Position numbers and translations under genes: made by a program. A DNA stretch of 64,000 nucleotides, taken from Druceiella hillmani (Eukaryota > Arthropoda > Insecta > Lepidoptera > Hepialidae). Location: the NCBI GenBank assembly GCA_039881145.1, contig JAYKKI010000027.1, positions 20,719,001 to 20,783,000 on the forward strand, in the 5' to 3' direction. The notes beneath the pieces were generated by a model, which was not told where the DNA came from, did no database searches, and saw nothing but the letters and a program-made list of their open reading frames with translations. This document shows, piece after piece, positions 1 to 64,000 of this stretch (positions within the stretch are counted from its first letter, which is position 1; each line of letters begins with the position of its first letter).

Positions 1-530
1 ATTGAGGATATCATATAAAAACATAGAAAAGGAAGGCTGCGCCAGTCACCAATATTTAATCATTAAGGTCATGAGCGATACTTAGATATGTCATTTTTTT
101 AATACCGATAACATATCGAGTGCATATATCTCGAAGTGTTTACAGTTTATTGAGTAATATATGAAATCGTCCGTTAAAAACTTTCCAGAAAAATTAATTA
201 TTTTTTCCTCAAAGCGGCACTTTAAAATTTTCTTCCTTTTCATATGTTTTTAATCACATTACAAAATATAATCTATATTTTCTTCCACGACTCAAATTAT
301 CATAACACAATTGCATTGTATTATTGAATTTAAAGAAAAGGATATAGCGGAAGTTGAATGCACATCGGCTAAATGAGAGTTTGGCAGAATGAACGTAAAG
401 GATATACCATTGCCAGAATTTAATTTAAGAAGTTTCAATCACATGTAGGTATTGTAAGAATACACCACCTACATATGAGTGAAACCGTGAATACCAACAT
501 ATAAATATCAACATACTCGTAGTAAGTATG
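1..530. other. AT-rich intergenic DNA, no gene seen
   Basis: No coding frame or recognisable element. A short imperfect hairpin lies near 444-474, where ATGTAGGT is matched by ACCTACAT across a short loop. Otherwise unremarkable A+T-rich sequence. Confidence 0.5.
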
Positions 531-531
531 G

Positions 532-604
532 GCGTCTGTACCTTGGTTGTGGTTTTTGTGGATGAAGAGCGATGGTGAGCGTACTGACCATCGTTGGCAG
601 ACGC
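532..604. repeat. Nested inverted repeat, RNA-hairpin-like
   Basis: GCGTCTG (532-538) pairs with CAGACGC (598-604). Inside it CGATGGT (570-576) pairs with ACCATCG (587-593) around a 10-nt loop. The segment is more G+C-rich than its surroundings. No known RNA family was recognised; the structure is seen directly and its function is unknown. Confidence 0.5.
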
Positions 605-1370
605 ATGGTTTCTTTTAAGTCTAGATTGGCATTCCTTTACGAAAATTTTCGGTATTGGTCAGCTGAGTTCGCATTTGATGCAAAATAATTAAAAATATTA
701 AAATTGTTAGGTTTCGAGGAAGAAGGGAATAATAAACTGTTAAATTTATAAGAAAACTAAAAAAGAAACATATGTAATGTTCAAAAATTGAGAGGAAAAA
801 AGAATATTTTGTAACGAGAAGTTTACAAAATATTTGCAACTTTCTGTAGAACAATTTTAAAAGGGTTAGAGAAAATATAATTTTGTTTAATATCTGGAAA
901 TAATAAAAATAAACATATCATTTTTAAAGTTTCATTTACATTATCCTCAAGTTTATGTTTTAAAGTTTGGTTTTAATAATTTTTATGTAATGTGTCAAAA
1001 AAGACGGCGTTGTTCTATGAAACCAATAAAATCAAAATTTAGTCACTTTCTTTAAAGAACGAATACATTTTTACAATTACACATTGCGGTGTGATCACAT
1101 CGCTATTTATAAAATGATAGTGACCGATAGGGTGGCAGGTGACGGGGTGTTGTAGATAACCAAAATATGCGGAACTCGAAGGGAACCTTGCCCGAATATT
1201 TTCCAACACTGTTGGTAGCGGGTCCACTTTGGTCGCCTGTCATCTGTTCAAAATTTGCAATGGTGACCCATTCAATTCATCAATGAAGTAAGAAATGATG
1301 ATGCATATAAATATTTTTGACTATATGTATGACTAAATATAATAAAAAGGGCACTGAGGTAAATCGAAAC

Positions 1371-1932
1371 AACATAAAACAAGTTACATCAATTACGTTA
1401 CTTTCCAGTTTTTAACTTTAAGACATACACAGTTAATTTTTAATGTTAGTTGGTGACCACTTTCGTGAAATTACTTCGTTTTTCAAAGAATATTCAGATA
1501 AAAGAATCTCTAAATTCTGTTCTTCAGTGGGTATTTCCTTTTTAATTTAGGTAGGTACGATATTTAAAGAAAATGTAATTTTTTAAGAATTTTTTAAGAA
1601 AATTCTATTCAATTTCACTTAAATATAAATAAAAGTAAAAGATAAAAAGAAGTTTCCAGTATCACATAAATATGAATCACCTCTCCAAATTTATAAGAAG
1701 TTGTTATTGTGCCCATTTATCGGCCTGCAGATCAAATAAACCTAGCCAACTTAAAAAAAATTAGGAACAGAAAATTATGGTCAAATTATTGTATAATTTT
1801 GTGAATATAGTGATAAAAAATCAATTTCCTTTAACGAATAGTTTTTTTTATTTTTGTTGACAGTAAGTGACCTGTCAATGTTGGAGTACAAACATTTTGT
1901 CCAGAATATTAAAACAAATTATTATTACGTAA
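1371..1932 (+). repeat. Dispersed repeat R1, copy 1
   Basis: About 560 bp that reappears in reverse complement at 14397-14984. Shared landmarks include TTAGTTGGTGACCAC near 1446, TAAGAAGTTGTTATTGTGCC near 1695 and a block around 1880-1915 with GGAGTACAAACATTTTGTCC. The similarity is collinear with small indels. No coding potential was found in either copy, so this is an unclassified, probably non-autonomous transposable element. Confidence 0.75.
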
Positions 1933-2045
1933 TTATTTCAAAATGCATAAATTGCACAAATTTTTCAAAATTCCACAAAAAAATTTTATAATTTTATATC
2001 ATAACAGAAAGTGCAATTTTAACTTACTGTAATATTTATTATCCA

Positions 2046-2100
2046 GAATGTACTAAATAATAGTATATACTGTAATATAATATTGTTATTTAGTACATTC
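2046..2100. repeat. Perfect 15-bp inverted repeat hairpin
   Basis: GAATGTACTAAATAA (2046-2060) is the exact reverse complement of 2086-2100, with a 25-nt AT-rich loop. It could be a small foldback element or a precursor-like RNA hairpin. Nothing else supports a function. Confidence 0.6.
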
Positions 2101-2204
2101 ATTTAATACGTTTAACTGTAATTCCAATAAACCGAAATCGAACCTAGCCGTTGCCAATAAACCTGCTTGGGACACAAAAAATTAAAGATGTCCAAGTAAA
2201 GAGG

Positions 2205-2335
2205 ATATATTATCCAATGTGCAACGTGTAGCATCCGACAGCCTTCCTCCAATCGGGCGTCGCATGAATCAAGTGCCGGCACTCAACTAACCATTAATCG
2301 CATCAGTACTCCTTCCAAATTGAATACACTATGAG
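2205..2335 (+). repeat. Dispersed repeat R3, copy 1
   Basis: Similar in the same orientation to 26035-26150. Both contain a GCATNAATCAAGTGC block followed by an ATTAATCG core and a short T-rich tract. It is relatively G+C-rich for the window. Unclassified. Confidence 0.55.
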
Positions 2336-2768
2336 CTCATATACCTCTTCCTTATGTCTACTTAATATGTTTTGTTCGCATATTACAAGAATTGTAAATA
2401 AACGATGAAAATAACTGAGATTTAGTGGAAAACTATTATTGATTTAGAGGTGAAAGAGTATATTTAGGAATTCAGTCATTCCATGCAATACAGAAACATG
2501 ATTATTATTTTAATACGTTTAGTGTTTATAAATTAGAAGAAACATCATTTACTAACGTTTACGGGACTTCGCTTATTTCTGTGTATATTTTCTCGTTTTC
2601 ATATATTCGAAATTCAATAAATGATCGGTATGTGAATGAAAGGAAATGCACACTTATTTGCCAGGTTGAGTTAAAAGTTTTTGTTCGAAGAAAAAAGTAG
2701 GATTACCCTTTGTCTAATTATTGCCGACTTTTTTACTTCTTCATTGTAAAATCACTTTCCACCACAGC

Positions 2769-2954
2769 CTTTTTTAAGATTCAGAGAAGGTTGTGGTCAC
2801 TAGATGTCATATAGAGTGGATTGTCAATTTTTTCAAACATGTACTCCTTAGTGACAGCGAAGCGGTGCACGGGCGTATTGTAATGAAGAGGCAACATATC
2901 TTTGCTGAGTCAGTTCCTGCTTTTATTCCTAATTGCTTCTCTCAATTAATGCAA
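2769..2954 (-). pseudogene. mariner-type transposase relic (third catalytic Asp region)
   Basis: The minus-strand frame reads LREAIRNKSRN, a stop, LSKDMLPLHYNTPVHR, then NPLYMTSSDHNLL, a stop and ILKK. This follows the mariner pattern LREAVRRKRP...HHDNAPAH...PPYSPDLAP.DFFLFPKLKK. The catalytic Asp of HDNAPAH is replaced by Tyr, and three in-frame stops interrupt the frame (near 2946-2948, 2913-2915 and 2781-2783). The element is dead. The HDNAPAH variant differs from the DNARPH type seen in the other relics of this window, suggesting a separate mariner subfamily. Family assignment is from motif recognition only. Confidence 0.7.
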
Positions 2955-3648
2955 TATAATGGTATAGGATTGTTCATGAATTGGATTTTCCTTTCGTTTT
3001 GGATATGATTAACCCACCCCTTTAGTGATTAATCCATTTTACATTACCAGTTACATTTCTATCCAGAGCACTTGAAGGGTTTTTATCAACTCCACCAGAC
3101 ATTTATTTTTTAAATAACCGCGAGCATTCGCAAGAAGCCAGTTTGTTCTAAATTTTAATACCTTAAATTGGTCGTGGTAAATAGTATCTACGGTAAGTAA
3201 GTAAATTGGTAAGTTACCATTTTTACTTTTATTTCACCATTCCCCTGATAAAACTTTTCCAATCTTTTCCACGTTTCTTTATATGGTTGCTTTATTTGGT
3301 CGGCCCCCGTTATGGTAATTTTGGATGCTTCCCTTGCTTTGTTAAATTTATCTTTACCATTTTCAAGTAGTCGATAATGACATATTTTGAGGTACGTACC
3401 GAATATTTGTATAATGAATATTAAAATCTTAGGCAATTTTATAAATTCTACTTATCACGCAGACTACGTCTTCTGAATTTTGTGGGAATATTAATATATC
3501 TGGTTTAGAGGTGAGTGCTAACCCACAACGCAGGCACACTGCCGTGAGCGGAAACTGTATGCGGACGTGTCAATCGTCTTGAGGTGTAAAAAAATCTTGT
3601 GTTTTCACTTATTGATAGAAACTGTTTTATTACTTATCGATTCCATAT

Positions 3649-3813
3649 TATTATACCACAATTATTATACCACATTAGGAGCACAATACATTTTGAAATA
3701 ACTTATTTTTGCATATTATTAAAATACCAAAATAGACGATTACAAGAAAATATTTAAAGCATGTTTTTATCTTCCGACCCTTTTATCGACCATGACAATA
3801 TTGTGGTATAATA
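3649..3813. mobile_element. MITE-like element with 14-bp terminal inverted repeats
   Basis: TATTATACCACAAT (3649-3662) is repeated in inverse at 3800-3813, bounding about 165 bp of AT-rich non-coding DNA. The left terminus is partly duplicated in tandem (ATTATTATACCACA twice). No clear target duplication was identified. Confidence 0.5.
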
Positions 3814-3829
3814 GTAAAATATACATTTA

Positions 3830-4530
3830 TTTAGATTTTTTGTTGAATTCAGTTTATATAACTAAATAAAATCGGACTGATGCCAGCTTTTTCAACTAAT
3901 AACTTCAATTATTTCTGTAAAAATCTTTCCTTCAATTTTTTTTGAAATAATTTGAACCAGTAATATTGAAAAATTCATATCAAAAGGTTATGGAATTAAA
4001 AGTAATCAATAATCATATGAAAAATTAAAACTTATTGATTTTGTTACAGTTAGGAAAAATTTGTTATTTGCGAAACAACATTTTTAAAAAGTCAGAAATC
4101 TAAACATGATTTTTGAATGCTGCCATGAGTCTAGTTCTTTCTTGTGATATAAATTGAATTAAATAGAAAATTTATATTTATTATTAGTGTATTTACTATT
4201 TTTGTTTGTCATTCCTATTGCCATGGTATTATTATGATCGACAAAACGGTTGTAAGATAAATACATGGTTTAAACATATTCTTTTCATTGTATTTTTTGG
4301 CATTTTTGAAAATTATGGTTATTGAATTGATAAGCAATAAAATAATAGGTTTCTATAAATAAGTAAAAACATACAATTTTTTCAACTTACAAGATTTTGC
4401 CACCTCCAATTTTGTTTACTAGGATGCAAGACAACATTATATTTTTCAGGACACGGAACAGATGATAATCCAATGACCAAATGAATTAAACCGCACCTCA
4501 ATCCTGTTACTTCCTAAGTTGAGCTCGTCT
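3830..4530. other. AT-rich spacer, nothing recognised
   Basis: No open frame, repeat partner or structured motif was found in this stretch. Confidence 0.5.
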
Positions 4531-4610
4531 GAATTGACATAAGCTCGAGCATTCCCAGCAGTCAATTTGCAGAACTAGCAGATGTTTAGGTTAGCGAAAA
4601 TAGTTTCCCT

Positions 4611-4811
4611 TTAATTTAAATATTCGTATATGTCATACCATGTGTACGTGTTCCACCAGCACCACAACGGAACCTTATGATTGTGGATCCAATTTGGGTC
4701 TTCTCTGGACTGAACTGATTTTGTTTTCTCGCAGTAACTAGTAAAAAATTCAGCTTTCATCACCAGCGATAACATAGCTCTGAAACTCTCTGTTTCTGGA
4801 CCAGGAAACAA
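4611..4811 (-). pseudogene. Possible mariner-like transposase fragment (central domain)
   Basis: A 66-codon minus-strand frame contains EDPNWIHNHKVPLWCWWN. This resembles the stretch before and including the WWD-type motif of mariner/Tc1 transposases. Block B carries a matching but interrupted segment near 31950-32060, just upstream of a clearer mariner C-terminal relic (31581-31817). No complete catalytic triad is visible. The assignment is tentative. Confidence 0.4.
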
Positions 4812-4989
4812 TGTCTAGTCGATAAATACGAGGACAAAACGGTCATCATTATTCAGTCTATGAAGTATCCATTGCTAAGCATATGAAGCTATTTCTTTAT
4901 AGTTTTATGACAGCAACTGAGTATTTGAAATAGTCTGAGCGTGGCTATCTCGAGTGTCCTTCATTATTCATGTTAGTATCTCCGGAAAC

Positions 4990-6060
4990 GAAACAATTAA
5001 ACCAGAGGTTAAGAAAATCGCTCGCGTTAGTGGTAAATAATGGATAGTATCAAAATAGAAACTCGTAGGTTTTGACTTGAAATATTCATCAACAAACTTT
5101 CTTTTTCATCAATCTCGAACGGTCAACTCCACATTCTATAAAGGGAATGTAGAAATATTTCCCATTCCAGTACCCTCAAATTTAATCAAAGTATTCTTGC
5201 AATGTGCAGAATCATTATGATACAAAGAGAAAAGTTTATAATTGATAAGTATTTCTGACGGTAATCCAGTTCTAAATTTTCAAGTTAAATGCAGAACATT
5301 ATTTTGGTAATAATTACGTTTCTAAAAAGTATTTTCCATTAGATAAGATTCCATGGATATTTCACTAAAAATACACTATTAAATTTTTCTGATGGATTCA
5401 ATTTCAGGATTCCGCACCCAAATGAAGAAAAATGGACCCTGTTCGTCCTTCTGTCTGTCCATCCTTGTTTATTATAGCCTCATAGTTGCTACAGTTTTAA
5501 TCCTAGGTGCATGTAGTTTTGCAAATAAATGCAACATATAAGTACTTCCCGCAGTAGTGGGAGTGAAAATAATTATTGCTCGCGTCCTATAGAGAAGCGG
5601 TATTATTGAACAGATTTTTCTAAAATTAATGGGACGTTTCTATAACGATTTTCCATTTTTAAGTCCTTCTTTTTTAACCACAGGTTTGGAAAATCTAAAT
5701 AAATGCAGAATATTAGCACTTATAATCGAGTATATTAGCACTTGTACTTGAATATTACAACTTGTAAATAAAAGTTTTTGGATAAACCCCTATTAACAAC
5801 TCCACGAAATATGGAAAACGATGGAACTGTACTTCATGCATTCCGACATATACCTTGCGTGCATTCCGACATATATGCCATTTTTGGCAGCAGTTTGTCT
5901 CTTTTTGATAATTTTGCAAGCGCTTACAAGTAAGTTTCACATACATAACCTACTTCTCATCCTCAGTAATAAGGTGGTTTACCCAGATTAACGAATGCCA
6001 AACATATGATTTTGGGGGAAAGAAACACCATATTTGTAGTTTAGCTTATCTAATGTAAAT
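4990..6060 (-). pseudogene. mariner-type transposase pseudogene, interrupted
   Basis: Read on the minus strand, pieces of a mariner transposase appear in order. A degraded WVPHEL-like region lies near 6000-6050. WVNHLITEDEK follows, with the expected Trp turned into TAG (5950-5952). VMYVKLTCKR and then PYFVELLIGVYPKTFIYKL match the GVVYFELLP..QTI..Y..QL region. After about 450 bp without match (roughly 5250-5750), HNDSA/HIAR and LEWEIFLHSLY match DNARPHVA...LGWE.L.HPPY. FVDEYFKSKPTSFYF and IHYLPLTR match the C-terminal FF..KP..F...GI..LP.RW. Stops and at least two frameshifts make it non-functional. The matching relic in block B is at 33010-33990. Confidence 0.75.
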
Positions 6061-7589
6061 GTATCTCTACTATAGGAGCATTCAAGTTGGGCAATCAATG
6101 CTTACCTGGAAAGTCTGGAATTTTCTTCATTAGTCATTATAATTTGTCAAAACCAAAATGAACCAGTCACTTAGACCTAGGTTGGTCACTTAACGTGTAA
6201 TTACTATTCTGGAAAAAGCATGAAACGCCATTTGCAGTAGCCTCAGGCACATCATTGGGTAAAACTCAGGGACATAGGCTACGTGTGACTTCTATTCCAG
6301 CTTATTCAAATTAATAAATTAGAATTAACAAAGCAAACAGTCATGTTTATGTTTACAATTTTTCTATACTCACTCATCAACAATTAAACCATAAATAAAT
6401 TTATATATTTAATACGTGCTAGGCCGTAAACTATTCTCAATACTTCTTAAAAAATCTAGATTTAAAAATAATCTCATTATTAATTATCAACTTGATACAT
6501 TCAAAAATAGAATCATGTAGACAGATAGCGCCAAACGCCACTTCACTGTGAACATCGGAAAAAATCTGGTCAGCCAAGCCAATTTAGAAAAATATTTTTA
6601 CCAACATGGAATATGTTATATCTATTTACGAAATTTGATTTACATTCAGAGCCATAATTTTTATTTGCATTCAGACCCAGAACCTCCATTAAATATTAGA
6701 GATAGGCAGTTTTGTTTTGGAGCATATTACGCAGAATCGTAACTAACTTTGCTTTACCGATTTTCATATCGAGAAGAAACATATTGATATAGAAAATATT
6801 AACATATTAATCTCAAGGAAACCTAAGGCCATAAATTATGACACTTATGTGCAAACTTTTTAATATCACTTTATTTCAAACATTATTCACAGGTATATTT
6901 AGTTGCGAACTAAGCTGGTAACAAAACAATTGTCCTAAATTTTAATTGATTTTGGAAACACACAGCTAGAAATTTTACAGCTTCTGATGTATTTAGTGAA
7001 AAAAATTATAAAATCATTACTGTAGCTCTTTTTAAGTAAGAAACGATTTAAAAGTTTGTAATTAATGTTTTGTTGGTAAACTTCAAATAAAGGAAAAAAT
7101 TATAAAAAAAAACTAAGAAGTCTTTTTTCCATAAGCCTCACAACTTATTATCTTTAAATTATTTGAAATGATCTGCTCTCACATTCAATGATATTTAACA
7201 ACTAAATTTAAAATATATTTGATTAGTCGCTCTTGCAGTTTACTTTTGATGAATTTGTATGTGTTTCGTTAAAATGTGTATTAACTATTACATAAAGCTT
7301 CGTTGCATTTTCTATAAGAGTCAGAATAACTGCAATTCACATATACACATTAATTACTCAGGTTTAGTATTAGGCTATATAAATTTGGTTGCTACCTATT
7401 TTATCACCTGTATCTATCAATACATTTAATGAAACTGTAGAGTTTGTCTCGTGTATATATTACGAATAGGTCTGCGTTCTGGTACACATATTTTAAGATA
7501 TTAACGAAATAATAGTTTTACAAGGGATTGTAAGATATTTACGCAAGAATGGTTATATAATGGGAACATAACAAAAGCAACAGTGTACA

Positions 7590-7870
7590 AAAATATTGTT
7601 TTTGGAATTTTTATCTGTTTGTCTGTGAGTCTACTTATTTATTAGCACGCAAGAGCGAAAGAGATTTTGACTGAGTTTTCTATTTGGTAACAAATAGGCT
7701 ATATTTTATTGCATTTGACCAACCAAAAAAAAGATATGCAATTTGATTTTTCAAAATAAAGCGTGTTTTCCTAAAAAGTTTATTTTTATAATTATTTTAA
7801 CGGATAGCATTACGTGTATCAATCTTATATTTAAATTAAATTTTTTCCAAAGGTCCATGCAAAGGAAATC
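7590..7870 (+). repeat. Dispersed repeat R4, copy 1
   Basis: Similar in the same orientation to 45025-45310. Shared blocks include the segment with CTATATTTTATT(G/A)CA(A/T)TTGACCAA followed by a poly-A run, and a block with A(C/G)TACGTGTAT. It lies in the part of block A that is missing from block B. Confidence 0.55.
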
Positions 7871-8959
7871 TCGGGCACAGTTAATGATATATTTATATTT
7901 GTAATATAATTACATTATATTATGGTGTGATAATATGTATTATCGCTATTTCAATACTGTATCATAAAGGAAACAATTTTTGACACGTTCTTCACATTAC
8001 TGAAACCGGAAACGTCAGAATAAGAATTGAATCCTGTAAACCATTTATTGTCCTTTCCAAGTGAGAGTAAAATGTCAGACAAAAGTTTATTGACAACGAC
8101 GCAAGCTGCTGAGTGTCATAAAATGTTTTGAACAAAGGTGACGTTAGCGGGAAGTGAAAAATCCTGCGAGGATAGAGGGCACCGAACAACAGAGGATTTA
8201 TTCATAGTGCTGATAAGAAAAATAATGGATTGGAGTAGTAGCTATGAAAGAGAATACAACGTATTTCCAAATAAAATACAATGTTAACATAATAGGAAAA
8301 AAGTATGTTTATGAAAGCGAATATATTACCTTTTTAAAATATGAAGAAATTTTTAATAAGAAATAAATATAACAATACAAATCTAACAATGTACCTGAGT
8401 TTTTCGAAACTGTTGCAAAAAATAGACTATACCAATTATTCTTTTTAACGTGTAGCTTTTGAATAAATTAATCAAAAATAAACTTTTAGTGAGCGTTAAC
8501 AATCGTTTTATGTTATGTAAATTAACGTCTTTTTTGGCAACTCTGTGGAGCTTCAATTTTCATGAATTAGTATGTTATGTGTGTATTTACAGAATATAAA
8601 GTTACACACTCTTTACTTTTTCATTTTGCTAGTTCCAAGATTTCAAATTAGATATTTGATACGACAAGTGAAGAAGGTGAATAAAAAAATATATAAAGCC
8701 CAGTTGGAAAAGACCTGAAAAATGTAAAGCCTACATAAAGACAGAAAGAAAAAATTTGATGGGATAAACTTAAGAACTATTGAAAGAGGATAGTTGTAAG
8801 AGTTAAAACAGAATTTATCAAGAATAAGAACTGCATGAACAAGTTGTATGAACAAACAAAGATATCATTGAAGAAAAACTGACAGATGTTTTCATCTCAT
8901 ATTTCTACGAAATAACAATAAAAAAACCAAAATTAATAATAGCACCATTTGAGGCAAGA

Positions 8960-10100
8960 TTAAATTATATGATATTGGCACTCCCCAATAATAAAATAAT
9001 GTAAAAGTTAGGAAGGTGAAGTGATGCTAGACGAACTCGATAAATATTCAATCTTATGAAGTATCCTTTCTAAACAAACGATCCACCTTTTGAGGGTCAT
9101 ACATAGTCAGTCAAAAATAATGAAACAACACAGTTAGTCAAAAACAATGAATCACCTTTTTACCAAGAAACTTTTATTGATAATTCTTATACAATCATTT
9201 TTATTGGAATAAAAAGGATTTAAACAATTGAGTTTGATGATTTAGAGGTCGTATATTTAAGCTTCATATAGTAACCATGTTAAGAAATAATAAACTTAAT
9301 TATTTCCATATTGGAAGGCAATACTCCGATCTAAAGTTCTAGATTGATTTTGAATCTAAATAATAATTTTATCAATTAGAAAATGAAGTTGTAAAATAAA
9401 CTTTTGTCATATGATTTATATATGTAGTTTATTTGTAAAATGTGAAGACATAGTCCAGTTTTATTGGGGCATGACTGATTGATATAAAAAGAATTCATTT
9501 TTTTTCTCAGTAAGAGTTATTATTTGAAATTTAGTTAAGAGTTATTATCTTAAGTCACTTTACTTATAAAATGATGTCAATATTCAAATAAATTTAGCTA
9601 TATACTATATAGATAAACGCTAGAAAAATAATTATAATTATTAGATAATTATCTAATTTATGATATGCACATATAGTACTGTCTTAAAGTGCGTAATAAA
9701 AATGAAATAACTGCAGACTTATCTAAGACTAGACTAATTTGTGTAAAAAGGAAAAACGATAAAAGATAAATACTGAAAAGCTTTGATATAGAAACGTTGA
9801 TAGCTATGATTATATTAAATTAGTTGTTTATAAAATTTCGAAAATTGGGAAAAAACTGTACGGATGGTTCGTTACGAAATCATTTCAAATATTAAACATT
9901 CCTTTGATACGTTTTCATCGAAATGATTATATATTATGTAAAAGCAAATAAGTGATTTGATATAAAGCAAAACAGAAAAGTAGAACTAATATAACTGCCA
10001 CAGTGATTCCCGGAATTTTTGAAAATTTTTCGAAAATCTCTAATTGTAAAAGAGTTTGACCGCGTAAAGAAGAAAAACATATGGAAATTTTCTGAAGGTA
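8960..10100. other. AT-rich DNA, part of block A without a clear partner
   Basis: Lies between the matched segments 8640-8950 and 10110-10620, but I could not align it convincingly with block B. No gene or structured element was found. Confidence 0.45.
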
Positions 10101-11559
10101 AATGGTTTGTGGATTCCGATTACGGGAGAAAATGAGCGAAGTAACATACAAAATATGTATTAAGTCGAAAATTCAAAAAAGAAAATCCTGATAAAGAGCT
10201 TTATTAAATTTAATATAATAAAAACCTTCACAGCTTGCGGAAGAGGTTATAAACATTCTAATTTGGATACTACACGGATTAAGTAGTCAACCTAATAATA
10301 TACCTACACATAAAGACCAATGTGATAAGTCATGGTTGAGTCAGATTCATACTTAGAAAAACAAAGAAGTTTTGAGACTGATAAAAACACGTGAACGTAC
10401 ATGAAACTAAATATATGGAAGCAAGAAAGACATATCAAGACAAATTTTATTTAAGTGGGATATCATGAGATAAAGAATATCCTTCCCCTTCAGCCATATT
10501 TGTCAATGCTGAGGATCAGTTTCTTCGCCATGGGAAGCTTTCTCAAGACGTTGTGTCAGCAATTTCTGTTTTCGGTGTTCTTTATGGTATAGCTAGCAAC
10601 ATTTGTCGAACGTATCAGAGCTAATATTTAATTTTCTTTCTTCAACGTCATTCGGTGTATCGTTATCACTGGGCACTGTTTTGTTTCCTGCCGGTTATAA
10701 TTATAATAATTTTGCCTGTTTCATTTTCTCTTCTTATGTTCTGGATTTGACGGTCATTGTGTAAATATCTTACTGAACGTGTCACTTGTCTCAATTGATT
10801 TACGAGTTTTTTGATCTCAATTGTATTCCTTTATTCATAAAATTAAAATTAAAACATAAATTTTTTTTTAAATTCAATACTTTATTATTTGCGAAAGTCA
10901 AATAAAGATTAAAATAGATATTTTGAAGAAAATAACTCTGAATTTAGGAATTACAAAATTTTTTTCGTGCTTCGTTTACATTCAGTTTATGTACTGCTAA
11001 AATTTTAATTTGAGAGTTTTTTCGTTAGTTTTTCACACTTTTTTTAATGCGTTATAATTTTTGTTTTAAATTCGGTAATGTTCGTATGGTTAAATGTATT
11101 GAATATGTTTAAAAATAATTACAATCCCCTTCAGTTATTTAATTATTTTCTAGGGTCTCATTGTGGCACCTAAAACAAAGTTATATTTTACATTCATTGC
11201 ACTGAACAAAAATAATCATGTTTTGTTTTTATTGTTGTTTTTTCTTTTTATTTTGAATATAATGTATGGATGAAGCGAGACTTAATTCAAGTATTAATAC
11301 CGAGTCGTTATAATACCGTTGCTCGGTACAAACGTTCCTACATTATTTTACATAAAATCTTGTATGTCAATGTTAGTTTCATATTCGATCGACATGAATG
11401 GATTTATGCTAAAAATAACTGTTGTAAAATCTACGTATTTATATACATTAACTTTTTCCAAATGATTTTGTATTCTTTTCTGGGTGATCTCGTTTTTGTT
11501 TTCAATTACAAAAGAGGACGCTCATGTTGTGAGACGTCTTGGGCCCTGGAATAAAAAGA

Positions 11560-12140
11560 GTGCAGAAATTAAATTTACATTATTTAAAAGCTTAAAATTA
11601 TTCTAAATATATTTAATAAATATTCGGATTTTATTGAGTTGCGGGTTAACCGTGTTCTATTTATGTAATTAAATGTTTACATAAATGGATCATGGTTATA
11701 AAGATTTTGTGCCACCTAGCTCACTGTTTCAACTTTCAATTGTTCGACTTTCACATTGCATTTGTTATTGTTACGCTTTTAAAGATCAATGAGCAACGTT
11801 TTCCCCAATTCAAACATGTGTTATTTGAAAGATTAAAATTATTGTAATTAAATATGATAAACATTTTGTTACTTATTTGCAATTGTTTTTCAAATATTTG
11901 CAAAAATAGATTGTGGTTGGATCAAATCTTCAAATCTTAGCGTCACCTAATATCACGTCACTTTTGAGTGATATACTTTACCATCCTATTTTTTTACGCT
12001 GTGAAATATAAACGTCTTTACCTTATTCACAGTTATCATACCTATTATCTTCTGTCATAAAATCGTACCAAAAAAACGGATTTATCAAGAGACAGCATAA
12101 TGAAAACACTCAGTTGTGGCAATTACGGTGTTTAAATTTT
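11560..12140. other. AT-rich DNA, nothing recognised
   Basis: No open frame or repeat of note before the minisatellite that follows. Confidence 0.45.
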
Positions 12141-12149
12141 AACACAACA

Positions 12150-12780
12150 ATTTTTGTATTAAAATAATTATTTATATTCTCTAATTTATTTATTGTGTAT
12201 TATTGATTGAAAGTGTCATCGCAAAATTAGTCGATAGTTGTTTTTTACTTTTCTGTTACGTACTGTAATTATTTATGTTCTCTGATTAATTTATTTATTG
12301 TGTATTATTGATTGAAAGTGTCATTGCAAAATTAGTCGATAGTTTTTTTTACTTTTCTGTTACTGTAATTATTTATGTTCTCTGATTAATTTATTTATTG
12401 TGTATTATTGATTGAAAGTGTCATTGCAAAATTATTCGATAGTTCTTTTTTGCTTTTTTGTTACTTACTATAATTATTTATGTTCAATGATTAATTTATT
12501 TATTGGGTATTATTGATTGTAAGTATCATTGCAAAATTAGTCGATAGTTCTTTTTTGCTTTTCTGTTACTTACTGTAATTATTTATGTTCTCTGATTAAT
12601 GTATTTATTGTGTATTATTGATTGAAAATATCATTGCAAAATTAGTCGATAGTTCTTTTTGCTTTTCTGTTACTTACTGTAATTATTTATGTTCTCTGAT
12701 TAATTAATTTATTGTGTATCATTGATTGAAAGTGTCATTGCAAAATTAGTCGCTAGTTATTTTTTGCCTTTCTGTTACTA
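12150..12780. repeat. Minisatellite, six ~104-bp units
   Basis: The segment TTGATTGAAAGTGTCATTGC recurs near 12203, 12308, 12408, 12513, 12618 and 12722 with small variants. Each unit is followed by a TCGATAGTT box, a T-rich tract and TTCTGTTAC. The array is private to block A, since block B lacks it at the equivalent place, so it expanded after the duplication. Confidence 0.9.
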
Positions 12781-13195
12781 CAATAAACAGTAGCTGAATT
12801 TTATGTTCATTTTCTTTTATTACAATAATATACCAATTGGAGTTACTGACAATAATTAAGTTAGCTTATTTCCACCAGTACACGTTCGTCTATCCATCCG
12901 TTTGTGACAGCATCATAGCTTTGTAATTTTAAGATCGATTGTAATCAAATGTTACAGGAAGTTGTGGTTTAATTAAATAAACACATACAAAGTCAATAAA
13001 TATAGAATTTTTTTAAAAATATCTCGCCATATGTCCAACTTGTAGATGATTTTTTTCTACCAAACCTCATCCAGGTTAAGGAATGTGTGGCCTTTTAAGC
13101 TTTCTTGTTGCAAGATAAACAAGTTCATGCTTTGTCGAAGATTAAGTGAGATGGCCAGTTCACTGGTAGTTGACTTAATATTACACACACATATG

Positions 13196-13285
13196 TATGT
13201 GTATATACATATATATATATATATATATATTACACTTATGTATATACACTATATATATATATATATGCTACACTTATATATATAC

Positions 13286-13367
<82 letters not shown>

Positions 13368-13380
13368 TATGTATGTGTGT
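13196..13380. repeat. (TA)n microsatellite with interruptions
   Basis: Long alternating TA runs are interrupted by two TACACTTATG-type insertions. The tract ends in a TATGCGTATGTATGTGTG transition zone. Apparent open frames through it are repeat artefacts. Confidence 0.95.
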
Positions 13381-13389
13381 AAAGGATAA

Positions 13390-14090
13390 AGTAATTAGTA
13401 ATATCAATTTAAAATGTAGAAATTCTTCAACAATTGTTATCTGAACTGATAAATGTTAGAAACAACAGATATCATTACACACAAAATATCCATTTTTAAA
13501 TCAGAGTAGTAAATATAAAAACAAAAAAGAAATAATAAAAATCAATAATAAAAAACACTTTACCACACCTAAAAATATATAGGCTTAATTTTGAGATAAT
13601 TCTTTTTTAAATCTTTAACAATCCTTGCCTACCATATTATGCTGTGATTCTATTGTACTGAATTTATTTTTCCTAAAATATCAAAGCAGATGTCCACACT
13701 CATCTTCTAGTAGCTTAAACTCTGTAAAATAATTTCATCTCCGATCCTGCTTCATTTTCCTTTATTTTTCTTCTGTATTTTTAAAATTTTTCTACTTCTA
13801 TTCAACGGCATATTCCAGGGGATTATTTCCGTCATGTCAATGCTGCACCGAGAAAAGTATTATGCGAGAGTACAAAATATAAAAAAAGAAGAAGATGGCG
13901 TTTTTCTTGTTTGAATGCCAATTTGCACAATTTTGTACGAAGAATAAATTTATTGAAATTAGGTAAACTACAAAAATACTTTTTCCATGTAATTGGAAAG
14001 TAAACTATATTTCTGAATCATCTATATTTCTGAACCATGTTAAACTGATTTATTCATATTCCATTTTATATTATCAACTAAAATACTGCA
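13390..14090. other. AT-rich spacer, nothing recognised
   Basis: No gene, repeat partner or hairpin of note was found. Confidence 0.45.
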
Positions 14091-14094
14091 GTTG

Positions 14095-14173
<79 letters not shown>

Positions 14174-14232
14174 TATATGCACACACATGTACACACATAT
14201 ATACATACACATATAAATATACATATGTATGT
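14095..14232. repeat. (TA)n microsatellite grading into (CA/TA)n
   Basis: Alternating TA from about 14098 to 14178, followed by mixed ACACACATGTAC and ATACATACACAT units. Non-coding. Confidence 0.95.
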
Positions 14233-14396
14233 GTTTTATGTTTGCAGGGAAGTGCTTCTTCGAAACGTGTTAAAACACACATATTCGGTTTCGTTAGAAG
14301 CTTCAATCATTTGACATTGTTGTCAATACATTTTCAAATTCAAATGTATTAACGAGATGGAATATATTTGAATTTGAAAATGTATTGAAAATAATG

Positions 14397-14983
14397 TAAA
14401 ATAATAATAATTTATTTTAATATTCTGGACAAAATGTTTGTACTCCAACATTGATAGGTCCCTTACCGTCAACAAGAAGATAAAAATTATTAGTAAAAGG
14501 AAACATAGATTGTTCTATCACTATAGTTCCAAACTGTACATAAATCTAACCACAATTTTCAGTGGCCGATTTCTTTAAGCAGGCTAGGTCTATTTGATTT
14601 ACATATCGATAAAAATTTAAATAAAAGCGCCTAAAATAACTTCTTGTAAATCTGAAGAGATGTTTATATGATATTGGAAACTTTAAATATCATTTTTATT
14701 CTTTTAACACGTGGAAAATGTATTTACAGTTAAGTGAAAGTAATAAAATTTTCTTTGAAAAGTTTTGAAAAATTATATTATTTTTTAAATATTGTACCTA
14801 CCCAAATAAAAAATGGAAATACTCAGCGAACAACCGAATTTGCACAATTAGAAAATTGTTTGAAAAACTAAGTACTTTTACGGATGTGGTCACCAACTAA
14901 CATAACAAACTATCTGCAAAACTAAAAAATCAAACTATATCTTAAAGATAAAAACTAGAAAGTAATGTAACTAGAAGAACTTG

Positions 14984-14984
<1 letters not shown>
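14397..14984 (-). repeat. Dispersed repeat R1, copy 2 (inverted)
   Basis: Reverse-complement counterpart of 1371-1932, collinear with it over its whole length. Its right edge coincides with the start of a (TA)n tract at about 14985. This is compatible with insertion beside, or tailing by, a microsatellite. Confidence 0.75.
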
Positions 14985-15063
<79 letters not shown>

Positions 15064-15066
15064 GTA
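14985..15066. repeat. (TA)n microsatellite, TG-rich end
   Basis: About 60 bp of pure TA followed by TGTATGTGTGTGTGTGTATG. It is sandwiched between repeat R1 (left) and repeat family R2 (right). Confidence 0.95.
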
Positions 15067-15149
15067 TAAAAGTGAAAGGTAGCCCATTACTGCTAGTTGA
15101 AGAACATTATAGCGTGCAATAAAAATGCATTCACGATCGCGTGTGTGGC

Positions 15150-15690
15150 ATGCAAGTGAAAACTGCTTCCGAAGTCATTCATAATTTTATTTGAAAATTT
15201 ATTTTCATCATTACTTACATTTGTGATGCTACTTGTATAGTATACACTAGTTTTAAGGTAATACTTACAGGATAATCATAGTCTGGTAATAATATAAAAG
15301 GCATGTAAACAAATAAAATGCAAATATTTCAGTATCCCATAAAAATAAAAACCTTGCAAATAATTCATTAAACCAATCTAAAGACTCCGTTTTTAACTGA
15401 ACTAAGAAAAAAAGACGGGAGACAACAATTCGACCTTCTTCAAACAACGACAACTCCATACAATGAGAAAGTGATGACAGTAACGAACAGCAATTTCCGT
15501 TCGAAGGGAGCAAACTGGATCATGCCCGTGTGATCCGTGTGACACTTGCAACTCGTTGGATAACTTTTGTTTGAACCTAAAGTTTGTATGTGTTTATATT
15601 TCTGTGGAGTTCGGAATTGTCGTTCATATTTCATAGATTGTTATTGTGATCTAGTTTTAAATTTATTTTACAGAAGATTATTATCTATAA
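15150..15690. repeat. Dispersed repeat R2, copy 1 (uninterrupted)
   Basis: Aligns collinearly with 46750-47600. Shared landmarks include GTTTTAAGGTAATACT, CAACAATTCGACCTTC, GAACAGCAATTTCCGTT, GCAACTCGTTGGAT and TCCGTGGAGTTCG-type blocks. A more distant relationship to 19430-19690 and 53650-53930 is visible in the GACAGCAATATCCGCC-like core. This copy lacks the hammerhead foldback that splits copy 3 and so serves as the empty-site reference (TTTCAGTATCC at 15327-15337). No coding capacity was recognised. Confidence 0.75.
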
Positions 15691-15699
15691 TCTGTAAAT

Positions 15700-18030
15700 G
15701 ACGATTTAGGTTTCGATTTAAGGTTCCAGATGAGGTATATTGGGGAAAACTTATATGAAGAGATAAATAAGCACTTTAGCCAAGCTCACATAAAAAAAAC
15801 CTGAAAGCAATTCGCTTATTTAAGAATCCTGTGTTCGTCGTTCGTTTGTTCGTCGACAAAACACAATGCACTGATAAAAAAGTTTTGGAAAATTTGCTTA
15901 AAATTAAATATCGTTGAACATGCTTAAAATTAAATATCCTTTGGCATGAATTTATTACGGTAAACAATGCCCAAATAAAAAGTGAAATTATTCTCCATAT
16001 TTCTTGGCTCTCCGATGAAATAAACAGGTACTTTCTAGATATTGATAATACAAAATGCTGAATTCGAAACACATTTATGGTCACAACCTAAAGTATAAAT
16101 GCTGTTTAGAGCAGTAAGCAACAGGAATCATTGTAGCAGATCAAACTCATTAAGTTGATTTTAAAAAGGTCTGTATAGTTGATTTTTATACAGCGAGATA
16201 GTAAAGATATCTCTAACTCTCACGCAAAGCATAAAATGATCTTTTGCCCTTTGTATTATCTTATTTGTGTGAGAGTGGATTTTCACATCTGGTCATGATA
16301 AAAACGAAATACAGAAATAAACTTAATGCTCAATCAAAATTAAGATTAAAAGTGATCAAAATTTCTTTTGAAATAGGCTCAATTTGCGAAAAGAAACAAG
16401 CTTATTTATCATATTAATTAATAACATATTGTTTTCTTTCCTATATTATCATTAGTAATTTATTTAAATGAAACATCTTATTTTCTTCACTAATACATTT
16501 GTTTTCAAAGAGGTTCACGTTCTTCAGGAAAAATTAACAGTGTTACGTGGGGCTACAAGCTTAAGAAACCCTGGCCTACAGAAAATATTCTAAGAGACAA
16601 AATATTTAATGGCTAGGAAACAAAATTTGGTGATTTAAGATCTTAAACATCTTTCTGATCTTTTTAAAAATTTATAATAAGAACTATTTGTCCAAAAAGA
16701 TAATAAAACCTGCGGGAATTTTTTGACGAATTGCGCCCACTGTATAATTAATCAACAATAAATAGCTGTATAATTAATTAATTAGAATAGTTAAAAACTA
16801 GGGAAAAAAGTCATCATAAATGAATACATTTATAAACCAAATTTGTTGTAACCAGGATTAAATCGAAATTAAAAAGTCATTAAAATCGGTTTTACTGAAT
16901 GCAGTTCGCCATGAATGAATTTAATTTTCAGTTCATCCCTCGTAAAATTACAGCAGATATGTAGATATGCATGAACTTTTAAATAGCAATGTTAGGTACA
17001 GGTATAGATACTAAAAAAATACAAGCAAATATAATAAAACAACTAGATAAAGTTTCTCACAATTTCGTTTTCCATACACCCTAATTTGACAGACAGTTTG
17101 TTTTTGTTTTGTGAAAAAATATTATACTGTGCTATCTATAGCAAAACTTAATGCCGAATAACACTTAGTGCTGTAAAATATTGACGTGTTTTTAACATAA
17201 CTGTAAATAAATGGTGTATGGAGCACTTTCATTGAATTTAAATATATAATAATTTTTTAATTAATGAAATCTCGTATAATTGTAATATTTGCCGCTATTT
17301 ATTTACTTAAAAATCGTGTAAGGTGAGTAAATACGATAACTAAAATTTCGTATTGTCCGTAATATTATTGTATTTGTCTTTCTTCTTCTAAGGACGATTA
17401 TTAATATTTTGGATCTGATTTTGGTTGTTAATGTTGATTGGAAATAGGGAATTAACAGCATTGATTTGAATTCATTCAATAAAATTTCTCAGCACCAATT
17501 TAAATTAGCCTATTGAACAGTTTTTTTACTTTTCATGATAGGGAATATGCGAAACATTCATATTATGCGAAACATTTATAATGGAATCTTAATATGTATT
17601 TTCAAAAAGGCTAATATTAGTAAGAATTCAATCAATGCATTCCTTTCACAATTCTTGAACCATTCTAAATTATCCACTACAGTTGTTTAATGCAATATAC
17701 AACGTAGAGTGATCCGACTCACAACAGAACCTTTAGTTAACCTATTTAAAGCATAAAGTGAAAAAAAATGTACATAGATGTTCACACGTTTGAAATAAAA
17801 CTGTATAATTCTGATTGCCAAATTAACTAATTTCTTATGTTACATGAAATAAACTAATATTATTAGGTTCTAATGATCTTAACTTTTAAGATATTTTTTT
17901 ATTACGTTTGTTACAGAAAATAACATTTTCATTAATATGAAAATTATTTTCACACGGAAGTAAAAAATATTTACGATACGTGTACGAAAATTAACATTAA
18001 AAATATTTCAGTTAAGTCGTTAATTATATT
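15700..18030. other. AT-rich DNA with one notable hairpin, no gene
   Basis: No convincing coding sequence; the 102-codon minus frame at 15776-16084 is compatible with chance in such composition. ACTCTCACGCAAA near 16214-16227 pairs with TTTGTGTGAGAGT near 16264-16277, with one G-U pair, to form a 13-bp stem with a ~38-nt loop. Nothing else was recognised. Confidence 0.45.
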
Positions 18031-18037
18031 TTTTTAA

Positions 18038-18086
18038 TACGATACGATACGATTACGATACGATACGATACGAATACGACACGATT
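18038..18086. repeat. (ACGAT)n pentanucleotide microsatellite
   Basis: About nine ACGAT units with two single-base interruptions and a GAATACGACACG end. Confidence 0.9.
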
Positions 18087-18444
18087 TATTAAAACGAGGT
18101 ATAGTACAGAGTAATATTTGTAGGATGTTAACATACATAGTGAAGGAATTAACATTTTTAATGCTCAAATATGTTGTACTACTCCATTCTCACTTCTATC
18201 GGGATCTAACTATCACACATTGTTGTAATACTAAAAAAATTGGTATCAAAATTTTATTTGTATAACTTTAGAAAATATTTATTAACAGAAAAGTAATTCT
18301 AAAATGTTATTTCAGATATGAACGAAGAATTAGGTAAATTAGCAAAAAGTCACACATTATTTTTATTGGGTTCTATACTAAATAATTAGTATATGGGCAA
18401 ATATAAATTATAGACATATCTCTGTTTATTATAACTAACCATAA

Positions 18445-18502
18445 GTATCTTCAGTTTTTTGTCTTGTATTCAGTTTTTTGTCTTGTCTTCAGTTTTTTGG
18501 CA
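18445..18502. repeat. 18-bp tandem repeat, three units
   Basis: TTCAGTTTTTTGTCTTGT-type units occur three times head to tail, the last degenerate. Confidence 0.75.
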
Positions 18503-18658
18503 AAGAGTAGATAGCATGAAAATACAAACTAGCCAGTTTTGAATTGCAAAATCCGTCAACGAACCCTCGGAGATAGTTTCATTGTGCAAAGTTATTTAAT
18601 GCAAAATATTACGTTATTATTAATGATATGGAACAATTTTCTATTTCAGCTAAAGTAA

Positions 18659-18776
18659 ATTTATTCTGCTAATATTTCAATGTGCTAGGCGGGAATTGTT
18701 AGACGGAGAGAAAATTTTATTCTGCTAATATTTCAATGTGCTAGGCGGGAATTGTTAGGGGGAGAGAAAATTTTAT
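18659..18776. repeat. 56-bp tandem duplication
   Basis: The block beginning TTATTCTGCTAATATTTC and containing GCTAGGCGGGAATTGTTAG is present twice, starting near 18661 and 18717. Few differences separate the copies, suggesting a recent event. Confidence 0.9.
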
Positions 18777-18835
18777 CGTGATGTAGAAGTTTTGAAGCTA
18801 ACCGTAGTTCACTGTTTTGGTAATGTTTGCATAAA

Positions 18836-18903
18836 ATATATAATTCGATTAATATTCCCCCATGCAAAGCATTAAATATATAATTCGATTAATATTCCCC
18901 CAA
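18836..18903. repeat. 40-bp tandem duplication
   Basis: TAATTCGATTAATATTCCCC occurs at 18841 and again at 18881 with matching flanks, so this is a short, near-perfect duplication. Confidence 0.85.
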
Positions 18904-18919
18904 ATATTAATGATTCTTT

Positions 18920-19690
18920 TGAGAGGAATTTTTGAACCTTGACCATCGGTACATAAAAGTGTTATACGTGTACACACGGTTGATGACCTCGTACATGTAA
19001 ATCCAGCAACAAGGTGGTTTAATCTATTTATTGTGTTGTCAAGGGTGAAAATTGTATACATAAGTACATATTATATTTGACTTGGCCTAATTCGTGTAAA
19101 TGCTCCCCTTCTGTGTCGTTGGAGTATTCAAGTTAAATAGCTCCACGTTGGAAGTCTAAGATCTTCTTTGATTACAGGTAACACTTTGTCAATATTAAAG
19201 TTAACCGGTCGGCCAAAATCAGGTTTATCCCTCAACGTAAAATTGCTGGAACTATCGTAGTGGTCACAGTAGCTACGAAGACATAGAAATCATATTGAAC
19301 AACGGGGGTTTTTTTTTATATATATTCTGACTGTAGAAATGACTTCTTTTTACTAATCAACCTGATGCCATTAGTATATGAAAATCAAATGTGAAGCACC
19401 AAGACATAACAAACAGACGCATACACTAGCAAATAAAGGAGTGAGACCAATTGAGTTTCTCACTGTGAGGAAAAAAAATCATGAAAACAGGAAAATTACT
19501 TTTCACATTAACAATATTAAACCACAGCAGAGCAATAACCGCAGACACAATAGAAGCGACCAGCAATAAAAACTCCATACATCGAACAAACGACGACGGT
19601 AGCTGACAGCAATATCCGCCCGGAGGACTGAATGAGTGACTAATGTGAGGTATTGGGCTTCTCGACTCCGTTCACTACTTATATGTACGC
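18920..19690. repeat. Dispersed repeat R2-related, copy 2
   Basis: Resembles 53290-53930 in the same orientation. Shared blocks include one containing (C/T)GTGTAAATG(C/T)TCC, TTACTTTTCACATTAACAATA, an AACTCCATA-type block and CGACGGTAGC(T/G)GAC with ATCAATAT or AGCAATAT. The final core also resembles the 15150 and 46750 copies. No intact coding frame; the two short open frames across it are not conserved in length. Confidence 0.65.
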
Positions 19691-19797
19691 ATATGCATTT
19701 TTTTGCATTTGCAAACATAACACAAAAAGAAACGCAAATCGCAGTGTCGGATACAGTCGCAATTATTTTCTTTAAAACATCAACCGTGTACAAGTTG

Positions 19798-19882
19798 ATC
19801 AGGCTCGTCAGGTGCTGTATGAGTCGTGCGCGCGTTTAGGTTATGGCATTATTATGTTTGGGGTTCGAGCCCGTCGTTCCCA
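19798..19882 (+). other. tRNA-like / SINE-head-like segment with B box
   Basis: GGTTCGAGCCC (19862-19872) fits the polymerase III B-box consensus GGTTCRANYCC. It is preceded by GTGCGCGCGTTTAGGTTATGG, which resembles the A-box to anticodon region of tRNA-derived SINEs, and followed by GTCGTTCCCAC, which resembles an acceptor arm. A clean cloverleaf cannot be drawn, so this is not called a functional tRNA. It sits immediately upstream of the heat-shock-type promoter pair. Confidence 0.4.
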
Positions 19883-19929
19883 CTGTAAGTACTCTTAAAT
19901 GTTGTGAATCAATTGAAATTGAATCTGGT

Positions 19930-20110
19930 CGTTCTAAAATAATCTGGAATGTTCTAAAAAATTCAAAACGTTCTGAAAAGTTTAAAATATTTTCAAATGT
20001 CGTTAATTATTTGGAAATAGTTTGAATCTTAATCAGAATATTCTGGAACCAGAAATTTCGATCGTCGATGGTATATAAGTTGGACCTCAGTGTATTTCCG
20101 TCACAGTGTT
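19930..20110 (+). promoter_or_regulatory. Heat-shock-type promoter, copy 1 (HSE cluster + TATA + initiator)
   Basis: Alternating GAA/TTC modules form heat-shock elements. AGAATATTCTGGAACC at 20035-20050 has GAA, TTC and GAA in exact 5-bp register (20036, 20041, 20046). GAA/TTC at 20052/20057 follow one base out of phase. Further TTC and GAA modules lie at 19932-19977. TATATAAG is at 20072-20079. The predicted start is the A of GTCACAGTG at 20103, 31 bp from the first T of the TATA box, the usual RNA polymerase II spacing. Known biology: HSF trimers bind nGAAnnTTCnnGAAn arrays in stress-gene promoters. No open frame follows; the nearest downstream ATG codons lead to very short frames. Confidence 0.6.
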
Positions 20111-20210
20111 TTCTCGGCAACGGTCAAGAGAAGATCAACGAGAAATCTTTGTATAAGTCAAGAGTGAATATTCTATCGGTGAATTCAAATTATTATTAAC
20201 AGTTTAACAT

Positions 20211-20315
20211 CGAATATTTCCGAATATTCTGGAATCAGAATTTATTGAGAAACCAGAAATTTCGGTCATTGATGGTATATAAGTAGGAGCTCAGTGTGTT
20301 TCCGTCACAGTGTTT
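20211..20315 (+). promoter_or_regulatory. Heat-shock-type promoter, copy 2
   Basis: Repeats the layout of copy 1, offset by 204 bp. GAA/TTC/GAA fall at 20222, 20227 and 20232, with extra GAA at 20238 and GAA/TTC at 20256 and 20261. TATATAAG lies at 20276-20283, and the predicted start A at 20307 is again 31 bp from the TATA box. The presumptive leader starts CACAGTGTTTTCTC, as in copy 1. The first downstream ATG (about 20329) reads only MEKID before a stop. No heat-shock protein coding region follows, so this is either an orphan promoter pair, a promoter of a non-coding RNA, or a relic of a lost gene. Confidence 0.6.
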
Positions 20316-20375
20316 TCTCAGCAGCGGTATGGAGAAGATCGACTAGAAATTTGTCTAGAAGTCAAGAGATTTGTT

Positions 20376-20960
20376 TTCCTTGCCTATCTGGTATTTGGGA
20401 GAATTGTTAAACAGATGTGTCAAAAATGTTAAATAGATGTTAATTAGCATTAAACTGCTGTATTTCATAACAAGTCAAAACCTGCCATGTATTATACTAA
20501 CTTGCCATAAAATACTATTATTATAAGTGACCCGATGATTAAGAAAGAAGACATATTTTTTTATGAAAATCAAATATTTTGTATTTTTATCAAAATTATA
20601 ATGAATAAGAAATTAGAAGTATCAAATTATTCCAAAAAGCTTATTTTCGTTACGAAATAAATTTAACTTTTTAAATTATTCTTTTTTCACAAAAATACAA
20701 CCATAAATTGAATGATGAAAAATTGGAGACTTCAATTTTTCTTAAGCTTTTATTTTTACACTTTTCAAAATAACGTTCATTTTTCTTGTCAATCTAGTAT
20801 TTGATAAAATTGTCAAAAATATTAAACAGATGTTAATTAGCATTGAACTACTGCATTTCATGACAAGTTAATATCTACCATGTATTATAATGACTTGTCA
20901 TAAAGTTCTATCACTATATGTTACCCGATGATTAAGCAAGAAAATATATATTTTTTTAAA
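20376..20960. repeat. Direct repeat pair ~180 bp, ~410 bp apart
   Basis: 20376-20560 and 20786-20960 share blocks such as TTAAACAGATG, GATGTTAATTAGCATT, CCATGTATTATA and TACCCGATGATTAAG or CCCGATGATTAAG. The repeat begins directly downstream of the second heat-shock-type promoter. Confidence 0.75.
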
Positions 20961-21016
20961 ACGAAATATCTTGTATTTAAAAATGGATATAACATGTAAA
21001 TGTTTACATGTACGTA

Positions 21017-21290
21017 GCTGATATTTATTATTATTATAATTTAATATTTATTATAATCGCTGATATTTATTATTATTATAACTTAATATTTATTATTATT
21101 ATAATTTAATATTTATTATAATTGCTGACATTTATTTTTATTATAATTTAATATTTAATATAATCGCTGATATTTATTATTATTATAATTTAATATTTAT
21201 TATAATCCCTGGTATTTATTATTATGATAATTTAATATTTATTATAATCGCTGATATTTATTATTATTATAATTTAATATTTATGATAAT
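21017..21290. repeat. Minisatellite, 42-bp AT units
   Basis: Units begin GCTGATATTTATTATTATTA near 21017, 21060, 21125, 21167, 21209 and 21251. Each contains only A/T apart from the GCTG or TCGCTG box. Confidence 0.9.
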
Positions 21291-21644
21291 TTTACTGATT
21301 TTGAATTTTCATAGTTGGAACTGCTTGGAATACTCGAAAGGAAATTACACTTCATACAACCAGTAAATTTTAGGAGTTTAAAAAAATAATATCGTTTTGT
21401 GTTACAGCCAACTTCTCTTTAGTATTCTTATTAACCTCTATGTTAATTAGAACCTTACTGATTACAACATAAACACAATAATTTCAGGCGAAGTGGATGC
21501 CGACCGGAAGTGTATGAATGAATTGGACATTGCGTGAGGACATGAGGTCAAATGTCCTCACGTTTTTACAGCAGAAAATAGTAAAATGATTCATAATAAT
21601 ATAAGAGGAAAAATTAAAACCAGGCTACGGGAAAAATAACTTAA

Positions 21645-21960
21645 AACCAAGAAATACATACCTAAATACTCCATGAAATACATAACGTTATATACTCTAC
21701 TATACTCTTTGGATCGTGACAAATCTAAAAATACTTTATTTGTTGAAATCACTTTAGTAGTTTAGTCTGCACGGAGGAACAAACTTACTCACATACACAC
21801 ATAGCCTGTGAAATTTATGACGTCATGTACTCTAATATACTCTCAGGCTCAAGACAAATGTGAGAATACTTTAGTTGTTGAAATCACTTTAGTAATTTAG
21901 TATGTACGAGGGAAAAACCTTAGTTATATACATACCTAGCCCGTGAAATACATAACCCTT
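21645..21960. repeat. ~140-bp tandem duplication
   Basis: Units share TGAAAT(A/T)(C/T)AT, ATACTCT, TTGAAATCACTTTAGTA and TTTAGT(C/A)TG(C/T)ACG blocks. The start of a third unit (GTGAAATACATAAC) is visible near 21944. Confidence 0.8.
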
Positions 21961-22249
21961 CGTTTGCAGTATTTGGGTAAAAATATGGGTTGAAATTATA
22001 ACTACTTATGGAAAAGAGCCTTTTGTTTTCATACATACGCTACTATTTAACTCTTATTTCGTTTATGCTACTACAAAAGAGCTGCTAGATACTTCTCGAT
22101 TTGCTGGTGTTATACAAGTACGGAATGGTTTTTATCTAATAAAGATTTCATTTTTGATAAGAACAAGATTTTCACGTTTAAAAAATTACTGAAGATCTTA
22201 AAAATCTTTTTGCTAGAGGACTAAACGAAAAGCAGAAATAAAACTGTTA

Positions 22250-23460
22250 AGTACTAGCAGAACTCGCACTATGAGGGTTCCGTAGATACTCAGATACATT
22301 ACGTATGTATATAACTATTTAGATATTTGAAGGTACATATGATTTGTATAATAATATTTGTAAATATGAATGATGTTTTTCACGGTGAAAATAGACTGCT
22401 TATCATATCTTTCAGACGGGTAAAAATATCGAGAATTTCTTAAAAATACAGTAAAATACATAGCTATATTCCTCCTACCGTTTTTATTATTTTATATTTA
22501 ATTCACTTTAGTATTTGTGACTTAACCAAGAAATAGAAAAAAATACAGCTCTTTACCTTTTTGAGGTAAACCTAGTAATAAAATGGGTCCAAAAATGTAA
22601 ATATGGTTGTCAATCAGATGACAACAAATCAAAAAACAGGTTTGTATTCTACTTATTGAGATCTTTACAATTATACTCTACATATCTACGTAAAGAAAAA
22701 CAAAATTCCATCCCTCTGATGTTCGGGAAAAACCACGATTTATAGTTTTAAATAATTTTAAACCCTCTTTCTGATTTTGGGTCAAAGAACTACATGTCAT
22801 GTGCGAATTCCAAGATTCTATTTTTTTCTTTGAAAAATTAAAAGCTCATCTTCGACAAACACAGAGAAAATGACATTGCCATAGCAACTGGATTCCGGTT
22901 GAACCATTTAGGTACGTAACACCAAAAATCACGAATTGAACTTGCACGTAAACCTATTAGGTAGGTAAACCTGTCAATCACGAGTTGAACTTGCACTACG
23001 AGGGTTTTGTATATATTTAGGCATTTATATACATTTAATGGTATTCCATGTTCCTATTATACTATTAAAAAAAATTAAATTTTTATAACAAAAATGTTTT
23101 GCCTAATATATCTATCTCAGCAGCGTATTTCAATAAAAATTTTTATGTGATATGAATACAAATGAAAGATTTTCGAATTGTTTCCTTCGCGTGTGCTGTG
23201 AGACGTTGCTTCTTGCCAAATTTTATGATTTTAGATCAGCGCGAAGTACCCTATACGTTTTGATTTATTTTCGAGTATGAAAATATGCGGCATAAATGAT
23301 CGTATTTTTAGAATTTACCGTAGACCTAAGTATTTGGTATTAATTTCAACTCGATACCTCCATGCGTTCCCGAGAAAAAGGGTCTTGACAGACAGACAGA
23401 CGGAAAATGAAGTGACCTTGTGAGGGTTTCTTTTTTCCTTTTGAGGTACGGAATCTAAAA
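22250..23460. mobile_element. Decayed retroelement-derived repeat tract
   Basis: GAACTCGCACTATGAGGGTTCCGTAG-like (22259) and GAACTTGCACTACGAGGGTTTTG (22985) are versions of one box. The right end (23385-23455) has CAGACAGACAGACGG, a GTGACCTTGTGAGGG block and TTTTGAGGTACGGAATCT. Widely dispersed non-LTR element tails in insect genomes show this kind of pattern (cagacagacgga...gagggttccg...ttttgaggtacggaaccc). No reverse transcriptase frame was recognised. The element class is uncertain. Confidence 0.5.
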
Positions 23461-23568
23461 CACAAAGCTTAAAAACTAGTTAAAATATATGGTAATAAAA
23501 GTAAAAAAAAATTAAAGAAAATTCCATCCAATACTCGATAAACAATACTTTTCCTGATAACTATTAAA

Positions 23569-24448
23569 TCTAACCTAATCTAAACCAACCCAATACAACC
23601 TAACCGAATCTGATGTAATCCATCCTAACCCAATATAAACTAACCTAAACTACCTTAATTATAACTTTGCCTACCTTAAATTAATCCAATGTAACTCAAC
23701 GTGGCTGAATTTATCTTATACTAACCTAACCTAACCTTACCTAAACCAATCTAAATTATCCTAATCTATACTATCCCAATCCAATCTAAACGAGTCCAAT
23801 GTAACCCATCCAATATACCCTTTCCTAACCTAACTTAATCACAACAAGGTAACCATACAACATAATCCGATATGGCCCAATTTGGCTCATCCCGACTTAA
23901 ACTAAATCTTACCTTGCCCAACCTAACTAAACTTAATCTAAACTAACCCAATTGATCCTAAGCGGATCCAATTAAACTCATACTAACCCATTCTGATCCA
24001 AACTGAATATAACCTTGCCTAATCTAACTCATCCCAACGTAACTAAACATTGTCAAACTAATTCATTCTAACCTGATCAAATTTTGCATCCCATCCTAAC
24101 TAAATCTAACATAACCCAATCTTACTTAATTCAAACTAACCTAATTTAACCTTACCTAATCTAATTAAACATAACCTTTAAAAACCAAACCTTACTAACG
24201 TAACTAACCTTTACCCAATTTAACCCTTCTAAACCTAATCCAATCTAACCTAACCCAACTAACTTAATATAGACGTACCAAACCCAACTTAACCCACATA
24301 ATCCAACTTAATCTAACCTAATTTAATGTAATCCAATCTAACAAAACCTAATTCAAATTTAATTCTAAACATGACTTAACCTAACTCAACCTAACCAAAT
24401 ATAATCTAATATGATTAAACATGAACTAACCTAACTCAATCTCGACTA
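23569..24448. repeat. Degenerate (CCTAA)n tract, telomere-type
   Basis: About 880 bp with near-continuous 5-bp periodicity. CCTAA and variants such as TCTAA, CCCAA and CTTAA dominate, and runs of three or more perfect units occur (for example near 23721-23736). C-rich polarity is the same throughout. TTAGG/CCTAA is the ancestral arthropod telomere repeat. Here it is internal and heavily mutated, so it is an interstitial telomere-like satellite rather than a chromosome end. Confidence 0.85.
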
Positions 24449-24459
24449 ATGAATAGTTA

Positions 24460-26030
24460 TATTATTTAAACAGGCAATGTTCTGACATGAGGTATGGGCA
24501 GGATCTACCTTTCAGCCATTCTCTTGCTATTACTTTCATTTCTTATGAGGCTTCAAAAGTGTTAGCGAATGTAGTCTAGAAACATCAAAAATGATTTTTC
24601 TCTAAAACAGCATATCTATTAACGTTTCCATCTCAAAATAATATTCAACCCGAATAAAAGAGTTTTACATCTTAGGTTAAATTTTGAGCCGATTCGCTGT
24701 AATGGTCTCCACGATATCTATTCGTTAATTTTAAGCCTCGTCTTAGGCTTTATTGCCTGATTGATTCAAGATATTTAGGGAACACTTAGGGATTTTGATC
24801 TGTGCATTGACCATTATCTCATTGAAAGTTTAATTCCAATCGGTTTATCAGTTTTTTGTGATACTCAAACATGTAAACAGGTAAAAAAAAAAGAGAAAAA
24901 CATAGAAAACATAATTTCAGAATAAGGTATTTGATTATATTTCTATTACTAAAATACAATAAGTAATAACATTAAAAACGGTTAAAATAGATATATCGTA
25001 CCATTCCGTACAAATCCCGTACGTATCGTACTTTTCCGTATCGGGCTTTTCCTTACAAAGTTATAACGACTTAAAAACTGACGAACTACGATTCATGCGA
25101 AAATGCCCCGTACAAAATACAACTGGCTTATGACGTCACTGGCCAGTTATTTATAATTCATTATAAGGAAGATTATTAAATATTTCTAATATCTCGTTAA
25201 ATATTGTGTTTAAGTTATATATTGCACATTATAATTTTCTCATTTTTTGTGTGGAAACTAAATTCACAATAACTTTTTCAATTTAAAGAAAACAATTGAC
25301 ACTTTTCTATTTAGAAGTTTCGATTAATTGTTTGTTATATGCATTACTTTTTCATCACATGGTTTTTTTAAACCTACTATACAATTTTAAAACATTTAAT
25401 GCAATTAAAAGTTTCAGTAAACTTGGTCAAGTAGTTTTGCGGAACAATTTATTATGGGTTAAAAATTCTAACGTGAATAACATAACAATATTTTTCTAAA
25501 ATAACTTCACAACACAAATAAAATTCTATTATAATTTTATGACAGTATAGATAGCATATACATTACTGACAAGAATCAATAAAGTATATAAATATAAGCT
25601 GGTGTGGCATTTGATTACCATTCAGGCGACTAATTATTTCAATTTAGAGAAGCCTCGGTTATTCGGTAAGAAAAAGAAAACAAAAAGTATGATTACACCA
25701 CTGTGCAAAGATTTGTTGCCACATTAGACTCAATATTGGTATTATAATGTAATTCATAGCAATAATAGAACGAATGTTATTAAACTTATATCAACAACAT
25801 AAAATGGATGAATTGAAAAATATCCGCTTTATATTATTCTTTATTGCTGGCATTACGTTAATGAGTAATTTATCTAACGTTTTTACGACACTAAAAGATC
25901 GAGAATTTAATATATAAATATAATAAAACGCTATTTGCCATATATAAAAATAACAAACGTTCTCATTTACGACACTCCATACCTTCTCGATTAATCCACA
26001 AAATAAATTTGCGATTTTAAATATTTAACG
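24460..26030. other. AT-rich DNA, nothing firmly recognised
   Basis: No gene. A short zone at 25000-25060 is enriched in CCGTAC/CGTAC words. The 67-codon plus frame at 25296-25499 has the composition of chance AT-rich frames. Confidence 0.4.
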
Positions 26031-26034
26031 CGCG

Positions 26035-26150
26035 GCAACTCATAGTCGCTCACTATAGAGCACCGCATCAATCAAGTGCTGACTTCTAACTGCTACATTA
26101 ATCGTATTAGTGTGCCTTTTTGTTCCGTACAATTTCAATTTCGGCCTCGT
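26035..26150 (+). repeat. Dispersed repeat R3, copy 2
   Basis: Counterpart of 2205-2335, sharing GCATNAATCAAGTGC, an ATTAATCGTATTAGT-like block and the T-rich segment after it. Confidence 0.55.
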
Positions 26151-26177
26151 TTTCTCACTGGATGGTAAAAATTTAGT

Positions 26178-26775
26178 AAATTTAATAGACTAACTAGCCC
26201 AGTGTAATTGATACAAAATTTGGGCCTAAAAATGTTTGTTGTGGGAATAGCGATTTCTAATTGATTTTAGAGGTAGCACTCTTAAGTATTATTAGAATTG
26301 AAAAGTTCTATTAAAAAAGAGAGTGGGTTGGAAATGGTTTTTTCTAAACAATTTTAATTCAATTTAATCTTTTAGATTGAAAGCTTGATTCTTCTTAACT
26401 TAATAGACTAACTAGCCCAGTGAAATGGAAACAACTTCGGCCTAAACATTTTTGTTTTGGGAATAATTATTTCTTTATTGGTTTTAAAGGTAGCGCTCTT
26501 TAATGAGAACTTGAAAAGTTCTATTAAAAATAGAGTCGGTTGGAAATGGTTTTTTCTAAAAAATCTTAATTCAATTTAATCTTTTAGATTGAAATCTTGA
26601 TTCTTCTTAATTTAATAGACTAACTAGCCCAGTGAAATGTAAATAACTTTGGCCTAAACATTTTTATTTTGGGAATAATTATTTCTTTATTGGTTTTGAA
26701 GGTAGCGCTCTTTAATGAAAACTTGAAAAGTTCTATTAAAAATAGAGTGGGTTGGAAATGGTTTTTTCTAAAAGA
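26178..26775. repeat. Tandem repeat, three ~215-bp units
   Basis: Units start with TTTAATAGACTAACTAGCCC near 26181, 26399 and 26611. Each carries a GGCCTAAA box, a GGTAGC(A/G)CTCTT box and GGTTGGAAATGGTTTTTTC. Copies 2 and 3 are more alike than copy 1, indicating stepwise amplification. Confidence 0.9.
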
Positions 26776-27409
26776 AACTTGTTTCTATTTAATATTTTAG
26801 GAAAATATTTATATCTTTTTCGGAAATTTCATTTTATATAACTTTTATCCAGGAATTTTCGTACGAATAATATTTTTAAAATCACGGTCTTGAGATAGGT
26901 ATGTTTATTTAAGACATGAGATTAAGGTATGGCTAATTATATTTCAGAAATATATATATACATATGTATAAATGACATTCCGTATTGAATTTTCGTGTTT
27001 CATATCCGATGGAACCAAACGGAAATACTGTTTTATTGCATTGGATACCCCATTATTGTAACAATTTACTTTGTTCAATAATTGGGTTCTTCATACGTCC
27101 ATAAATCTATCTATTATAGGCTTTTAACGTCTAAATGAGATAAGACAGAACTTCAAATTCAGGCGTCATATGCAGTTTCTTAGCTCACAATATGAAATAT
27201 TAAAATATTTTTAAAATCATTTAAAAAAATATTTCAAGTGGTATCCCTTACTTTAAGTGTTGTTGGATTAAAAATAATTAATTTCCATATTTGAAAATAG
27301 TTTAACAGAAATACTGAGTACTCTCAAATGTGTAATCTCTTATGAAAACATAAGTGCTACACGCATTTAAAGGGTTTGCTACGCAGTAAACTTCCGTATA
27401 GACTATAGT

Positions 27410-27838
27410 CTATGAAATAGAAGGATACGTTGAATTGTTTAAAAAACGAGTTGTACTTTCAAAGCGAATTTGATTATCGTAATGTAAGTCGTCTATGCTA
27501 AGCGTAATACAATGCAATAATATCCTTTCTTCCACTACCTTAAACAGCTTTTTCCTTATATATTGATAATTCTTTTTTGATAGATAGAGTGAATCATATT
27601 CTGCCAGAAATGTATTTTCATGATTACTAAAAGTTTTCAGGTTTTCAAGATATTTGGACTTTTCCGCGTCCCATATTTTTACGTAAATATTTTTGCACTT
27701 GAGTTCCACAGTACGCGGAATATCCATGATCTTGCAACCCATGGATTCAAAATAATTTTGTGCAATGAGAACAGGTGGTAGCTCGAAGTAAGCATTAATT
27801 TTTCCATTTAGGCTCTCAGGCCATAAATTAATTTTAAA
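27410..27838 (-). pseudogene. Unidentified protein-coding-like open frame (143 codons)
   Basis: The longest non-repeat open frame in the window. It runs from just after a TAA near 27838 to a stop at about 27410. The frame is open upstream of the first ATG (27742) and begins FKINLWPESLNGKINAYF. It includes ELPPVLIAQNYFESMG, DIPRTVELKCKNIYVKIW and LSIDDLHYDNQIRFE. Residue use (Trp, Cys, Pro, Asp, Glu, His well represented) is unlike the Ile/Lys/Asn/Phe-dominated chance frames here. By a rough composition-based estimate, such a frame is uncommon in 64 kb. I do not recognise the family. It may be an exon, a fragment of a captured gene or a transposon or viral relic. There is no signal peptide or clear membrane span. 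Confidence 0.4.
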
Positions 27839-28249
27839 TTATAGTATGTGTATCGACACCTGTATTTTCCTATTAACAGAATATTTTCAAATGGCCAGTT
27901 TTTTAAGTTGCGGAAATTGCAAAGAAAGTATCACTAATTTAATATTATAATTGTAAATTTATGACACTTGTTTTTTTTTAAATAGTCATTTATATTTATT
28001 GATATTTAAAGCTTGTCATTCATTTACGGGATATTTTTGTATTATTATACGCGATATATATATCCTGGTTAGTGGTTTAATTACAATCAAAATAAAATTA
28101 CACCAGTTTAATAAAAGCACTATTAAGTATAGTTTATTTAAATTAACGTTTATGAAAATGAGTCTCTACGTAACTTCAATAGCAATATTTTTTCTGAACG
28201 CAAAGACAAATGTTCGACTATTGTACATTTTTAACTGATTATACAATTT

Positions 28250-30300
28250 TCTAAAACAATTGGCCACTCAAATGAAGAAACATTTTCTTCCCGCTGTAAG
28301 ACCTCAAAATTTGGTGTAATAATATATTAATTACATTATATAATAGCAATTGTAATAATTACTCTGAAATTTCAATGCATTACGAAAACAAAACGAAAAA
28401 AATATTCATCTAACATAACGATGTTACACCGATGGCTGATTAGCTAAGAAACAAAATTATTGAAAAAACCGAAAAGTTCAAATGACTTGAAAACCGCGGA
28501 GCTTTTATTAAAAGTGAAATTCCATTTCTTGGCAAAGAATAATCTTTAGCTGTGGCTGAAAGCTTATCCACGATTTATGGGACATTGGTGTATGATTTGA
28601 TGTCATTTCTTATCATTGATTGGCATTTAATGCCCTTTTTGTGACTAGGAATCGAATTTTAGAGTTTATTAAATTTTCAGTTTTTAGTTTTGTATTATTA
28701 ATATGACTGACATTAATACTGTATTACAATCATAAAGTTAGGGGTAAGAATTTAATATGTTTACAATAATCTACTGTTACAATGAAAGTGTGAAAATAAT
28801 TTCAACAATAACCGCATTGACTATTATTGCAAAAATATATTATTCTAAAATTGCCATAAAGAGTTTATGATTCCCCAGAATTTATGATCTCTCAAATCAG
28901 CATTACTGCTAATGCTTCTTGAACATAATTACGTATTATTTTGAAGGTAATTTTTTAATTATGTGACACTAAATGGAAAACATAAATCACCTAAGGGTGG
29001 CAATGGTTAATATTTGCAAAACCGCATATTGTTCATTAACACTAATTATAGTGAGACTACAGGCCAAAAATAAATTTTCTTAATATGCAAATTGATACAA
29101 AAATTCACTTTCTTTTTTACATATTTAAAATAAAATATTTGAAATCTTATTTTTTTTATGAAAATTTTCATTGTTTTTTGGGTTTATTTGTCATTCAGTT
29201 CAATAGCATTTTTTTATGCCCAATGCTATGCCAGAACCGCCAATGAGAACGCCGTGCCAGAAATATTTGAAGTATTGTACCTTAATAAAAATCTAGCTAA
29301 AAATATTTATGAGTAAAATCATTGACTTTGGTTTATTACGATAGAAAAGATTAAATGAACTGCAAGAAAAATATTTGGAGCCTTTTAGTTCTGACTATTA
29401 TTTATAAAAAAGAATCTTGATTTCTAACTATGTAGGAAAATGTAGGCCTAATACAATTATTGAAAGTCTCTTGAGAGAATAGGTTTACCTAATTATTAAC
29501 TAATATAAAGCATCACAAGTAGTATATCGAGGAGTAAATTACATAATTTTCAACAAGTACCTTAATATTTATGTACGTTAATGGATAGAACACCACCCAC
29601 TGCCAAAACCACAAACTAGATTAAACAGTATATGCCAGGAAGGTGGATATTTTAAGTCATATGTATAATATCAAAGTTGATCCTTTACGTCGAGTGAAGA
29701 CAGTATAATATGACGCACTTAATAATATAAAGTGAAGCGGTCATATCATTACGACATATCATTTTACATAAAATATGAAACATGGAACAAACTATCGACT
29801 AATAAAACTGTCCTTTGCGGACATTATGATGTAGTATGTTTGATTTTTTAATAGCCTCTCACTGATGTTAATTTTGAGTGACTGCCGTTATTGAACTCAT
29901 CAATGTACTCGAAGATAACTTTGTTTGTGCAGAAAATTCGTTTCATTTACAAGGCATCAAAAGGAAAAACAAACACCAGAAAGTGATAAAATCTAATTGA
30001 AATCAATCAGTATAAAATAAAAATGACAATTGGTAACAGTATACGTTCGTAAAATAAATAAGTGAAGTATAAATATTCGCTAATGAAATTCTGATTATTT
30101 AATTGGAAGATTTTCTTTTGTAGTAAAGCTTCTTTGGACGCGATGAGAGTAAAATTTTTAAGATAGCAATGTTTTTCATGCAACGTCTTTGTTCTGTCAG
30201 TATGGAACGAGTATATCGCACGAAGGAAACAAAATCGGTACTTGGTTAACAACTGCGAGATAATTGAACACGGTAAAATAATATAAGAAATGTAAGCATG
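28250..30300. other. AT-rich DNA, nothing firmly recognised
   Basis: No repeat partner or gene found. The 102-codon minus-strand frame at 30007-30315 has no recognisable motif and could be chance. Confidence 0.4.
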
Positions 30301-30336
30301 AGTGAAAACAAACAAAAATGGCGTTCATTATTGCTT

Positions 30337-30466
30337 TCAGCTGTTTTATACGTTATGTGTGTCAAAAAGAAACTGCCAAAATTTTGCGCGAAAACAAAAA
30401 TAGTGCTCACTACTCCCATCAGTTGTTTTTTACGTTATGTGTGTCAAAAGTAAACCGTAAAATTTA
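30337..30466. repeat. 80-bp tandem duplication
   Basis: CAGTTGTTTTTTACGTTATG (30421) repeats CAGCTGTTTTATACGTTATG (30338), followed in both by TGTGTCAAAA. Confidence 0.75.
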
Positions 30467-30879
30467 TTTTGAATTATTTATCTATTTATGATAATTTATT
30501 ACTAATTTTGCGTTTTCTTCATCCATTACAGGAATAACAAAATATGTATTGAATTTAATAATAAATTTTCAATGAACCCGCACATATAGTTGTCGTAAAT
30601 ATATATAATTTACAACAGGAGCAATACATTCCGACTTCCTTCAGCCACATTTAGCCGTATTCCAGTACTGGCCTCGCGGCAATTTTTTAATTGACAATTT
30701 TCTATGTAAATTTTTTATTAGATATTTACGTCTATTTATTAAGATATTTTATTATTTTTTTCTAAATATATCTTAGTAGTTTCTAAATATATAATCTAAA
30801 TATATGGTGTTTCAAAACTAATTATTAAAAAAGATATGCGATATATAGAGTATTCTTGCCGCTTTAGTTTCGAAACTAC

Positions 30880-31130
30880 TGAGCCAAAAATCACGAAAAA
30901 ACCAGATTGCTAAAATCTGACTAGAAAATTATAGCGACTATAGAAAATTATAGGGGTGATAGATCAATTTGGGAGAAGCTATGTACAATGAAGTAGAAAA
31001 TACCCTTATTTCCAAAACTACTGAACCAAAAATCATAAAAAACTGGGTGTCCAAGTCTGACTAGAAATAAAACGGTACAATGAACATATGGTAAAATCTG
31101 ACTAGAATATTCTAGCGATCATCCTAGATT
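30880..31130. repeat. Short local repeats with GAGCCAAAAATCA box
   Basis: (G/C)(A/T)GA(G/A)CCAAAAATCA(C/T)(G/A)AAAAA boxes and AA(A/G)TCTGACTAGAA boxes recur two to three times. Irregular duplication of an old repeat, related in style to the tract at 22250-23460. Confidence 0.55.
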
Positions 31131-31580
31131 TTATAATTTTTGAAATGTTTTTATGTCTGTGAAAGACATAGAAGGCAATATATTTATTTCGTGAAAAATT
31201 ATTCTCAAATATTCTTAAATGTTTGTAAGAGCCAAAATGTATACGGAACCCTCATAATGGGATTTATACTCACGCTTGATAGTTTTTTATATTTGCAAAT
31301 ACTCAATCTGTCTGTAAAGAAGACAGTTTCAAAACTGATGTGAAAATAATAATATTTAATAAAATTAACTAGTTTTTTTACGTGACTTTGTAATTATATA
31401 CAGAGGTTATTAATAATAAATACGAAATTACAATACATTACGAACAGGATTGGATATTCTATATACATTCATTTAAATTTAATGTAAACTTCACTACATT
31501 TGGTTTGGTTAATAAAAAATTGCTTACGTTTTGGAATATATCAAATTTTTAATATTTTTTTTAAATTTGAAAAAGAATTG

Positions 31581-32060
31581 TCAATAAGCAACAAGTCGTC
31601 GAAAGTAACATGCTTCGTTATTATCTATCAGAAAGAGCCAGGATACTGTGCTTCCAGGATTCAGTGTGTTGAAAGGATTTGATGAGGTTGTTTTTAAGAT
31701 TGTCACAATAAAAGAAACTTTCTTTGTGAGGACGTGGAATAAAAGAATATACTTCAGGGCATTAAACAGACGATAATTAGAAGATGTAAAACGTGGAGGA
31801 TATGCTCTGTGTTCCACCTTATTTCAAACCAGTCTTTAAATGTTTGATGAGTAACGGAAGTGTCGTATATCAATTGTACCTGGAACATTGTTTTTCTTTT
31901 TTGAATAACCGTAGCTAACTAGCAAGTCCAGCAGATTTAGCAGTAATAATATTATTAAAAGTTTGAAATTCATCCATTTTGTTCCACTAGCACCATAATA
32001 GAATATTCTATCCATAGATCGTCATTTCGAACAGTGCTGGATTGAATTAATATGGTCTTC
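31581..32060 (-). pseudogene. mariner-type transposase relic (C-terminal half)
   Basis: The minus-strand frame from 31817 reads EHRAYPPRFTSSNYRLFNAL. This is a clear counterpart of the mariner signature EHPAYSPDLAPSDYHLF, and the third catalytic Asp region would lie just upstream. It continues through KYILLF into NPFNT and FLIDNNEACYF, matching the C-terminal KP..F...GI..L..RW..VI.N.GEYF part. Upstream (31960-32060) an interrupted WCWW-type segment matches 4611-4811 in block A. Frameshifts and stops separate these pieces. This subfamily has the PSD type of signature, unlike the relic at 2769-2954. Confidence 0.75.
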
Positions 32061-32548
32061 TTGCGGTTTAATTCAGCATTCCGTACTAATTATAACATAA
32101 TTCTGAAAGTCCTTGTGTCTAGCCAAAACAACCATAACTGGGCAGTAACACGAGGTCAGTTGTATTTACTTTGGTAGACTAACATTTGAATTGTATAGAG
32201 AAAATAGGCAAAAAATAAAAACAAAAAATTTGTGCTTAAATTGTTTTACGCTATATAACTTGATTATCATGGCATACTTTTCTCATTTGAAACAAATTTT
32301 TCTTATTAAATATTTTTATGACATCACTTAAACCGATTAACATCGTACTGTGTGTTATTCAGATTCATTTTAAAAATGTAACGTGGTGTATTGTTGAAAA
32401 TTACAGTAATTGAAATGTATGATGTATTAAAACCCATAAAATTAAATTAGCCATATAATATTCTGTATGAATACGGAATCAATTATCTTCTACTTATTGC
32501 ACGTTAGCTTCTTAAAATTTCCAAATTTTCAAACAAATCAGAACGATA

Positions 32549-32760
32549 GACTTTTTCAAACTTTCGCGATTCGAACACATATTTTATTTTATTTGACTCG
32601 GGTTTTTTCCTAAAAATCGTCAGTCTTCCCGTGACCACAGGCTGTGCAACCAGTCAGAAACGTCGGGACATAGTGAGTACTTAGTATATATAATATCTAG
32701 GTTCACTCATTAAATATATAATTACCGCGAAAAAACCCGAGTCAAATCAAATAAAATATG
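32549..32760. mobile_element. Foldback element with ~30-bp inverted repeats and 14-bp flanking repeats
   Basis: A block ending GACTCGGGTTTTTT (about 32580-32607) is the near-perfect inverse of AAAAAACCCGAGTC and its A/T-rich extension (about 32730-32759). AAATCAGAACGATA occurs at 32535-32548 and exactly again at 32761-32774, as a target-site duplication would. About 30 bp lie between the left direct repeat and the left arm. The interior has CCCG/CGGG, TGAC/GTCA and CACAG/CTGTG pairings (32628-32669), i.e. a compact stacked hairpin. The one-sided extension plus inverted arms resembles the hammerhead foldbacks elsewhere in this window. No ribozyme core was found here. Confidence 0.65.
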
Positions 32761-33009
32761 AAATCAGAACGATATCATCTTGCTACGAAATAAGAAAGTA
32801 AATAATAAGCAAGTTCAAAATAGCAAATGCGGGAGGTGAGTGGAATATACTAAGGGTGTTACGGTAAAAAATCCTCTGATTTAGTTGGCTAATAAATAAG
32901 TAGTGTTTCGAAAAGAAGGAACACTTTGTAGTTTATTGTAATTTATCATCAGACCATCCATCTTCTCCAATTTCGCCAGTGACAATGCAAGTGACAATGG
33001 ACAGTTTCA

Positions 33010-33990
33010 AAAAAGAAATTCGCAGATTTTTATTTAAAATATTCGTCAATGAACTCTCAGAGATGGTTCTTATCATACAGGTTCTTTTCAAGCCATGTAC
33101 AAAAGTCGGATGGCTTCTGGCTATCTGGTGTATAAGGAAATATGAAATTATTTCTCATTCCAGTTGCAATGATTTTAATCGAGTAATCTTGCAATTTGCT
33201 GATGGGATTTATGAAACAAAAAGAAAAGTTCATATTATGGGTGTTTTCGACGGAGTTCAAGTCACAAATTTTTAAGGTAATTGTAAAACACTATTGTGGT
33301 AATAATTGTCGTACTAGAAAGAATTTTCCATTAAACATGACTCCCTGTGGAAACATTTTCCACAAAACGAGCATGATTATGATTTTCTCCTGGAGTTTTA
33401 TCTTTTAGGCCCCGATAAAAACGTTGTCATGTACTTTCGTTAATAGTTTCCTCATATTCGTTCATCTGTCTGTCCGTTCCGGTTTGTTGTAGAAATTTTG
33501 CAAGCAGGTTTCTAGGGATAAATAATACTTTTTACAAAGATTCCATAGAGAAGAAGCATATTTGGTTAGATCCTTCGAAATAAAAATTATGTTTCATTTG
33601 CGATTTTTAATTTTTAAGTTTCTTTCAAAAGCTTTGAATAGGCGTGCAATATATCTAAATTTTTGGTGTTTGAGTAGGACTTCTAAATAAAAGTAAATTG
33701 GTTAACTTGTATCAATAACTTCATTAAATATGAACAACTGCGGAACTCTACTTGCGCGCGTTAAGGCATATACTTTCATATATTTTGGCAGCTCTACTCT
33801 TTTTGATTTTACTTGAAATGGTCAGACATTTGCACTTACGGATACGATTCAAATTCATAGCCCACTTCTCATCCTCAGTAATAAGGTGGTTTAACCAGTT
33901 TAATGCACGCCGAAAACATGAAGTTGTGTATATTTATTTGCACCATATTGATATGATTTTAACTAAAGTCATGGGGTGTCCAAATCGTAT
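33010..33990 (-). pseudogene. mariner-type transposase pseudogene (block B copy)
   Basis: Minus-strand pieces occur in family order. IWTPHDFS (about 33950-33980) matches WVPHEL. WLNHLITEDEKWAMNLNRIRK (33810-33885) is the TGDEKW region, with the first-Asp neighbourhood and Trp retained, and runs to a stop after LNARK. After a gap comes the open frame at 33057-33260 with IIATGMRN and FPYTPDSQKPSDFC, matching HPPYSPDLAPSDY. Then EFIDEYFK, a stop and KSANFF match the C-terminal FF..K...FF motif. It is the paralogue of 4990-6060 within the large duplication and somewhat better preserved around DEKW and PYTPDS. Confidence 0.8.
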
Positions 33991-35899
33991 ATTTATAGAT
34001 TTTGCTTAATTTGTGTTTTTTACACTCAGACATCCAGAGCTGGGTCGGTCCCTTAATGTCTAGTCACTACTACAGAATCGCATAAAGCACCACCTTAGAA
34101 TTGCTTCGAACACAGGATCGGGAAAAAATCTCTGACTGGTTTTAACATAGACTATATTTTCTCAATATCGACGGTCAGCAATGAAACTATAAGAGAGTCA
34201 AAGAACGCGGCTTGCTCTTAATACATATCCAATTGTAGAATATTCTCAAAATGTCTGCAACAGTCTAGATTTAAAAAAAGACGTTCATTATTAATTATAC
34301 GATTTATTTGATAAAATATTTTTAAAAATGGAATCCACATATCCCTTTACCCTTGAAATTTACCGCCACATACCATCTCCCTATAAATATCGTTTATTAA
34401 AGTGATATAGTATACGCAAAGAGTCCGAAATTCAAACTCTGGTTTATTTCCGATGTTGAAAATATAAATATCATTCGTAATTTTTTAAAAATATAATAAC
34501 CTCGATCTAAGTTTCGAATTAAATTTCTTTTGCTATTTTTGAAATTGAGAATAACTTCTTGACACAAAAAATACGAGTAAATATTTCAAAGAAAATAAGA
34601 TATAAATTTTATACGATTTTACAAAATATTACACATATGTGCAAACTTTCTAATGTATCTTTATTCCAAATTTAATGACGAATACAGTTAATAAAAAGAA
34701 AATGGAAATCGTCCTCAAATGGAAATGATTTAAAAACGAGGAAATTTTACGTCTTCAAAGTATTTAGTGATATATATTAAACAAATCTACTATATATGCT
34801 ACTAAAGCCCTTTTTAAGTTAGAAATAAAAACTATAATTTTAATGCTAAAACTAATTTTAGATAACAAAGTTAAAAGAAATTTCCAAAAGTTTCTAATAT
34901 TTTTTTATCAATGAACCTCAAATGATGGAAAAAAATACTACTGATAGATCAATTGTCCACAAAAATCATTACTTGTTATTTTTAATTTATTTGTAATGAT
35001 CCGCTTTCACATTTAACGAAATTTAATAAATGGCTAAATTAAAATGTACTTAATTAGTCGCTTTTCCAGGTTAGGCTTGATGTATTTTTTTTACGTATTG
35101 TTATTCCAGAATGCAAGTTATATAAACCATCTATTGATCTACGATACGTTCAGAATATTTACAGTCGAAATATTATGAAGGAAAGAAGATTGTTTAAATA
35201 TATTCCTCACATTACTGTAACCGGAAACCCTAAACTGAGAATTGTATCTTCTAAACCATTAATCACACTTTCCGCTTGAGAATAAAACGTCAGACAAACG
35301 TTTATATACATCGACGCAAGCTGACAAAATTCCAAACTATTTCGTGTAAAGTTGACTTTAACCGGAAGATCAAACTCCTGCGGGGACAGAGGTCATCGGA
35401 CCAAATTTTCATTGGAGAGCAGAGGATATATTCACAGCACTAACGTGGAAAATGATGGATTGCAGTAATAGCTGCGAAAGGGAACATAATGTATTTCCAG
35501 TGTAAAAATTACTTGCAAGGTTATGTTAATATTTATTTTATTATAACTAATATCTGGAAAATTTTTCAAAATTATTGGTCTAGTAATATCAGTGAAAATT
35601 TTCTTTTAAAATAACTGAAAAGTAAAATGCAATGTTAACATAATACCGAATAAAATAACTATATTTATAAGCAAGCAAATATTACGTTTTTGACACATGA
35701 AGAATTGTTAATAAGAACTAAAAACAACAATAAACCTAGCGAAATATATAATAACTTTTTGGGAATGATTACAAAAAAATTATCAATAAAGAATATTTCT
35801 TTAACATCTAGCTATTTATTAGCCTAAATTAATTAAAAATAAGCTTTTAACTGATCTTAACAACAGTTTTGTGCTTTTAACTCTCTTTTCGGGTTTTAC

Positions 35900-36570
35900 A
35901 TGTTTTTTTTTCTGCACTTGTTTCATGCAGCTACTTTCAAGAGAAATTTACGAAATACGCGGGCGTTTATGAACTATCAGGAAAAATATGAATTTCATAA
36001 AAAAATTCAGGATATTTTCATTTCTCTAATTTACTATTTCAATGAAAAGTTTAAAGGAGTTTATTTTTATATTTTCTTGAACTAAGAGAGATTTGGTGTT
36101 TGTTTAATTTACTTCATTTAATGCAATTATCATGTCAGTTGTTTTTGTAAGTTTTTTTTTGCAGCCAAATTACGTTACGTATATTGCGTGTGCCGAAATA
36201 TCAGAAAGCAATATGAGGTTTATAATTTTGGAACGGAATTGAAAAATATCTCATATTATTATGATAAAATGTTTTTGATTCTTTAATAATTTAATTCCTT
36301 TTCATATCAAAAGTTAGGAACATATTTGGAAATCCAAAAAACAGATGTTCAAGACAAACTTGTAATTTCTTTTACCAAATGATAATTCCTTTTATAAATG
36401 TTTGTTACTGACATCATCATTGACGAAATGGTATAATGAGAAGAGTAATAACGTACTTATCACGACACTGGCCCATATATGATGTCCTTTAAAATACACT
36501 CGCCAACAGCCACATCAAAATAATACGTTGGTATATTTCCTTTTTTAACAATTACCCCATACAATTTAAT
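35900..36570. other. AT-rich DNA private to block B
   Basis: No counterpart in block A and no recognisable gene. It leads into the (TA)n-bounded insertion. Confidence 0.4.
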
Positions 36571-36578
36571 ATATTCTA

Positions 36579-36580
<2 letters not shown>

Positions 36581-36673
<93 letters not shown>

Positions 36674-36675
36674 AA
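36581..36675. repeat. (TA)n microsatellite
   Basis: Nearly pure TA with one TTTA interruption at about 36640. Confidence 0.95.
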
Positions 36676-36689
36676 TATATGATTTCTAA

Positions 36690-36954
36690 AAGGTGTTTTT
36701 TGGTCGAGCGGCTCGATCTCTTTAACTACTACACCAAAAAAAATAAAAAAAATACTCACTTAAAGCTTATGTTTTCTAGTTTGGGCGAAAAATATAAAAA
36801 AATTCGAAAAATATCTTTTTGTTATAAAAATTAATTTTTATAACAATTGGCATGAGCGCCATCTGTGGGCGACACATCAAATATCTTAGCCAAATTGTAT
36901 ACTTGGAACACGCTAGATGGCGATATAGTACGAAGACTTTGCACGGGTCAGCTA

Positions 36955-36955
<1 letters not shown>
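36690..36955 (+). mobile_element. Truncated non-LTR retroelement 3' end-like segment
   Basis: Contains GGCATGAGCGCCATCTGTGG, then GCTAGATGGCGATATAG, and ends GACTTTGCACGGGTCAGCTAGT immediately before a (TA)n tract. Endings of the type GCACGGGTCAGCTAGT followed by a simple repeat are typical of dispersed RTE-like tails in insects. GCCATCT and AGATGGC can pair. A perfect 24-bp palindrome occupies about 36820-36843. No coding part remains. Class assignment is inference. Confidence 0.5.

Positions 36956-37035
<80 letters not shown>
36956..37035. repeat. (TA)n microsatellite, likely element tail
   Basis: Pure TA for about 80 bp, directly abutting the CTAGT end of the preceding retroelement-like segment. 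Confidence 0.95.
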
Positions 37036-37039
<4 letters not shown>

Positions 37040-37569
37040 TTTTTAATTTAATAAGTTGTACTCTATTTTATATTCTCTTCTTTGATATATAGTGGTATTC
37101 AGTCAACTTTCAAGTAATATGATAAATTCATTGTATATTAAATATTTATAGCAATATACAATGAATGTCAAAATCAATATGTGACAGATGGTAAATTAAA
37201 AATATTAAGGACCATTTAATTTGATTGGCAAAGTATTTCAAATTCCGCTTGAAAATAATGAAATAGAACAACCACGACTCAAGTAAAGAATTTGAAGATC
37301 ACTGCGTTACGTTTTATAATCAATACGGTTAATTTATAATTTAGAAAACGAATAAAAAATATAGACAGAGCTAAGATTGGAAAAACTCAAATATATAAAG
37401 CTTACATAAAAGTTAGGACAAAAAAGATTGCTGGAGACAATAGAAAAATTGAAGGAGGATAGTCGTAGGAGTTAAAACAAATATCACTCAAGTAATTTGA
37501 GATATTTGTTTATCTTATTTTTCTACGAAATAATAAAAAAAACCAAAAAGCAATAACGTAAAACAGCTG

Positions 37570-38390
37570 TTACGTTATACGATTATGAATGATATTAAAA
37601 AATTCACGTTCTTTTTAAATAATTGAATTTCAATTTTTTGGATGATGAAGAACTTTTGGATAGGCTACTTGACTTATATTGTAAAACTGTTTTAAATTAT
37701 TCTGTATTGCATTATAAGCATATTACGTTTGTATTTCCAGGATGCATGTCGTATTTTTCATAAAAATAACTTTTAAAGAATAAATTAACAAACTCACGCC
37801 AAAAACGCAGTTTTTGATACATTACATTTTTGTAAACATAACAATCCTATACGCCGAAGGGATATGTTATTTATTTTCATATTAAAATATGATTAATATT
37901 AAATTTGATATGACCTGAAAGGATATACATTAAAAACGACGTATTTAAATAAAATCTGGAGCTGGCTATTATCTATTATAAAGAAATCAATTTAAAAAAT
38001 GTCATACCTGATGATTCACTTTTTCTTTCATCATTAAGAACTTATTATACAATTTGAAATATTCTTATACTTAATATTTAAGTATTTATAATAGGAATAT
38101 AAGTAATTTTAATTATCCAACTTGCATATTTACTTAACCTGTCAATTCCAACAATTACATCATGTTTATATTGCATCAACAACATTTAGGAAACAATAAA
38201 GTCTATTTGTCTCTGGATTAATTTTCGAATAGTATTATAGTGTTTGCGTGCGGTGTGTGGTATGTTATGTTAGTTAAACGTTAAATGGTTTTTACCTTTT
38301 TTGGTTATTTTTTCATACACGTTCATTTTCTTTTTTAATTGTAACAAATTATTTTTACTTTTTACTCTTTTAAGTAAGTATACATACACA
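37570..38390. other. AT-rich DNA in block B, nothing recognised
   Basis: No clear match to block A and no gene-like feature. Confidence 0.4.
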
Positions 38391-38396
38391 TATTCA

Positions 38397-38440
38397 TATG
38401 TATATATATATATATATATATATACATATATATACATATA

Positions 38441-38476
<36 letters not shown>
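38397..38476. repeat. (TA)n microsatellite with CA interruptions
   Basis: TA runs interrupted by TACATATATATACAT-type units. Non-coding. Confidence 0.95.
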
Positions 38477-38477
<1 letters not shown>

Positions 38478-38972
38478 CTATTGAAATATTGAACTAAATA
38501 CAGTGCATAGGAATTAAATAAATTTGTTTAAAATATTAGATATGACCGAAAATAATTTTGGTTAAATGTATGATTTGTAATATATTTCTTTTTATATACA
38601 GCACACACACAAAAATTGTATTAAATGCAAAGTGTGATAGTTGTAAATTTAAAAAAAAAGAAAAAAGGACCATATATTAAAAATATAAAGACAGTCGATA
38701 CAGTCGACCTGCTCACAAACTTGTGACGTCATCTGACTTTTAACCAATAACAGGGCGTCTGCGATGCTGATTGAATTAAAAAAAAATATTGTGATTTCTT
38801 TACTTTTTTTTACAAAATATAAACTTATTCTTTCGAAAATGAAAAACAATACGCTTATTTACGTTACAATCTAATTGGCTGACTACGAATTTTGGTATAT
38901 TTCTCTATTGTCAAATATCCTATTGTAACAGTAAAAGAGTGTTAATGAAATCAAAGGTGCAAGAGCGCGAGT

Positions 38973-39122
38973 AATTAATGTTTTATATAAAGATTTCTTT
39001 TCAATTAATGTTTTATATAAAGATTTCTTTTCAATTAATGTTTTATATAAAGATTTCTTTTCAATTAATGTTTTATATAAAGATTTATTTTCAATTAATG
39101 TTTTATATAAAGATTTCTTTTC
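38973..39122. repeat. 30-bp minisatellite, five units
   Basis: Five head-to-tail 30-bp units start at 38973, 39003, 39033, 39063 and 39093. Each begins AATTAATGTTTTATATAAAG. Only one C-to-A change (unit 4) is seen besides the array end, so the array is young. Because 30 is a multiple of three, it yields repetitive open frames on both strands that should not be read as genes. Confidence 0.97.
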
Positions 39123-40689
39123 CATTCTTTCTTTTCAATTATAGAAAAAAAATAGGATAAAATGTTGTAAATAATAATTTTTTATTTCAATATTATTTTA
39201 CATTTTTAGATTAAAGAAATTTTGGAAGAGAAATTAGAGTTGTCCTGTTCCGTTAATGGGGGAAAATGAGCGAAGTAATATGCATTTATGTAACAATGTA
39301 TATTATGATACAGCTAAATATTTAGTCGTAAGATTCAAGAAAAAAAAAACTTTCACACAAGGTAATATTAAATTCAGAAAAAATAAAAAGAAAACCTTGC
39401 TGAAACCGACCCCAGGCAAAGATTGGTTAATTAGACAGAGTTAATGTTATACTTTCATACTGCAATAAAAAGCAAATGCATGCTTTGCGGAAGAAGTGGA
39501 AATATTCTAAATTGACTGTTATACGAGCTAATTCTGACGAACTGAAATAGCGGGTTAATCAGTTGCTAATCTAATAACAATAAAGGCCTAATCTACCAAT
39601 TGATTGAATTCATATTTAGACAATGGAAAAAAAAAACAAATAGAAAAAAACAAAGAAGTTTTTAAAGTGATAACACATAAACGCCTATGAATATGAGAGT
39701 ATATAGAAGCAAGAAAGAGTTGCCAAAGAGTTATCGTTCCTGCATTTTCTTAGTGGAATATCGTACGATAAAAGAGACCGTTTTCCTTCTTTAGTCATAT
39801 TCGCCAATACCGAGGAACAGGATATTCTTTATGAAAAATGTCTCAAGTTCTTGGGCCTGCAGTTAATCTTTTCAGTATTCAAAACAACAATAACCACCGA
39901 ATAAGAAGGACACTGAAGAGTATAAAATATTGAAAATATGTGTACTCAGTTGGAACTTTCGCGGCAAAATATCGTTTCTGAACATAAATAAATCGGCGAA
40001 ATACTGCTACTGCTAGAGATTTTTAGAATCGGTGCCAACTCTCAAATTAAATTTTCATTTGACCATACAGGTATCAGGCCAAACAAAAAAAAAATTATTA
40101 TTTAAATTGGTTGAACCTGTATCGTTCAAACTAGGTTACGTCTCCTACGCTCTTCAATTTTGGGGAAATCTATGATATAAGTACAATTTCTATAATTAGA
40201 TTCTAACTACAATGGGACCGTGCTAGGCGTATATGGATGTCGGAAATATATATATATAAAAGAAGAAAGAAGTACAATCAAATTGAAAATCGTTAAAAAT
40301 TAGGTTCAATGTATTAAAATAATTCATAGAGTGCTTACCATTAACACAAAGTTCTCAATTTCAAGTGGAAAACAAGAATTAAAATATAAACACTAAATTT
40401 GATGAAGTTAAGGAAGTTGAGCTTATGAATACCAACGGACATCAAATTAAGCTAATTTTGTTTCTGTAATGTTCAAACTATAAGCTAATAATCTTGTATT
40501 TAATGTCATGTTTATAGTAAACAGAAATGATTAAAAGAGTCACAAAGCTTTGCCCCTGTTTCCGTTTGCCCCGTCAACCGGAAATTACTGTTCATTACTG
40601 TTAACGGTCGTTCGGTGTATTGTTATTATTGGGCACTCTTTTGTTTTCTGTCGGTTAGTGCTTATCATTGATAATAATTTTGTCTCTGT

Positions 40690-40744
40690 CATTTGTCCTT
40701 ATTATTATCTGAGATATCAAATCTCAGTAATAATAAGGGCAAAT
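40690..40744. repeat. Long hairpin private to block B
   Basis: CCTTATTATTATCTGAGAT and ATCTCAGTAATAATAAGG are inverse copies with one inserted base and a ~5-nt loop. The pairing extends outward to ATTTG/CAAAT. The equivalent place in block A (about 10710-10740) lacks it. Confidence 0.7.
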
Positions 40745-42564
40745 GGAAGTCACGATGATCAGTTATTGTGTAAATAAGAATTATTTACAAAATATTTTAC
40801 TGTACCTGTCATTGGCCTCGATTTTTTTATGAGTCCATTGGTCTTAATTTCATTTCTCTTATTTATAAAATTAAAGTAAAAAAAGTAATATCTTTTTTCT
40901 TCATGTTTTATTAATTATGAAATGAAAATAATGATTTTAATGAATTCCAAGAAAATAAACGAAAGTTTACGTATTATGACACATTCTCGTGTTTAATGAA
41001 AAAATATAATAATCGCAGAACTAATTCAGTTAGTTTATTTCTAAAGCTTACTTTGAGAGTTTTTTTACCTTAGTTTTTCAAAACAATTTTAATACGTTAT
41101 GATTTTTGTATTAAATTCACTAATATGTATATCGAAAAATTTATCAAATCTGTTTAATTAAAATCCACTAAGTTACTTAAGTATTCCCCGGAGTTTTAGA
41201 ATATATGTGCTTATATTACTAAAGATTTACAATTTAACCTCTATATATTCTCTTAAATAGCATATACAAATAAGGAGAAGGTCACAAGGCTGCTTTTCAT
41301 CTCATTAAATATAGTCAAGTGCAGTTTATATTAAATATATCGCACCACTTACAGAAATATATAAACAAATAGCGATTTTATTTGTCCAAGAATAATCAAG
41401 AAAAAATTTCTAGAAAATTGTCAATCGTTCATAAAGAAACTGAGACATGTTCGTTGAAATCTTTCCTGAAAAGTGAATTATTTACTTTTTCATTCAGAAT
41501 TGGTTGAGAAAAAGTGTGGCCTGAAATGATATTGACATTTTACATTTGGCACACCAAACGAAAATAACGATATTTCGTTTTTATTGTTATTTTTCTTTTT
41601 AATTTTGAATATTATATTTGGGTGATGCAAATCTTTCCTAAAATAAGTATTTTTTTTAGATAAATACTGAATTTATTAATATTATTACGATTATTACCAA
41701 GAAAATATAAATGTTTTCGTATAACTCTGCATCAAGTCTTATAGACGAATATATATTAGCTCCATATTTGATCTACATGAACGAAACTGTGCTATTAGAA
41801 ATATTTGTTAAACCTGCGTACTTATTTATGAGTATATACACTTGCTTATTTTCATATTATTTAATGAGGAATATTGTTTTCTTTTTCGGGAATAAATTGG
41901 TATTTTTAAACGTCAAAGAAGCAACTATTTCATTTCATTTGGTCCGTCTATCCGTTTATTTGTGACAATGTAGAAGCTATATTATTTATCAAAAAGTCCC
42001 TCTCTAAATGCCTCCCCAGATATCAAACTTGTAGATGAATATTTCTCTCGCAAACGCCACGGAGTGGGGTAGAGTCGAAGAGGTCTTTTAAAATTGAATA
42101 AAAAAATATTTAACACTTTTGCTCCGATTAATTCATATTTTCACTCACAACATTTACAAAATGTGATACATTTCATGAAAATGATCTTGTCACTTTTCTG
42201 GTCACAAAGCTTTCGATATTTCACAGAAAGTGAATGAAATTTGAATTGATTCTCATGAATCAAAAACTTTTTCAGCAATACATATAAAGTACATTCGATC
42301 AATAATAATAATTTTAGGTGTCGACAAAACGAAGGCCACTAAGAATTGCAATTTTCTCTTGAGGTTCCGAATATAAATGGTCCCATTTACGGTCATTCCT
42401 AAATATTTTTTATACCGCATTCTTCAATAATTTATAGCATTTAGAAAGAAATAATTTCAGTACTAATAATAGCAATATCAATTCAGTTACTAATCGATCA
42501 CAACTTATTCATTATTGAATTGAAAATTGTGGTTATTGTAAAATAAATTATTACAAATTATTAT

Positions 42565-43190
42565 CTAATATAAGTCTACTCTGTCCTTATTTCGTTATAA
42601 TAAATTTTCACCAGTAATACACAAAGCTAAAATCGATAAGTTTCGGAAAATTTATTTGAATGCAACCAACATTAGAAATAGGAATAATTTATTCTGCTGC
42701 AGTATTGCTAGTACATATTCAAAAGTAAGTCCTCGTTTACATTGATTGAAAATAATTGATAATTATGTATGCTTAAAAATATCACTAACAACTAACTAAT
42801 TCGACCTTTCTTTATCACTTACATTATACAAATGCTCCGTCGTTTCAATACTCTGAACAATAAGTTTCCCTTTGCCAAATGATTACCTACTACAAGTCTA
42901 CTCTGTCCTTATTTAGGTATAATAAATATTCACCAGTAAAACACAAAAATAAAAACCATATATTTATGAAAAATTATTTCATTGTATCCAACATTAGAAA
43001 TAGCAATGATTTATTCTGCTACGGTGTTGCTAGTACATATTCAAAAGCAAGTCCTCGTTCACATTGTTTGAAAATAATTGATAATTACGTGTGCATGAAA
43101 ATATCACTAACTACTAAGGTCACCTTTATTTATCACTCACGTTATAGAAATACTCCATAGTTTGAACAATAAATTTACCTTTGCCAGATA
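42565..43190. repeat. ~320-bp tandem duplication
   Basis: AAGTCTACTCTGTCCTTATTT occurs near 42572 and 42893. The copies then share CACCAGTAA(T/A)ACACAAA, AACATTAGAAATAG, GCTAGTACATATTCAAAAG and GAAAATAATTGATAATTA(T/C)G. They are collinear to about 43190. Confidence 0.9.
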
Positions 43191-43399
43191 AAATAAGGGG
43201 CAAGTTTAGAGGATTTATTCCAAGCAATTATATTTTAATTTGATGAATGCAATAAATTGATTAATGAAATAGAAAAAGAGAAAAAGAAAAATATTTATTT
43301 AAGAAAAATACATTATAAATTTCTCACATATTATCTAGATCACGACCAAGCGGCATTCCGCGTTTACTAGTCATGTTGGGCTGAGATGCGTTCATGAAC

Positions 43400-43460
43400 A
43401 GTAGTTCTACTAGCTTTCATCCGCGGCTTCGTATATGTAGTTATAGTTAAAAACTTACGG
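43400..43460. mobile_element. Retroelement-end-like box
   Basis: TACTAGCTTTCATCCGCGGCTTCG is typical of the start of dispersed insect repeats that continue into the tail satellite downstream. It is a fragment only. Confidence 0.4.
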
Positions 43461-43639
43461 GGAGTAATTAAAAGATGCAGTGTGATCTAGCATAATTTAA
43501 GGAAAAGAAATGAAGGTTTACCTTCATTTTCGTGACTTTATAATATAAATGACAGTGAAAACAAACATATTTGCCCCTGAATAAGGATTAAAAGGAGCGA
43601 TTTTATTACTACTTTACATTTCATACGTAGCGTTTAAAA

Positions 43640-44900
43640 CAATCACGTCTATCCGTTATTCCGTTGCGACGTTGCTTCTTTATTCCGTTTGTATACATTT
43701 TGTTTCAAATAAGAATTTTTTAAAAGTAATAGATTATTATGACATACAAAGTAGTCTATGTACTGTCCCAACCCGCTAGTTATCTTTGTGCAAAAAATGA
43801 CTGCTTGAAAGAAGGACAAACAAACATACTTTTGTATTTGTAATATTTGTTAGGATTACAATATAAGTGAAGATGAGATTTTCCTGGATGAAAAGTAAAT
43901 TACGTTATATTCCGGCTTGCTAACCATCTCTATGCAGATCACTTCAGTCCTTTGATTCTTTGCGCCGTGAAAGAAAGACAAATACACTTTTGCATTTATA
44001 CTATTAGTTAGGGTTAAATTATTAGTTATAATGAGATTTTCCGGGATAAAAAGTAGCTTATGTAATTTCTCGCGACGCCAGCTATCTTAATGCAAAAAAT
44101 CACTTTGATCTTTTGTCCGTTGCTATATAAAAGAAAAATAAACAAAACAATTTTTGTAATAAAAGTATTCATTAGGATTATAACATAAGTTTAGATGAGA
44201 TTTCTCGAAATAAAATGTAGCCTATAAACTTTCGCGACCACCCGAAAGTTATCTCTGTGCAAAAAAATACGTTGTTCCGTTGCATCGTGAAGGAAAGACA
44301 AACAATAACACTTTAAACTTTTGAATATTTTTTAATATAATTATATTAGTAACGATGCGATTTCCCAGGTTAGAAAGTAGTTTATGTACATCTCAGCGTG
44401 ATAACCATCTCTGTGCAAGAAATCAGTGTGATTCATTACTTCGTTGGGACGCGAAAGAAAGACAAACAAATATATTTTCGTATTTAAAATATTACTTAGG
44501 ATCATAATGTTAGTAAAAATAAGAGTTTCTAATATAAAATGTAATCTATGTCATTTTCCGGTAAGTAAAATTTCTCTGTATAAAAGTCACATCGATACAT
44601 GATTCAGCTGCTATACGACCGGAATGAAAGAGGCAAAAATACCATTATTACATATTATAATGTCATAAATGTTAATATGTGTTTATGATTCTAAATTAAG
44701 AATTAGACTGAGTGATTCATTTGCTCATTAAAAAATCACGTCGATTCATTGCTCCACCTTGACACTGGTTCCTTATTCAGTTTGATTTTTCAGTTTGAAA
44801 TTAAAATTATTCCATAATAACAAGTACCCAATGTAATTTTCCACCCCTCAACTATCTTTTTGTAACAGAGTCACGTGAATTGGTTAGTCTGTTGTGACGT
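43640..44900. repeat. ~160-bp satellite of retroelement-tail-like units
   Basis: Seven to eight degenerate units recur with a GTAGNNTATGTAC-like box near 43750, 43895, 44052, 44215, 44378 and 44538. Each has a CTATCTCTGTGCAAAAAATCA-like box, GTGAAAGAAAGACAAACAAA, a TTTGTATTTATAATATTAG-like box and GATGAGATTTTCC. As single copies, this order (gtagcctatgt...ctatctctgt...aacaaacaaac...ttataatattagta) is the familiar tail of dispersed insect non-LTR elements. Here it is tandemly arranged with nucleosome-scale period. No coding content. Confidence 0.75.
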
Positions 44901-45024
44901 GAAAGAAAGATAAACAAACTGATATTAACTTGGATATTATAACTATAAAATAAATCTTTCCATACATTGAAGATATTTACCAAAAAAATATTCAGAATAA
45001 CGTAACAAAAGTAGTAAAATACAA

Positions 45025-45310
45025 AAATATTTCTTCTTGTATGTCTGCGCATGTTTTATTTGTTCGCGCACCGCGAAAAAATTTCGATGTAGGTTTTACT
45101 GGTAGATTCTGTTGGCTTTGAAATAATAAAAAGACTATATTTTATTACAATTGACCAATTAAAAAAAAAAAGAAATGGTAACTTGACTATTTAATGTTTA
45201 AGTTTACTTACTTAAAAAAAGTATAATTCTTCTAAAACATGATAGTACGTGTATTGATATTACAGTTAATTTAACATTTTATAAAAAGTGCATAGCTAGT
45301 TCCAAAATAA
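45025..45310 (+). repeat. Dispersed repeat R4, copy 2
   Basis: Counterpart of 7590-7870, sharing the CTATATTTTATTACAATTGAC block, a poly-A run and GTACGTGTATTGAT-like sequence. Confidence 0.55.
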
Positions 45311-45319
45311 ATCATTAGC

Positions 45320-46330
45320 CTCTTTGTTTTATGGAAAATCTTCAAGTTCATATTATTTTACTATCTTTTTATGTGTGTTTATAAAACCATAATGGTATTA
45401 CTTTAATAGCTTACATATAATAGTGCTTTGTCATTTTTGTTTTTTACGTACATAAACAAACTTTAGCATCCTTCCAAGTTTCAAATTTTCTATACATGAT
45501 AATAAAAATAGTTGACTGGAATGAACTTGGAGTTCCTGTAGTAAAAATATTGCCTAATACATAAGGAAGTCTGAAAAAATCTGTCATTTCTCGTCGCTTG
45601 TTTTTGTAGTGCCTTAAAAATATTTAATCAACTACTAACAGAATTTTCCTCAAAGATTTTAATTTTATGTGCAATTTAATATTAACGAGATCGAAAATAT
45701 TTCTTAAAGAGACCAAACAATCCTCCAAATTCAAGTATTATTTACCGAAATGTTTAAGTTTTTATCAAATAATCTAATCCCATCCCAAATAATATAATAC
45801 TCAGTTTTTAGTTTACGTAATCAATTCAGATTTTATATTTTATTGTGAAAAAAAAATTTCTTCAAGCTTTAATTTTGTTTGTCTTTATTTGAAAACTACT
45901 TCATTTCTCTGAACGATTTCCAAAGAATTATAATTGATAAGTAAATAAAATGCGTTTCCCAATACATTATTATATTTAAGCTTCTTTAAGAGTAACTTTC
46001 TCTGATAATAACTTCTGTCTTTATATTTCTCCATGTTCTTCAAAGTACGTGTTCAATATGGCATAATCTAACATAAAGAAACTAAGACTTATTTACTGAT
46101 ATATTTGTAAAAGCATAGTTAAGTAACTTTCTACTTTTCCTTGTACTTTAAGCGCAAATAAAATAAGATATTTTATTCAAGGAATATGATAACAACAGAC
46201 TTTTCTATCTACTTCGCCGAGACGGGAAGAAAATTTTCATTTCAATTTGTGTCATTCATATACGGAAAAGCTATTTCAATGTATTAAAACATATACAGTG
46301 ATCTCATATGATTTTGGCAATAAACCAAAT
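45320..46330. other. AT-rich spacer, nothing recognised
   Basis: No gene, repeat partner or structured element found. Confidence 0.45.
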
Positions 46331-46352
46331 TCATAATAGTTTTGAAAGCATA

Positions 46353-46702
46353 TTTCTTTATGTAATCAATATAATACAAAACGTGACAGCGTTGCCACAA
46401 AATACATTGGGTTTAAGGTGGCGAAAATAGAAGTAGAGCTTTGTATCATATTACGGGAAAGTTTTTGTCTGTAAAGTTGTCAAATAGTATGTAATACGTG
46501 TTAGCCTGTATTTGAATGGTCATTACTTTAAATAAATGCGGATTTATGTAATCAATACAATACAAAACGTGACAGGATTGCTACAAAATATACTGGGTTT
46601 AAGGTGGCAAAAAAAGTAGATCTTTGTATTATGTAACAGGAGAGCTTTTGTCTAGGTAAAGTTGTCAAAGAGTATGTAATACGCTTGGCCTGTATTTGTA
46701 AG
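46353..46702. repeat. ~186-bp tandem duplication
   Basis: TTTATGTAATCAATA(T/C)AATA near 46357 and 46543 starts two units. They share AAAACGTGACAG, GGGTTTAAGGTGGC, TTTTTGTCT or CTTTTGTCT, AAGTTGTCAAA and AGTATGTAATACG. Confidence 0.9.
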
Positions 46703-47006
46703 CATTATTTTAGCGTATAATAAAATCATATTTATGATCATATGTATAAAAAAAAAATGAAGACAGCTTCCGAAATAATGCGCAATTTTTTTTCAATTCT
46801 TGGTAACATTTGTAATGCTTTTTGTGCATGTGTAAATGCGATGAACGGCATACACTCAGTTTTAAGGTAATACTCATAAGACAATAATGGTATCCGTCTG
46901 GAGATAATGTAACAAATATAAACAATTACAATACAAACGTTTCATTATCCACAATTAAATGAAACTACGTGACGTAGTATTATTTCTACTTTCTTTAAGT
47001 TCTTTA

Positions 47007-47047
47007 CCACGACCTAGGTTTCGTTGAATTACAACATCTTCAGGTGG
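47007..47047 (-). ncRNA. Hammerhead ribozyme, best-preserved copy
   Basis: Read on the minus strand: CCAC (stem I, 5' side), CTGAAGA core (47043-47037), one extra U, stem II GUUG/CAAC with a 5-nt loop, GAAA (47022-47019), and a very short stem III in which CC pairs with GG across UA. GUC follows as the cleavage triplet (C17 at 47011), then GUGG (47010-47007), which closes stem I against CCAC. This is the type I layout with a tiny stem III reported for Penelope-like elements, where such ribozymes self-cleave or act as dimers. The extra base between A9 and stem II departs from the strict consensus, though one-base insertions there are known in natural hammerheads. All core bases are present. 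Activity is not shown here. Confidence 0.85.
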
Positions 47048-47075
47048 GCTATTAGCAAAGATCTTTGCTAATAGC

Positions 47076-47116
47076 CCGCCTGAAGATAGTGTAATACAAC
47101 GAAATTTAGGTCGTGG
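47076..47116 (+). ncRNA. Hammerhead ribozyme, inverted partner, partly decayed
   Basis: Plus strand: CCGC (stem I, one G-U with GUGG at 47113-47116), CTGAAGA (47080-47086), a weakened stem II, GAAA (47101-47104), stem III AUU/GGU with G-U pairs and cleavage triplet GUC ending at 47112. Core bases are intact but stem II no longer pairs well. It is the mirror partner of the minus-strand ribozyme in the same foldback. Confidence 0.7.
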
Positions 47117-47619
47117 TAAAGAACTTGAAGAAAGTAGAAATAATACTACATCACGTAGTTTAATTTAATTGTGACTAATGAATTTCTACAATATTAACGT
47201 CAAATCTATTCAATATTTCATTATCCCATAATAATTTAATTATTTACCTTGGAAATAATTCATTATATAAATCGAAACTCAGGTTCAGTTCTTATAGAGT
47301 AGTACTTAAATTTCGAAAAAACGACGAGTCGCAACAATTCGACCTTCCTCAAAGACAATTCCATACCACGAGAGTGGCTACAGTAATGAACAGCAATTTC
47401 CGTTTGAAGGGAGCGAACGGAATCACGCTCGTCTGATACGTGTGATATGTTGCAACTCGTTGGATTACTTTTGTTTAATCCTAATATTTGTATTGTATGT
47501 ATTCATATTTCCGTGGAGTTCGTAACTGTTGTTCATATTTTGTGGTTTATTTTTGTGACCTTATTTGAAATTTTAATTTACAGATCAGTATCTATGTTCT
47601 CTAAATAATGACTATGTTT

Positions 47620-48940
47620 TATTTTAATGTTATAGATTAATGTTATATATTAGAATTAGTTCTATAGCCTATCTCACAGGTAGTAACTAATAAAAACAAG
47701 TTGAATGCAATTTGCATTTTTGAAAACTAGCTACACGTCCTGACATTCCCCGGACAAAAAAGAACTATAATTGGATATTTTTAATCAATGTTTTATAATG
47801 ATTATTTATTGTTAATTTATTGAATCTTTTTTTCAATGGTTTAGTTATACTGAATAACTGTGCTGTTCTGAACAACTAAACGAGAAAAAAAGGTCAAAAA
47901 TAAGAAAGAATTTTTAATTATATCTGGGAATTATTTCGCAGCTTTCATTACCATTTACGAGTCTTTAATCAAACTTTAGTTCAATTTTACTGTAAGGTCA
48001 TAATAGAAAGCAGTTCGCACCAGGCAAGAGTTAATAGTGAGCAACGTACATTATTTTATTTTTTGCAGATTTTCTTGTTATTTGGAATATCTTCACACAT
48101 AATTTTATTGTATATATGTATCTATAATATTTTAAAATGTTAACTCAAAAAGGTATGTGGCACTCTTCACTTCCTTTTGCTTAACACAATCTATAAATAC
48201 ATACATATTCTTCTGTTATCAACAACAGTGACGTTAAGAACCATTTATTAGCACAGAAACTATTAAAACGTCCAGCAATAAAAAAATCATTCCCTGAAAG
48301 AACAACGCGGTAATAAAAAGCTATTTATTTACAAGAAAACGAACGGAACCACGCAAGTAAAATGTGGGAAACCTTGGACATTACGAACTCTATATTATTC
48401 GTAAATGCATATTTATGAGATCAGTTTTTAAGTTAGCGTTTGTTTCAAGGTTTGAATGAAAGGAAAGAAAATATTTCAAAGGAATATATATCTTTTAAAT
48501 GGACCTGTAAGTAACTTAGTTCTTTTATTTTTTCTTTTTAAAATCAAGTGACCATATAAATATGGAAAGCTTTTGAATTTCGAATCGTTATTGGTAAAAG
48601 TCTAACTAACGTAATATTAAGCGAAAAGGAAAATTCAATTGAAGGTTCCAATGAAAAAAGTGAACCATAAATCCTTAATTTCGAATACAACATAAGGTTG
48701 AGTATCAATATTGTGGAAAATGTTTACGTGATAAGCATCTAAATATATTTAAAATAACCAAAAAACATTATTTATGAAACACAAAAGTAATACGTAGACA
48801 TAACATTTTACACTTAAAAATATATTAGACATATAATAGTAGCATTTGCTTATTTTTTGGATTAAACTTAACATTATTAAAATTTAAAAAGAAAATAAAA
48901 AAACGTCAAAATACGTACTACTTGTAAAAAAACTGTTTTA
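47620..48940. other. AT-rich DNA, nothing recognised
   Basis: No gene or repeat partner identified. Confidence 0.4.
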
Positions 48941-48957
48941 CTCATAGTTTTTACATC

Positions 48958-50350
48958 CTTCAACCTCATTACGAACAGTGGCCTAGCACTCAATGTTTCA
49001 TAGGATATTTTGTTTTCCTGGGGCAGCAATTGTTTCACGTCTCCAAGTTTAGCTGGTTTCTTAGCTAAATAATTATTTTTTGGTCTTTGACTTTTGGAAT
49101 GCCCGTGATGTTATTTTTGCTTACTTCTTGCTTGTACAGTGAGATTTGTTTTCCACTTCTTAGTAACTCTCTGAAAAATAATGTTTGCATCCTATTTTAA
49201 ATTTTAGAACTCCGCCTTTTTATTCTTGGTCATGCGTCTATTATCGGCATAATCGTCTTCATACTTCAGTACTTTGATCACATTCACTTTATCTTCTTTT
49301 TTATACTGTTACATGTTATATTCTACAAAATGTACCACAAATTATTTATTTGAAGCTTCCTTTACCATTGTTTTATGTTTTCCTGCATCATAAATCTTTT
49401 TAGACTTTATCTTTTTCCATTTTATTGAACCAAAATCTAAGTCTATTGGCATCATTTAATGTATGGGAAATGTAAAGTGAATAGTCACTGTTTTAAAAAC
49501 ACTGTATATGCAAAGTTATATCCTGATCAACAAAACAAAAACCTATTTTTATTTTGAGAAAAATAGTTGTCTCAAATAATCAATAAATTTTCCATAATGT
49601 CGGTTTTTTCCTCTCAAAATAATTATTTAAACAAGATATATTTTTATCAAGTCAATTTTTTTTGCATAGTGTTCGGAATATAAGAAAATATCAAACCGTT
49701 TTATTTTAAATGCCATGAATGTTAAACTTATGTAACTACAATTGATACTTATGGTATTCATCTACAACCTTGATAACTGGAAGTGGAAAATTTTTCATAA
49801 TTAAAGCACATCACGTTCAAAAAATTAATCAACCTTACTTCTATGAAGCTGCATCGTGACTAGTTCACATTCATTTACGTTATTGTTTAGGTTGGCAGCT
49901 TATATATCTACCATGATTTTTCTACAGATACTGTAGATTTCTTTGCGTGATTTTGCAAATGAGTACTCAAATGAAAATTAAATATTCTTCTAAATAGTTC
50001 AGATAAAATTACAGCACCTGAATTTTGTTCTTCGTAATTCTTATGTAACTTTGACATGCTTAATTCTGAATATAGGTACTTCTTTAACTTAGCATCTGAG
50101 TGTGTATAATGACGATGACTAGAAGTAATATTCCTCAAAAAATCTTATATGCCGTCTTCTATTAATTCAATCGTTTTTTTCGTTTTTCATGTTTACCTCT
50201 TAGATCTTTTACTTCTGTGATTTAAGACTGTTCTTACCCATCGTGTATGTTTTACGTTTAAAACTTTCTATGTCATCAAATCTCTTAGTTGTGCTTTTGC
50301 AGTAAGGACATTGGTTATCCCTATTTTTTGATTATGTATAGCGTCGTCTT
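48958..50350 (-). pseudogene. Decayed transposase-like protein relic (SHY..R / KKDTC-type insect family)
   Basis: The best part is the 76-codon minus frame at 49908-50138. ITSSHRHYTHSDAKLKKYL is followed by LSMSKLHKNYEEQN, FRRIFNFHLS and HAKKST. Multicopy insect proteins of presumed transposon origin have the same order: I.S.PS.ESHY.R...KKYL...LS..KLY..Y....., YR.IFN..FN..F..PKKDTC. The Cys of the final motif is lost. Upstream, IELIEDGI, a stop and DFLRNI keep the frame. At the far end (about 48970-49090) KPAKLGDVKQLLPQENKISY resembles the C-terminal tail with KK.DLL.LL..IP..H..FY. Several stops and frameshifts lie between. I know this family only as an uncharacterised, transposase-like group. 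Confidence 0.55.
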
Positions 50351-50369
50351 CATCGCACAAAATCAATTT

Positions 50370-51320
50370 TTCTGAAAACAATCAGGTTGCTTGTATTACT
50401 CATTGTTCAATATGAAGTAGAGAATTTCCATAAATTCATAACCAGTATTAAATCACTAGTAATGAACTCATTAAAATCATTTATACTTAATGCGTTTCTA
50501 TGTATATGCACATCTACTATTTTAATTTTAAATTTTTTAAAATTTTATTGTAATATTTTACGTGGTTCACCGTAACATACATAAACCAACAATTATGTGA
50601 GACGAAATTCACTTCAAGATACGCTTTGTTCACGAGACATCTAGAATTATATGTACAAATAATACTAATACCACTTTTCGGGCCAGTACTTTTCCGGATA
50701 TATTTTTAATTTGAAAAATATTTTTTTTAGAAATACCTCAAGGAATTTGTATAACATGCTATTTATAATACACAATTTAAAATCATATTAAGTTTCTCGT
50801 TATACTATTTACTTGTCATTTCTTCGTTTGATACGAAATTGATTATTTCATGTCAGAATCAATATAATTAAGTTGATCATTAATACGTTATCCATAAATT
50901 TAGTTGTTTTAAAAAGAATATTTATTTCATTTATCACAAAAATAATGATTGTAAGTAATATTATGGCTGTGTTGCGACTTGTGAAATTACAGTGGGTTTA
51001 TGAATTTGCATGAAATATTTAAAAAAATAATAAAAAGTGTAATTCTGAAATAGCAATTTTAGGTATAGAATTTAAATACTAAAAAAACTAGCAAATTAAA
51101 AAAAATACCTGGAAGTTTTCTATTATGTATTATAAATTGGCGAATAAAATTGTTTTTGTTACCTATAACTTTTTCGCTACTTAACTATTATATTATTATT
51201 TGTAATATTGTTTTGTACTATTTACAGTAAATTTTAACAACTTGTAACTTAACAAAAAATGCCAAATGTAACTTATCAAAAAATACATAATTTCAGAAAT
51301 ATCTACAGCAAAATAAAATT
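50370..51320. other. AT-rich DNA, nothing recognised
   Basis: No supported feature. Confidence 0.4.
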
Positions 51321-51339
51321 TCGTACCATATGTCCTTAT

Positions 51340-51870
51340 CAATCGAAAGTTTTCCAATATCATCATCAATCGAATTTAATATTCTTATAACAAAACTTAA
51401 ATTGAATTACTTTCACCTTAATTTTATTTATTAAATAATATTTTCTAAATACTATGCCAATATCATCATTAATCGAATTTAATATACTTATAACAAAAAC
51501 ATTGTACCTTGGATTAAAATATTACTTCCGCCTTAATTTTATTTATTAAGTAATATTTTCTAAATACTATGCCATAACATGTAATATTTTCTAAATACTA
51601 TGCCAATATCATCATCATTCGAATTTAATATACTTATGACAAAAACATTGTACCTTGGATTGAAATATTACTTCCCCCTTAATTTTATTTATTAAGTAAT
51701 ATTTTCTAAATACCATGCCATAACATATAATATTTTCTAAATACTATGCTAATATCATCATCAACCGAATTTAATATACTTATAACAAAAACATTCTACA
51801 GTGGATTGAAATATTATTTCCTCCTTAATTTTATTTATTAAGTAATATTATCTAAATACTATGCCATAAC
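51340..51870. repeat. Tandem repeat, four units of ~107-145 bp
   Basis: Units share ATATCATCATCAATCGAATT or a close variant, an AATATACTTATAACAAAAAC box, AATTTTATTTATTAA(G/A)TAATA and TTTTCTAAATACTATGCCA. Unit length alternates because a 35-bp TTTTCTAAATACTATG segment is itself duplicated in the middle units. Confidence 0.9.
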
Positions 51871-51879
51871 ATCTAGAGG

Positions 51880-53280
51880 TATAGCAACTTGCTTATTTAG
51901 GTGTTGAGAGATGTATTTATGTCTCGATTTAGAAAAAAGCTAGTAACGATCAATATCATTACTGATATTCACGAATATTGAGAGAATAAAATAATTATAC
52001 GTGTATGTATATATTGATGTGTTTATACCTTATATAAGATAACGGTATCTTCAGCAATTTCTTTCAATTTGAGTATCATGAACATCATGAATCGTGTGCG
52101 ATGATAATATTTAGTATAGTTTATATATGTGAAATTGGCGTACATCATGTCACTAATGGCTATTTTGAAAGAAAGTCACATTTTTGAAAATATAAAAATA
52201 ATTTCCTTTACCTCCTCCGTAATATCATTTTATGTGTACGCCTCTTCTTTGGTTTAAGGGTGATTACTAATATCTTGAATATGATTTTGTCAGTCTCGAT
52301 TGAACGTACGGAATGATCATACTGATACGAATCGAGTGAATAAAATTATTGAGATGTAGTTTGTTAGTTTAAACCAGTTAAAACAGTTGATTTTTAAGTT
52401 TAATCACTTATCATGTTAACGATGAATATATCATAACAAAGGAATCTTTCTCATGGATATTATTCATTTATAATGGACTCTAATTCAGTGATACTTTTCG
52501 TAAACACAATCGTATCAGTGAGATGCTAATCAGTACATTTCTTCCATAATTCTGGAAACCGATTATTATAAATTACATACTGCAATTGTTTTGAGTAACA
52601 CAATACGCCACGCAGAGCAACTAACTTCTTTATAAATCATACTGTTAGGCGTGACATTCTTAAATTGCCTGATTTTTTAATTTATTTTTGCACTCGATTT
52701 TAATATTCTTTTCACTCATATACATATGCAAAATTAAAATAAAAAAAATTTCCGATAACTATACGAAAATAACATATTTTCTGATATCAGTTCAAAAATA
52801 ATTTTAAACAGAGGTATGTAAGACTTACGGTGTAATTTAAAAAAAAAATAACTTGCGAATGTAATTCATACAGACATTCGATGAAAACTCAATTAGTACT
52901 ACTTTTCATAAATACTTTGAAATTGTGAAATAAATCACACCAATAATAAAAACAAATGTCAAACAAATTAACTAGCATTTTAATATAAACAAAACGTAAA
53001 CACCATTTGCAATGTTTATGTTACTGACCTTAGTAAAACGGCAATGGTGTGCGGTTGTTATTTATAGTGGTTCCCTGTGTTGGAACCGCTAGCAAGGCGA
53101 CGCGGCGTGCTTGAAATTACATACAGCGTGTTTGAATTACAAACCACTTTAAAACTATTCCCGTGACTATCCTACTGAATTTTGTTAACTGAGTTTTCGT
53201 GTATGGTTAAGAAATACTATATGGTACTTGCGAATTGATTTAATGTCGATCGGTCAAATCCACCTTTTATAAGGTTGATG
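51880..53280. other. AT-rich DNA, nothing firmly recognised
   Basis: No gene or clear repeat. A slightly G+C-richer patch near 53060-53110 (GGAACCGCTAGCAAGGCGAC) has no identified partner. Confidence 0.4.
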
Positions 53281-53289
53281 GTCATGTGT

Positions 53290-53935
53290 TTGTAAATGCA
53301 GTACTAATTACGTTATTTATAGTTATTCGACCAATTGAACGTATGCTTAAAGACAAAAGTTGTGTACATTTACACGAGAAATGAGTTAAACTCGACCCCA
53401 AGGACTGTCTAATCTGTGTAAATGTTCCTGTACCGTACTGAGCATTTGGTATGAGTAGAAAAAATTTGCAAAAATTGTCAATAATCAAACTATATCTGAC
53501 GGTGAAGAACGCGACGCACTCTTTATACTCGATCGTGGAACATTATCGCGGTATTTAAAAAAATGTAAATATTTTTTTAAACACTCATAAATGATTAGTT
53601 AACTTGATGTCATTGGTATTCAATATTCAAGTTTGATAAACGGGTGGATAAATTAACAAATAAACGAGTAAGGCTAATTGAGTTCCGGACTGTGAATGAG
53701 TTTCGGACTGTAAGGTATAAAATCGCGAATGTCAGAAAATTACTTTTCACATTAACAATACAAAGCCATTGACAATTGCAATGACCGTTCATCAACGTGG
53801 TTACAAAGGAAGAAACCAGTAACAAAAGTTCCATAGGTACATTGAAAAAACGGCGACGGTAGCGGACATCAATATTCACCTGGAGAAATGAACGGAGACA
53901 AGCGTATGAGTGAGCAGAGGCCTCAGGGTTTCAAT
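53290..53935. repeat. Dispersed repeat R2-related, copy 4
   Basis: Same orientation as 18920-19690, with the shared TTACTTTTCACATTAACAATA and CGACGGTAGC blocks. It ends beside a (TA)n tract. Confidence 0.65.
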
Positions 53936-53944
53936 TTTGTTTAC

Positions 53945-53946
<2 letters not shown>

Positions 53947-54012
<66 letters not shown>
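53947..54012. repeat. (TA)n microsatellite
   Basis: Pure TA for about 60 bp, at the right edge of the preceding dispersed repeat. Confidence 0.95.
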
Positions 54013-54014
<2 letters not shown>

Positions 54015-54019
54015 AATAA

Positions 54020-56160
54020 ATCAAAATTGAAAATATCTTTCTAATTTTTGTTTTGAAGTTTAAATTAGACAATGGATGCAAGTAGCCATCAAATTGTGGC
54101 CATTCTCAGGGTGTTTTGATATTTTTTTCAGTTTTTTAGCAATAAGAAATATTAAACAATTTGTATTTTGTGCACACCAAAAACAGTTTAAATAATTATT
54201 TAGTTTTAAGTGCATAAGACTTAGTTGACCAAAAAAATGAGGAATTTAAATTTTAAACACAGAAACATAAGTTTCATGCAAAATTTACGAAGGTTAAAAA
54301 TATGCAAGTCATTTTTGATTCACAGTTTTGGATCAGAAAAGTTCATATCACTTTGAAGTTGTATTTCTTATAATTATTAATAAACTTCTGAATAAACAAA
54401 ATTAAAAAAATAGAATCGACTTCAATTACCGCCATCGAATAGGAAGCGCAATGTAAAGTATAAAGTAATAAAAACAACAGTACAGGACGGAACGACATGA
54501 TTATAGGGGAAACATTATTCTACTACAAACCTTGCAACTAAGAAACTTTTGTAGTACGACGTGAAGTCCGAATATAACATATATGTCAAATGTTGCTATT
54601 GCTAGAATTTTTTAGAAACGTTGCTAGTTCTCTTTCTGCTTCATGTACTTCTACATCCACATAAAAAAACCGATGAGTGTTACGTTTTACTTGGTGTCGA
54701 TTCCAATAATCTCTAGCGATTATAATAATTTAAAAATTTATTTGTGTTCGGAGAAGGTATTATACCGTAAAAGTTTCAACTTACATTCGGTCGTATTCGT
54801 GTTTTAATCGTTTTGTACTTTTTAGTGCGCTTCTTATTTGGTGGTTATTTGAAATGATTCGATTTTTTTGAAACTTTTATTTTTCCATTTTTAGTGTCTA
54901 TGATATCCTATGTTACCCAGAATGTCACGAACTTACGATGCACTTAATATTATATTATTTATTAAAATCGAAACAGATGTTTGCGGCAATGAAAGAACTT
55001 GTATATATTCATATATACCAAGGTATATACATGCCAACTTATATATCGCATATCCTCTTTTGGTCCCACCGTTGTCAGTATTTCAAGTCAACTTCCTACC
55101 TGTCTACTAATATCCTAATAAAGTTATGGATTCCTATTTATATGTGTGTACCTACCGAACTACCCCCTAATTTTTAATTACTTCATTCATTTGTTTATAT
55201 CTACACTTATTTATTACTATACTAAACAAATTTTCTTGAAAATGAAAATATAATGTGATTTCTTGCAATGTTTGAAAAAAAATGTTTCAAAAAATATACT
55301 GATAAAAGTGCATTTCTTTTTTGCGCATAAGTATCAGATTTAAATGTAAGATGGTTTAAAAAAATACTTGAACTAGTCAATGACAATTTGTGGCGTAAAT
55401 TAAAAAAAATTATGTTTATTTTAGTTGGTTTCATGTCGTATGCGGTAGAACAACTTGAGGGAAGAGAAATTTGGTAAAAGGGCAGGGTACTATATCTTTA
55501 TTTATCGCAATTACAACTCACTACTCGATATTGAGGAATCTATATATATATAACATAGTTTTAAGGAGACTGTGTATGTATGCACATGATTTAAAAACTA
55601 CTAGAAGAGTTTTATTTAAACTTCGAGTTTTAGAGACAAAATCCAGTATTGCCTTTATTTCATATCCACATATTTTTAACTGCCATACTTTTACTACTTT
55701 GCAAACATTTCCTAAATAAATAGGGATGGAAATGCTAATATACACAATAAATACAAGAGAAACAAATCTCTATGTGCTGAGGCAGAATATATTGAGAAAA
55801 AAATGCAGAAATAGTTTTAGTATACATAGCTAAATTGTTTTTGGTGTAATTAAATATAATTTTAAGTTTAAATTCTAGGTAAATACTCAAGTCATCACAT
55901 TTAAAATTATTGACCATTCCTCAAAATATACATTTAATCAACCAAAAATTAATTTCATGACAAATAAAATAATTATAAAATTTTAGAACAAAATTCCACA
56001 AAAGGGTCGCGTCGAATCAAAAAACTCAGCACAGAATTTGGCCTTGCTGGTTACGGGTCAGCTGCTAAATTAATTTTTCCCTTTGTCAGTGGCTTCATTC
56101 AGCTGGGACTATCCATTGAATTACTAAGGTCAAGTGAATGTATACAGTAGAATTTAAGAC
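54020..56160. other. AT-rich DNA, nothing firmly recognised
   Basis: Short open frames here overlap on both strands and have chance-like composition. No repeat partner was found. Confidence 0.4.
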
Positions 56161-56171
56161 TTTTTTCTTTA

Positions 56172-56212
56172 CCACGACCTAGGTTTCGTTGTGTTACAAC
56201 ATGTTCAGGTGG
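56172..56212 (-). ncRNA. Hammerhead ribozyme relic with core mutation G8 to C
   Basis: Same layout as the copy at 47007-47047: CCAC/GUGG stem I, stem II GUUGU/ACAAC with 3-nt loop, GAAA, CC-UA-GG stem III and GUC. However, the core reads CTGAACA rather than CTGAAGA, so the conserved G8 is C (position 56203). G8 is essential for catalysis and pairs with C3, so this copy should be inactive although its stems are the best paired of the set. It lies downstream of, and on the same strand as, the PLE coding relic. Confidence 0.8.
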
Positions 56213-56617
56213 GCTATTAGCAAAGATTAACTCTTAGGAACATCCAACAGCATTTATATGTTTCAAGTGCAATAGCGGAAGCCTGGTTTGTGTGGGTTTT
56301 CCCACTGTTAGTGAGTTTATTCTAGGGGAGCGGTGTAGGTTTTATTATATTTCCGAGAGTTATACGATATACCAGTATTTTAGTAAGGATAATAAATTCA
56401 ATTGTTGTTATTATATGAGGTTGCACAATGCAAATGTTCTGGTGTATGTAATAAAATTAAATGGAAGGTGTATGTAATAAAATTAATTTATTCTCGGTAA
56501 TATATTTATACAAAAGCACCCTTGCTTTTGGGAACCTTTGTTTATCTGGAAGTTAAAACAAGGTTGTACCACTAATTCAACATATCTCCGGTTTTATTTA
56601 TTCATATATTTATTTAT

Positions 56618-56668
56618 ATGTATTTATATATATATATATATATTAATATATATATATATATATATATG
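56618..56668. repeat. (TA)n microsatellite inside the PLE minus arm
   Basis: Two TA runs separated by TTAA. It lies within the ~400-bp segment that is absent from the opposite arm. Confidence 0.9.
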
Positions 56669-56791
56669 TTTTTTAAAATTTTTTATATTGGTTTATTTAT
56701 TTCCTTCTATTTTTTTTAATATACTTATATTTATGTGTGTATTTGGGCTGAAACAATACTACAGAATAAATGTTGTCTAATTATATAATGT

Positions 56792-57355
56792 CTAGAAGAT
56801 ATTAAGTATGGGTGATGATATTATATTTAGTTGTTCATTTAATATATTAACCTTGGCGTCTTTTTTATGTCTGTTTATTTCTAATGTTTCTAGGATATTA
56901 AGTTTATTACCTTTTGTATTTATTTGTAATATATAGGGGGCATTATCAGTATGAGGGTAATGGTTATTTTAAATGAGATGTTTAGTAAAGTGAGATGTGT
57001 CTGACTTGTTATTTCGCCAGCCGGTAATGTGTTCTTTATATCTTGTGGTAAAATCTCTTCCTGTGTGACCTATGTATACACTATTAGAGTCGGTACATTT
57101 AAGTTCATAGATACCACTCTTTCTATGTTTATCTATTTTTTCTTTATTATTAATAAGGGTTTTACCCAAGTTATTTAAAGTACTATAAGCACATGTATTA
57201 TTTATATTTTTATTATTAGTTAAGGGTTTTCCTAATTTGAGTGATACATTACCTATGTATGGGATAGATTTATAGTAAATATTATTATTATTTAGTGCGA
57301 CCGGGTATATTTCTTGTATTAGTATTGTTTTATAGTTTTTATTTCTTTCCGTAAA
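56792..57355 (-). pseudogene. Penelope-like element protein, C-terminal part with GIY-YIG endonuclease
   Basis: The minus frame is open from 57355 down to a TAA at 56969-56971 and, beyond it, continues in frame to TAG at 56792-56794. The linker has IPYIGNVSLKLGKPL and TCAYSTLNNLGKTL. The endonuclease follows: SGIYELKC (GIY), VYIGHTGRDF (YIG and Arg) and RYKEH (Glu), i.e. all hallmark residues. The second Cys of the usual C..C pair before YIG is missing. After the stop come HTDNAPYIL, INTKGNKLN, LETLEINRHK and LNEQLNIISSPILNIF, a typical PLE tail. PLEs use a reverse transcriptase plus this nuclease for target-primed integration. The reverse transcriptase part is absent, so the copy is 5'-truncated and dead. 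Confidence 0.85.
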
Positions 57356-57401
57356 TTAGGTTTTTCTAGAGCTTTAACCATCCCTCTAGAAAAACCTATT
57401 T

Positions 57402-57605
57402 AATCACTTTGCTAAACATCTCATTGAAAATAGCCATCACCCTCATACTGATAATGCCCTCTATATATTAGAAATAAATACAAAAGGTAATAAACTTAAT
57501 ATCCCGGAAACATTAGAAATAAACAGACATAAAGAAGACACCAAGGTTAGTATATTAAATGAACAACTAAATATAATATCATCACCCATACTTAATATCT
57601 TCTAG
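57402..57605 (+). pseudogene. Penelope-like element protein tail (opposite arm)
   Basis: The plus-strand frame reads NHFAKHLIENSHHPHTDNAL, then INTKGNKLNIPETLEINRHK, SILNEQLNIISSPILNIF and stop at 57603-57605. It is the same tail as in the minus arm, but here without the internal stop, since Glu replaces the TAA. It is joined directly to a CTAGAAAAACCTA segment that in the other arm lies upstream of the endonuclease. The GIY-YIG domain has therefore been deleted. Confidence 0.85.
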
Positions 57606-57759
57606 ATATAATATAATCAGACAACATTGATATAATAAAACCTACACCGCATTCCCTACAATAAACTCACTAACATAAACAGTGGGAAAACCCACACAGA
57701 CCATGCTTCCGCTATTGTACGTTGTTGGATGTTCCTAAGAGTTAATCTTTGCTAATAGC

Positions 57760-57794
57760 CCACCTGAAGATGTTACAATATAACGAAACCAAGG
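57760..57794 (+). ncRNA. Hammerhead ribozyme relic lacking the cleavage site
   Basis: CCAC, CTGAAGA (57764-57770), an extra U, stem II GUUA/UAAC, GAAA (57785-57788) and CC are present. The following CCAAGGTAAAG shows a ~6-bp deletion relative to CCTAGGTCGTGGTAAAG. This removes the GUC cleavage triplet and the 3' strand of stem I, so self-cleavage is impossible. Stem II differs from the other copies by paired changes that keep it base-paired. Confidence 0.8.
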
Positions 57795-57859
57795 TAAAGA
57801 ACTTAAAGAAAATAGAAATAATACTACATCACGTAATTTCGTTTAATTGTGAATAAGAA

Positions 57860-59090
57860 AAATTACCAATAAAGGTGTCTAAAGATTATTAAATTTGTAT
57901 TTTAGTGTTGAAATATTTATAAACTTTATACCTTTATTAAATATTTACATTCACATAAGGAAATTAATCCGTTAATTAAAAATGTTCTCATGCCATAATC
58001 ATAAAACATCAATAAACCATTATTTCTTTTTCTTGATTTTTTAGGACTTCTTATATATATTGGTAAGGTTTTGAGCTTTTGGGCTTTTAAAAAAGAACAA
58101 ACTTTTCACGAAACGTTAGTACCTTATTTATTAATGACACAAAGTTTTGAATTCTCACATTAATTTTCGATAGATTCCGTAACTTACACCATCTTTTCTG
58201 AAAGTTAGTTGTTACGTTTGATGTTTTATGTACTAAAATAGAAGCTTTCATTTGAATTAGTCCTAGATCTGCACCTCAGTTGTGCCTTGTATTGCCATAT
58301 TGGTTAAAATTAACAATATGAAAATTAGCAGGTTACGTATATATGTATTTTTAAAAATTCAAGCATGAATAATGTGTTTTTAATTTAAATTATTTTTATA
58401 CAGGTTTACATTGAAAGTAAAAATTGAAGTAAAAGATGTTAAAAATATAATTCGCCGAAATTGAATATAATTTATAATCACTTATTATAATTTCATTAAA
58501 TTTAAAATAATTTATAATTTCAACTCAGCCATTCATTGATATGAATATAATGTAATATCCATGTTTGTTCTTCTAAATTAATGACTAAGTATCTGAACTA
58601 ACCTATGCTAAATGAGACTATAAAAAAATTGGTCGAATGTGTCTTCAAGTCACAGGCTTCGTCGAAATGCAAAGCCTTCTTTAATACGAAGGGAAGACCG
58701 CCAGAGGTGTTGGTTGCTTCAGAATTGTAATTTCTTCAGATAAATGTAAAAATAAAGCTTTTATTCATTGCAACTTACCCCAAATTATGCAGATGAAAGC
58801 TCTTTATAGAATTTAGTGACAGAAAATAGTATCGTGTACTCTTTCTGTTTTTAGATTCCATGTTATGAAAATTAGGTCGAATTAACTTGATATCACTTTT
58901 CCCTCTAAATTATTATCGGTTATTTATAGTATAAGTCTTCTTCTAATAAATATCAGAAATCCTATTTTTATTCATAATAACTTTCCCTAAATGATGTAGA
59001 TTAAATTTTTATTGATAAAAAAGAAGAATGAAGTGAAAATTAATGAATAAAGTCGCGCCTTAACTAAGCAGCTCTGCACAAGATGGTTAT
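57860..59090. other. AT-rich DNA, weak internal duplication
   Basis: A degenerate ~200-bp duplication is suggested by TTTTATTCAT(T/A)... and TTACCCCAAATTATG versus TTTCCCTAAATGATG (about 58755-58800 and 58965-59010). No gene found. Confidence 0.4.
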
Positions 59091-59099
59091 AGTGTATGG

Positions 59100-59172
<73 letters not shown>
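59100..59172. repeat. (TA)n microsatellite
   Basis: Pure TA for about 70 bp, followed by a short (CA)n run near 59211-59225. Confidence 0.95.
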
Positions 59173-59173
<1 letters not shown>

Positions 59174-59594
59174 TGGGAACATACACACATTCATACAAAC
59201 ATGCAAAGACACACACACACACACAAACGTATTGTTTTTGTAATAGTTTTGTTGTTTTAGAATCGTGTGTTAATTTAATTTAATACATGGTTTTGAATAC
59301 TAATATTAATAAGTGTAATCGTTATTGTACGAATTTGATAATATATTTTAAAGAGTCGACACAATCAAGAATATGATCAGAAACACACACCCAAATTGTT
59401 TATTTAAGTTCTAAATACAAAATGGTAATTGTTTAGTGAGCGTTTTTTTTCTCACTTTAGATTTTAGTTTTTTTTATTTCTCATATAAGTATTCCCTACA
59501 TTTGTCACAATAAACTTGACATGTTTTACGACGTAATATGGAGTAAACTCACTGAAGTTGTTAATATATTTTTAAAATCTTGTGGTTACTATTC

Positions 59595-60075
59595 GGCAAG
59601 TTCGGCACGTTGTTTAATATTTATTGTCTATATTGTCGATAGAAATTGTCATAAGTAAATATTACTTAAAACAAGCTGGTGGTCTTGATATGTTGCCTAA
59701 TATTATCTGTAATGTTGTTAGGGATTTTCATAAGTAAATAGTAATTTAAACAAGCTGGTGGTCTTGACGCGATGCTTAATATTATCTGTAATGTTGTTAG
59801 AGATTTTCATAAGTAAATAGTAATTTCAACAAGCTGGTGGTCTGGACACGATGCTTAATATTGTCCGTAATGTTATTAGAGATTTTTATAAGTAAATATT
59901 GCTTTAAACAAGCTGGTGGTCGTGGCACGTTGTATAATATTATCTGTAATGTTGTTAGGGATTTTCATAAGTAAATAATACTTTAAACAAGCTAGTGGTC
60001 TTGGCACATTGCATAATATTGTCTGTAATATTGATATAGATTTTCATAAGTTAATAGTATATTGAACAAACGTCA
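59595..60075. repeat. ~80-bp tandem repeat, about six units
   Basis: CAAGCTGGTGGTC boxes recur at about 59672, 59752, 59831, 59910 and (variant) 59989. Each unit includes AATATT(A/G)TCTGTAATGTTGTT, GATTTTCATAAGTAAAT and a poorly conserved GGCACGTTG-like segment. Outer units are more divergent. Confidence 0.95.
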
Positions 60076-60079
60076 ATAA

Positions 60080-62835
60080 CATAGCTCAACTTGAATTGTC
60101 AATATTTTATTATTCCCAAGACTATTCATTGAGGATATTTAGTTTCTTTTAATATAATGAATGGATACAACAAAATAACATAAGTTTAAATGAGGTACAT
60201 TTACTTTCGATGCAATACTCTGATCCATAGCGGCGTGCTCATTCCCATTTTATGTGCCCTAAAAGTGTAGACAGCAATTTATAATTGTTTATTTCATTTT
60301 CACCTGATGTTCTGTAAAATTATTAATTAACCTTTTTTTTACAAACAATTTAAAAATATTATGTCGGGCTGGAACTTGGGAGCGACATTTGTGTGTTTCA
60401 TTATTTTTGTGTTTATGTACAGTAATTATTACACTTTCATATGTTCTTGTAACCTTATTACAGCTCAAAAGCTGAACGTTTAGGGTGAAAATAATAATCT
60501 AAAAAAGTGGAAAACTTTTGTAATATCTGTCTCTCTTCATCTACATCTATCGGGAATTCTCTATTAAACCTTTTGTAGTAATTGTAAATGTAAAATGCTA
60601 GTAAATATATTAAAAAAAACAAAGTTCGATGAAAAAATTATTGAACAGGAATTAAATGACATCTTTAAATTTGCTAGAAGTGAAATTTCTTTATCCTTCG
60701 CAAGTACTAACAAGACCTAAACAGGATATCCTCTTCGTCCAAACACGCAGCCGGTGAGTTATAGTCCCTTTTGAATGATTTTTTTGCCGTCTCTTTCAGA
60801 GTATTAGCTAAAATTGTGCGCGTCTTCTTTATAAAAGAAAAAAAAATAACTACGGGTATTTTATTGTGTCAGAGTTCCTAAGTTATCAAATAGGTATATT
60901 AAGCTAAAACAAAGGTAATTATTAAATAGTGGTTCAACTTCAACATGCTTATAAAGAAAATTTTAAGGGAAAAAGAAAAAGGAAATATAAATATTTTTTT
61001 AAAAAAGTAAAATAAATAATTTTTTTTAAAAAATCTATTGAGGCCCAAATATTAAGAACAAAATTGAATTTATTAAGATTAAGCAGATCGTAAAATTCTG
61101 AAAATGTGGGTTTAAATCATTACACTTTTTTCTTTATGTTGACCCTCCACACGATATAAGAAAAAAAAATAATAAAAAATCTGGTTATTTTTATATTTCC
61201 TTTTTCTTTTCTAATTTCTAAATAAATAAATATTACAATTAAGGTTCGCGCTTTGCGGAACGTGTACTTATATTTACGTTAAATAAATACACAACTTTTT
61301 AAATAGTATACTTAATTTTGCAATAATAAACTTGTCCAATTATCTTACTAAGTTCAATTAAAGTTTAAAATAAATGTATTTGAAATGCCATATCAGAAAT
61401 AAGATTTTCAACATCTCTATTCGAACTCTACTCAATGAAACCAATTTCTTCAATATACGTACTTCCATATATGCAGATTTTGATAAAATTTGATATGGTA
61501 ATATAACAATCCAGGAGCAACATCGGAGAGAAAAAAAACAAATATTCTTTTCCTAATTACACGCAAAGTCGTAGGCATACAGTTAGTATTGAATTTAAAA
61601 AATTATAATCCATTTTCCAACCTTAATAATGTAAGGAAACTTTCGCTATTATGTTCAAGTAGTTTATTTAAGTTTATTAATTTTAAGTGAACTGCTAACT
61701 AAGGTTCCCAAATAAATACAGAAAGAAAGTAGTTGTTTGTTTCGATACGTAAAATTTTGCAAGTATCCAACCACTTTTAATATATTCCGACCTTATTCAT
61801 CACTACAGTAACCATATTTAGTACAGGACAATTACAGCTTTTTCAAAAGTCCAAAAACTAAAAGTATAATCAAAATATCACAACAAATTAGAGATAAACA
61901 AAAATACATAGTTACATTTTAAAATTACAGCATGAACGTATTTATAAATCAAATAATTAACTTTTCATGTTAGACACACAAACAGACACTTAAAAAATAT
62001 GTAAATTTTCAAATTTTCTCAACACTATATATCATATTCTGCCTATGATAACCTAACAGAATATATCATATTCTGCCGATGATAATTTATAAAATTGGTA
62101 TCGACAATGTCGCACGTCGCAGAATATTGACAATATTCACATGTAGATTCTCACAATAAATGTATTCACTAACAGTCCGTCTACGTGTAAAGAAAACTGT
62201 GTAACCATTTACCCGAAATATTTAATATCAAAGCAGAAAAAGATAAAAAAGCTTCTTTTTTTAACATTTGATAATAAATGATATCAAATAAAACACATTT
62301 CTTGCTACTGTTCGAAAGAGCTATCGTGTTTCCTTAAATTGAACTTGAATACGACGCCCTTATGTGACATCACAATCACAAGCTACACAGACAATCGAAG
62401 TATTAACAATACTCACCGGCTTACAGAGCGTCACGTATTGTGAAAATGTAACGCTCCTTTCAATGAAATCTATGTACGTATTTATTACAATAAACAATCG
62501 ATAGAGGCTTTGTGAAGAGGATCGTTGATTTGAGTCGCTCGTATCGAGAGTTTTTCATGATATTGGAAGTTCTTTATTAAATCAACAGGTAGTTTACAAT
62601 CGTAAAAATTATAATTTTTAAAGTGATTGCGTAACCTAAAATATATTTTAGTGACTACTGAATAATTTTGTGCTGTGTAGTGCTGTGTTTATTTACAAAA
62701 TTTGTGCTAACAAGATTAGATAGGATACTGATAAAAAAAAGAAATGTTAGAACTTAATCACCTATACATATAATAAAATTGTGACAGAGGGAATTCTGTA
62801 CATGGAAAATAACCTAAAATGAGTTGTTGGTTTAG
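60080..62835. other. AT-rich DNA, small duplication, no gene
   Basis: TATATATCATATTCTGCC(T/G)ATGATAA is duplicated near 62027 and 62060. A more G+C-rich patch at 62330-62560 has no open frame of note. Otherwise nothing is recognised. Confidence 0.4.
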
Positions 62836-62848
62836 CGTATACAATGAC

Positions 62849-63070
62849 TGTTGACAAATATTGAATATATTTGACAATATAAATATTGAATGTATTTGAC
62901 AATTAAACGAAACTAAGTGATGTAGTATTATTTCTACTTTCTTTAAGTTCTTTACAAAGATTCTTTGCTAATAGCCCACCTGAAGACGTAGTAATACAAG
63001 GAAACCTAGGTAGTGGTAAAGAACTTAAAGAAAGTAGAAATAATACTACATCATGTAGTTTCATTTAATT
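62849..63070 (+). mobile_element. Second short Penelope-terminus foldback, one ribozyme lost
   Basis: GTATACAATGAC flanks it at 62837-62848 and 63071-63082 (12-bp target duplication). A ~56-bp extension with two TATTGAAT..ATTTGACAAT units precedes the left arm. The right arm (to 63070) is complete and ends TTTAATTGT. The left arm is missing ~50 bp, exactly the ribozyme, between TTCTTTAC and AAAGA. The extension resembles that of the first foldback in reverse (TATTGAAT.GATTTGAC), so it belongs to the element. Confidence 0.8.
62976..63016 (+). ncRNA. Hammerhead ribozyme, stem II decayed, GUA cleavage triplet
   Basis: CCAC (62976-62979), CTGAAGA (62980-62986), GAAA (63001-63004), CC-UA-GG stem III, GUA as cleavage triplet (A17 at 63012) and GUGG (63013-63016) closing stem I. 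GUA is a permitted NUH triplet. Stem II has lost the GUUG/CAAC pairing; only an alternative 3-bp helix, GUA/UAC around GUAA, can form. Activity is likely reduced. Confidence 0.7.
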
Positions 63071-63084
63071 GTATACAATGACAG

Positions 63085-64000
63085 TAGAAACCAGAAAACA
63101 TGATTTCCGAATTTTTGTCTGTCAGTCTGTCTGTGTGCTAATTTGTTCTTCAGTTAGTCATGCAAAATCTAGAACACAGATTTTGATGACAATTTTTCAT
63201 TTTATTTAGATATTATGGATACAAAACCATGCTGATTTAGAGAATATTACGATATTGGCACTGAAAACGCCATCTATTAGTGTTTAAAGTAAACTATTCT
63301 CATCATTATATATAATGATATAATACTGCCAAAGCCATCTATTACCATTTTTAGTAAACTTTAGGCTCGTAGGTTTCTGAGAGAAGAAAATAATAAAAAA
63401 AAACACAAATAGTTCCCTATTACTTTTCTTATACAGAATTTAATGCGAACAAAGTCGCATCCGAACAGCTAATATTTAAAGATTAAGAAAAATTACCGAC
63501 GAAAATGGGTCTGACACTATAGAAATAGAACATAGGACATAGTAGAAAAAATTCTAAGTAATAAATGCAACAACACAAATAGTTCTTCTATCAGAAATTA
63601 GAATATAAAATTGTTGGTAAAGCCAAAAGTGCACCTAGTGCCCTTTTTTCCTCTAAAAAATGAACATTATAAGAAAATGTTAAACATTAAAAAATATTAT
63701 TATAACCGCTAAGGAGTAAAGAAAAGGGACAAAAAGTTTACACGAACCATTTCCGAACAAAAAAAAGAAAATTTTTTGCAGAAAATTCTTCATTTCTTTA
63801 TTCTTCAATCTTCTTAAATTATTTTAAAAATCAAAAAGCTCCTATTATAAGATTTAATCAGTCAATAAAAAAAAAGAATTCAAATTTAGATCGTAAGATA
63901 TATTTTAAAAAATTAAGTATAAAAGTTGACTACTTGTAAAATTTCCCTAGTCATTTAGAATTAATCCATTTATTTTTTTCGTTAAAATTCGAGACACTGT
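63085..64000. other. AT-rich DNA with a CTGTCTGT-type box
   Basis: TTTTTGTCTGTCAGTCTGTC (63110) resembles the degenerate CTGTCTGTCC boxes at 5445 and 33467, which mark old retroelement tails. No gene. Confidence 0.4.

Follow-up and report, generated by a model that had tools for sequence, protein, structure and literature searches.

Is the palindromic element at 46951-47215 of the window, the whole 64,000-nucleotide stretch of DNA analysed here, a ribozyme dimer that transposes as a unit, as the original prediction held, or is it produced in another way? We found that the element is real, abundant and derived from Penelope-like elements (PLEs), and that it is probably not a self-propagating ribozyme dimer. 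PLEs are a third class of eukaryotic retroelements, and their insertion mechanism has been little explored beyond in vitro work on one element. The source genome offers tens of thousands of arms, with both duplications, both start sites and the cDNA joint often readable; it is therefore possible to test here if priming takes place at both target ends, if each end has its own start site and if the templates are two RNAs.

Anatomy of the window element

Arm positions were numbered from the palindrome centre (U1) outward to U153. The untailed left leader arm (U1-U111, 46951-47061, minus strand) and the tailed right leader arm (U1 to U153/154, 47062-47215, plus strand) abut without spacer in GCAAAGA|TCTTTGC, where two complete arms share a two-base overlap, AT, at the centre (47061|47062). 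In the self-comparison of the window, the element matched its own inverted copy with 90.9% identity over 242 bp. Two inverted arms of ~110 bp had been predicted; the arms are indeed inverted and spacerless but unequal, with 111 bp on the left and 154 bp on the right, and the last ~42 nt of the right arm (~47174-47215) have no left counterpart. The left arm stops near the end of the PLE leader, and the excess of the right arm corresponds to the PLE 'tail' (47174-47215, plus strand), which spans the ATG at 47178, equivalent to the start codon of the PLE, and roughly the first 12 codons in the frame taken from the PLE locus L150.

The 11-bp sequence TTTCATTATCC flanks the element on both sides (46940-46950 and 47216-47226) and has no other occurrence in the whole window, in agreement with the predicted coordinates and target duplications. 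A single unfilled paralogous site had been proposed at 15327-15337, and the self-comparison supports it: 15242-15337 aligns to 46850-46950 and 15323-15731 to 47212-47637, with TTTCAGTATCC at 15327 differing from TTTCATTATCC by one base. This empty site is included in an old duplication of the window (5141-11147 and 15242-15731 versus 33134-41185 and 46850-47637), visible as collinear matches of 66-80% identity, ~28-32 kb apart, over a stretch of at least 10 kb. A second two-arm copy, partly rearranged and with its tail at the left, was found at 62852-63074, flanked by TATACAATGAC at 62838-62848 and 63072-63082. The window has a GC content of 28%, and its self-comparison revealed also tandem repeat arrays at 12151-12786, 26179-26800, 51354-51875 and 59604-60069.

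The palindrome folds as one long hairpin. Each arm contains a hammerhead-like motif, at 46999-47061 on the minus strand (predicted cut between 47011 and 47010) and at 47062-47124 on the plus strand (predicted cut 47112|47113), in which CUGAAGA, GAAA and the C before the predicted cut are present in the conserved order. The arm core matches the minimal type I hammerhead form and is, from its sequence, a predicted ribozyme. The claim of a hammerhead core in each arm stands for the core residues, but the right arm is damaged: the first two pairs of helix II are lost (U27 G>A, U28 T>G), and in helix III one A-U and two G-U pairs are all that is left (U44 and U45, C>T). The left arm, with its core residues intact, differs from the reference at 2 of 111 positions, one of which, U35, closes helix II. 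Rfam returned no hammerhead at gathering score in the whole window and, on the palindrome, only microRNA-hairpin and snoRNA noise. For a consensus-like arm (L084), the one listed match was Hammerhead_HH9, which aligns CUGANGA, CGAAAC and GUC at a sub-threshold score (14.6 bits, E 0.25, cutoff 52). The minimum-energy folds of the arms are not those of a hammerhead, and the fold energies speak neither for nor against one.

Copy number, outer ends and target duplications

The source genome (2.586 Gb, 181 contigs) was searched with several patterns. The 61-nt ribozyme part was found at 47,658 sites (23,804 + 23,854; at most 3 mismatches; reversed control 0). The 28-bp palindromic centre occurs at 6,140 sites with at most 2 mismatches and at none in the reversed control, and is therefore not due to chance. 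Arms of the subfamily defined by U13 = T and U63 = A numbered 16,572 (8,350 + 8,222; over 67 nt, at most 1 mismatch); exact centres with two such arms numbered 1,171, and 338 centres (159 + 179) have one arm of each U13 type. Arms joined to a PLE body numbered 7,433 (3,720 + 3,713; at most 2 mismatches in 31 nt), and ratios among these genome-wide counts are rough because the patterns overlap and differ in length and tolerance. The best 40 of 4,730 candidate copies covered ~1-265 of the query in one orientation and ~1-211 to 1-237 in the other. Eight of these best 40 copies lie on contig C11, where a long tandem array (C11:16943756-16983887) carries the palindrome; seven of the eight run in the same direction, in steps of 5,692-5,698 bp or twice that.

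Two samples were selected by an exact arm only, the first with 40 loci from two stretches of contigs C2 and C1 (L064-L103) and the second with 20 subfamily loci from C1 (L127-L146). Head-to-head pairs within 150 bp were present at 27 of 40 and 17 of 20 loci, respectively, or 44 of 60. The 16 unpaired loci comprised five body-linked arms (L084, L088, L089, L102, L133), nine single arms (L066, L078, L086, L092, L093, L095, L096, L100, L134) and two complex loci, one with three arms (L082) and one direct tandem (L145), the sole such case in the 60. Among eight single arms inspected, without a shuffled control, three (L078, L093, L095) had 8-11 bases in common immediately beside the two arm ends, and in L100 shared flank bases lay further off the arm end. 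At the fixed centre, the single arms of L066 and L092 still have a short stretch of inverted sequence.

The outer ends of the pairs follow a one-tail rule. In 25 of the 27 pairs of the first sample and 14 of the 17 pairs of the second, that is 39 of 44, the arms end near U112 on one side and near U153 on the other; the exceptions are two first-sample pairs with an odd left arm and L131, L135 and L141. A pair scan over 103 loci gave pairs at 86, many of them centre-selected, of which 68 were S/T (untailed/tailed), 11 O/T, 4 O/S and 3 S/S, so that 18 of 86 break the rule. Both outer ends are sharp steps, and T amounts to 60-66% in the two bases beyond the untailed end. The duplication test was restricted to the 68 S/T copies, which include centre-selected and similarity-selected loci, leaving out the 11 O/T, 4 O/S and 3 S/S pairs. 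Exact duplications of at least 8 bp were found in 45 of the 68, compared to 1.1% when flanks were paired by shuffling (200 shuffles, none of which gave more than 5), and 12 bp was the commonest length. In the second sample, 15 of 17 pairs had duplications of at least 8 bp (without a separate shuffle). The expectation of many further copies with target duplications was thus borne out, as was that of a mobile insertion, and the family combines inverted pLTRs, one of them tailed, with a short target duplication of variable length (11 bp in the window), as in PLEs.

Junctions, inner ends and the PLE leader

The 44 arm-selected pairs showed 42 kinds of junction, with the fixed centre in two of them. 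Complete arms are joined bluntly in L072 and L140 and with the two-base overlap that constitutes the fixed centre in L073 and L139; the other joins contain 1-44 nt of filler or have one arm shortened between U4 and U121, and the fillers of L071, L074, L083 and L103 repeat pieces of the arm. Inner spacings of 14 exact subfamily head-to-head pairs, among the places listed, were 48, 38, 33, 4, 15, 44, 4, 16, 33, 30, 25, 4, 12 and 20 nt (range 4-48), the three values of 4 being the fixed centre. This centre nevertheless outnumbers every other single junction by far (6,140 sites with at most 2 mismatches; 1,171 exact in one subfamily), which counts against purely random joining, and its 14-nt string GCAAAGATCTTTGC was present at 9 of the 60 arm-selected loci. 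At 25 of 50 centre-selected loci, at most 54 nt are inverted beside the centre, often with the arm's outer part present past a gap; fold-back of cDNA ends therefore also makes the fixed centre. The fixed centre would be favoured if a self-complementary cDNA end folded back or if two of these ends annealed.

Where the arm stops matching the sequence upstream in the PLE was determined for 40 arms. The match ended at U3 in 5, U2 in 4, U1 in 6, U0 in 13, U-1 in 8 and U-3 in 2 arms, and deeper in 2; thus 21 of 40 ended at U0 or U-1 and 15 at U1-U3. The two deepest ends belong to the body-linked L084 and L088, and L089 (U-3) and L102 (U3) are bodies with a substitution. The preferred inner end, at AAUCUUUGC, is what the 5' end of an RNA would leave. 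It differs from the predicted ribozyme cut, U51|U52, near which one arm only ends among the 44 pairs (L141, at U53), and the inserted templates were therefore mostly uncleaved, in agreement with the in vitro work on the anole PLE (PMC11167929).

Coding sequence is absent from the window element, and the PLE body was identified in longer copies carrying the same arms. L104 consists of an untailed arm with ~1 kb of inverted PLE 3' part, followed by ~1.9 kb of PLE with a tailed arm, and is flanked on both sides by ATACGTGAAAT. It encodes a reverse transcriptase (RVT_1, E 1.1e-11) and a GIY-YIG domain scoring just below the cutoff (E 2.7e-4, 21.6 bits versus 22.6). L149, with arms U1-112 and U1-153, lies between copies of ACAAATTTAAC. 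A long PLE fragment in head-to-head arrangement, bounded on each side by a leader arm, lies also within the window (56163 to about 57850-57856, plus strand); its termini had been equated with the arms of the palindrome. The arms are there, and the palindrome junction does fall at the point from which this long element goes on into its body. However, the arm at the left reaches no further than ~U63-66 and that at the right has no tail, so that the one-tail plan is not clean, and no flanking duplication was seen.

Among 150 listed of 2,005 reverse transcriptase (RT) candidates, 28 of 31 neighbours within 6 kb were head-to-head (693-3,798 bp apart), three were tandem (3,096-3,104 bp) and none tail-to-tail. 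Open frames of 810 aa were present at 16 of the same 150 places. The tandem places, with steps of ~3.1 kb, include C77:2606780 and 2609876, C117:5171257 and 5174361, and C10:25895637 and 25898736. Going by these tandem places and the 810-aa frames, the PLE looks recently active. Beside one body-linked PLE end, at L106:2250-3578, open frames resemble by eye a Gag zinc knuckle and the RT of another retroelement.

The position of the arm in the mRNA was deduced from L150, in which U113-U153 lie at 414-454 and the ATG at U117 opens MNFY*INAKYIQYLK... in the frame of the 729-aa open frame that begins at 652. In this copy the frame is interrupted by a stop at codon 5 and again immediately ahead of the 729-aa frame, and the sum of 78 + 729 codons fits the 810-aa frames found elsewhere. 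By this continuity, U0-U116 would be the 5' leader of the PLE mRNA and the tail its first dozen codons.

Origin of the palindromes

The comparisons of sequence point to the element at 46951-47215 being probably a leader-only PLE insertion, in which two leader cDNAs, one per target end, would have been made and then joined. This reading draws on its anatomy, the duplications, the one-tail rule, the diversity of the junctions, the discrete inner end and the two long copies of the same plan. The palindrome appears to be built anew at each insertion and not to jump as a unit. At an AT-rich site, the PLE enzyme would make cuts ~12 bp apart in the two strands, and each target end would prime reverse transcription inside the PLE RNA, near the mRNA 5' end. 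One cDNA would start from ~U112, right before the start codon, and carry no tail, and the other from ~U153, ~12 codons into the ORF, and carry the tail. Both would run through the hammerhead-like motif to the RNA 5' end, AAUCUUUGC, at U-1/U0, where the two cDNA ends would be joined with small overlaps, snap-back copies or filler, giving a head-to-head leader pair whose outer ends are unequal, whose junction is particular to the copy and which is flanked by a target duplication. Start sites near the mRNA 5' end, with a copy of ~154 nt, would explain why leader-only inserts prevail.

In the Poseidon PLE of Anolis carolinensis, both strands are cut by the enzyme and extended, with two internal sites of initiation separated by the 30-40-bp tail; the hammerhead lies at the ORF start, its motif cuts only with protein present, and insertion proceeds without need of ribozyme cleavage (PMC11167929). 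The present family resembles it in the tail, the hammerhead-like motif and the putative use of two internal starts with extension of both strands. However, the two strands showed no start-site difference in vitro, whereas we infer one site per target end, a difference that counts against the model, and the main text of that study makes no mention of products in which both ends are joined (PMC11167929). The Poseidon ATG opens helix II, whereas here that ATG stops at codon 3 and the PLE-protein frame runs from U117. Penelope of Adineta vaga has head-to-head pLTRs with an optional 31-bp tail at one inverted pLTR, 8-10-bp target duplications, palindromes at the inverted junction and a pLTR extending into the first ORF codons (PMC3846280), a plan that the present family shares. 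The A. vaga inserts described there usually contain the ORF and are few, whereas the arm-selected loci here are mostly leader-only and the arms number tens of thousands.

We then compared the two arms of each copy. Over U15-112, derived bases common to both arms of a copy numbered 11, against 4.3 ± 2.0 in shuffled pairs (reached in 6 of 2,000 shuffles), and over U64-112, which was never used for selection, 5 against 1.5 ± 1.2 (32 of 2,000 shuffles); these tests used 73 of the 86 pairs, leaving out 13 picked by similarity (L001-L008 and L059-L063). In the subfamily sample, tested on 15 of its 20 copies, the values were 16 against 4.6 ± 1.8 (0 of 5,000 shuffles). Both templates therefore came mostly from one source or close kin. 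Among the 14 of 20 mixed-centre copies with U63 readable in both arms, four pair both subfamily types in phase at U13 and U63, one differs at both sites in opposite phase and nine differ at U13 alone. The arms of L115, L118, L121 and L124 also differ by subfamily markers, and two different templates thus seem to occur. No diagnostic substitution between left and right arms exceeded a frequency difference of 0.2 in the 73 copies. A17G, considered as a lineage mark for its presence in the tailed arm of 5 of the 13 copies listed, was dropped since these copies had been picked by similarity to the window copy.

Four other explanations were weighed against the joining of two leader cDNAs. A separate RNA of ~155 nt, from a SINE-like or retrozyme-like parasite of the PLE, might be the usual template in place of the mRNA leader, in keeping with the discrete inner end and with arm-selected loci that are mostly leader-only (44 of 60 paired, 5 of 60 body-linked). 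We consider it unlikely: the same arms end PLE bodies and the tail reads on in the PLE frame, so the mRNA leader suffices, and a solo insert does not include the PLE sequence before U0, the expected place of a promoter.

Self-priming, in which a single cDNA folds back and copies itself, has been proposed for PLE palindromes on an antisense RNA template (PMC3846280). Palindromic centres, the short inverted snap-back pieces at many of them and the similarity of the arms within a copy are all expected from it, and the shared bases of the arms count to that extent against two separate cDNAs, as does the long copy at 56163-57856, which lacks the one-tail rule. A copied second arm should nonetheless repeat the tail, whereas 39 of 44 pairs have one untailed arm; the two arms of some copies are of different types (the mixed centres and L115, L118, L121, L124), and many junctions contain filler or one truncated arm. 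The one-tail rule and the mixed arms favour two starts, which makes self-priming quite improbable as the general route, although it may make part of the joints.

The original prediction of a non-autonomous foldback ribozyme dimer, here taken as transcribed and mobilised as a whole with the aid of the PLE, is more doubtful still. Thousands of fixed-centre copies with duplications exist and the arms of a copy are alike beyond chance, as such a unit would require, but its internal sequence should be constant across independent insertions, and the diversity of junctions and the inner ends therefore argue that the element is probably not a transposing dimer. At most ~14% of the 16,572 subfamily arms, a rough figure, fit in its 1,171 exact centres, left and right arms show no diagnostic substitutions, the outer ends are the known untailed and tailed PLE ends, and the longer L104 and L149 share the head-to-head plan. 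Replication as a unit may remain for the minority with the fixed centre. An assembly artefact or a DNA-transposon (foldback or MITE) family, to which inverted repeats and flanking duplications could point, has almost no chance of being the explanation given the unequal ends, the varying junctions, the site-specific duplications, the long relatives with RT and GIY-YIG, and the paralogous empty site in the window.

Beyond this locus, the joining of two leader cDNAs leads to a tentative generalisation, for and against which the case is nearly balanced: PLE insertion may be a two-template, two-start-site reaction, often with separate RNAs, whose usual product here would be a pair of complete leaders and not a shortened element. 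If true, the dispersed minimal hammerheads of animal genomes would for the most part be paired leader inserts, and the 5' end of PLE mRNA could be read from their inner ends. Thousands of minimal hammerheads are dispersed in animal genomes, and their role is termed a mystery in a review (PMC7761336). Reportedly (Lunse et al. 2017), they have the same core and a very short helix III, and some lie in PLE pLTRs; in the one genome considered here they would have their origin in paired leader inserts, with cleavage as a prediction. Head-to-head repeats, tails and hammerheads are known for PLEs; the scale, the one-tail rule, the junction diversity and the discrete inner end are added here. Among the titles and openings of abstracts listed, outside the subscription literature, none described a leader-only twin family. 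Metazoan retrozymes are likewise small non-autonomous repeats with type I hammerheads and many copies, but they are head-to-tail tandems with circular RNA (PMC7229834), whereas 44 of the 60 arm-selected loci are head-to-head and L145 alone is a direct tandem.
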